IMG/VR virus record: IMGVR_UViG_3300045283_000068
Coordinates: 1 to 35,333 of that record
Direction: 5' to 3' (one strand)
Source: a virus
DNA length: 35,333 nucleotides
Shown: piece by piece, positions 1 through 35,333 of the stretch
Layout of the letters: every line of letters begins with the position of its first letter
How positions within the stretch are numbered: position 1 is the stretch's first letter
Program-made: the position numbers and the translations under genes
The notes under the pieces: model-generated
What the model was told of the DNA's origin: nothing
The model's input: only the letters and a program-made list of their open reading frames with translations
Database searches by the model: none

Positions 1-82
1 CTTCCTTTAAATCAAAGAATTTAATAATGTCGCTGGTCAAGTGTTGCTCGTGACATTATTAAATTCTTTGATTTAAAGGAAG
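1..82. repeat. Perfect 31-bp inverted repeat at the window start
   Basis: Bases 1-31 are the exact reverse complement of 52-82, separated by a 20-base loop (32-51). The right arm is part of the methyltransferase reading frame, where it encodes the strand just before SAM motif I. The left arm has stop codons in that frame (22-27) and makes no protein sense. The in-frame residues encoded from 31 onward (RWSSVARD) look like a normal family N-terminus. The base triplet GTC at 29-31 could belong both to the arm and to the expected upstream codon, which gives a short microhomology at the junction. The simplest reading is a fold-back (template-switch or assembly) artefact at a contig end. A true hairpin is possible but would disrupt the gene. 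Confidence 0.9.
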
Positions 83-507
83 ATGCAAAAGTATTAGATA
101 TTGGGTGCGGCAAGGGCTTTTTGGTTTATGATTTATTAGCCAATGGAATCCTGGGTTCTTATGGATTGGATGTTTCGGAATATGCTATTGAACATAGTAA
201 AATCAGGCATAGAGTCAGACAAGGCAACGCTTTAAAACTTCCATTTTCAGACAAATCTTTCGATTTGGTTGTTTCAATAAACGTGATTCATAATCTACCG
301 CGTGATGGCGTTATTCGTGCATTGAAGGAAATTGAGCGCGTGTCGGATAAGGCGTATATCGTAGTTGATAGCTATAATACTCCAGAGGAAAAAGCGATTT
401 TTGAAAGCTGGGTTCTGACTGCGGAGACTCATGGGTATCCAAGTGATTGGTTGAAAATTTTCGATGAAGCTGGATATAAGGGGTATTACAGTTGGAATCT
501 ATTATAG
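28..507 (+). CDS. Class I SAM-dependent methyltransferase, 5' partial
   Basis: This frame is open from 28 and ends with TAG at 505-507. The N-terminus is lost at the inverted repeat. The Rossmann-type methyltransferase pattern is clear: motif I VLDIGCGKG just after the repeat, the acidic strand end in YGLDVSEYAIEH (motif II), then LPFSDKSFDLVVSINVIHNL (motif IV region) and a strand reading YIVVDSY. The visible part is about 150 residues, so only a short N-terminal segment is missing. It acts in the cytoplasm with S-adenosylmethionine, and the substrate cannot be read from the sequence. Its 3' end overlaps the E1 alpha gene by 16 bases, so the two are probably co-translated and it belongs to the sugar cassette. 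Methylation of a sugar or of a sugar-linked intermediate is a guess from context. Confidence 0.8.
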   Translation, partial: CRWSSVARDIIKFFDLKEDAKVLDIGCGKGFLVYDLLANGILGSYGLDVSEYAIEHSKIRHRVRQGNALKLPFSDKSFDLVVSINVIHNLPRDGVIRALKEIERVSDKAYIVVDSYNTPEEKAIFESWVLTAETHGYPSDWLKIFDEAGYKGYYSWNLL

Positions 508-1358
508 AAAAAATGCTTTTAATTCGTCGTGTGGAAGAGGAGATTGTTTCTCGCTACCCGAAACAATTAATGAGGTGTCCGGTTCATCTCAGCATATCTC
601 AAGAAGCGATTGCCGTAGGTGTTTGTCATCATCTACGCAAGGAAGATTCTGTTTTTTCCACACATCGTTCACACGCTCATTATCTTGCCAAAAATGGTGA
701 CTTAGACAAAATGATTTTAGAGATTCATGGCAAGATAGGCGGTTGCCAAGATGGCCGAGCAGGTTCAATGCACCTAAACGATAAATCTGTAAACGTGATG
801 TCTATTCCCATCGTCGCCAGCGCCGTCCCTCTTGCTGTAGGCGTTGCCCTAGCCAACAAAATTGATGGTAACGGCAACATCGTAGTTTGCTTCTTTGGTG
901 ATGCAGCGGTTGAGGAAGGCGTGTTTTCTGAAAGCATGAACTTCGCCTCCCTCATGCAATTGCCTATTATTTTTGTGTGCGAAGATAATTCTTACTCAGT
1001 TGATACGCATATTAAGAAGCGTCAGCCAGATAGAAATTTGGTTGATTTAGGAAAAGCACATAATATTTTTTCAATGGTTATTGATAGTCATAATGTTTTT
1101 AAAATAGCAGAGAGATTTAAAGACGAAATATCTTTCGTTAGAGATAAGCAGAAGCCTATTTTTGTTGTGATGAAAACTCAGCGTTCGCATGTTCATTGTG
1201 GTGTTGATAAGGAGTTTGAATTGGAAAACGATCCGTTGGATGTTACAAAGCATCCTGACGATACCGAAATAATGGTGCGGATTACCAAAGCTTTCGATGC
1301 TGCCGAGGCCGCACCATTACCAACCCCAGACATGGCGAGCAAGCATGTCTACGCCTAG
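492..1358 (+). CDS. ThDP-dependent E1 component, alpha subunit (2-oxoacid dehydrogenase type)
   Basis: This 288-residue protein matches the alpha chain of pyruvate/acetoin-type E1 enzymes, which decarboxylate 2-oxo acids with thiamine diphosphate. Seen in sequence: RSHAHYLAKNGDL (about 59-71), GRAGSMHL (88-95), and a ThDP/Mg motif running from GDA at 136-138 to DN at 165-166. The family norm is GDG followed about 27 residues later by NN, so the motif is recognisable but altered (A for G, D for the first N). The TTG start at 492 is chosen because AAGGGG (478-483) lies 8 bases upstream. The first ATG (513) has no clear ribosome site. The C-terminus ends in VYA, as is usual in this family. It overlaps the E1 beta gene by 14 bases, which fits an alpha2beta2 enzyme. 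No E2 or E3 gene is in the window, so the acceptor is unknown. Confidence 0.85.
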   Translation: MESIIEKMLLIRRVEEEIVSRYPKQLMRCPVHLSISQEAIAVGVCHHLRKEDSVFSTHRSHAHYLAKNGDLDKMILEIHGKIGGCQDGRAGSMHLNDKSVNVMSIPIVASAVPLAVGVALANKIDGNGNIVVCFFGDAAVEEGVFSESMNFASLMQLPIIFVCEDNSYSVDTHIKKRQPDRNLVDLGKAHNIFSMVIDSHNVFKIAERFKDEISFVRDKQKPIFVVMKTQRSHVHCGVDKEFELENDPLDVTKHPDDTEIMVRITKAFDAAEAAPLPTPDMASKHVYA

Positions 1359-2295
1359 AATCATCACCTCAGCCCAAGCCATCAACGAAGCCCTAGCAAT
1401 CGTCGGAGAGCGCGACAAACGCGTATTGCTCATGGGGCAGGGTATAGACGACAAAGGAGCATTTTATGGTACTACGGAAGGATTATCGCATATATACGGT
1501 GACAGACTTATTGAAACACCCGTTTCTGAAAATGCGATGGTGGGAGTTGCAGTGGGATTGGCCATCTCAGGAAAACGACCTGTCATCCAATTCCATAGAG
1601 TCGAATTTGCCCTCCTTGCCATGGAACAAATCATCAATAATGCCGCCAAAATGCATTATATTAGCAATGGACAGCACAAATGTCCGTTAGTGATACGCAT
1701 GATTGTCGGGCGCGGCTGGGGTCAAGGGCCATGTCATTCGCAGAGTTTAGAGGCTATGTTTGCCTATATACCGGGATTGAAAGTTTTGATGCCTACATTT
1801 CCTGCTGATTATAAGGGTATGCTGATTTCAGCGATAGAGGATGATAACCCTGTGGTGATTATCGAGCATCGCTGGACGCATTATGTGAAGGGTAACGTGC
1901 CAGAAGGGTATTACAAGATCGATATTAATTGGCCTACGCAACTGCGTGAGGGAAAATATCAAACAATAGTAGCTAGTTCATATTCTGTTTTATCTCAGAT
2001 GAATGTAGAAGATTCTGATGTATTTGATCTCAGGGTAATGCGTCCATTAAAATTATTTGGTATCATAGAATCGGTACGAAAAACAGGCCATCTAATTATC
2101 TATGATACAGGTTATAAAACTTTAGGTATCGGTGCTGAGATTATCGCTCAGTGTGTAGAAGAAGGTTTAAAATTCACTGTAGAGCGTCATGGCATCCCCG
2201 ATCATCCTATCCCATCCTCACGTGGGTATTTGCCAGCGATATATCCTGATGGTTGTGGAGATCAGCCTAATCCTGAGTTTCAAGGGCCATTTTAG
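1345..2295 (+). CDS. ThDP-dependent E1 component, beta subunit
   Basis: This is the beta chain (316 residues) that pairs with the preceding alpha chain. Family landmarks are present: the Glu that contacts the thiamine ring in ETPVSEN (Glu62), the segment NNAAKMHYISNGQHKCPLVI, the CHSQSLEAMFAYIPGLKV stretch with its conserved His, and the C-terminal transketolase-like domain with a Pro-rich end. I use the ATG at 1345 (MSTPRIITSAQAIN). An in-frame upstream start at 1297 would add 16 residues read from alpha-chain codons and is unlikely. The family is about 320-330 residues, so the gene is full length. Its stop lies inside the convergent neighbour's 3' end. Codon use near the alpha/beta junction (about 1290-1440) looks more GC-rich than the flanking DNA, hinting at separate ancestry. 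Confidence 0.85.
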   Translation: MSTPRIITSAQAINEALAIVGERDKRVLLMGQGIDDKGAFYGTTEGLSHIYGDRLIETPVSENAMVGVAVGLAISGKRPVIQFHRVEFALLAMEQIINNAAKMHYISNGQHKCPLVIRMIVGRGWGQGPCHSQSLEAMFAYIPGLKVLMPTFPADYKGMLISAIEDDNPVVIIEHRWTHYVKGNVPEGYYKIDINWPTQLREGKYQTIVASSYSVLSQMNVEDSDVFDLRVMRPLKLFGIIESVRKTGHLIIYDTGYKTLGIGAEIIAQCVEEGLKFTVERHGIPDHPIPSSRGYLPAIYPDGCGDQPNPEFQGPF

Positions 2296-2929
2296 CAACA
2301 GTATCAACATCTCTTTGTAAATGTGGTCCAATCCCATTTCCGGGTTTTAGATAAGCGTGTTGACCTATGCGCTTGTCGGACTGCAAAGCTGGTATAATAT
2401 CATTCCAATTAGCCCCTATTTCCTCAGCTATTTTTGCTAATTTATTGGTGGTTTCGAGTTGTGCGACAAGATATAGATTGATGGCAATTTTTGATAGTTC
2501 AGCAGATTCGTAGGACATATGTAAAATAGGGCAATTGAATGATTGTAGAAATGTTAAATATCTTACATCAATAAATTCATTATCTCCTATAATAATTCTT
2601 TCAGGATTTAGTGCTCTTTCTAGGGCTTCATCATTTATCTTGAGAGTTTCAACCTGATAATAAAGTTGATATGTTGGCCATTTTATAGTGCGGGTAAATC
2701 CTGGGTCTACTTGGCAGAGAACGACGAGTATCGCGTCTTTTTTTAGTCTTGGTAAGATTTTTTCTACCGCTTCTTCTGGCGATACATCACTCGGCCTATC
2801 AGGGGAAATATATACAATATCACATTCCTCAATTTTTTCTGTGACTTCAAATCCATTAATCTTAGAGGCCTCCGCGCTATGCGTTCCGAGATGTCCGTAG
2901 TCAGAAAATCCAATTATAGGCTTACTCAT
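2267..2929 (-). CDS. Compact UDP-glucose/GDP-mannose dehydrogenase-family protein lacking the catalytic Cys
   Basis: This 220-residue protein resembles nucleotide-sugar dehydrogenases (usually about 400 residues or more) but is much shorter. A shortened Rossmann part is visible (GFSDYGHLGTHSAEASKINGFEV, then CDIVYISPD), then the VDPGFTR turn that matches the family PPGTT turn. The central helical domain follows (YESAELSKIAINLYLVAQL to IGANWNDIIPAL) with its RIG motif. The active-site loop reads PGNGIGPHLQRD where canonical members have PGxGxGGxCxPKD. The Cys needed for the two-step oxidation is absent, and the C-terminal NDP-sugar domain is missing. It may be a non-oxidising or non-catalytic relative, or use another chemistry. 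I recall similar Cys-free relatives in sugar loci, but not firmly. It is the last gene of the minus-strand operon and overlaps the HldE-like gene by 8 bases. Confidence 0.7.
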   Translation of the reverse strand: MSKPIIGFSDYGHLGTHSAEASKINGFEVTEKIEECDIVYISPDRPSDVSPEEAVEKILPRLKKDAILVVLCQVDPGFTRTIKWPTYQLYYQVETLKINDEALERALNPERIIIGDNEFIDVRYLTFLQSFNCPILHMSYESAELSKIAINLYLVAQLETTNKLAKIAEEIGANWNDIIPALQSDKRIGQHAYLKPGNGIGPHLQRDVDTVAKMALETQD

Positions 2930-4388
2930 ACTTACTTAACTTTCTCAAAACATCTTCTGGTTTAATCAGAACATTCCCATCTATTTCACACTCACAAGCA
3001 GCGGCCATTGAACCGATAATGCACGCCTGAGGGAGTGATTTGGTTGCGAGCATAGTAAGGGTAGCATAGGCAAGGAAGGCATCGCCAGCGCCAACGGCAT
3101 CCTTAACATTATTAGAAAAACTATCTACTGAATAAGGCAAATCATTCTCTAAGAAGAACGCGCCTCGCTCACCGAGTTTAAGAATGATATTTTTAGCCAT
3201 TGCTGCTTCTTTAGTAAGGGATACAAGATTACCAATATTTGAATCCTGATCTGCAAGTGCAAAACGCGCCTCTTTTTCATTAGGGGTGATTAAATCAAAT
3301 CCTTTGAATTCGGTGATATTTCCCCAACGAGATGCTACCTGACTATCGGCTACAGTAAAAATTCTATCAGGAATAGCTGTTGAAAAATCATTGATGGTTG
3401 CTTTGCTGAATATCCCGTGTCGAAAATCAGAGAATACGACACAATCTGCCGTAGTCTCTTTAATATCGCTTACAATTTCTTTAGCAATCCTTGCTGAAAT
3501 AGGTGCATTATCTAGAGTATCTATCTTCAGTAAACGCGATCCGCCAGCTATAATTGTATTCTTATGTGTAGTAGGGCGTGTTTCGTCAATAATTGCATTG
3601 ATTTTGACGCCTTCTATCTTCCTAGCTAGTGCACCATTCTTATCATTTCCGAGAACTGTCGTAAAAGTTACGTTTGCCCCAGCAGCAGCTAAATGCTGTG
3701 CCACGATTGCCGCTCCTCCGATGTAGTCTTCCTGACCGTCATAGAGGACGCTAAATGTTGGGGTTTTTGCATTGCTGCCTATAAGATTTGTTCGTGTGTA
3801 TGTGTCTATAATAGTGTCCCCGATAACATGTACTTTAAAATCTTTGAACTTGGTGAAAGCATCCCGCAACATATCGAATGTAATATCGAACCTCTTCATT
3901 AGGCTGATAAGTTTTTCGATATGAAGTTTTGGAAGATGTGTGTTTAAGAGCTTTGTGGAACTGTAAACAATGTCACCTGGGGTGAAGATCATTTCTCCGC
4001 CATAGCTTTCTACGGCTTGTGTTTCGGCTGATGTTGCGGGGTTATCAGCCCCATACTCGAATCCTTTGGCAAAATAATCGGGTTTCAATTCATTGATAAG
4101 CCCAATAGCATCAGGAGCATCTGTGATTAGCACATAATCAACCATTTCAAGGGCAGATAGGCTTTCAGCGCGGATTTGCTGAGGTACATGTGGTCGATAG
4201 ATACCTTTGGTGATATGCTTATCTGCTGTCAAACTAGCGACAAGAATCTCAGCTTTAGACTTTGCGTAGTTCAAGTGTCGAATATGGCCGGGATGCAAAA
4301 TATCAAAGCAGCCATGCGCTAAGATTACCTTCTTAGAACGGTCTAGCTTTTCAATAAGCAGTGGTAGCGTGGATATTTTGGAGGACAT
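2922..4388 (-). CDS. Bifunctional nucleotidyltransferase / PfkB sugar kinase, HldE-type with swapped domains
   Basis: This 488-residue protein has two enzymes in one chain. Residues about 15-150 form a cytidylyltransferase-like domain with the nucleotide-binding signature GCFDILHPGH (HPGH at 32-35). Residues about 165-488 form a PfkB/ribokinase-fold kinase, with YIGGAAIVAQHLAAAGANV and the catalytic GAGDAF at 433-438. In the Gram-negative ADP-heptose pathway HldE phosphorylates D-glycero-manno-heptose 7-phosphate and then transfers AMP to heptose 1-phosphate. Escherichia coli HldE has the kinase first and the transferase second, and here the order is reversed. The start overlaps the preceding epimerase gene by 38 bases, supporting co-translation. 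The sugar could be a heptose or another phosphate sugar. GmhA and GmhB, needed for the full heptose route, are not in the window. I withhold a gene symbol because of the reversed order. Confidence 0.82.
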   Translation of the reverse strand: MSSKISTLPLLIEKLDRSKKVILAHGCFDILHPGHIRHLNYAKSKAEILVASLTADKHITKGIYRPHVPQQIRAESLSALEMVDYVLITDAPDAIGLINELKPDYFAKGFEYGADNPATSAETQAVESYGGEMIFTPGDIVYSSTKLLNTHLPKLHIEKLISLMKRFDITFDMLRDAFTKFKDFKVHVIGDTIIDTYTRTNLIGSNAKTPTFSVLYDGQEDYIGGAAIVAQHLAAAGANVTFTTVLGNDKNGALARKIEGVKINAIIDETRPTTHKNTIIAGGSRLLKIDTLDNAPISARIAKEIVSDIKETTADCVVFSDFRHGIFSKATINDFSTAIPDRIFTVADSQVASRWGNITEFKGFDLITPNEKEARFALADQDSNIGNLVSLTKEAAMAKNIILKLGERGAFFLENDLPYSVDSFSNNVKDAVGAGDAFLAYATLTMLATKSLPQACIIGSMAAACECEIDGNVLIKPEDVLRKLSKYE

Positions 4389-5262
4389 TTGCGATCCCTT
4401 CCTCGAATGTTACTTTCGGTTCCCATCCAAGCTGGGTTTTAATCTTGGTAATATCAGCACAGGTAATATCAGGTTCATGTGATCGCTTAGGGATATAGGT
4501 TTTCTCACCTCCCAATAATTCCAGCATACGATTGACACTCTGAGGATTGCCAGTACCACAGTTGAATCGTTCACCACGAATATCTGTCTCGGCGGCGGCT
4601 AGGAAGGCTCTAGCTACGTCAGTTACATACACAAAGTCACGTTTTTGCTCACCATCACCAACCACCGTGAATGGCTTTCCTGAGAGCTTCTGCTGGATGA
4701 ATATACCAAGTCCTGTAGGGCCTACCCTAGGGCCGTATGCATCAAAAATACAGATTGCATTGGCAGGTAAGTCAAAAAATTGATTCCAATGGAATACAGC
4801 TTGCTCACCTAGATATTTGGAAAGTCCGTAAGGGTGTTGTAAATTGATAGGACAATTTTCACTTGTCGGAACCTCAGATGCTACCCCATAGTTTGCCGAT
4901 GACGAAGCATATACAAACTTTTTTACTTTAGCATGTCGGCACGCTTCTAACATTCTCACAGTTCCTTGCACATTCGTCATCATATATTCAGATGGGCGTT
5001 CAAATGATGGACGAATACTTCCTAGACCTGCAAGGTGGAAATAGTAATCTACATCTTCCATAACTGGATTTTCTGGCTCAAAGGTATTGATGTCTGCAAT
5101 TCGGATAGATAGGTTTGGGTTGATAATGCAATGATCTAAGTTAGATAAACCGCGTTCTTTTCCTGAGTCTATTACGCGAACCCGATGCCCTTTCTCAAGA
5201 AGGAGATCAACTAAGTGACTACCCACGAAGCCAAAACCACCAGAAACAACGGATATAGTCAT
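4351..5262 (-). CDS. NAD-dependent sugar epimerase/dehydratase (extended SDR) A
   Basis: This 303-residue extended short-chain dehydrogenase most likely acts on a nucleotide sugar (4-epimerase, 4,6-dehydratase or related). It has the NAD-binding GGFGFVG (8-14), an acidic residue ending strand 2 (VRVIDSG), the SSSANYG strand, and the catalytic YGLSK (Tyr145, Lys149). RDFVYVTDVARAFLAA and FNCGTG in the C-terminal half are typical of the substrate-binding region. The start at 5262 is chosen because its ATG overlaps the stop of the upstream gene (ATGA) and AAGGA lies about 10 bases upstream. A longer reading to 5319 would place extra basic residues before the Rossmann fold. It sits between a second epimerase and the HldE-like gene, so it probably reshapes the sugar before or after activation. 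Exact substrate not determinable. Confidence 0.85.
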   Translation of the reverse strand: MTISVVSGGFGFVGSHLVDLLLEKGHRVRVIDSGKERGLSNLDHCIINPNLSIRIADINTFEPENPVMEDVDYYFHLAGLGSIRPSFERPSEYMMTNVQGTVRMLEACRHAKVKKFVYASSSANYGVASEVPTSENCPINLQHPYGLSKYLGEQAVFHWNQFFDLPANAICIFDAYGPRVGPTGLGIFIQQKLSGKPFTVVGDGEQKRDFVYVTDVARAFLAAAETDIRGERFNCGTGNPQSVNRMLELLGGEKTYIPKRSHEPDITCADITKIKTQLGWEPKVTFEEGIANVLQNIHATTAY

Positions 5263-6269
5263 AATGCATTTATCCTTTTCAATCTTCTTACGGGATAATA
5301 AATATCGTCTTCTAAGCAATTAGGAACTTCAAATCTGCGGAATTCTTTAGCTAAACCGCGTATAGCGTCTTCAACAGAAAATTGCGGAACGAAGCCAAGG
5401 GCATTTTTAATCTTGTCAGAATTTATATGGTAGGAGCGAATGTCATCATCACTGGATTTTACTTCGATTTCGACATTTTTCTTAACTCCATATTTCGTGT
5501 ATTCTCCTTCCACAACTTTTTTTACCAGTTCTGCAATTTGCAATATGGACATATTCTGAAAGCCGACATTGAATATTTGATTGGCTATTTTTTCGGTAGG
5601 AGCAGTCATCAGTAATTTTACTACTTCTGCATAGTCTTTGACATGCAGGTTCGGGCGTAATTGTGAGCCGCCGAAAACTGTGATTTTATCTTTCATGCAA
5701 GCATGGCAGGTAAGAATATTGACTGATAAATCCAATCTTAGGCGAGGAGCATATCCACATACTGTTGCTGGTCGGAATATAACACCAACAAAATCAGCAT
5801 CCGTATGTTTGAATAATATCGGCTCCACAAGTCCCTTGTATTTGTTATAAAGGGTGAGGGGCACCAAAGGGTGATCTTCGAATACATCTGGTGCATCTGA
5901 TACACCGTAGACGGAACTTGTAGATGCATGAATAAAGCGTTTAATTCCTGAGCGTTTTGCTGCCAAAACCATTGGCTCAAAGGCATCATAATTTATACTG
6001 ATTGAAAGGGCATCATCTAGCTCAAAGCTTGCATCATTGGTAATACATGCAAGATTGATAAAAATGTCATGCTCCTTGCAAGCCTCTTCCAATTTGGCGG
6101 TATCACGAATGTCGCCTTCAATAATTTTTAGGTTAGGTAATCCTGTTAAATGCTCTTTTCCAAAGTAAAGAATGTCATATCCGGTAACTTCGTGTCCAGC
6201 GAATACTAAAGAGGGTATAAGAACGCTTGCTGTGTAGCCGCACGCGCCAGTGATAAAGACGCGACTCAT
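5259..6269 (-). CDS. NAD-dependent sugar epimerase/dehydratase (extended SDR) B
   Basis: This 336-residue extended SDR has a dinucleotide site GACGYTA (8-14), which is GxxGxxA rather than the usual GxxGxxG. The rest is normal: EGDIRD after the acidic strand, HASTSSVYG, the catalytic YNKYK (Tyr141, Lys145), FRPATVCG and LHVKDYAEVV. Sequence identity to the neighbouring epimerase is low by eye, so they are not a recent duplication and probably do different steps. It starts inside the transaldolase stop (ATGA, 6266-6269) and ends in an ATGA overlap with epimerase A, so translation of the three is coupled. Candidate roles are nucleotide-sugar 4-epimerase, 4,6-dehydratase or reductase, including an HldD-like heptose step. 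The sequence alone does not decide. Confidence 0.85.
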   Translation of the reverse strand: MSRVFITGACGYTASVLIPSLVFAGHEVTGYDILYFGKEHLTGLPNLKIIEGDIRDTAKLEEACKEHDIFINLACITNDASFELDDALSISINYDAFEPMVLAAKRSGIKRFIHASTSSVYGVSDAPDVFEDHPLVPLTLYNKYKGLVEPILFKHTDADFVGVIFRPATVCGYAPRLRLDLSVNILTCHACMKDKITVFGGSQLRPNLHVKDYAEVVKLLMTAPTEKIANQIFNVGFQNMSILQIAELVKKVVEGEYTKYGVKKNVEIEVKSSDDDIRSYHINSDKIKNALGFVPQFSVEDAIRGLAKEFRRFEVPNCLEDDIYYPVRRLKRINAL

Positions 6270-6952
6270 AATACATATCCCGATTTAGCCGCATCGTTAT
6301 AGAACATGCGAACCGTGTCTAGTGAAAATTCTGTTAAGTCTTTATCTTTAAATTTTTCGTACCTCGAAAGAATATCTGGTGTGACAGTGATGATGTGGCA
6401 GCCTTGATTTGATGCTTGATATATATTTAAAACCTCACGGCAAGATGCCCAGAGGATTTTTATTGGTGGGTCTGTATCTACTACTGCATTGGCAATAATA
6501 GATTCGGCATCACCACCAGTGTCGGTTATACGGCCAGCAAAGATAGAAATTATCCCGCTCTTCATTGCTTTTGCAATTTCATTTACCTGTTCTTCCGTAA
6601 ATACTGCCGTCACGTTGCATACGATTCCATCATCGCTCAATTTCTTCACCAGCGGTGCGGCGCTCTCACCTTCTGTATTAGTTATCGGAATTTTAACATT
6701 TACATTACTACCCCATGACGCAATCTTACGAGCCTGACACTCCATTTCATCCCACTCATCGGAGAACACCTCAAAAGAGATTGGTAGTCCATCGGCAATT
6801 TCTAATGCTTCTTTGCAGAATGCTTCGTAGTCCGTGACACCGGCTTGCCTAGCCAGCGAAGGGTTGGTCGTAAACCCGCGTACAAGTGGGTTCTTACGCC
6901 CTTCGCACATGGCTTCGAGATTTGCACCGTCTAAATAAATATCAATTCCCAT
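6266..6952 (-). CDS. Transaldolase / fructose-6-phosphate aldolase family (TalC-like)
   Basis: At 228 residues it has the size of the small TalC/FSA type rather than classical TalB (about 316). Conserved blocks are IYLDGANLEAM at the N-terminus, GFTTNPSLAR (26-35), EVFSD, the Schiff-base lysine in NVKIPIT (Lys87), CNVTAVFTEEQ and SIFAGRITDTGGD. The enzyme transfers a dihydroxyacetone unit between sugar phosphates, linking fructose 6-phosphate with sedoheptulose 7-phosphate, the entry compound of heptose synthesis. GAGG is 4 bases before the ATG (6957-6960 on the minus strand). It is the first gene of the five-gene minus-strand operon, directly behind a promoter-like sequence. Small transaldolases are known as auxiliary metabolic genes of marine cyanophages, where they feed the pentose phosphate pathway. 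Here the setting suggests sugar precursor supply. Confidence 0.88.
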   Translation of the reverse strand: MGIDIYLDGANLEAMCEGRKNPLVRGFTTNPSLARQAGVTDYEAFCKEALEIADGLPISFEVFSDEWDEMECQARKIASWGSNVNVKIPITNTEGESAAPLVKKLSDDGIVCNVTAVFTEEQVNEIAKAMKSGIISIFAGRITDTGGDAESIIANAVVDTDPPIKILWASCREVLNIYQASNQGCHIITVTPDILSRYEKFKDKDLTEFSLDTVRMFYNDAAKSGYVL

Positions 6953-6980
6953 AATTCCTCTTTCGGTGTATTATCGTATT

Positions 6981-7008
6981 ACATTATGGCATTTTATTTT
7001 TAGGTCAA
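6981..7008 (-). promoter_or_regulatory. Putative sigma70-type promoter for the minus-strand sugar operon
   Basis: Read on the minus strand, TTGACC (7008-7003) is followed after 16 bases by TAATGT (6986-6981), which keeps the key T, A and final T of the -10 box. Transcription would begin near 6974, about 20 bases before the transaldolase start. The 65-base gap between transaldolase and terminase is the only space between the two divergent transcription units. Confidence 0.5.
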
Positions 7009-7017
7009 GAAGATATT

Positions 7018-8604
7018 GTGGATAAGAAAATAGTTAGTCATCTTTTGGAGTTAAAACTTCGGCGTCAAGCTGAGGATGATTTTTACACCTTTGTTCAGCA
7101 GGCTTGGCATATCATTGAGCCTGGTTCTCCTTTCGTTGGTGGATGGGCAATTCGTGTAATATGTGAGCATTTGGAGGAGGTGTATCATGGCCGAATACGA
7201 AAATTATTGATAAATCAACCTCCGCGTACTTCTAAAAGTTCCCTAGTATCTGTACTTTTTCCTGTGTGGTGCTGGCTAAAGCGACCAAGCGAACAGTTTA
7301 TGTGCGTAAGTTATGCAGAATCTCTAGCAAAACGCGATAACGTAAAGGCTCGTCGTCTTATAAAATCCAGATGGTTTCAGAATCGATGGCCTATGGCGCT
7401 TGCTGAAGATCAGGACACAAAAACATATATTGAAAATACTCAAGGTGGCTATCGGTATGTGACTGGTATTGATGGTTCTGTGACAGGTTTCGGAGCCAGT
7501 ACAATCATTATGGATGATCCAAATTCAGCACGCGATAATAGTGAAGTAATGCTTGAAAGTGCTTTATCATTTTATACAGATGTTCTGCCAACTCGTTTTA
7601 ATGATTTTAAAACTGGAAAGATGATTGTTGTGCAACAGCGCGTTCATCAATCTGATATCAGCGGATGGATATTAGCTAACCAAGCAAAAGAGGTAGTCGC
7701 ACTCATTTTGCCAATGGAATTTGAAGAATCGCGTCGATGTATTACCGTTCCTTTAAAATCTACGAATGGCGAATCATGGCAGGATCCTCGTGAGAATGAA
7801 GGCGATCTTCTGTGGCCAGAGAGATTTGGAGAAAGGGAATTAAAATCCCTTAAAATTGCTCTAGGCGGTGAATATGCCATAGCTGGACAATTGCAGCAGC
7901 GCCCAGCCCCCGCTGCTGGCGGTATGATAAAACGTGCTTGGTGGATGCCATGGAAAGAAGAGTTACCGCCAATAATTCGCTTTACTATCCAAGCATGGGA
8001 TACTGCTACTAGCATAAAAGATAAAGCTGCATATTCTGCTTGTTTAACTTTTGGCATATTTAAAGACGATCATGAGCATGATTGCTTAATACTTCTTGCG
8101 GCTTGGAGAAAAAAGGTTGAATTTCCTGATTTGTATAAGGCAGTGCAGCGTATGGCGAAAGACTATCGGGCTACTTCAGAAGATAGGCCGATAAATTCAA
8201 GATATGCACCAGATTTGATATTGGTAGAAGAAAAATCAAGCGGGGTTCAATTGATTCAAACCCTTAATAAAACTGGTATAACCCTTGTTGGATGGCGTCC
8301 TGATAAGTATGGGGATAAAGAAGAGCGTGTAAGACGGGTAACTCATATATTGGAATCAGGTCGTGTTTATGTACCATATAAAGGGCCTGATTTTACAAAA
8401 CCAAGACAGTATGCTGATTTTTTAATTGGACAAGCGGCCTTATTCCCAAAGGGAGATAGTCGAGATCTTGTGGATTGCCTTACAATGATATTGCAACGCT
8501 GTATCAACTCTGGCTGGATTCTTCATTCTCTCGAACAAAGCGCTGCTCAGGAAACTGAGTGGCGTAGGGAGCATTATGAGACTGAAGGGAAGGCACTTTA
8601 TTAA
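7018..8604 (+). CDS. Terminase large subunit (DNA packaging ATPase/nuclease)
   Basis: This 528-residue protein is the motor that drives phage DNA into the prohead and cuts it. The N-terminal ATPase has Walker A PPRTSKSS (68-75), Walker B TIIMDDP (162-168) and a coupling-type motif near VVQQRVHQSD. The C-terminal RNase H-like nuclease shows AWDTATS with an acidic residue, LVEEKSSGVQL, and a final acidic cluster in RDLVDCLTM. The GTG start has only a weak upstream purine stretch (AAGAAG). The gene is first on the + strand after the sugar cassette and is followed by the portal. A small terminase subunit is not found next to it, so it is probably elsewhere in the genome or beyond the window start. 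Packaging type (cos, pac, direct repeats) cannot be told. Confidence 0.95.
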   Translation: MDKKIVSHLLELKLRRQAEDDFYTFVQQAWHIIEPGSPFVGGWAIRVICEHLEEVYHGRIRKLLINQPPRTSKSSLVSVLFPVWCWLKRPSEQFMCVSYAESLAKRDNVKARRLIKSRWFQNRWPMALAEDQDTKTYIENTQGGYRYVTGIDGSVTGFGASTIIMDDPNSARDNSEVMLESALSFYTDVLPTRFNDFKTGKMIVVQQRVHQSDISGWILANQAKEVVALILPMEFEESRRCITVPLKSTNGESWQDPRENEGDLLWPERFGERELKSLKIALGGEYAIAGQLQQRPAPAAGGMIKRAWWMPWKEELPPIIRFTIQAWDTATSIKDKAAYSACLTFGIFKDDHEHDCLILLAAWRKKVEFPDLYKAVQRMAKDYRATSEDRPINSRYAPDLILVEEKSSGVQLIQTLNKTGITLVGWRPDKYGDKEERVRRVTHILESGRVYVPYKGPDFTKPRQYADFLIGQAALFPKGDSRDLVDCLTMILQRCINSGWILHSLEQSAAQETEWRREHYETEGKALY

Positions 8605-8608
8605 AAAA

Positions 8609-8637
8609 TTGCTTGACATATCCATATAGGTTATAAT
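8609..8637 (+). promoter_or_regulatory. Putative sigma70-type promoter before the portal gene
   Basis: TTGCTT (8609-8614) and a perfect TATAAT (8632-8637) are 17 bases apart in the 59-base gap between terminase and portal. A better -35 match, TTGACA at 8613-8618, is only 13 bases from the same -10 box and so is a poor partner. The start site would lie about 20 bases before the portal ATG. Confidence 0.5.
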
Positions 8638-8663
8638 GCCAAAAAATCACTATAGGTAGTAAA

Positions 8664-11147
8664 ATGGCATACCGCCCTCTACAAGATGTAATTGGAGGTT
8701 CTGGACTAGGAACCCCTATCCCAGACGAATCGGTGATGATGGATGCTCCTCCAGAGGCAGAAGTTGGTGATATTAGCGTAATTGATGATGTAGACGGTGG
8801 TGCGACAGTAATAATCGAACAAAAGAAGCCCGGAAGTAAATCAATACCCCTAGATTTGCCATTTGATGCCAATTTAGCCGAATATATTGATGATTCTGAC
8901 CTTTCTAGCATCGGTCAAGATGTTAAGGAAATGGTTACAAATGACATCGAAACTAACACAAAATGGCGTGATGACTTCAATAATGGGCTAAAATTTCTTG
9001 GTTTTACCCCGGAAGATAGAGATTGGGTATTTAAGGGTGCAAGTGGTGCGTGGGATACTAAATTACTCGAAGGGCTTATTCGGCTTCATGCTGAGATTTT
9101 TGGGGAGCTTTTCCCGGCAGAAGGTCCAGCAGATTGCCGTATTATTGGTGAGGAATTACCACCTGCCGTAGACCAAGCAAGTCGCATCAAGGCGTGGACG
9201 AATTACTACCTTACCCGCGTTGCTAAGGAATATTACGACGATTCTGATCAGATGCTAAACTATGCTATTATGGCTGGATCGGCCTTTCGCAAGAGTTATA
9301 TCTGCCCGGTATTGCGTCGTCCAGTAGCGAAGTACCTAACGCCTAACAATGTGGCCATGTCCTATAATAGCACGAGCATTTACGATGCTGAGCGCTTTAC
9401 GCATATCGACGATGTAACGCCACGCAATATGAAATTGCTGCAAATCGACGGATTTTATCGTGATGTAGATTTACCGATTGGCGATGACAATAATACCGAT
9501 ATTTCCAAAGATGATGTCGATCAGGCGGCTGGTATGGAAAAAACCAGTTCTGTCAATGATCGGTCGTTTGGTATCTATGAAACGATGCTTGATTATGACT
9601 TACCAAATTTTGAGCATCCAGACGGATTGCCGCTTCCTTATAAAATAACTATTGACTCGATTTCTGGTGAAGTTCTGCGTATTGAGCGAAATTGGAAGCA
9701 GAAAAAAGCCGAAACAGAAGCGGTATATGAGAAAAAATTGAATGTTTCCCACTGGAAATTCATGCCAGGGTTCGGGCCTTTTGGTATCGGAATTATCCAA
9801 TGTTTAGGCGGATCCACTGAATCTCGCACCAAAATCAAGCGTATGTTGCATGATTCTGGCGTATTTTCTAACTTTCCGCCGACTATCCGCGTCAAGGGAA
9901 TGCGAATGGAGCATAATAGTGCTGCCTTGAAGCCCGGTGAGAATGTTGAGCTTGATACTGGCGGGATGCCAATTAACCAAGCCGTTCAGCAGATGGCGGT
10001 TAAAGAGCCTTCATTAATGCTTAAAACCATCCATGATGATGACGGTCAGGCTGCTGACAGGCTTATTGGTAACATGGATATTGCTGTTGGTGATGGCAGA
10101 CAGGATGCGCCGGTTGGTACGACTATTGCTCTCTTGCAAGCCGCCAAGAAGCCACAGACAGGTGTTATGCGCCGTATGCATCGTGCGCTCACGCATGAGC
10201 TTGAGAACTTCTTTGAGATGTTTGGTGAGTGGCTGCCTGATGCGCCATATCCATTCCCTGTAGCTGGTGCGATGAAGTCTATTATGCGTCAGGATTTTGC
10301 ACCTACGATGATGCTTACTCCGGTGTCCGATCCTAATGTCATGAGTCAGACGGAGCGCATGTTACGCTCTGAGCAGATTATGAAAATATCTATGCAGATA
10401 CCACCAAATGCTCCGCCTTATCAAATTGAAGCAGCTCGGCGTATGTTTTCAAATATGAAAATAGATAATGTTGATAAACTTTTGCCGCCACCCCCACAGC
10501 AGGCACAACCAGAAGATCCTGTGACGGAAAATATGGGGGCAATGACTGGCAAGCCTATGAAGGCATTTATTCAGCAGAATCATGATGCTCATATTGCGGT
10601 GCACGGGCCTTTGGCTGAAGCTATTCCTGCCATGCAAGCTCATATCAGCGAGCATCAATCTATGAAGTATCGATTAATAATTGAGAATACGCTAGGATTC
10701 CCATTACCGCCAGAAGGTGCTCCGATTGATCCGATGATTCAAGAGCGTATTGCGATGCTTTCTGCTGCTGCAACGCAAAAATGGACTGATGATCAGAAAG
10801 CTAAGAATCCTCCGCCGCCGACTATGGAGCAAATCATGATGGCTGATATCGACGCCAAGCGGGAGAAAGAGAATTTAAGGCACTCTGACGCTATGGCTAA
10901 GATACAGAGTGAGGCAGAAATTCAGAATATTAAATCCGATGATGCCGCGGCACAGAGAGCAGTTGAATTAGATAAGGTGCGCTTGAAAACAATGGCTGAT
11001 GTAGCGCAAAACACACCATCTGGGCTTACCCCGGCTGAGAAAGTTGCTCATATTTCCGGTGAAACTAGTATCGCTGTAGCCAGAATTAAAGCTGGTAGCA
11101 CCACGGGTGAAAAAGAATATGAGTATGAAAAAAAGAAAGGTGATTGA
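8664..11147 (+). CDS. Portal protein (large podovirus-type)
   Basis: This 827-residue protein is assigned as the portal, the ring at the capsid vertex through which DNA is packaged and ejected. The assignment rests on its place directly after terminase and on its sequence. A segment near 90-130 (WRDDFNNGLKFLGF, then a Trp-rich stretch) opens the core. Then follow QMLNYAIMAGSAFRKSYI, the stem/clip-like region with TRIVKRM-type helices (SRTKIKRMLHDSGVF), and RLIGNMDIAVGDG with GTTIALLQ before a helical crown. The last 150 residues are rich in charged helix with many Ala, Gln and Lys (EQIMMADIDAKREKENLRH), probably a coiled coil. The N-terminal 65 residues are acidic and low in structure. It is larger than T7 (about 536) or P22 (about 725) portals. 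A promoter-like sequence precedes it. Confidence 0.85.
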   Translation: MAYRPLQDVIGGSGLGTPIPDESVMMDAPPEAEVGDISVIDDVDGGATVIIEQKKPGSKSIPLDLPFDANLAEYIDDSDLSSIGQDVKEMVTNDIETNTKWRDDFNNGLKFLGFTPEDRDWVFKGASGAWDTKLLEGLIRLHAEIFGELFPAEGPADCRIIGEELPPAVDQASRIKAWTNYYLTRVAKEYYDDSDQMLNYAIMAGSAFRKSYICPVLRRPVAKYLTPNNVAMSYNSTSIYDAERFTHIDDVTPRNMKLLQIDGFYRDVDLPIGDDNNTDISKDDVDQAAGMEKTSSVNDRSFGIYETMLDYDLPNFEHPDGLPLPYKITIDSISGEVLRIERNWKQKKAETEAVYEKKLNVSHWKFMPGFGPFGIGIIQCLGGSTESRTKIKRMLHDSGVFSNFPPTIRVKGMRMEHNSAALKPGENVELDTGGMPINQAVQQMAVKEPSLMLKTIHDDDGQAADRLIGNMDIAVGDGRQDAPVGTTIALLQAAKKPQTGVMRRMHRALTHELENFFEMFGEWLPDAPYPFPVAGAMKSIMRQDFAPTMMLTPVSDPNVMSQTERMLRSEQIMKISMQIPPNAPPYQIEAARRMFSNMKIDNVDKLLPPPPQQAQPEDPVTENMGAMTGKPMKAFIQQNHDAHIAVHGPLAEAIPAMQAHISEHQSMKYRLIIENTLGFPLPPEGAPIDPMIQERIAMLSAAATQKWTDDQKAKNPPPPTMEQIMMADIDAKREKENLRHSDAMAKIQSEAEIQNIKSDDAAAQRAVELDKVRLKTMADVAQNTPSGLTPAEKVAHISGETSIAVARIKAGSTTGEKEYEYEKKKGD

Positions 11148-11172
11148 CATAGCGTAATACATATTGTAAGCT
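11144..11172 (+). promoter_or_regulatory. Putative promoter overlapping the portal stop
   Basis: A perfect TTGACA (11144-11149) is followed after 17 bases by TAAGCT (11167-11172). Only the three most important -10 positions (T, A, last T) match. It would start transcription of the 43-residue gene and the scaffold/capsid genes downstream. Weak evidence, but it shares TTGACATA with the sequence before the portal gene. Confidence 0.35.
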
Positions 11173-11182
11173 ATTGAACATT

Positions 11183-11215
11183 CCTTATCTATATAAGGTA
11201 TATCCTTGCAAGGAG
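11183..11215 (+). promoter_or_regulatory. Four-segment leader around the ribosome site of the 43-residue gene
   Basis: The stem CCTTAT/ATAAGG (11183-11188 with 11193-11198) is followed by a perfect palindrome TCCTTGCAAGGA (11203-11214) that contains the Shine-Dalgarno AAGGAG (11210-11215), 6 bases before the ATG. The order CCTT, AAGG, CCTT, AAGG allows alternative pairings that either hide or free the ribosome site. Stems are short, so any regulatory role is speculative. Confidence 0.35.
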
Positions 11216-11221
11216 TTTAAA

Positions 11222-11353
11222 ATGGTTAAATGCATGAACAGAGGTGGTAAGTCTGGTATGAAGAAGCCTGTGGTGAAAAAGATGGCCGAAGGCGGAGCTG
11301 CTAAATCGCGCAAGGGCTTCCCGATGACAAAGCCCGTTCCTAAAAAAAAATAA
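11222..11353 (+). CDS. Small basic Gly/Lys-rich protein (43 aa)
   Basis: A 43-codon frame starts with ATG at 11222 behind an ideal AAGGAG (spacing 6) and ends with TAA at 11351-11353. The product is very basic, with 14 or so Lys/Arg residues and almost no acidic ones, and ends in PKKK. It contains MNRGGKSG and MAEGGAAKSRK, which resemble the KGG-type motifs near the C-termini of the larger virion proteins later in the window. I do not recognise a named family. A DNA-binding or internal virion role is possible given its charge and its place between portal and scaffold genes. The strong ribosome site and clean spacing make it a likely real gene. Confidence 0.65.
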   Translation: MVKCMNRGGKSGMKKPVVKKMAEGGAAKSRKGFPMTKPVPKKK

Positions 11354-11363
11354 CCAGATCTAA

Positions 11364-11406
11364 GAAAAAGGGAGGGTTAATTTCTTCCCTATTTTCTCGT
11401 TTTTTA
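11364..11406 (+). terminator. Possible intrinsic terminator/attenuator
   Basis: A hairpin can form between GAAAAAGGGA (11364-11373) and TCCCTATTTTC (11386-11396): about ten pairs with one bulged A and a 12-base loop. It is followed within four bases by a run of six T (11400-11405). The stem is AT-rich and modest, so partial read-through into the following head genes is likely. Confidence 0.4.
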
Positions 11407-11420
11407 TCGGTATTTAAATA

Positions 11421-11651
11421 ATGTCTATTCAATCCTTCACCGAAACTCTTCTGGCCAACATCGAAAAGACTTTCGAGAATGAAGCCAATAAACTCCTCAA
11501 CGAAGCCCGGCAGCGCACTGGTAATGAATCCTATACGGCAGGCCGTATGGATGGATTAAGCGATGCTGTAAGGCAAATCCACGAAACTTACGCTCTTTTT
11601 GTCAAATCAGAATCAGACCCAAAGGATGATGATGCCAAATCGCTGTACTAG
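11421..11651 (+). CDS. Small helical protein of unknown function (76 aa)
   Basis: This 76-residue acidic protein is predicted by eye to be almost wholly helical (LLANIEKTFENEANKLLNEA, then DGLSDAVRQIHETYALF). No named motif is recognised. It begins just after a terminator-like hairpin with only a weak ribosome site, and its 3' end overlaps the start of the GroES-like gene by 20 bases. The overlap and the compact setting make it likely real. In many tailed phages a short helical protein lies at this spot between portal and scaffold, often with no known role. Confidence 0.7.
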   Translation: MSIQSFTETLLANIEKTFENEANKLLNEARQRTGNESYTAGRMDGLSDAVRQIHETYALFVKSESDPKDDDAKSLY

Positions 11652-12078
11652 TGATCAAATCTCATTTCTTGATGATAGTGCTCGTCGGGTGGTTGTAGAT
11701 AATATCTCTGCTGAGTTCTGGCCTCATATTCGCGCCAAAGGTCATTATATCGTAGTGAAGCCTTATGTACGCCCTAAAAAAACAGATGAAGTTATGCTGC
11801 CTGAGTCTCTAAGGGATGAGGATATGCACCATAGCGTGGCTGCACAAGTAATTGATATCGGCCCTACAGCTTATATCGATGAAAAATTTTGTGGTGGCGT
11901 AGCATGGGTTGAAATTGGGGACTGGGTGTTCATTCCTCGTGTGGCTGGCGCTCGTGTTGGCATGAAGTCTGCTGATGGGAGCGACACTATTCTTAGAATT
12001 GTGAATGAGGACGATATTATTGCTATTATTAGTGATCCTGCTGAATGGGAAATTCGTATTAATGCAACCAAATACTAG
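11632..12078 (+). CDS. GroES-like (Cpn10-fold) protein, possible head-assembly co-chaperonin
   Basis: Residues about 36-133 of this 148-residue protein follow the GroES pattern. First comes a strand with basic residue and proline (GHYIVVKPY), then a mobile-loop-like stretch ending in VMLPESL (the EVxLP of GroES). Then come a strand and glycine-proline turn (AAQVIDIGPTA), VEIGDWVFIPRVAGARV (GroES has VGDxVLFxxYAGxxV), and a final ILRIVNEDDIIAII matching GroES REDDILAVI. Phage T4 gp31 is the classical phage GroES substitute, which lets GroEL fold the capsid protein. The position directly before the scaffold and capsid genes fits that role. The start at 11632 is chosen because AAAGGA (11621-11626) is properly spaced. 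The upstream TTG at 11599 and two other ATGs are less suitable. Confidence 0.75.
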   Translation: MPNRCTSDQISFLDDSARRVVVDNISAEFWPHIRAKGHYIVVKPYVRPKKTDEVMLPESLRDEDMHHSVAAQVIDIGPTAYIDEKFCGGVAWVEIGDWVFIPRVAGARVGMKSADGSDTILRIVNEDDIIAIISDPAEWEIRINATKY

Positions 12079-12086
12079 GAGAATTT

Positions 12087-13109
12087 ATGGCTGGAAAAGC
12101 TAAAGAAGACGAGATTGAAGATGATGTTGTCATAGTAGAAGAACCTGAAGCAGTAGTTGACGTTGGTGAAATTGACTCTACTGAAGAAGTAAAAAAGGAA
12201 AAAGAACCAGTTGTACAGAAAAAAACTCCGGTTAAAAAACGTGGGAATGATCAGCAAAAACGCCTGAATGAAATATGGTTAGGCCGGAAACAAGCGGAAG
12301 AAGAGGCAAATCGCCAAGCTGCTATTGCTACCCAAGAGCGTGCAAAAAATGCTCAATATGAACAAATCACAGCATCGGCATTAGAAGAAAATATCAATAC
12401 CAAACGTGAGTTGCTTACTGAGCGTCTTGCAAATGCCAAGGATCAGGCGGAAGTTGCCAAAATCACCGCTGAATTAACAAAAGTTGAAGCGCAAGGTGCT
12501 CAAATTGATAGGTATAAAATAGAAAACAAGATTCAGCCACAGAAGCCGCAAGAACAACAGAAGCAAGAGCGCCATCAAGAACCTGCCTCACCAGATGAAA
12601 TCTATGAGCGTATGAGTCCATCTGGTAAAAAATGGCTAGATGAAAATAATGACTGGTATGCTGATGACAGCGAAAATCATGATCCTGAAAAATCTGGAGA
12701 TGTAAAATATTATGCTCAGACACTTGAGCAAGAATTAGTTCGTTCTGGCCGTGGTGCAGAAATTGGAACTCGCTCTTATTTCAACAAGATAAACGATTAT
12801 ATCAAACAGAATTGGAGTGATAATATGCCAGAAGAAACAGACGACGAGGAAGAAGCGCCTAGCGTTCAGCAAAAGAAGAATTATGCAGCTCCCGTAGGTA
12901 ATCGTAACGCACAAACACCTAATCCCGGTTCTCGTAAGGAGTATAAAATATCTCAATCGGAGAAGGAAATGGCTCTTGCTTTGGATATGAAGGACAAAAT
13001 GGGAAATCCACTATCCGATAATGATAAAATCAAAAGATTTATCAATTTACGTGAAAGCGTACCTAGTGATGGGCCGATTTCGATGAAAACCATGAAAAAA
13101 GGAGTTTAG
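12087..13109 (+). CDS. Probable head scaffolding protein
   Basis: This 340-residue protein begins with a very acidic stretch (many Glu/Asp in residues 5-45), then alternates Lys/Glu/Gln-rich helices likely to form coiled coil (about 50-155). A Gln-rich linker follows, and the C-terminal part is charged with SQSEKEMALALDMKDKMG. Scaffolding proteins of podoviruses have this acidic, helical, low-complexity character and lie just before the capsid gene, as here. There is no enzymatic motif. AGGAGA precedes the ATG by five bases. The call rests on composition and position rather than on a specific motif. Confidence 0.65.
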   Translation: MAGKAKEDEIEDDVVIVEEPEAVVDVGEIDSTEEVKKEKEPVVQKKTPVKKRGNDQQKRLNEIWLGRKQAEEEANRQAAIATQERAKNAQYEQITASALEENINTKRELLTERLANAKDQAEVAKITAELTKVEAQGAQIDRYKIENKIQPQKPQEQQKQERHQEPASPDEIYERMSPSGKKWLDENNDWYADDSENHDPEKSGDVKYYAQTLEQELVRSGRGAEIGTRSYFNKINDYIKQNWSDNMPEETDDEEEAPSVQQKKNYAAPVGNRNAQTPNPGSRKEYKISQSEKEMALALDMKDKMGNPLSDNDKIKRFINLRESVPSDGPISMKTMKKGV

Positions 13110-13111
13110 CT

Positions 13112-13618
13112 ATGGGTCGTCCACGCAAAGAAACCCGTGAAACGGCTGCTCGTGCTGCTGTTCCTTCCGATGAATATGTATCACAATTTTACATTGATCC
13201 TTCAAACTTGGATCAAGAAAAATACCACTATAGATGGGTTGAAACCCACTGTATGAACGCTGAAACCACCTCACTTGGTACGGCGTTGCGTGCTGGGTAT
13301 GAGCCTGTAGCATTGGCTGATTTACCCGAATTTGCCAAAACTGCTGAACTTATGGCATCTATCCGTGGACGCAGCCAGAAGGATGAGTATGTTCGTCAAG
13401 GCGATCAAATCCTCATGCGCTGTACTCGTGCTATTTATAATGCGGCACGAAAAGCTGAGCGTAAGGATGCAAAGCAGCAGATGAATCGTCTTGAATGGGC
13501 TGAATCTTCTCAGTCGATTAAAGCACCGACATTTGTTGATCCATCAAGAACTAGCTATTCCCGCACCCAGGAATTGTCTAAAGCCGCTGCAAAAGCCTTT
13601 GCTGAGGATGATGATTAG
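13112..13618 (+). CDS. Conserved phage head-cluster protein, function unknown
   Basis: This 168-residue protein starts with a basic GRPRKETRET tail. It then has a segment EKYHYRWVETH followed by YEPVALADLPEFA and QGDQILMRCTRAIYNAARKAE. A pattern of Tyr-Trp followed by YEPV and a GDxxLMR motif is common in small proteins beside phage capsid genes, where it is usually unnamed. It may be a minor head or neck component. GGAG lies 8 bases before the ATG, and the start is 2 bases after the scaffold stop, so the two are co-translated. The last 10 residues are acidic (AEDDD). Confidence 0.7.
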   Translation: MGRPRKETRETAARAAVPSDEYVSQFYIDPSNLDQEKYHYRWVETHCMNAETTSLGTALRAGYEPVALADLPEFAKTAELMASIRGRSQKDEYVRQGDQILMRCTRAIYNAARKAERKDAKQQMNRLEWAESSQSIKAPTFVDPSRTSYSRTQELSKAAAKAFAEDDD

Positions 13619-13620
13619 CC

Positions 13621-14307
13621 GTGTGGTGTCTTGCGAGTTTAAATCGCCCAGAACAATGTGCTGAAGTTATTGAGCGCTTAAAAAAACACGGATGTTCAAC
13701 TCCAGGGGTTTTGTTTGTAAATACAAACGAAGATGGCGATGGTTCCCTATATAAGAATATCGAACTTCCGCGTGGCTGGCATCTTGAAATCCATTCAAAA
13801 AATATTGGCCTATGTGGAGCAATGAACTGGGTATTCAATAAATATCCGAACGAGCCATTTTACGGGATGATTACTGATGATGAGTTTATCGCTACTGATG
13901 GTTGGGATAAGATTCTAGTGGATTCCGCTGGGGTATGGAATATTTCAAATGGCAATAATGGATGGCAATCTCATAGACGAATACACGGATTTATGACCAT
14001 TGGTGGTGAATTAGCTAGATCAGTAGGATATTTGATGCCACAGGGCTTGTGGCATTGGTATTCAGATGACGTTTGGGAAGCCATCGCTAATAGAGCGGCA
14101 CTTAGGAGATTTTGTCCTGATGTTAAAATAGAAAATAAGCATTGGATGCTTGGGAATGCTGCAAAAGACAAGACATACGAACTCTCAGAATCTCGCAATG
14201 TGCAGGATAGGGAAATTTTCCTGCGCTGGCAGGCTAAAGAACTTCCGTCGATTATGAAGCGTGTGATGGATGGCATAGGAAATCCTACGGTGGTTTATGC
14301 GGTCTAA
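13621..14307 (+). CDS. Glycosyltransferase-like protein (GT-A fold type)
   Basis: This 228-residue protein has the shape of a small GT-A family glycosyltransferase: an N-terminal strand with MWCLASLNRPEQC, a helical region, then YGMITDDEFIATDGWDKIL. Here the acidic pair (TDDEF, 85-89) stands where the metal/nucleotide-sugar DxD lies, followed by GWD. RRIHGFMTIGGELARSVGYL and HWYSDDVWEAIANRA are typical of the acceptor part of a family I know from other phages. The GTG start gives the conserved MWCLA beginning, so it is preferred despite a distant ribosome site. The gene lies between head genes, 3 bases after the previous stop, and overlaps the O-methyltransferase by 11 bases, so they act as a pair. 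The likely target is a virion or host glycan, unproven. Confidence 0.68.
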   Translation: MWCLASLNRPEQCAEVIERLKKHGCSTPGVLFVNTNEDGDGSLYKNIELPRGWHLEIHSKNIGLCGAMNWVFNKYPNEPFYGMITDDEFIATDGWDKILVDSAGVWNISNGNNGWQSHRRIHGFMTIGGELARSVGYLMPQGLWHWYSDDVWEAIANRAALRRFCPDVKIENKHWMLGNAAKDKTYELSESRNVQDREIFLRWQAKELPSIMKRVMDGIGNPTVVYAV

Positions 14308-15034
14308 AAATGCAGTCTGGGATTCTGAAGAATTGGCATCTATCCAGAACAAGGATAGGATGCTTCCTTCGCAGCCATATTTCTCAAAAATGTACAATGG
14401 TAATGATTTTTATGGAAGCATGGAGCGGTTAGTGAGTTCCGTGTGCGAAAAGCCAAATTGGGATATTAAAACAAAAGATGGTGTCACTTATGCAGTTCTT
14501 GGATCGGATCTAAATACGCTTAGGTTTTACCAATTTCTGATTCACTTAAAGCGTTACAAGAAAGTTCTCGAATTGGGAACTTATATTGGCGTGTCTGCTA
14601 TGTACATGGCTGATGCTGGGGCGCATGTTACAACAGTTGAGATGGGCAAGGAATTTTTTAGCATTGCCCAAGAAAATGTTATTACAAATGGATTTCATAA
14701 AAAAATTGATTTGTGTAACGGTGATGCCATTAAGTTTTTAGAGAAAAACAAGGGGCTATACGATTTAATTCTTATTGATTGCGCCAAAGAATATTACAGA
14801 GAACTCTTAGAACTATCCCTGCCACGCCTTTCATCCAATGGCATAATCCTAGTGGACGACGTGTTTTTCCAAGGAGATACGCTAAATAATAGCCCTACTT
14901 CTGAAAAGGGAATAGGTGTTAGGAATATGCTAGATTATGTCACTACTTTAGAGGGGTATGAGAAGGTGATATTACCATTAGGCAACGGACTTCTTCTGGT
15001 GCAAAAATTTCCGCTTGACACTAATTGTAGATAA
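14297..15034 (+). CDS. O-methyltransferase (family 3, SAM-dependent)
   Basis: This 245-residue protein matches the catechol/caffeoyl-CoA O-methyltransferase group. SAM motif I is VLELGTYIG (90-98), and the acidic end of strand 2 is VTTVEM (Glu115). LILIDCAKEYY carries the metal-binding Asp161, and GIILVDDVFF carries the Asp pair (187-188) used in this family. The first 75 residues hold helices typical of the acceptor cap, including FYGSMERL. It overlaps the glycosyltransferase start-to-stop by 11 bases. Together they may add and then methylate a sugar. Its 3' end carries the promoter for the capsid genes. It differs from the methyltransferase at the window start, which is a different subfamily. 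Confidence 0.85.
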   Translation: MRSKNAVWDSEELASIQNKDRMLPSQPYFSKMYNGNDFYGSMERLVSSVCEKPNWDIKTKDGVTYAVLGSDLNTLRFYQFLIHLKRYKKVLELGTYIGVSAMYMADAGAHVTTVEMGKEFFSIAQENVITNGFHKKIDLCNGDAIKFLEKNKGLYDLILIDCAKEYYRELLELSLPRLSSNGIILVDDVFFQGDTLNNSPTSEKGIGVRNMLDYVTTLEGYEKVILPLGNGLLLVQKFPLDTNCR

Positions 15035-15042
15035 TATATATT
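15015..15042 (+). promoter_or_regulatory. Promoter before the capsid genes
   Basis: A perfect -35 TTGACA (15015-15020) and TATATT (15037-15042, five of six -10 bases) are 16 bases apart. The -35 lies inside the last codons of the O-methyltransferase. It is the strongest promoter candidate in the window and would give a transcript with an approximately 110-base leader before the decoration and major capsid genes. Confidence 0.6.
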
Positions 15043-15055
15043 GATATTAATACTT

Positions 15056-15162
15056 GCGGATTTACTCCGCCTTCTGACGATCACTTGATCGGCTGTTATT
15101 TGAAGAAACGGTGCCATCACATTGGGTGATGATGCTTATCTTCTTTAGCAGCGAGGATCGTC
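15056..15162 (+). promoter_or_regulatory. Structured 5' leader of the capsid transcript
   Basis: Three short perfect stems follow each other: GCGGA/TCCGC (15056-15070), CGATCA/TGATCG (15078-15091) and CATCAC/GTGATG (15115-15131). In addition GACGATC (15076-15082) is complementary to GATCGTC (15156-15162), directly next to the start codon, so it could compete with the second stem and cover the ribosome-binding region. This is the only non-coding stretch over 100 bases in the phage part (128 bases). A regulatory or mRNA-stabilising role is inferred. Confidence 0.4.
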
Positions 15163-15756
15163 ATGTATAATACAAATGCCCCCCTTGGATTGAAGCCTGT
15201 TCGTTACGCTGACGGCTCTCCTTATACTGGAAAAGCAAACAAATACCGCATTGCAAGTGCATACGCCACTGCTATTGGCCAGTGGGATCCTGTAATTCCC
15301 TTGTCAGATGGCACCATTGGTATCGGTGTCGCTGGCTCTCCTTGTTTGGGGGTTTTGGAATATGTTGAATATTTCACCACTGCTGGTGCTTATGTAAAGT
15401 CACAAAACTGGGTTGCTTCCACTGCGGCTAAATCTGGTACTACGATTTACGCCTATGTACATGATGATCCGACCATTGTCTTCGATGTTCAAGAAACTGA
15501 TGGTTCGAGCGGTGCTGGAACGCCTTTAGCTCTTGCTGATTGCAACCTAAACATCAACTTCGTAATTGGTGCTCCTAATGCTCAGGGGCAGTCTACGACC
15601 AGTCTTAACAATACGACTGAGCAGACGACTTCAACTCTCAACCTCAAACTGCTTTCTTTATCTGATTATCCTGGCAACGCGGTTGGTAACTACGCCAATT
15701 GGTTTGTCACTTGGAATAGTCATATTCTGAAATCTGTTGGCACAACTGGAATCTAG
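15163..15756 (+). CDS. Phage structural protein, probable capsid decoration protein
   Basis: This 197-residue protein starts NTNAPLGLKPVRYADGSPYTG, a beginning typical of small head proteins found directly before or after capsid genes in many podoviruses. GQWDPVIPLSDG and GVLEYVEYF (strand-rich) follow, with NLNINFVIGA in the middle. The C-terminal third is rich in Asn, Thr and Ser. No enzyme motif is present. Its place after the strong promoter and just ahead of the major capsid gene suggests high expression and a stabilising role on the shell. A weak GAGG ribosome site is partly within the leader pairing region. Confidence 0.65.
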   Translation: MYNTNAPLGLKPVRYADGSPYTGKANKYRIASAYATAIGQWDPVIPLSDGTIGIGVAGSPCLGVLEYVEYFTTAGAYVKSQNWVASTAAKSGTTIYAYVHDDPTIVFDVQETDGSSGAGTPLALADCNLNINFVIGAPNAQGQSTTSLNNTTEQTTSTLNLKLLSLSDYPGNAVGNYANWFVTWNSHILKSVGTTGI

Positions 15757-15767
15757 GAGATAAACCC

Positions 15768-16679
15768 ATGGCCGTAACTAACAGCGCACTCGTCCAGAAC
15801 TTACTCCGTCCGGGTTTGGCCGATATTCTTATCGCAGCCAGCACAGAGGATGCGGTATCAAAACAGGTTTTCAAAAAGAAAACTTCGGATAAAAACTTTG
15901 AAATCGACGTAGAAGTAGCTTTGCTGCCACTTGGTCGTGAAAAGCCTGAAGGTACGGAAATCTCTTATGAGCAAATGCGTCAGACGTTCACTACGACTTA
16001 TGTGAATCGTTCTTATGGCCTTGGTTTTATAGTTACTCGTGAAGCAATTGACGATAATCTTTACAAAAAAGATTTTCCGATGCAGTCAGAGTCCCTGAAG
16101 AATTCGATGCAGCAATTAGTTGAAGTGAATTGCGCCTCTATTCTTAACAATGCCTTTGATACTAACTATCCGATTGGTGATGGTCAGCCTTTGGTTTCTA
16201 CCGCACATCCTCTTGCAAACGGCACTACGCAGTCAAACGGCGTAACTGTTGCGATTGGTTTAAACGAAGCAGCTACTCAGGATTTCGTTTCTCAAATCAA
16301 GAAAATGCGTGCGGCTTCTGGTTTATTTGATACCGTATCGCCTTTTGGCTACATTGTTCCGACTGAACTTGCGTACAACGCAGATCGTATGATGTCTTCG
16401 ATGTATCGTCCTGCAACAGCAAACAATGATATCGGTGTTATCCCGAACATGAAGCTTCTTCCGAAAGATGCGATTTCTTGGCGCTATCTTACGAGTTCGA
16501 CGGCTTGGTTTATCCAGACGGATGCGCCTCTTGGCTTGACTTTCTTTGATCGTGTGCCGGTTGAATTTGACACGATTGAAGACCAGAGTTTGAAAGCAGT
16601 GAAGGTCACGGCGTATCAGAGATATAGTCCTGGTGTGACTAACTTCCGTAATATTGTTGGTACATCTGGTGTCGCATAA
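15768..16679 (+). CDS. Major capsid protein (Mu gpT/HK97-fold type)
   Basis: This 303-residue protein has the layout of the Mu gpT-like major head subunit. An N-terminal arm (ALVQNLLRPGLADILI) is followed by an extended strand with RQTFTTTYVNRSYGLGFIVTREAIDDNLY, a conserved block at the spine helix of this group. Next is SESLKNSMQQLVEVNCASILNNAF, then the LVSTAHPL strand with GDGQP before it. The A-domain follows with TAWFIQTDAPLGLTFFDRVPVEF and the final YQRYSPGVTNFR. AGGAGA lies 7 bases before the ATG. It is not followed by a protease domain, and no capsid protease gene is seen in the window. It sits after scaffold and decoration genes, as expected for the prohead module. Confidence 0.88.
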   Translation: MAVTNSALVQNLLRPGLADILIAASTEDAVSKQVFKKKTSDKNFEIDVEVALLPLGREKPEGTEISYEQMRQTFTTTYVNRSYGLGFIVTREAIDDNLYKKDFPMQSESLKNSMQQLVEVNCASILNNAFDTNYPIGDGQPLVSTAHPLANGTTQSNGVTVAIGLNEAATQDFVSQIKKMRAASGLFDTVSPFGYIVPTELAYNADRMMSSMYRPATANNDIGVIPNMKLLPKDAISWRYLTSSTAWFIQTDAPLGLTFFDRVPVEFDTIEDQSLKAVKVTAYQRYSPGVTNFRNIVGTSGVA

Positions 16680-16704
16680 GTTTGAAAAATAAGGGAAATT
16701 TCTT

Positions 16705-17394
16705 ATGGTAATGACAAACGTTGGTGCGCCATTAAGAGTAGGTTCAGCAGACGGCAAGGGTAATGCTAAGGGTAATGGGGCTGGTGGTATTGAATCACCA
16801 ATCTATGTTTATCAGATTACGCCGAGCACCGGTACCACTGTTACCATCGCCGCTGCTCAAGCCGTGGCTGGTGCCGCTAATCTTACGATTAATGGCAGTT
16901 TAGCGACTGCTGGTGTTGCTACTTTGGATGTTCCTAGAAATGTTATTGTAATTTCTTCCAGTGGCACTGATAGCACCCAAACAGCTACAGTTTATGGTAC
17001 TGACACTTATGCAATTCCTGTTGTTGAAACCATTACTTTAACAGGAACGACTAGTGCTAAGGGACTAAAGGCTTTCAAAACCGTTACCCGTGTTGCAATG
17101 AGTGCTTCTACTTCTGGTAACATCAGTGCTGGTAGTGGTGATAAATTTGGCGTTCCTTACCGCATTAACAAGCTTGGCTCTATGCAGGCATTCTGGGATG
17201 CGACGTGGAATAGCGGATCTGCTACCACGACTCTTGGCTCTACATCTACCGCTACAGCTACAACTGGTGACGTGCGTGGTACTTATCTTCCAGCAACAGC
17301 TTCTGATGGTGTGCGTACTTTGGCGCTTTGGATTTACGCAGATGATGTTGATACAAACAACGGACTTTATGGCGTTGATCAGTATGGGGGCTAA
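16705..17394 (+). CDS. Beta-rich virion protein, copy 1
   Basis: This 229-residue protein has low Cys and high Ser/Thr/Gly/Ala, typical of virion proteins. After a Gly-rich start come strands reading TVTIAAAQAVAGAANLTING, LDVPRNVIVISSSGTDS (the Pro-Arg-Asn block), ATVYGTDT and VETITLTGT. The next gene has the same order of elements (TTAGAASITLNG, NNPRMTLTGSG, FTITGKD, LTETRVG), so the two are diverged paralogues, probably Ig-like or related beta-sandwich proteins. Such pairs commonly occur between capsid and connector genes in podoviruses. A minor head or head-fibre role is inferred. AAGGG precedes the ATG. Confidence 0.65.
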   Translation: MVMTNVGAPLRVGSADGKGNAKGNGAGGIESPIYVYQITPSTGTTVTIAAAQAVAGAANLTINGSLATAGVATLDVPRNVIVISSSGTDSTQTATVYGTDTYAIPVVETITLTGTTSAKGLKAFKTVTRVAMSASTSGNISAGSGDKFGVPYRINKLGSMQAFWDATWNSGSATTTLGSTSTATATTGDVRGTYLPATASDGVRTLALWIYADDVDTNNGLYGVDQYGG

Positions 17395-17396
17395 CC

Positions 17397-18068
17397 TTGT
17401 CCTACCCAACCGTCTATACATTTGCGAGTGCTAACACCACTTATATTGCGGCTTTACAAACCACTGCTGGGGCTGCGTCAATAACGCTTAATGGCTCTGG
17501 CGTAGACGCTACCTCAACGTATCTGCTTAATAACCCAAGAATGACTCTGACCGGAAGCGGCTTTGACCGCACAGTCTCGCTTACGTCTACAGGAAATTTA
17601 AACAGTATAAACTTTACGATCACAGGTAAAGATATTCGTGGCGCTGCGCTTACTGAAACCAGGGTAGGCCCTAATAATAATACTGTTTATACTACAGCCT
17701 ATTTTTATGAAGTAGATACCATAACGGTTGATGCTGCTGTGGGAACTGCTGTTTCGGTTGGTATTGGTACGACTGGTCGTTCGCAATGGTATAAAATTGA
17801 TTACAACCTTACTCCTGTGAATGTTGGGTTAGGTGTTACGGTATCGGGAACGGATTTGACATGGACTCTGGTTCAGACAATGTACAACGTATCAACTGCC
17901 GAGCCTGCCGCAAATTCGATTATTAATAATTCGGATACCAATCTGGTATCGCAAACAACTAGCAGGCAGGGAAATTATGCCTTTCCAGCCGCTGCTACTC
18001 GTTGTCAGGTTACTGCCAGTACCAGTGGATCTCTTGTGTTTAATATTAACCAAGCGGGACTTGTGTGA
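17397..18068 (+). CDS. Beta-rich virion protein, copy 2
   Basis: This 223-residue paralogue of the preceding gene has the blocks GAASITLNG, LLNNPRMTLTGSG, INFTITGKDIRGAALTETRVGPN and VDTITVDAAVGTAVSVGIG, followed by a second beta domain with a Trp-rich turn (SQWYKIDYN) and ending in FNINQAGLV. The TTG start at 17397 is supported by a GGGGG tract (17386-17390 or nearby) six bases upstream. No ATG start is present near it. The stop overlaps the next gene's GTG (GTGA). It is probably a minor head or connector-associated virion protein. Confidence 0.65.
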   Translation: MSYPTVYTFASANTTYIAALQTTAGAASITLNGSGVDATSTYLLNNPRMTLTGSGFDRTVSLTSTGNLNSINFTITGKDIRGAALTETRVGPNNNTVYTTAYFYEVDTITVDAAVGTAVSVGIGTTGRSQWYKIDYNLTPVNVGLGVTVSGTDLTWTLVQTMYNVSTAEPAANSIINNSDTNLVSQTTSRQGNYAFPAAATRCQVTASTSGSLVFNINQAGLV

Positions 18069-18403
18069 CGCTTACAGTTTATAACACACCAAATTTTCAG
18101 CCATTTGGGACGCTGGTTGTAGCGTCAAATAGTGGTGGCAGCACATCTGGAGTTTTTACCACTTCAAAATCTATTATGGCTGAAAGCTGCATGGTTTATA
18201 ATTCTGGAACATCAACTTCATTTGTTACTTTTGGGGATGGATCGGCCACGGCTTCTGTACCGACCACTGAAACTCAGAACGCAACGCCTGTGGGTGGCGG
18301 TGCTATTATGGTATTAAAGAAAATTAAGAATTATAACTCTGTAGCGGCCATTAATGGTGCTGGTTCTAGCACGGTCTATTTTACTGCTGGGGAGGGTCAA
18401 TAA
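18065..18403 (+). CDS. Small beta-rich phage protein (112 aa)
   Basis: A 112-residue Ser/Thr/Gly-rich protein of short beta strands (GTLVVASNSGG, MVYNSGTSTSFVTFG, GGAIMVLKKI, VYFTAGEG). The GTG start overlaps the preceding TGA. Its TAA overlaps the next ATG (TAATG), and the GGAGGG ribosome site of the next gene lies in its final codons, so these genes are translated as a unit. Small beta proteins of this kind are often head-fibre or decoration proteins of podoviruses. No specific family is recognised. Confidence 0.6.
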   Translation: MTLTVYNTPNFQPFGTLVVASNSGGSTSGVFTTSKSIMAESCMVYNSGTSTSFVTFGDGSATASVPTTETQNATPVGGGAIMVLKKIKNYNSVAAINGAGSSTVYFTAGEGQ

Positions 18404-18999
18404 TGGGTACTCCGCAAGAAGATGTGAAAGATATGGTGGATTTTACTGAGGTAGCTTTGGCTTTTATTGAGGCTGTTAAGAATCCAAAGGCTGTAGAAGC
18501 TTTGAAGGTATCTTTGATTGAATCTGTTTCTATGTCTGCTGCTAAGCAGAAAGAAGCTGAGGATGCTGTATCCTCTATCGCAGAGGCTAATCGTATAATT
18601 GCTCTCGCTGAGAAGAAATTGGCAGATGTAGAAATTGCTAGAGGTTTTGCAAAAAAACAGGCCGAAGACCAAAAAGTGGATATTGATAAATCTCTGAACG
18701 AATTAGAAGGTCAGCGTGCGTCTTTAAAATCTCAAGTTGATGAGCATGTAGTTAAAATGGCTGCTGATAAAGCGGCAATAGACTCTGCACGTAAAGCAAA
18801 TGATGACCGTGCTAAACAATTAGATGACCGGGAAGCTAGTTTGAATGTTCTTGTAAGCAATACTAATGCCGCATCTACCAGACTTTCAGAAAGAGAGGTG
18901 GCTATTGCATCTCGTGAAGTGGCATTGAAAGCAGAGGAAGATAAATTTGAGGCTCGCAAGAAGAAACTGGCCGCTATGGCTTCAGGAGATGATTTATGA
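18403..18999 (+). CDS. Coiled-coil protein, function unknown
   Basis: This 198-residue protein is nearly all helix with strong heptad-like patterns: AEANRIIALAEKKLADVEIA (about 65-84), then LEGQRASLKSQVDEHVVKM and REVAIASREVALKAEEDKFEARK. Cys is absent and Ala, Lys, Glu and Asp dominate. It has GGAGGG six bases before its ATG and ends in ATGA with the next small gene. Likely a virion or assembly protein, for example a head-tail spacer or inner coiled-coil protein. Function not determinable from sequence. Confidence 0.65.
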   Translation: MGTPQEDVKDMVDFTEVALAFIEAVKNPKAVEALKVSLIESVSMSAAKQKEAEDAVSSIAEANRIIALAEKKLADVEIARGFAKKQAEDQKVDIDKSLNELEGQRASLKSQVDEHVVKMAADKAAIDSARKANDDRAKQLDDREASLNVLVSNTNAASTRLSEREVAIASREVALKAEEDKFEARKKKLAAMASGDDL

Positions 19000-19130
19000 A
19001 CAGGATTCCTCTTGCCGTTACTGAAAAGAGAATCAATAAGCCACCTATTGATGCCGAGCAATATAGGGTCGATGCTCCCGGCTCTAGCAATGGTGAAAAT
19101 CGTCCTCCTAAAGATATAGCAAAGAAGTAG
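18996..19130 (+). CDS. Small hypothetical protein (44 aa)
   Basis: A short frame from ATG at 18996 (ATGA overlap with the coiled-coil gene) to TAG at 19128-19130. The product is Pro-rich and disordered: residues 14-40 have NKPPIDAEQYRVDAPG and NRPPKDIAKK. There is a purine-rich GGAG about 10 bases before it in the coding tail of the upstream gene. The next gene starts 9 bases after its stop, leaving no room for a different gene. It is likely a translated peptide, but no family is recognised. Confidence 0.5.
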   Translation: MNRIPLAVTEKRINKPPIDAEQYRVDAPGSSNGENRPPKDIAKK

Positions 19131-19139
19131 GGGTATGAA

Positions 19140-20189
19140 GTGGCTGTTAGCAACTCTTTCGTTTTCAACCCATCGCTCGATGACATAATCACCGACGCCT
19201 ATGAGCGTTGCGGAATAGAGCCTTCTGATATTTCATCCCAACATTGGACTTCGGCACTCTATTCGTTGAATGGGGTGATGATTGAATTCACCAATATGCA
19301 GCTTAATCTCTGGGAGGTTGATCCAAGTATTTTGTCGCTTACGGAAGGTGTAAGGACATACCAACTCCCTGCTGGCACTGTAGACGTTCTAGAGGCGTAT
19401 CGCCGTTCTTTTGACCGTGCCCTTGGCGGAACCCCAACTTCAAGCGCTGGCGGTACTGCTGCTAACGCTTTTGACGATAATTTAGACACTTCATGTATCC
19501 AAACATCTGCCAATGGGAATATTTCATACGATTATGGTGCTAGTAATCCAACTGTCATTACGATGGTGGGATATATTGCAACTTCTGCGGCTACGCTAAC
19601 TCTTACGTATGCAGCTTCTAATGATGGTTCAAATTGGATTACATTAGTAAGTAATATTTCACAATCTTATCCTGCTGGAATCCCTGTGTGGAATATTGTC
19701 CCTGCACCTGGGTCGTATAGATATTATCGTGTCAGTGAATCGGGTGGTGCTACCCTTAGCTGCGTAGAACTGTATTTTGCCAATAATGAGAAAGACTACC
19801 CATTGGGGCGCTTTAGTCGTCAAGATTATGATGGTATTACCAATAAATCGACTTCCGGCATCCCAGTTTCTTTCTATATTGATAGAGCAATTAATCCTTT
19901 AATGAATGTCTATCTCACGCCTGACAGCACATTCACAATGATAAAATATAACCGCATCAGGCAGCTAAATACTGTGTCTGGAGCCAATCAGACCCTTGAT
20001 TCTCCATTTCGGTTTATTGAAGCCATGACAGCGGTTTTAGCGTCAAAATTGGCTGTAAAACGTGCTCCAGATAGGCTGATGATGCTTAAGGGAGAGGCTT
20101 CTGCATCTGTTACCCTTGCTCAAACTGAGGATAGGGAGCGCGTAAAAGCTTCGTTTATGCCTGATTTATCGGGGTATCGCATATCATGA
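19140..20189 (+). CDS. Head-tail adaptor protein with inserted discoidin-like domain
   Basis: The N-terminal 90 residues (NPSLDDIITDAYERCGI, then LNGVMIEFTNMQLNLWEVD and GVRTYQLPAGTVDVLEAYRR) and the C-terminal 130 residues (YPLGRFSRQDYDGI to TLAQTEDRERVKASFMPDLSGYR) form one adaptor-type protein of podovirus connectors. Residues about 95-216 are a separate insertion with the pattern of F5/8-type C (discoidin, galactose-binding-like) domains: ANAFDDNLDTS, ISYDYG, VGYIATSAATLTLTYAASNDG and RYYRVSESGGATLSCVELYF. Such domains bind carbohydrate or other ligands. The 349-residue length is explained by this insert. The GTG start is supported by AGGGG six bases upstream. It ends in ATGA with the next gene. 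Together with the second adaptor-like gene at 23756 it builds the connector. Confidence 0.75.
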   Translation: MAVSNSFVFNPSLDDIITDAYERCGIEPSDISSQHWTSALYSLNGVMIEFTNMQLNLWEVDPSILSLTEGVRTYQLPAGTVDVLEAYRRSFDRALGGTPTSSAGGTAANAFDDNLDTSCIQTSANGNISYDYGASNPTVITMVGYIATSAATLTLTYAASNDGSNWITLVSNISQSYPAGIPVWNIVPAPGSYRYYRVSESGGATLSCVELYFANNEKDYPLGRFSRQDYDGITNKSTSGIPVSFYIDRAINPLMNVYLTPDSTFTMIKYNRIRQLNTVSGANQTLDSPFRFIEAMTAVLASKLAVKRAPDRLMMLKGEASASVTLAQTEDRERVKASFMPDLSGYRIS

Positions 20190-20587
20190 GATACATTCGC
20201 TCAAAACGCTATAAGACAAATCGCAAGAATCCTACGGGTTTAGCAGTATGTGATTTTTGCGGCTTTAATGTCAATGGCGGAAGTCTGCACAAATATTTTC
20301 AGTATTCAGGTGCGCCAATGCCTGATTATTCCATACCCAATCTATATATCGTCCGTGGTGATGTGATGGGTGATGGTATGTTGAAATGGAATGGTTTTAT
20401 GGTTTGTTCGCATTGTAATGATGTTCAGAACCCCCAAAGTATGTATGTGGCTCCAAAAGCGGATCCCTTTCCGGCTGATGGTAATAGGCCGCAGCCATCT
20501 TTGGTGCCACAGGTAAACAGGATTATGTCTACGGATAATAATATTCCATTTATTACGGATGATGAAGAAAACACGTTTCAGGTTTAG
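20186..20587 (+). CDS. Zinc-ribbon phage protein
   Basis: This 133-residue protein has two CxxC pairs, CDFC (22-25) and CSHC (74-77), that can hold one zinc ion. The basic N-terminus RSKRYKTNRKNP precedes the first pair. The C-terminal half is Pro-rich and includes DPFPADGNRPQPS, a familiar pattern of a small phage protein that lies beside connector genes. Its role is unknown. It may be a minor connector or assembly factor. Translation is coupled by ATGA overlap to the adaptor gene. Confidence 0.7.
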   Translation: MRYIRSKRYKTNRKNPTGLAVCDFCGFNVNGGSLHKYFQYSGAPMPDYSIPNLYIVRGDVMGDGMLKWNGFMVCSHCNDVQNPQSMYVAPKADPFPADGNRPQPSLVPQVNRIMSTDNNIPFITDDEENTFQV

Positions 20588-20589
20588 AT

Positions 20590-22140
20590 ATGGTAACGCT
20601 TAATCAAGTCACACCGATTACAATTCCTGATTTGGACGCAGCAACTACGCTGACCGGCAATGAACTTGTGCCAATTTCTCAGGCTAATGAGGCTGTGAAT
20701 GTGGCGGTGAACGCATTACCTCAAGGTATGACTGCTGGTGTTGTGGTTTATGGTAATACTGGTGGTTCTCCTTTCCCTAATTTTCGCACCTTAACAGCCG
20801 GTAGCGGGATAGACATAACTGATGGTGGCGCTCAAAGCAGTTTGACTATTGCCCTATCATCTAGCGGAACTGCCGCGCCTAAAACCGCATCTTACGTAGT
20901 AATTGGCACTGATGCTGGATTGACCAACGAAAGGGTAATAGCGGTTGGTTCCGCACTGACGCTTACGGATGGCGGCGCGAACGGTAATGTTACGATAGGT
21001 ACGTCAGCCTTAAGTGGAGCTGTCACATCGTCTGCGAATAGCTTTGTTACATCATTGTCGGCTGGAATTGATGCACAATTGATAGCTAATGGTTCAGTTA
21101 CCAGCGTAGAATTTCAGTATTTGGATGGCGTCACCTCTAATATACAAACGCAATTGAATGCGAAGGGATCCGGAAGCGTTACAAGCGTTTCTGTAGTAAG
21201 TGTAAATGGAGTTTCTGGGAGCGTAGCAACCGCTACTACTACACCTGCAATTAGTTTAACTCTTGGAGCCATTACGCCTAGCTCTGTTGCAGCTAGTGGC
21301 AGCGTTACTGGTTCTAATCTTTCCGGAACGAATACAGGAGATCAAACTATCACATTGACAGGCGCTGTTACGGGGACAGGCACAAGTACATTGGCAACCA
21401 CGATTGCCACTCCTGGCACGCTCACAGTTGCTTCAACTAATAGCACGGCAACAGCACATACTCACGCCATAACCTCCTCTTCTGCCCCAGGCGCTGCTGC
21501 TTCAATATTAGCCACAGACTCAAGCGGAATTATTGGCAGCACGGGCACTCGAATAACAAAAGGATGGTTTACCGATTTAACAGTTACGAATGCAATATCT
21601 GGTTCCGTAACTGGGAATTCGGGAACCGTCACCACGAATGCAAATCTAAGTGGTGTGATAACTTCATCTGGGAACGTGACTTCCATTACAACTCAGACAG
21701 GCACCGGCACTACTTTTGTAGTGAGTAATTCACCTACCTTGGTAACTCCCACGCTAGGAATAGCCACAGCAACCAGAATAGGTTTGGGACAGGCTGCTGA
21801 TTCCGGTGCTGTCATGGCAGCGACTGGACAATATTTTTCAACTCAAGCGACTTGTACGGTTACTTTAGATTGGAATAACGGAAATGTGCAGTATATCGTT
21901 TTGACCAATGGTGGTCAGACATTCACATTTGCCAATCCTAAAGCGGGCGGTCGTTATGCTCTTATTTTAAAGCAGCCTGCGGCCAGTAGTGCTGGAACTG
22001 TAACATGGCCAGCAACTGTTTTATGGCCTGCCGGTTCTGCGCCAACACTTACAGCTACCAATAGCAAGGTAGATGTCATCACTTTTATTTATGACGGTAC
22101 TAACACGAAATATTACGGCGGAAGTTCATTGAATTATTGA
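20590..22140 (+). CDS. Tail fibre protein 1
   Basis: This 516-residue Ser/Thr/Gly-rich protein has short strand repeats as in phage tail fibres. The N-terminal part has LTGNELVPISQANEAVNVAVNAL (a pattern common in fibre proteins that attach to the virion). The middle has GSGIDITDGGAQSSLTIALS and GTNTGDQTITLTGAVTGTG, then NAISGSVTGNSGTVTTNANL. The C-terminal domain (about 400-516) is Trp/Tyr-containing with TLDWNNGNVQYIVLTNGG and GGRYALILKQP, likely the receptor-facing or trimer-forming head. No chaperone domain is present. It is one of four fibre or adhesin genes in the window. Confidence 0.75.
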   Translation: MVTLNQVTPITIPDLDAATTLTGNELVPISQANEAVNVAVNALPQGMTAGVVVYGNTGGSPFPNFRTLTAGSGIDITDGGAQSSLTIALSSSGTAAPKTASYVVIGTDAGLTNERVIAVGSALTLTDGGANGNVTIGTSALSGAVTSSANSFVTSLSAGIDAQLIANGSVTSVEFQYLDGVTSNIQTQLNAKGSGSVTSVSVVSVNGVSGSVATATTTPAISLTLGAITPSSVAASGSVTGSNLSGTNTGDQTITLTGAVTGTGTSTLATTIATPGTLTVASTNSTATAHTHAITSSSAPGAAASILATDSSGIIGSTGTRITKGWFTDLTVTNAISGSVTGNSGTVTTNANLSGVITSSGNVTSITTQTGTGTTFVVSNSPTLVTPTLGIATATRIGLGQAADSGAVMAATGQYFSTQATCTVTLDWNNGNVQYIVLTNGGQTFTFANPKAGGRYALILKQPAASSAGTVTWPATVLWPAGSAPTLTATNSKVDVITFIYDGTNTKYYGGSSLNY

Positions 22141-22141
22141 T

Positions 22142-22783
22142 ATGGCTCAAACTAAAGTAATTATAATTTACAGTCCAAACCAAAATGTCCGGCGTGCAAC
22201 TATTGTACCGCATGATGATGCTGATATAGAAATTCATGTCAATAATATTACCAAAGGTGAAGCAGTTTTAATTGGCGAAAAACTCGATTATGATACTATC
22301 GGGCCTGATGCTATGCTTTCCGCTTACACCAAACAACAGCCATCAAGTGATCTCTGTGTAGTGGTTGATTCGAATGGGAATGTATGCTGCGGAATAAAAG
22401 CAGACCCGCTTATAGATTCACATCCTGATGGTGAAATCCACCAACATGAAAAGGCTTGTGTTGGATGGAAAAAAATCGCAGATCAATGGATTTCTCCTGA
22501 GCCTGATCCTATAAAAATTCCACCGTTAGATATTACATTTTATCCAGAAACTCTCACAACTGTTGTGCCACGTGATTTATGGAACAGTCTTTGGAGCATT
22601 CAATATAATCATGACAATATAACCATCGGTTGTGAAACTCATACTATAGATGAATGGAATTCCTTCAAAGATTCTCGCATCGCATTAATGGATGTTACTT
22701 CTTTGCAATGGTGGCAACAATACAAGTCATTGGTAATGAGTACGGCTGCTGTGCATCTTTCTAATTGTGGGCTTGTATCATGA
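22142..22783 (+). CDS. Phage protein of unknown function next to tail fibres
   Basis: This 213-residue protein has no family I can name. It starts with a short strand-rich part (KVIIIYSPNQNVRRATIVPH) and has a middle segment with conserved Cys and His (VCCGIKADPLIDSHPDGEIHQHEK). The C-terminal helical part has many Trp (WNSLWSIQYN, LQWWQQY). Flanked by a tail fibre and a glycine-rich protein and joined to the latter by ATGA overlap, it may be a fibre-associated protein or fibre assembly factor. There is no strong ribosome site before its ATG, which lies 2 bases after the fibre stop. Confidence 0.6.
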   Translation: MAQTKVIIIYSPNQNVRRATIVPHDDADIEIHVNNITKGEAVLIGEKLDYDTIGPDAMLSAYTKQQPSSDLCVVVDSNGNVCCGIKADPLIDSHPDGEIHQHEKACVGWKKIADQWISPEPDPIKIPPLDITFYPETLTTVVPRDLWNSLWSIQYNHDNITIGCETHTIDEWNSFKDSRIALMDVTSLQWWQQYKSLVMSTAAVHLSNCGLVS

Positions 22784-23754
22784 GTACAGTGGTATTTCTC
22801 ACATCAGGAACAACATATACACTTCCTAACGATTGGACATCGACAAATACAATTGAAGCTATTGGTGAAGGTGGAAATGGTGCGAAAAACTCTTCAACTA
22901 CCGATGGCGGTGCAGGTGGAGGCGGTGGTGCCTATTCGGCAATAACAAATTTATCTGATAGTCCATCAACTGTAGAAAATATTCAAATAGGAACAGGTGG
23001 GACAGCTACTGCTACGCAATTTAAAGATGGATCAACGCTTGTTGCGGATTATGGCCGATCAGCCAGTAATACTACAGCTGGCGCTGGTGGTCTGACTGCT
23101 AATTGTGTTGGCGCAACTAAAAGTGCTGGTGGCACCGGTGGTGGATTAAGCACAGCTAGTGGCGCTGGAGGAGGCGGCGGCGGTGGGGCTGGTGGGCCAA
23201 CTGGAGCCGGTAAAGCAGGTGGTCAAGGTCAAGGCATTAGTTCAGGCAGCAGTGGTTCAGGTGGTGGTGGGTCAAACGGTGGTTCATCAACAGCAGGCAC
23301 AGATGGATCTAAAGGTGGCGCTGCTACAGGTGGTGATGGTGGCAATGGCACAAGCGGGAGCGGTCATGGTGTTGGGAGTGCTGGTTCATCTTCAGGAAAT
23401 ACATCTGCTGGTGGCGCAGGAACAGTAGGAGGCGGTGGTGCTGGTAGTGGTGGCGTTACTTCAGGTACCGGAAATACTGGCAATGGTGGTGCCGGAGGAT
23501 CAGATACGGCCTTTGATGCAACTCATGGGTGTGGTGGTGGGGGTGGGGGCTCTGGTAATTCTGGCGGGTCGGGAACTACTGGCAATGGTGGTTCTGGCGG
23601 TCTATACGGAGGCGCGGGTGGCGGCGTAGGCGCTTCGGGAAGTGGTAGTACTGGTTTAGGCGGAGCAGGACGCCAAGGTATCATCGTTGTCACCTATACT
23701 CCAGGTACGCCTCCTACTAATAACTTCGACGCATTTCTACTGGCAGGAGATTAG
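22780..23754 (+). CDS. Glycine-rich adhesin-like tail protein
   Basis: This 324-residue protein opens with TVVFLTSGTTYTLPNDW and IEAIGEGGNG, a beginning shared by glycine-rich fibre-tip proteins. Then comes about 230 residues of Gly, Ser, Thr and Ala with runs such as GGGGGAGG and GGGGGGSG. It ends in GRQGIIVVTYTPG, a strand that closes the domain. Polyglycine segments of this kind form sandwich-like helices in T4-family gp38 adhesins. A receptor-binding role is inferred from that. The ATG at 22780 overlaps the stop of the previous gene. An in-frame start at 22765 is less likely. The DNA has runs of G on the + strand (around 23531-23552) that could slow polymerases or be hypermutable. Confidence 0.7.
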   Translation: MSTVVFLTSGTTYTLPNDWTSTNTIEAIGEGGNGAKNSSTTDGGAGGGGGAYSAITNLSDSPSTVENIQIGTGGTATATQFKDGSTLVADYGRSASNTTAGAGGLTANCVGATKSAGGTGGGLSTASGAGGGGGGGAGGPTGAGKAGGQGQGISSGSSGSGGGGSNGGSSTAGTDGSKGGAATGGDGGNGTSGSGHGVGSAGSSSGNTSAGGAGTVGGGGAGSGGVTSGTGNTGNGGAGGSDTAFDATHGCGGGGGGSGNSGGSGTTGNGGSGGLYGGAGGGVGASGSGSTGLGGAGRQGIIVVTYTPGTPPTNNFDAFLLAGD

Positions 23755-23755
23755 A

Positions 23756-24382
23756 ATGCCATTTGTAATAACATACGATTCTCTATTAACAACGGTAGCA
23801 GACTATCTTGAAAGAGATGACATTGTTACACGCATTCCTACTTTCATTATGCTTGCTGAACGCAAGACTAGTCGTATTTTAAAAGCACAGTTGGCACAAA
23901 TTGCCGTTACCAACGCTTTAACTATAAATAATCCTGTAGTTGTAAAACCTCAGCGTTGGGTTGAAACAATTTCTTTCACGATAGAAACTTCAGATGGAAT
24001 TGTAGTTCTAAAAGAGCGTTCCCGTGAAACTATCCAGACAATGTATCCGGTTCTCACTGATTATGCTGCACCAAAATATTACGCAGAGTGGCAGGAAAAT
24101 TATTACTACATTGGTCCAACTCCTGATGCTGCATACGATTTTGAACTGATGATGTATCAACAGCCACCAAATCTCGACGTTACTCAGCAAACTAATTATT
24201 TGACAGAAAATGCACCGGATTTGCTATTGTATTCAACGCTGCTTGAGGCGGAAGGTTATTTGAAGAATGACGAAAGATTGCCAGTCTGGAAAGCGGCTCG
24301 TGATGAAATATTGCAACAATATGGTGTCCTCGATCAGCGTAGACAGGCTGACAGGCAGCAAAACGTGAAAAAGGGAGCGTGA
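23756..24382 (+). CDS. Phage adaptor/connector-like protein
   Basis: This 208-residue protein fits a common small phage adaptor family with LTTVADYLERDDIVTRIPTFI, then AERKTSRILKAQL and WVETISFTIE. PKYYAEWQENYYYIGPTPDAAYDFELMMYQQPP follows in separate strands, then NYLTENAPDLLLYSTLLEAEGYLKND at the C-terminal helices. In podoviruses it acts with the portal and nozzle to build the short tail. The start at 23756 is chosen because AGGAG lies about seven bases upstream and because the extra residues from 23687 come from the Gly-rich frame. The gene is oddly placed between two fibre genes rather than beside the first adaptor. Confidence 0.75.
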   Translation: MPFVITYDSLLTTVADYLERDDIVTRIPTFIMLAERKTSRILKAQLAQIAVTNALTINNPVVVKPQRWVETISFTIETSDGIVVLKERSRETIQTMYPVLTDYAAPKYYAEWQENYYYIGPTPDAAYDFELMMYQQPPNLDVTQQTNYLTENAPDLLLYSTLLEAEGYLKNDERLPVWKAARDEILQQYGVLDQRRQADRQQNVKKGA

Positions 24383-24383
24383 G

Positions 24384-26315
24384 ATGAGCTATGTAATATC
24401 TGTTGGTGGGGATCCAATAAATCCCAATCCCTTTACTTATTCTCAGATTTCAATGACAGGGAATATCACGCTTGTTTGGCCAACGAATACTGAAGATGCT
24501 ACTTATACAGCAACAAACTGGATTGATATTACTTCATCAGCAGCATATGCGGTGACAATGCCGCCTGCCAATGAAAATGGTGAGGGCGCTGAGGTTGTAT
24601 TTTATAATTATGGCTCCTTTACCGTGACGATTAATGATTCTTCTGGTGGAAATATCACTACTGTTGCATCTGGTCTGACTAAGCGTATCTGGATTGATGA
24701 TAATAGCACAGAAGCAGGATCATGGCGTATAGCCAATATTGGTTCAGGAACAACATCTGCTGATGCGTCTATGCTTGCTGGCTATGGTCTTATTGCTCAG
24801 GCGGGAACGCTGAGTCAATCAATGCCACCATTATCATATAGCACTAATGCCACGTTAAACGCAGGCAATAGGGCTGGACTTGCCATATGGACGGGTGGGG
24901 CTGGGACATTTACCCTTACTAGCCCCGCAACACTAGGAAGCAATTGGTTCTCTGAAATAAAAAACTCTGGCACTGGTACTCTAACTCTCGATGGCAATGG
25001 GGCAACGATTGATGGGTCATCTACTATAACGGTTCCTATTAATCAGGGCTATACATTAGCCACTAATGGCGCTGCATTTTACACAGTTGGTCGGCCTATT
25101 TTGACCACATCATCTATTACACAATTAAGTAAAGCGGTAGGCGGAAATTCAGATGTTACTCTAACCGCGACCGAGGCTGCGTTCAGTATTATCAATTTTA
25201 CTGGAGTTCTGACAGGAAATATCAATGTTATCGTTCCTGCAAACGTCAATGAATGGTTGATGTATAACAATACTAGCGGTGCATTTACTTTAACAGTAAA
25301 GACATCTGGTGGCACTGGTGTGGCCATTACACAAGGTGCTCGTAGATTATTATATTGTGACGGTACTAATGTAAATTTCTCTGATGCTACCGGCACAGGA
25401 ACCGTCACATCAGTTGCCACTGGAACTGGCCTATCTGGTGGGCCGATCACCACCACCGGCACTCTATCATTAGCTAATACCGCTGTTGTTGCTGGAACCT
25501 ATACGCTTTTGACTGCAACAATTGACGCGCAAGGTAGAATAACTTCAGCCTCCACTGGTTCTGCGGGATCTGTTTTCTCTGCAATTCAAACTCCCACTAC
25601 AGCGGGTTCAACGCTTACGCTGCAAGCCTATGATGTTGATGGCGCATCTTATACGACATTTGCTACGCTGACGGCAAATAATACTCCAACGATGGATCTA
25701 TCTACTGCCGTCACGCAAGGTGGAGCGGTTATTTATCGTGTTGGAGGAACTGATGTTGCTGTTGGTGACGGTGGAACCGGGGTTAGTACATTAACAGCAA
25801 ATAATTTGATCTTAGGGAATGGTACATCAGCAGTAAACTTTATTTCACCAAATCAAACAGGATATGTCTTAACAGCAACCGGAACAACTTGGACTGCCTC
25901 TAGCGCCAGCACTGCTAATTCTTCTCAAGCCCAACCATCCAATCCTGGTTCAACTACTAGTGCCGCTCAAGTCATGATGGGGCTTGCTGGTTCAATTACA
26001 CCAACAGGAAGCGGCAAAGTCTTTGTTGTTGTATCTGGAAGCATAAATAATAGTAGTGGAAATGTTCTAAACACCATACAAATCCGTTATGGAACTGGCG
26101 GTGCTCCAGTCAACGGAGCAGCGGCAACTGGTACAACGGCAGGCGCGGCACTCATTACGTCAAACTCAAATGGAGGTGTTCCCCAATCATTTTCAGTCAA
26201 TGCAATCGTAAGTAGTCTAACCCTATCTACAGCATATTGGATTGATTTAGGACTTGCTACGGCGTCTGGAACGGCAAGCCTCCAAACCATAAGTATATCG
26301 GCAGCAGAGCTTTAG
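24384..26315 (+). CDS. Tail fibre protein 2
   Basis: This 643-residue Ser/Thr/Gly/Ala-rich, beta-rich fibre is almost free of Cys. The N-terminal 135 residues (YSQISMTGNITLVWP, then NWIDITSSAAYAVTMPPAN and VVFYNYGSFTVTIND) form repeated short beta modules, each of which appears again later with changes (TFTLTSPATLGSNWFSEIKN). GTGTVTSVATGTGLSGGPIT and LANTAVVAGTYTLLTATIDAQGRI (about 335-385) are a well-known fibre module. The end (SLQTISISAAEL) is a beta domain. It is joined to the adaptor by a 1-base gap (ATG at 24384 after TGA). The fibre receptor is not predictable. Confidence 0.75.
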   Translation: MSYVISVGGDPINPNPFTYSQISMTGNITLVWPTNTEDATYTATNWIDITSSAAYAVTMPPANENGEGAEVVFYNYGSFTVTINDSSGGNITTVASGLTKRIWIDDNSTEAGSWRIANIGSGTTSADASMLAGYGLIAQAGTLSQSMPPLSYSTNATLNAGNRAGLAIWTGGAGTFTLTSPATLGSNWFSEIKNSGTGTLTLDGNGATIDGSSTITVPINQGYTLATNGAAFYTVGRPILTTSSITQLSKAVGGNSDVTLTATEAAFSIINFTGVLTGNINVIVPANVNEWLMYNNTSGAFTLTVKTSGGTGVAITQGARRLLYCDGTNVNFSDATGTGTVTSVATGTGLSGGPITTTGTLSLANTAVVAGTYTLLTATIDAQGRITSASTGSAGSVFSAIQTPTTAGSTLTLQAYDVDGASYTTFATLTANNTPTMDLSTAVTQGGAVIYRVGGTDVAVGDGGTGVSTLTANNLILGNGTSAVNFISPNQTGYVLTATGTTWTASSASTANSSQAQPSNPGSTTSAAQVMMGLAGSITPTGSGKVFVVVSGSINNSSGNVLNTIQIRYGTGGAPVNGAAATGTTAGAALITSNSNGGVPQSFSVNAIVSSLTLSTAYWIDLGLATASGTASLQTISISAAEL

Positions 26316-26318
26316 ATA

Positions 26319-27881
26319 ATGTCGCAATCCACCATATATCCCATTAACTGCAAACCCGGTATTAAGCGTGACAATACCGAGTTTGATGGCGATTATTATA
26401 CTGATGGAGAATGGTGCCGCTTTTATCGTGGCAAGCCGAAAAAAATGGGCGGCTATCAAAGCGTATATGATCAATATGAAGGCATTATACGCGGTCAGGC
26501 AATAAATGTTCCGAATGGGAATTTGAATTATATTTACTCTGGTTCTCAGACTACTTTTACTATGTTGCAGGTAACTAGCAATGCAATTCCAGGATCAATA
26601 GCCGATAGAACTCCTGCTGGATTTTCTGCCAATGCTAATAACGAATGGAAAATAACTTCCATATATAATGCCGGTGGCAGCGATATGGCTGTAGTTGCTA
26701 TGGCAACACAGATGCTTTTTGATTTATCCGATACAACTGATAGACCAATTTATTATGGTATTCATACTGCATCAACTGCATTAACCACTCTGGGTTTATC
26801 TGTATCTGGAGGTGTAGTAGCATTGCCTCCCTATCTTTTTGCTTATGGTACGGATGGCTATCTTGCATGGTCAGATAAGAATAATATTACGAATATTGGA
26901 GGTAGCGGATCTGGAGATGCTGGTGATGCTCGTATTTCCGCTACTAAGGTGGTTCATGGCATACCAATTCGTGGCGGTTCAACAAATTCACCTTCTGGCC
27001 TATTTTGGTCATTGGATACACTTCAGCGTATTTCTTATGTTGGGGGAGATTTAGTTTTTAGTAATGATACGATTGCCAGTGATATTTCTATCCTCTCGAC
27101 GAATGCAGTGGTTGACTATGATGGTGTCATTTATTGGCCAGCCATTGGTAGATTCATGATGTATAATGGTACGGTTCAGGAAGTGCAGAATAATCTGAAC
27201 CTTGATTTCTTTTTTAACAATTACAATAAAACTTGTCCTGAGAAAATACATTCATTTAAAATACCCCGCTACGGTGAAATATGGACTTGCTTTCCATTTG
27301 GAACATCTACAGAGGCAGATTGGGCTATTGTACAGAATGTACGAGAAGGAACGTGGTATGATACGCCACTTCCCGAAAATGGAAGAAGTGCTGCAATATC
27401 CCAAAAATCTACTTTCCCCTATCCATTAATGTTCGGCGTTATGCAGAATGATGTTGGAAGATATAGTCTGTGGCAGCACGAATATGGGGTAGATAAAATC
27501 ATTAATAATCAAGCGCTGGCTATCAGATCGTTCTATGAAACTTGCAATGTTGACTACATGGCAGAAGGCCCTGCTATAGGTGGTGGCTGGGTTGGAAAGA
27601 ATCACTGGGTACGGGTAATTAGAATAGAGCCAGATTTTGTGCAAACTGGTGATTTAACATTTACTCTTAAGGGACGAAAGTTCGCCATGGGTGATGATGA
27701 TACGCAGCAATCTTATACTTATGATGGCACTACATCATTCAAAATAGACAGTCGCAAGCAGTATCGCCAATTACGTCTGAATGTTGAAAGCAATGTGCAG
27801 GGCGGAGATTTTTATCAAGGTTCACCCGTATGGGAACTGGCTGAAGGTGATGTTAGGGCAACATCAGGATCGGTAACATGA
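26319..27881 (+). CDS. Tail nozzle / packaged-DNA stabilisation-like protein
   Basis: This 520-residue protein has no enzyme motif. It opens with NCKPGIKRDNTEFDGDYYTDGEWCRFYRG, split over two strands, and WCRF and GG repeats continue through a region that looks like a beta propeller: LPPYLFAYGTDGYLAWSD, GLFWSLDTLQRISYVGGD, VVDYDGVIYWPAIGRFMMYN and RYGEIWTCFPFG. P22 gp10 and T7 gp12 are the tail hub or nozzle proteins that match this propeller-like composition and position after the adaptors. In this setting it would form the lower part of the short tail. The stop overlaps the next gene in ATGA. Assignment by pattern, not by a diagnostic motif. Confidence 0.65.
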   Translation: MSQSTIYPINCKPGIKRDNTEFDGDYYTDGEWCRFYRGKPKKMGGYQSVYDQYEGIIRGQAINVPNGNLNYIYSGSQTTFTMLQVTSNAIPGSIADRTPAGFSANANNEWKITSIYNAGGSDMAVVAMATQMLFDLSDTTDRPIYYGIHTASTALTTLGLSVSGGVVALPPYLFAYGTDGYLAWSDKNNITNIGGSGSGDAGDARISATKVVHGIPIRGGSTNSPSGLFWSLDTLQRISYVGGDLVFSNDTIASDISILSTNAVVDYDGVIYWPAIGRFMMYNGTVQEVQNNLNLDFFFNNYNKTCPEKIHSFKIPRYGEIWTCFPFGTSTEADWAIVQNVREGTWYDTPLPENGRSAAISQKSTFPYPLMFGVMQNDVGRYSLWQHEYGVDKIINNQALAIRSFYETCNVDYMAEGPAIGGGWVGKNHWVRVIRIEPDFVQTGDLTFTLKGRKFAMGDDDTQQSYTYDGTTSFKIDSRKQYRQLRLNVESNVQGGDFYQGSPVWELAEGDVRATSGSVT

Positions 27882-28108
27882 CCGCTATTATTCCTATCAA
27901 TATATCATTCGTTCAATGGGCAGCCCAATTACGTAATACGTTTCCAAATCAAACAATAAGCCAAGTGTCAAGTGAAAAAGATTGGAAAAATTTCCCCGCT
28001 ATGTTACGGTCTAATAGGTGTTTTGAAGATAAGGTGATACCAGATGTTGGTGGTTACGATAATTGGCGTGAATGGGCATCTGAATTTCTTTTAAGCGTGG
28101 GAGCATAA
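27878..28108 (+). CDS. Small hypothetical protein (76 aa)
   Basis: A 76-residue protein with FVQWAAQLRNTFPNQTI near the start, KDWKNFPAML in the middle and DNWREWASEFLLSVGA at the end, Trp-rich and helical. Its ATG overlaps the nozzle-like gene's stop. Small Trp-rich proteins at this place (between nozzle and ejection genes) recur in podoviruses, but no function is known to me. Confidence 0.65.
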   Translation: MTAIIPINISFVQWAAQLRNTFPNQTISQVSSEKDWKNFPAMLRSNRCFEDKVIPDVGGYDNWREWASEFLLSVGA

Positions 28109-28111
28109 AAT

Positions 28112-28978
28112 ATGACAGGCGGCGAAGCATTTCTATTACCAGCTATAGCTGAAATGACAGGAAGTGCGGCGCTTGCATCTGCTCCCGCATGGTTAGGTGC
28201 TGGATTGGATTCTGCTATCATTGGGGGGTTGGGCTCTCATATTATGGGTGGTGATCCATTGAAGGGGGCGCTACTGGGTGGTCTAACTGGTGGTTTATTT
28301 AATGCAGCCGTACCGCAGGGTATAGGCAGTCTTTTTGGCGGTGCATCAGATGCTGCAACTGGTGCTTTAGCGGGTGAAGCTGAATCATTATCTCCTGCAT
28401 TAATTGCAGCGGATCCTACCCTTGCTCAAAGTGTTACTGGAGCTGCTGCACCTAGTTTGGCAAGTAAGGCCGCTGGGTTCTTGCCTTATGCTGGTCTTGG
28501 GATAGGAGCAATGGCTCTTGATAATGCTATGAAGCCAGAGCAGGTTGGACCGGCTATGCCAAACAGAAATGAAAATTATCAAAAATCTCTCCCTTTGAAT
28601 CGCACACAGCAGTTTGTTGATCCTAATTCCTATTCTGGCATAGGTGGAAACCGAAGTTATTTCGATAATGTTAATCCGCTGCCAACATATTATAGAAATG
28701 GTGGAGTTGTTCGCATGTCTAATGGTGGAAGTTCATCTGCCAGCTCATCAAACATACCTCGGATAAAAGGTAAAGGTGATGGACGATCTGATTCCATACC
28801 TGCAATGCTTTCTGACGGTGAATTTGTAATTTCAGCTCCAGTGGTTTCCGCTCTTGGAAATGGTTCAAATGATGCTGGTGCAAAGCGCTTGGATGGAATG
28901 CAAAAGAAAGTTCTCCAAAAGCATTACAAAGGTGGAAGGCCAACTAAAGCTCAGGGAATAGGGAGTTATGTCCATTAA
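28112..28978 (+). CDS. Predicted internal virion/ejection protein with GEFVI module
   Basis: This 288-residue protein has a hydrophobic, Gly/Ala-rich N-terminal half (about 5-140) that may cross or enter a membrane during DNA ejection. After a linker and a KGG-like motif (YYRNGGVVRMSNGG, 193-206) it has the phage module GDGRSDSIPAMLSDGEFVI (222-240), followed by VVSALGNGSNDAGAKRLDGM. This last module occurs in many phage internal or tail proteins and is often at the C-terminus. It ends with YKGGRPTKAQGIG. The gene begins the group of predicted ejection proteins. Its 3' end overlaps the GNAT-like gene by 11 bases. Confidence 0.7.
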   Translation: MTGGEAFLLPAIAEMTGSAALASAPAWLGAGLDSAIIGGLGSHIMGGDPLKGALLGGLTGGLFNAAVPQGIGSLFGGASDAATGALAGEAESLSPALIAADPTLAQSVTGAAAPSLASKAAGFLPYAGLGIGAMALDNAMKPEQVGPAMPNRNENYQKSLPLNRTQQFVDPNSYSGIGGNRSYFDNVNPLPTYYRNGGVVRMSNGGSSSASSSNIPRIKGKGDGRSDSIPAMLSDGEFVISAPVVSALGNGSNDAGAKRLDGMQKKVLQKHYKGGRPTKAQGIGSYVH

Positions 28979-29384
28979 TATTATATGGGTTAATAAAGAG
29001 GATGCTGCAAGAATATGGCCCCAGGTTGAACCGTTTTTAATGAGTGCATTGAAGAGATGGCTTCCTGTTTATTTCTCATGTGACTTGCTTGCTATGGTGG
29101 AAAAAGAAGAAGCACAATTATGGATAGTAACTGATAATGATGAGGAAAAATTATACGGAGCGGCATTGACTCAGATTATTCCTTATCCTCGTGCAAGAAT
29201 TATGAACGTATTTATGTTAGGTGGAAAAGATTGGAAGAAATGGAAACATGATATTTCATCGGCAATGGAGAGATTCGCATACGATCAAAAATGCGATTTT
29301 ATGCAAAGTATGGGCCGGAGGGGATGGTCATATTTTAATGGTGCGTTTGAGAGCGGTGTTATTTTGAACAAGGTTTTGACGTAG
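28968..29384 (+). CDS. GNAT-like acyltransferase-fold phage protein
   Basis: This 138-residue protein has the fold pattern of a GNAT: a helix with WPQVEPFLMSALKRW, a strand LWIVTDNDEEKLYGAALTQII, and a second strand RARIMNVFMLGG. The acetyl-CoA region follows as KWKHDISSAMERFAYDQKCD, then FMQSMGRRGWSYFNGAFESG. The core Q/RxxGxG/A acetyl-CoA loop is not clearly present, so catalysis is uncertain. A GNAT-like protein beside ejection proteins is known from T7 gp13, and this gene sits in the same place. AGGGAG lies upstream of its ATG. Confidence 0.6.
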   Translation: MSINIIWVNKEDAARIWPQVEPFLMSALKRWLPVYFSCDLLAMVEKEEAQLWIVTDNDEEKLYGAALTQIIPYPRARIMNVFMLGGKDWKKWKHDISSAMERFAYDQKCDFMQSMGRRGWSYFNGAFESGVILNKVLT

Positions 29385-29393
29385 GAGATTAAA

Positions 29394-30350
29394 ATGGGGT
29401 TTGGTGGCGGCGGTAGTTCTGCTCCAGCTAGTACGACAGTGCAGCAAAATTCTGTACCGCCGTTTCTGGAGGATGCATATTTAGAAGGTATTAATCGCGC
29501 ACGCTCAGTAAGCGAGGAGCCTTATACTGCTTATTCCGGGCAGCGCATTGCAGGATTCACACCAGATCAATTGCAAGCGCAGCAGATGACGCAGCAGGGT
29601 ATAGGGCAGTTTATGCCGACCTATAATGCTGGAGTACAAGCCACGCAATCAGCAACTACCCCCTTTAATGCCAATTCTCTTGATCCGTATATGAACCCGT
29701 ACAAAACACAGGTTACGGATGAAATAGGACGGCTTGGTAATAAAAATTTCAGTGAAAATCTTCTTCCTCAGATCAATAGCCAGTTCACTGGTGGCGGGAT
29801 GTTTGGCAGTTCACGCAATGCTGTGGCGCTCGGTAGAGCGGCAGAGAATACGCAACAGGATATTACTGGACAGCAGGGGCAATATCTCTCCCAAGGCTAT
29901 CAGAACGCAATGAATGCCTATCAGACTGACCAATCTCGTAATTTACAGGCTGGTGCACAATTAACAAACCAAGCTCAGGCTGGGCAGAATCTTTATGGAT
30001 CCGATGTGAATGCTTTGACTGCTTCCGGTCAACAACAGCAAACCCAGCAGCAAATGGGGCTGGATACTGGATATAACCAGTTCCTTGAGCAACAGCAATA
30101 TCCGCAAGTACAAGCACAATATTTTAATAATATTGTTCGCGGAATCCCGCAAGGAGGATTAGTGCAATCCCAGGCACAAAATTATGGCGGTGCCGGTAAT
30201 CAAATTTCACAAGCCCTTGGCTTGGGAGGTGCATTGTATGGTGCTGTAAATGGTGCGCCAAAGCTTAATAAGGGTGGGCATATCAAGGCTAAAAAGATGA
30301 AAGCTAAAAAATCTACGAGCGTTGGAATTACAGGGGGGATTTATGGGTAG
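29394..30350 (+). CDS. Gln-rich internal virion/tail protein
   Basis: This 318-residue protein is rich in Gln, Asn, Gly and Ala. It starts MGFGGGGSSAP, has VPPFLEDAYLEGINRARSVS and GFTPDQLQAQQMTQ (a common N-terminal block in phage proteins of this locus), then helical Gln-rich repeats such as QQQQTQQQMG and EQQQYPQVQAQYF. The C-terminus has the basic KGG motif LNKGGHIKAKKMKAKK. AGGAGA stands five or six bases before the ATG. It is probably ejected with the DNA or located inside the virion. Basic tail and neighbours support this. No enzymatic domain. Confidence 0.65.
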   Translation: MGFGGGGSSAPASTTVQQNSVPPFLEDAYLEGINRARSVSEEPYTAYSGQRIAGFTPDQLQAQQMTQQGIGQFMPTYNAGVQATQSATTPFNANSLDPYMNPYKTQVTDEIGRLGNKNFSENLLPQINSQFTGGGMFGSSRNAVALGRAAENTQQDITGQQGQYLSQGYQNAMNAYQTDQSRNLQAGAQLTNQAQAGQNLYGSDVNALTASGQQQQTQQQMGLDTGYNQFLEQQQYPQVQAQYFNNIVRGIPQGGLVQSQAQNYGGAGNQISQALGLGGALYGAVNGAPKLNKGGHIKAKKMKAKKSTSVGITGGIYG

Positions 30351-31836
30351 TATTTTAGATCTCATTCGCCCTACTCCTGCATCAATTCAGGAAATGATAA
30401 TGCAGAAACAATTGCAAAATCAACAGGCACAACCTGTAAATATTATTTCTCAAAATGGAAATGAGAATGAAGATTATTTAACTCGTTTACAAAGTTCATC
30501 TGAGTATAGACCGGCACAAAGAGTCTCTACTGTAAGGCAGATGCCGTCATTTGAGCCGACATCTGGCTCGCAAATGGAGGCCGAATCGCGCAGTTCGATT
30601 GATGACTTGATGGCTAAACTTGAAGCGCAGCGTACTCAATCTCGTCAGCAAGATCGTGATCAGCAGTGGATGTCATTTTTCTCTAAACTTGCATCAAGTA
30701 AGAGTAACACGTTGCTCGGGGGATTGGGTGAGGGCGCTCAGGCATTGACTGACACTACTGCTAAACAAGGGGAAAGCAATAAATTACTTGATAGAGCGGC
30801 CATTGAAGATCAGATTAAATATCAGGAATGGTTACGTGAACAACAAAGACAGGAAGCTGCACAACAGGAAACTGCGGCTTATCATAAAGGCGAATTAGGA
30901 CTAAAAGCTAAAGAATTAGAACTTGGTAAATATTTACCAGTTAAAGACGCTTTCGGTAATGTAACATCAATCCTTGATGCGCGTACTGGTAAGATAGTTT
31001 CTACCACGTCTGCCCCATCTGATTTAGGAGCTTCTCCGGGGATAGCAGGAGAGCCTACAGATGACCCACAAGCCGCCGCTCAACAGATTCTTGATGAGCA
31101 GGGAACCCCTTTTACTCCTATTGCCACTAGGCAGGATATCACTGGAAGAAACGCTCAGGCTAAAGCTTATAATGATGCAGCAATAGCTGCTAAAAAGGTT
31201 CAACAAGAATTAAATAAACTTGATGCACAAACTGGCAAATATACACCTGGTAAGGCTATTAATTATTTAAAATATGGGCCAGAGGCGGCAATTGGCCAAG
31301 GTGGCGAAGGGGCAACCGCAAGAATAGAGGCGGATAAGGCATCTAAAAATCTGGCTAATGCCTTTATGCAATCGAATGTCGGATCTAAGGGGGCTGGCAT
31401 ACGCATGGTCGAGTTTGATGCTGGCGCAGTTCCAAATGCAGATATGACTGATGAGGCCAGAAGTGATCTTATTAAAAGCAATAAAGCTGTTGCTGATTCA
31501 CAGATACAAAGAAATGTTATTTCCAGTCTTTATCCCAGAATGCATATGTCAAATGTTAATGCAATCATGGATAATTATGAAACAAAGAATCCGCCATTGC
31601 TTCCTGATGGAAAGGCTAATCCAAAATGGATGCCATATAAAGATTGGTTGAAATCTGGTAGGCCCAATACGGCAGCATTAGCCTTACAAGAAGGAGATTC
31701 CAGACCAAAGGTATCTTCTGGATCTATACCGCCGATACCAAGTTCTGTGCCATCTGGATCACAATATAGCCCTAGTTTAAAGCAATGGCGTGATCCTAGC
31801 GGTAAGAAATACGATGTGTCTGGAAATCCTCTATGA
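30343..31836 (+). CDS. Predicted internal virion protein, helical Gln/Ala-rich
   Basis: This 497-residue protein starts MGSILDLIRPTPASIQEM and has a long helical Gln/Asp/Arg-rich part (LMAKLEAQRTQSRQQDRDQQ, about 85-110), then WMSFFSKLASSKSNTLLGGL and a Lys/Glu/Gln coiled coil (EWLREQQRQEAAQQETAAYH). The C-terminal third has a mixed helical domain and a disordered Pro/Ser tail ending in KQWRDPSGKKYDVSG. The start at 30343 is chosen over 30322 because an AGGGGGGA tract sits directly upstream. Its 8-base overlap with the preceding gene fits coupled translation. Typical of the second ejection protein of podoviruses. Function by position. Confidence 0.6.
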   Translation: MGSILDLIRPTPASIQEMIMQKQLQNQQAQPVNIISQNGNENEDYLTRLQSSSEYRPAQRVSTVRQMPSFEPTSGSQMEAESRSSIDDLMAKLEAQRTQSRQQDRDQQWMSFFSKLASSKSNTLLGGLGEGAQALTDTTAKQGESNKLLDRAAIEDQIKYQEWLREQQRQEAAQQETAAYHKGELGLKAKELELGKYLPVKDAFGNVTSILDARTGKIVSTTSAPSDLGASPGIAGEPTDDPQAAAQQILDEQGTPFTPIATRQDITGRNAQAKAYNDAAIAAKKVQQELNKLDAQTGKYTPGKAINYLKYGPEAAIGQGGEGATARIEADKASKNLANAFMQSNVGSKGAGIRMVEFDAGAVPNADMTDEARSDLIKSNKAVADSQIQRNVISSLYPRMHMSNVNAIMDNYETKNPPLLPDGKANPKWMPYKDWLKSGRPNTAALALQEGDSRPKVSSGSIPPIPSSVPSGSQYSPSLKQWRDPSGKKYDVSGNPL

Positions 31837-33668
31837 CCGATGATTGGATTACACCACCTGATGACCATCCGGTAGATGCTAATGATTGGATTAGTGTACC
31901 TGATGATCATCCATATGTGACCGATCCTGTTCGTACTGCATATCAGGCAACTATGAATAATGTTGCCAAGCCGATTAATAATGTGGTTGGAAGTGTTGTT
32001 GGGGCGGCCTCTAGTTTAATTCCTGAAAAATTTAAACAAGGCGCTTCTGAATTTGGAAATTATCTTGCAAATGAAGATTTAATCACTTCCCCCGTTTATA
32101 CTGCCGCAAAAGAAGGGTTAACTCAAATCGGTGAGAATCTGGATGATTTAAAATCCTATAGCCCAGATTTAGCGCATGATTTACCGGCACTATCTCAAAA
32201 TGTACAGCTTGCTGGGAATATGGCATTGATAAAACCAGTCAGTGAAATTGCCGGAGTTGGCTTGAGTAAAACTGGCCAATCTATGGTTGAATCAGCAGCA
32301 GATGCCGCTCAGGCTAAGCGCAATAAAGAGATATTCGATATAATCACTCCAAAACAAACACCTACCATTGCTAAGGATTTAGGAACCCGCTCCACGTCAG
32401 AGGGGTTAAATGCTGTTCGCACCCCGCAACCTACTGATTTTGAGAACAAAATAATTAATACAGTTTCTGATCTTACTGACGAAAAGGGTAATCCTTTAAT
32501 TAAAAAAGGACAGCCATTGCATGAAACTTATAATAAACTTTCATCTGCAAATGAAGCCGAAGCTGAGGCATTAAAAGCCAAGCTTGCAGCATCTGATGCG
32601 GCAAACCCTAAGAATGCTATTATTCCGAAATCCGAAATTCTTGATACGGTGGCAAAGGAATTATCCCCGCTAGATAAGAATCCATATCTATCTGGTTCTA
32701 ATCATTTGGATACTGTTTTTAATGATTTAGCCTCGCAAATCCCAGAGGAAGGCGCAACAGCTTCGCAATTGTTGGATATTAGGAAAAAACTGGATAAAAA
32801 TATTGCAAAATATAAAGGTGAAGGTGGATTAGATCCTGTAAGAGAGAATGCTTTCACTGAAGCAGGAAAGATTGTACGTCAGACTACTAATGATATTGTT
32901 GCCAATAAATATCCTGATGCTGCTGTGCGAAAATCTTTAGATAAGCAATTTCATATTTATAATGCAATGGATGCTGTAGAAACTAAGATACCAACACAAT
33001 CTGCTACTAGAATTGGTAGAACTTTAGATAAAGTACGCCCATTCCTTCCGAAAACTGTTGCTGGTGCCTTAGAAAGTGGTGCATTGCTTGGAGCTGGGTA
33101 TGCCCTCCCTGCATCTGTTTCATTACCATTGGCTGGCATTGGTGCAACTGGATATGGGGCTTACAAGATACTAACATCTCCTACGGTACAAAAAGCTTTT
33201 GGTTTAACCTTAGACAAAGCAGGACAAATTTTACGAGGGGGAAAACCATTGGCTACTGATGAGGCGCAGGCTATTATAAAAATGCTTCCTAATGCTGACA
33301 AGAAACTTGCCCTTCCAGCGCCTGATACAATTTATGCTGGTGGTCGAAGCAAGCAGCCAATTCCATTAACACCAGAAGAAAAAGCTGCATCAGATGCACT
33401 TCAGAATAAGGCCGTAGAAACTGGATTAACTTCAGATGTGCAAAAAGCTCAGCAAAAGGCCAAAATATCAGAATACGAAAGAAATAATCCTGCCAACAAA
33501 TTTTTTAATACGGTTAGAAATAAGCCAATTAAGAAAAGCCAAACTGCATTACATCCGGATACTGGTGATGTAAGAAAAATATTTCCAGATAAAGATGAGT
33601 ATTCCAAAGGTGGATCGGTGCGTAAAAATTTAACCGCTGAATTCTTAGCAACAAGGAAAAAAGCATGA
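31833..33668 (+). CDS. Predicted internal virion/ejection protein, large
   Basis: This 611-residue protein begins with two 14-residue repeats of DWI(T/S)xPDDHP (4-13 and 18-27). It has helices through about 400, then a Gly/Ala-rich hydrophobic stretch (AGALESGALLGAGYALPASV, followed by a second helix) that could insert in a membrane, then charged helices and the C-terminal KGG motif YSKGGSVRKNLTAEFLATRKK. No transglycosylase motif (as in some P22 or T7 counterparts) is seen. Overlap with the previous gene is ATGA. A channel-forming ejection role is inferred. Confidence 0.6.
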   Translation: MTDDWITPPDDHPVDANDWISVPDDHPYVTDPVRTAYQATMNNVAKPINNVVGSVVGAASSLIPEKFKQGASEFGNYLANEDLITSPVYTAAKEGLTQIGENLDDLKSYSPDLAHDLPALSQNVQLAGNMALIKPVSEIAGVGLSKTGQSMVESAADAAQAKRNKEIFDIITPKQTPTIAKDLGTRSTSEGLNAVRTPQPTDFENKIINTVSDLTDEKGNPLIKKGQPLHETYNKLSSANEAEAEALKAKLAASDAANPKNAIIPKSEILDTVAKELSPLDKNPYLSGSNHLDTVFNDLASQIPEEGATASQLLDIRKKLDKNIAKYKGEGGLDPVRENAFTEAGKIVRQTTNDIVANKYPDAAVRKSLDKQFHIYNAMDAVETKIPTQSATRIGRTLDKVRPFLPKTVAGALESGALLGAGYALPASVSLPLAGIGATGYGAYKILTSPTVQKAFGLTLDKAGQILRGGKPLATDEAQAIIKMLPNADKKLALPAPDTIYAGGRSKQPIPLTPEEKAASDALQNKAVETGLTSDVQKAQQKAKISEYERNNPANKFFNTVRNKPIKKSQTALHPDTGDVRKIFPDKDEYSKGGSVRKNLTAEFLATRKKA

Positions 33669-33979
33669 CAATCCTAGAAGAACTTCAAGCAATATCCCAT
33701 GTCCGAGTCATCTACGAAGATGCAGATAAGATATTCTGCTCTGTGCGTGTGACGGTTAAGCGTATGGAGAAAATTAGCTCCGGTTCAATGATGTTCGACC
33801 ATGCACGCTATCTGACGCTTGGCCAATTGGTTGTGTTCACAGATAAAGAAGTCGAGCACGATCAAGGTGGTGCATTATTTTTCAAAATGGAAGATGCGAT
33901 AGACGTGGTTAATAATATCGCTGATTACATTACCAAAGAAAAAGAAGCACCAGAAGATTGTATTTTGATAGGTGAATAG
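33665..33979 (+). CDS. Small hypothetical phage protein (104 aa)
   Basis: A 104-residue protein with mixed strands and helices, TILEELQAISHVRVIYEDADKIF, split by strands, then LTLGQLVVFTDKEVEHD. Its ATG overlaps the large ejection gene (ATGA). I recognise no family. In this position (after ejection proteins, before the last fibre) small proteins with a virion or fibre-assembly role occur. A second possibility is a regulatory protein. Confidence 0.55.
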   Translation: MTILEELQAISHVRVIYEDADKIFCSVRVTVKRMEKISSGSMMFDHARYLTLGQLVVFTDKEVEHDQGGALFFKMEDAIDVVNNIADYITKEKEAPEDCILIGE

Positions 33980-33981
33980 AG

Positions 33982-35333
33982 ATGTCAGTATTGAAAGCTA
34001 TTGCGAGTAATTCAGGTGGCGGCGGCGGCGGAACTATATCCTCCATTACTTCTACTGGATCGACGATTAGTGTTACAAATCCTAGTGGCCCAATCACAAA
34101 TGTAGATATTGCGCTTAGTCACAATAATACATGGCCGAGTATCCAAACTTTTAATATAGTTAATATCCCAACCACAACCAATACACCCATTGGGCTTATA
34201 GAGCAAAACGGCACTCCGCTTCTGCATACTTATACCCCAGCAACCGCTGGCACTCTCCCCAATCTTTTTCTTGGTAACAATGTCGGAAATTTTACCACGA
34301 CAAGTTTGGGTGCTGGCTACGGTGCTAACATAGGCATCGGCGTTGACGTACTTGCTAATAATACTACTGGTTTTCAAAATACAGCTCTTGGGTATAGAGC
34401 GCTTTGGCAAAATACAGAGGGGTCAGGGAACGTAGCCCTTGGTTATCAAGCGTTACGCTTCAATACTACAGGCGGTGGAAATTTTGCTCTTGGATTTAAT
34501 ACCCTGGCCTCGAATCTTGACGGTATTCACAATTTAGCTATCGGTGAAAGTACACTTGCTCTTAACGATCACGGGACAGGTAATATAGGATTTGGGTATC
34601 AATCCAACTTTAATAATATCAGCAATTATAACATTGGCATCGGTTATTTTGCACTTCGGAGTAATACTACCGGCACTGGTAATGTTGGTATCGCAGTTGA
34701 TGCTCTTTTTTCCAATACTACCGGGAATTATTCTGTTGGCATCGGATTTGCGGCTGGATTCTATGCCACGACAGGAGCTTCAGATAATATCTTTATTGGT
34801 TTCCAGGCTGGTGATGGAGATGAGACAGCGCCATACCGCTCACTAATAGATACAAGGTGCATCTACCTTGGAGAATATACTAGCCGCGAACCAGGTACGG
34901 CTCCTAATTCTAATCCACTAGATCGCGCTATAGCTATTGGCTTCAATGCTAAAGTTGGAGCAAATAATTCATGCGTTCTTGGCGGAAGTGGGGCCGATGC
35001 TCTGAATTTCGGTGTTCAGGTAACAGTACCAACGGCACGAATTCATCTCCCTGCTGGCACTGCCACCGCCGGTACTGCACCACTAAAACTCACTTCTGGA
35101 ACAGCGCTATCTTCTGCTGAAGATGGGGTGATGGAATATGATAGCAGTCATTTATATTTTACCATCGGAAGTACGAGGTATCAGTTAGATCAGCAGACGG
35201 GAGCGCCGGGGCTGGGGGCGGTGCTTGCGGTAAGTAATGATGGCGGCGCGCATGATATAACTAATGTTGGAAATGCTACCGTTAGCAATTTAACAAGCTC
35301 TTGTAAATTCGCCGCGTCGGATAAATACGCTTG
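33982..35333 (+). CDS. Tail fibre protein 3 with NTTG repeats, 3' partial
   Basis: The frame is open from ATG at 33982 through the end of the window (450 codons visible). It starts MSVLKAIASNSGGGGGG, with a Gly hinge, then a beta part (SVTNPSGPITNVDIALSHNN, a fibre motif). From 34351 come eight 17-residue repeats of the form LxxNTTGxxNxALGxxA. The following domain (RAIAIGFNAKVGANNSCVLGG, then TARIHLPAGTATAG and DGVMEYDSSHLYFTIGS) is typical of the fibre segment before a C-terminal tip or chaperone domain, which lies outside the window. Such repeats form stalks of trimeric adhesins. It is at least 450 residues. Confidence 0.82.
   Translation, partial: MSVLKAIASNSGGGGGGTISSITSTGSTISVTNPSGPITNVDIALSHNNTWPSIQTFNIVNIPTTTNTPIGLIEQNGTPLLHTYTPATAGTLPNLFLGNNVGNFTTTSLGAGYGANIGIGVDVLANNTTGFQNTALGYRALWQNTEGSGNVALGYQALRFNTTGGGNFALGFNTLASNLDGIHNLAIGESTLALNDHGTGNIGFGYQSNFNNISNYNIGIGYFALRSNTTGTGNVGIAVDALFSNTTGNYSVGIGFAAGFYATTGASDNIFIGFQAGDGDETAPYRSLIDTRCIYLGEYTSREPGTAPNSNPLDRAIAIGFNAKVGANNSCVLGGSGADALNFGVQVTVPTARIHLPAGTATAGTAPLKLTSGTALSSAEDGVMEYDSSHLYFTIGSTRYQLDQQTGAPGLGAVLAVSNDGGAHDITNVGNATVSNLTSSCKFAASDKYA
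34351..34755 (+). repeat. Eight 17-residue repeats in the tail fibre stalk
   Basis: Units begin LANNTTGFQNTALGYRA, LWQNTEGSGNVALGYQA, LRFNTTGGGNFALGFNT and so on. Seven units are 17 residues and one is 16. The DNA repeat (51 bases) is diverged, so this is a protein-level repeat. A ninth, degenerate unit follows to about 34812. The pattern resembles the left-handed beta-roll type of trimeric adhesin heads. Confidence 0.85.

Follow-up and report, generated by a model that had tools for sequence, protein, structure and literature searches.

Why does a tailed phage carry eight sugar genes directly beside its terminase, and what might such a set make? In the window, by which we mean the whole stretch of 35,333 nucleotides analysed here, the eight genes that an earlier note reported next to the terminase of a podovirus-type phage are all present and, apart from a methyltransferase cut by the contig end, intact, and their families were confirmed with Pfam and NCBIfam. 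The reading that we favour, with a confidence slightly better than even, is that the cassette is a compact, phage-adapted version of a bacterial nucleotide-heptose operon, with which the phage would synthesise a modified, possibly C2-branched, heptose. Directly established are the gene families, the intact frames, the retention of catalytic residues, the conservation of the operon, its recurrence in other phages and purifying selection; the reactions, the nucleotide identity, the C2 branching and the acceptor are all things that we infer.

Probable heptose enzymes and their bacterial operon

Five minus-strand genes, encoding Tal, EpiB, EpiA, HldE and DH, follow one another with successive overlaps of 4 to 38 bases, as had been described; the promoter-like site that they were said to share found no statistical support, positions 1-7400 containing 14 sigma-70-like sites against 20.6 expected by chance, and no minus-strand sigma-70-like site was found in 6953-7017. 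Tal (6266..6952, minus strand) is a small transaldolase of the TIGR02134 type (284.8 bits, above the cut-off of 281.95). EpiB (5259..6269, minus strand; Epimerase, 4.7e-31) and EpiA (4351..5262, minus strand; NAD-dependent epimerase/dehydratase, Epimerase, 1.3e-53) are extended SDRs, while HldE (2922..4388, minus strand) is a nucleotidyltransferase-kinase of 488 aa with CTP_transf_like at 24-115 and PfkB at 185-468, the nucleotidyltransferase preceding the kinase in an order opposite to that of E. coli HldE. The catalytic motifs HPGH and VGAGDA of both activities are kept, and the protein scores 149.9, 143.8 and 97.6 bits, below the equivalog cut-offs of 521 bits (NF008454) and of 345 and 181.5 (rfaE domains). 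Since HldE, EpiA and EpiB all lie far under their NCBIfam equivalog cut-offs, their substrates may differ from manno-heptose. The best PDB match of EpiB is 6vo6 (4.7e-28; runner-up 1e-14), which the database names only as a putative sugar-nucleotide epimerase/dehydratase and which we take to be Cj1427, the GDP-heptose C4-dehydrogenase; enzymes of this type oxidise C4 in an NDP-heptose, with alpha-ketoglutarate serving to recycle the NADH. On this assumption, the closest solved relative of EpiB is a C4-dehydrogenase, and the isomerisation formerly assigned to the two epimerases is not required. Cj1427 is a GDP-heptose C4-dehydrogenase whose product is GDP-4-keto-heptose (PMC10680097).

The fifth protein, DH (2267..2929, minus strand; 220 aa; UDPG_MGDP_dh, 1.6e-13), is a two-domain protein resembling UDP-glucose dehydrogenase. 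Its model (pLDDT 92.7) has the two-domain NAD fold, with UDP-glucose dehydrogenases as best Foldseek matches, and K147, N151 and D207, the equivalents of Lys204, Asn208 and Asp264, are invariant in 31 sequences. The phage protein lacks the C-terminal UDP-binding domain, and its substrate may therefore not be an NDP-sugar. Catalytic Cys260 of UDP-glucose dehydrogenase was found to be invariant in 229 sequences (PMC4794789); at this position all family members read have His in phages and Asn or His in bacteria, and DH is thus without the catalytic Cys of a four-electron UDP-glucose/NDP-sugar 6-dehydrogenase. The absence of the Cys, already remarked on before, is borne out, though as a property of the whole subfamily and not as an oddity of this phage, and decay of DH through Cys loss in this phage is ruled out by the same family-wide absence. 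Within the UDP-glucose dehydrogenase fold, these Cys-less proteins make up a conserved subfamily.

Related genes occur in bacteria from many phyla as an operon with the order gmhA-gmhB-transaldolase-EpiB-EpiA-HldE(swapped)-GFO/MocA-UDPGDH-like-RmlD-like-methyltransferase, to which E1 alpha/beta is sometimes added. Across 36 bacterial loci, EpiA was followed by HldE in 30, HldE by GFO in 30, GFO by DH in 28, EpiB by EpiA in 27, Tal by EpiB in 19, gmhB by Tal in 16 and gmhA by gmhB in 15; by Pfam, gmhA is SIS_2 and gmhB is HAD, and the GFO family was also assigned. This operon, of which we found no description in open-licence papers, appears to be widespread, ordered and undescribed. Its gmhA and gmhB, standing beside the same transaldolase, together with the best match of EpiB (6vo6, taken as Cj1427), indicate a modified NDP-heptose and lend strength to the earlier proposal of a heptose or related sugar; neither gmhA nor gmhB is present within the window itself. 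It is distinctly improbable that the cassette is an ordinary supply of ADP-L-glycero-D-manno-heptose for the inner core of host LPS: transaldolase and HldE, and GmhA in relatives, are indeed steps towards ADP-heptose, but with 99.8 and 37.8 bits the two SDRs fall short of the 274.6-bit cut-off for ADP-heptose 6-epimerase, and the extra DH, E1 and methyltransferases would be unnecessary.

The E1 pair and the proposed route

Three overlapping plus-strand genes complete the cassette, namely MT (31..507), E1a (492..1358) and E1b (1342..2295). MT is a class I methyltransferase (Pfam Methyltransf_11, 6e-17), 62% identical to the MT (220 aa) of relatives L002 and L016 and up to 58% identical to operon-linked bacterial MTs. 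Bases 1..82 form a fold-back inverted repeat, with arms 1-31 and 52-82 that are exact reverse complements, which is likely an assembly or amplification artefact; the homology of MT to its relatives spans the right arm and begins near base 31. Because the contig end folds back and about 66 N-terminal residues found in L002 are missing, MT in the window lacks its true start; the methyltransferase gene reported before is therefore present, but position 28 is not its start, which lies beyond the folded contig end.

E1a (288 aa; Pfam E1_dh, 2.9e-45) retains the motifs GDA..EEG..DN and HRSH, and E1b (317 aa, GRGWGQG subfamily; Transket_pyr, 2.3e-31), which is 81-83% identical to its phage relatives, retains the Glu of SEN and the His of GRGWGQGPCHS, as do all 36 sequences compared. 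Both subunits of a ThDP enzyme are thus present with intact ThDP-binding and catalytic residues; sugar genes lie on all sides, and no E2/E3 genes, lipoyl domains or E3 domains were found among the window proteins scanned, a subset of the ORFs. E1 pairs alone put C2 branches on keto-sugars (AviB1/B2 and Pau11/12; PMC4425429), and alpha-KADH2 enzymes use pyruvate for this branching (PMC12247030). By analogy with the alpha-KADH2 enzymes, which it resembles, the phage pair could possibly add a C2 branch to a keto-sugar, which would be an optional step at best, given that E1a is seen in 8 and E1b in 7 of the 36 bacterial operon loci over the stretch seen. We consider it highly improbable that the pair are ordinary pyruvate or acetoin dehydrogenase subunits that boost host energy metabolism during infection. 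While PDH E1 alpha and beta are the best general models (TIGR03182, 221 bits; PRK09212, 230 bits), the scores fall far under the PDH equivalog cut-offs, the pair is surrounded by nucleotide-sugar genes in phages and bacteria alike, E2/E3 went unrecognised in the scan just described, and the closest relatives (37-83% identity) are operon-linked or phage E1s that share a C-terminal FxGPF/Y tail.

In the route that we propose, transaldolase would provide sedoheptulose 7-phosphate, which the isomerase GmhA, present in sister phages and probably encoded past the cut end of this contig, would convert to heptose 7-phosphate. The swapped HldE would phosphorylate C1 and, after the action of a GmhB-type phosphatase of host or phage, would add the nucleotide. 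EpiB, most like Cj1427, would then oxidise C4 to give a keto-heptose, EpiA and DH might make further changes via single two-electron steps, and the E1 pair, working without E2/E3, might use ThDP and pyruvate to place an acetyl (C2) branch on the keto group. MT and a second methyltransferase, OMT, would account for methylation steps, and the putative glycosyltransferase GT, at 13621, would move the sugar onto a surface, either a virion protein or a host glycan.

Carriage of the cassette by phages

The cassette is followed by genes for the terminase large subunit (7018..8604, plus strand; phrog_38, 7.3e-78), the portal protein (8664..11147, plus strand; phrog_1216, 1.1e-20) and the major capsid protein (15768..16679, plus strand; Phage_capsid_4, 4.3e-08, and phrog_371). 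Viral contig 3300036830_000257 has the same genes at 56-81% identity, and viral contig 3300028800_001009 has the Tal/EpiA/HldE/DH part; the terminase and portal of both contigs differ from those of the window. GmhA and a DegT aminotransferase belong to the same cluster in sister phages, gmhA adjoining MT in contig 36830, and on other phage contigs E1a-E1b occur in combination with HldE, GmhA, EpiA, EpiB and DegT. The E1beta subfamily itself occurs on 26 viral contigs, about 10 of them with terminase, portal or capsid genes 0.4-5.6 kb away; a TerL scan returned relatives at 33% only, and no cassette was seen beside these.

The module thus recurs on independent contigs that also bear structural genes of phages, and neither of the two outcomes that the earlier note had named as fatal to a phage-encoded pathway, an assembly join or a broken form in homologous phages, was observed: in related phages the cassette is unbroken and shows purifying selection (pN 0.14-0.30 vs pS 0.73-0.82), dN/dS mostly having no numeric value because synonymous sites are saturated. 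That a host fragment was misassembled onto the phage contig is hardly credible despite the fold-back artefact at the left end, as the independent contigs with the same genes beside terminase and portal genes rule out an assembly join or host contamination, the terminase end overlaps the Tal start in relative L099, the codon usage of the cassette matches the phage core (r 0.934, the same as between core halves), and the HldEs of three phages group as a separate supported clade in a tree. A single origin of the phage HldEs found no support in the same tree, whose supported branches force at least five label changes, and a plasmid search for HldE found distant relatives only, at about 31% at best.

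Possible destinations of the sugar and known systems

GT (13621..14307, plus strand; phrog_14945, 8.5e-20) and OMT (14297..15034, plus strand; Methyltransf_3, 1.3e-21) are flanked by genes of the scaffold region on one side and by the gene for the major capsid protein on the other. The putative assignment of GT comes from its one PHROG match and a weak, distant similarity to Streptomyces phage glycosyltransferases that adjoin nucleotidyltransferases; its single-sequence model is poor (pLDDT 42), and no relatives were found in the viral scan. OMT, an O-methyltransferase, is 72% identical to the OMT beside E1b in L002 and 66% to those of L099 and L106, and in two related phages its homologue lies within the cassette or next to it.

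That unrelated viruses carry sets of this kind, often by capsid or packaging genes, suggests that they produce exotic sugars as a coat for the virus or for its host; as with the chemistry, the choice between virion and host surface is one that we infer. Tentatively, the sugar may be placed on host lipopolysaccharide or capsule, altering the receptor and excluding other phages, comparable to O-antigen conversion genes. The bacterial counterpart operon is of a surface-polysaccharide precursor type, and the cyanophage and large-phage versions lie amid many glycosyltransferase and polysaccharide genes; however, the cassette shows no evident gene for a membrane flippase or an acyltransferase, and its position in the head region is in keeping with expression late in infection, the time at which masking the receptor is of least use. 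Somewhat unlikely in our estimate is that the sugar decorates the phage particle, with head-gene placement for late synthesis and a phage glycosyltransferase acting on capsid or tail proteins. The short distances of E1/HldE genes to terminase, portal or capsid genes in the roughly 10 contigs, which include several different terminases, and the position of GT and OMT in the window are consistent with this, but phage structural regions often receive foreign genes, and the HldE contigs 50138, 9418, 28380 and 20171 have no head gene within about 10 kb (blast).

A bolder scenario, which we regard as quite unlikely, is that tailed phages of unrelated lineages took up a heptose pathway and an alpha-KADH2-type E1 pair on repeated occasions, and use them to glycosylate their virions with a C2-branched nine-carbon sugar. 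If true, this would be a virion glycan chemistry new to description, and a sugar destined for the virion would explain the placement by capsid and terminase genes. The cassette links phage nucleotide-sugar genes, Campylobacter GDP-heptose modification and keto-sugar-branching ThDP enzymes hitherto placed in antibiotic clusters, and the small phage gene sets leave all steps open to in vitro testing.

Compared with the bacterial operon, the window has homologous genes in a like core order, with HldE 46-60% identical, but has no GFO, RmlD-like gene or C-terminal domain of DH, and includes the E1 pair. With the GDP-heptose pathway of Campylobacter jejuni, which comprises GmhA, kinase, phosphatase, nucleotidyltransferase, the C4-dehydrogenase Cj1427, epimerases and reductases (PMC10680097), it shares the sedoheptulose-7-phosphate entry enzymes (in relatives), the kinase and nucleotidyltransferase, and an SDR whose nearest solved relative is 6vo6. 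It differs in having one fused nucleotidyltransferase-kinase where C. jejuni has two proteins, a transaldolase in the operon, the Cys-less UDP-glucose-dehydrogenase-like protein, the E1 pair and carriage by a phage. With the alpha-KADH2 enzymes of avilamycin (AviB1/B2), paulomycin (Pau11/12) and kibdelomycin (KbDH) biosynthesis (PMC4425429, PMC12247030), it has in common an E1 pair with ThDP and catalytic motifs, a sugar cluster without E2/E3, and adjoining keto-sugar-making genes and methyltransferases; those cases concern antibiotic sugars, mostly of actinomycetes, whereas here the route points to a heptose and the genes are those of a phage. The earlier statement that the combination matched no described system needs to be narrowed, as E1 pairs of actinomycete antibiotic clusters and E1-like clusters of cyanophages are known, and otherwise stands, this gene combination in a phage not having been found described in open-licence papers. 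Cyanophages S-SM2 and P-TIM68, like the window, have an E1-like protein beside a carbohydrate kinase, nucleotidyltransferase, epimerase and phosphoheptose isomerase, but they are T4-like phages with one short fused E1-like protein and separate kinase and nucleotidyltransferase genes, at 27-36% identity.

A sugar cassette in phage DNA

Eight sugar genes occupy the first 7 kb of the window, a 35,333-base IMG/VR record without a host genome, and form two convergent arms with overlapping ends: a methyltransferase (MT) and ThDP E1 alpha and beta (E1a, E1b) on the plus strand and, in the order Tal-EpiB-EpiA-HldE-DH on the minus strand, transaldolase, two extended SDRs, a swapped nucleotidyltransferase-kinase and a Cys-less UDP-glucose-dehydrogenase (UDPGDH)-like protein; Pfam and NCBIfam bore out these families as the earlier note had named them. 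A divergent terminase gene comes next, and the remainder is a podovirus-type structural region in which matches to portal, major capsid, tail fibre and DNA-ejection proteins occur. At 34-38%, relatives of the terminase and capsid include Roseobacter phages CRP-901/902; Pelagibacter phage HTVC023P is another for the capsid. A GroES-like co-chaperonin (11599-12078; phrog_3188, 1e-5; Cpn10 under the Pfam cut-off) lies in the head-gene region.

The cassette is phage DNA. Viral contig 3300036830_000257 (36830, L002) has MT, E1a, E1b, an O-methyltransferase (OMT), DH, HldE, EpiA and Tal at 56-81% identity, and viral contig 3300028800_001009 (28800) carries Tal-EpiA-HldE-DH between terminase and portal, its terminase gene running into Tal. 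Both have terminase phrog_2 and portal phrog_332, another type than that of the window (phrog_38, phrog_1216). Codon usage of the cassette correlates with that of the window's phage core at r 0.934, the same value as between the two halves of the core. The cassette proteins are under strong purifying selection, with pN of 0.14-0.30 and pS of 0.73-0.82 for seven proteins compared between the window and 36830. In 36830, a 208-residue ORF between terminase and portal (L002:3383-4006) appears sulfotransferase-like by eye (HALPRSRTSWL).

At the left end, window 1-31 is the exact reverse complement of 52-82, an inverted repeat within MT (31-base arms, 20-base loop) that is a fold-back artefact of the contig end. 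MT in relatives runs on upstream by about 66 more residues; the contig thus breaks off within this gene, and position 28 is no true start. Past MT, 36830 continues with a GmhA-like SIS isomerase, an HNH endonuclease and a DegT aminotransferase, and part of the cluster is thus probably missing from the window.

In the 13621-15034 region, past portal/scaffold-region genes and just ahead of the capsid genes, lie a putative glycosyltransferase (phrog_14945, 8.5e-20) and an OMT. The latter likely belongs to the sugar pathway, because a related phage has the same protein (72%) within its cassette. OMT is part of the cassette in two other phages. A glycosyltransferase distantly similar to that of the window occurs in Streptomyces phage Daubenski and about 55 relatives (H91-H110), in several of which it adjoins a nucleotidyltransferase annotated as heptose kinase/adenylyltransferase.

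Probable bacterial source and recurrence in other phages

When species genomes were scanned with the HldE alignment, 36 bacterial loci matched at 46-60% identity; they belong to Alphaproteobacteria, Chlamydiota, Omnitrophota, Elusimicrobiota, Myxococcota, Bacillota, Acidobacteriota, Verrucomicrobiota and others, and planctomycetes gave distant loci besides. The recurrent order in the 36 is gmhA, gmhB, Tal, EpiB, EpiA, HldE, a GFO/IDH/MocA oxidoreductase (GFO), a full-length UDPGDH-like gene, an RmlD-like SDR and MT. EpiA stands immediately 5' of HldE in 30/36 loci, HldE ahead of GFO in 30/36 and GFO ahead of DH in 28/36; E1a was found in eight of the 36 and E1b in seven, adjacent in seven. In one locus (L049:18740-19573) the UDPGDH-like gene is broken into two reading frames. 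In the HldE tree, the window, 36830 and 28800 form one clade (100/100) and the phage label must change at least five times, so phages picked up HldE on several occasions, or else lost it and gained it anew.

An E1b-alignment scan, in which GRGWGQG was one of two search patterns and is therefore conserved among the matches by selection, matched 26 viral contigs. Several of these, whose terminases are unrelated, have E1a-E1b together with GmhA, EpiA, EpiB, DegT and a second swapped HldE that is more distant (26-31%), and in about ten, 0.4-5.6 kb separate the E1/HldE genes from a terminase, portal or capsid gene. In larger contigs, of up to 548 kb, E1 pairs stand in other settings without the other cassette genes; these contigs may include host DNA and are given no weight here.

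Three cassette-bearing contigs share a protein of about 470 residues with no Pfam or PHROG match, possibly a glycosyltransferase (minus strand, L105:17483-18913 and L106:14387-15805; plus strand, 307 residues, L112:1200-2120). In eight viral contigs the E1/HldE module adjoins a radical SAM protein, about 385 residues long, which may perform a further sugar step (L117:2005-3231, L126:9015-10184, L127:11233-12351, L131:10073-11233, L132:9114-10238, L134:9081-10244, L136:2854-3978, L137:9776-10924). Between capsid and HldE, L132:3480-5093 encodes a protein of 538 residues; its C-terminal part is a methyltransferase, and its N-terminus gives a weak hint of a family-2 glycosyltransferase.

Predicted chemistry

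Judged by what their families are known to do, Tal and the GmhA and GmhB of the operon would make and use sedoheptulose 7-phosphate, and HldE is a heptose-type kinase-nucleotidyltransferase with reversed domain order. Among solved structures the best relative of EpiB is 6vo6, thirteen orders of magnitude ahead of the next; we take it to be Cj1427 of C. jejuni. Cj1427 converts GDP-heptose to a 4-keto sugar (PMC10680097). Heptose-type NDP-sugar synthesis is thus the likely role of the cassette. The product may be a sugar other than manno-heptose, as no SDR or HldE score reaches an equivalog cut-off.

Nearly every bacterial DH has Asn, and those of the phages and a few bacteria have His, at the position that aligns with Cys260 of S. 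pyogenes UDPGDH, the catalytic residue invariant in 229 published sequences (PMC4794789). The active-site Lys, Asn and Asp and the UDPGDH fold remain (model pLDDT 92.7; Foldseek match to UDPGDH). Judged by these residues, DH should perform a single two-electron step and not the four-electron oxidation that yields a uronic acid. In phages, DH has lost the UDP-binding domain of its bacterial counterpart.

Enzymes of the alpha-KADH2 class, AviB and Pau among them, are E1 alpha/beta pairs that stand in sugar clusters with no E2/E3 and transfer a C2 unit from pyruvate to C3 or C4 of a keto-sugar (PMC12247030; PMC4425429). In the window pair the ThDP motif and the Glu and His of E1beta are kept, and GRGWGQG and an FxGPF/Y tail are common to it and to operon-linked E1s of bacteria. 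A 4-keto-heptose would suit it as acceptor, and by analogy we put the chance that the E1 pair adds a C2 branch at about even.

Destination and known systems

The virion and the host surface are about equally probable destinations of the sugar. The open-licence literature gave no account of the bacterial operon or of such a gene combination in phages, which does not prove absence. Cyanophages S-SM2 and P-TIM68 carry a kinase, nucleotidyltransferase, epimerase and phosphoheptose isomerase beside a fused E1-like protein; these 'transketolase central region' proteins (L017, L018) are short, about 400 residues, and lie in glycan clusters. As the earlier note said of the E1 pair with these genes, the combination fits no described pathway that we found; phage-carried nucleotide-sugar synthesis itself is of a known kind.
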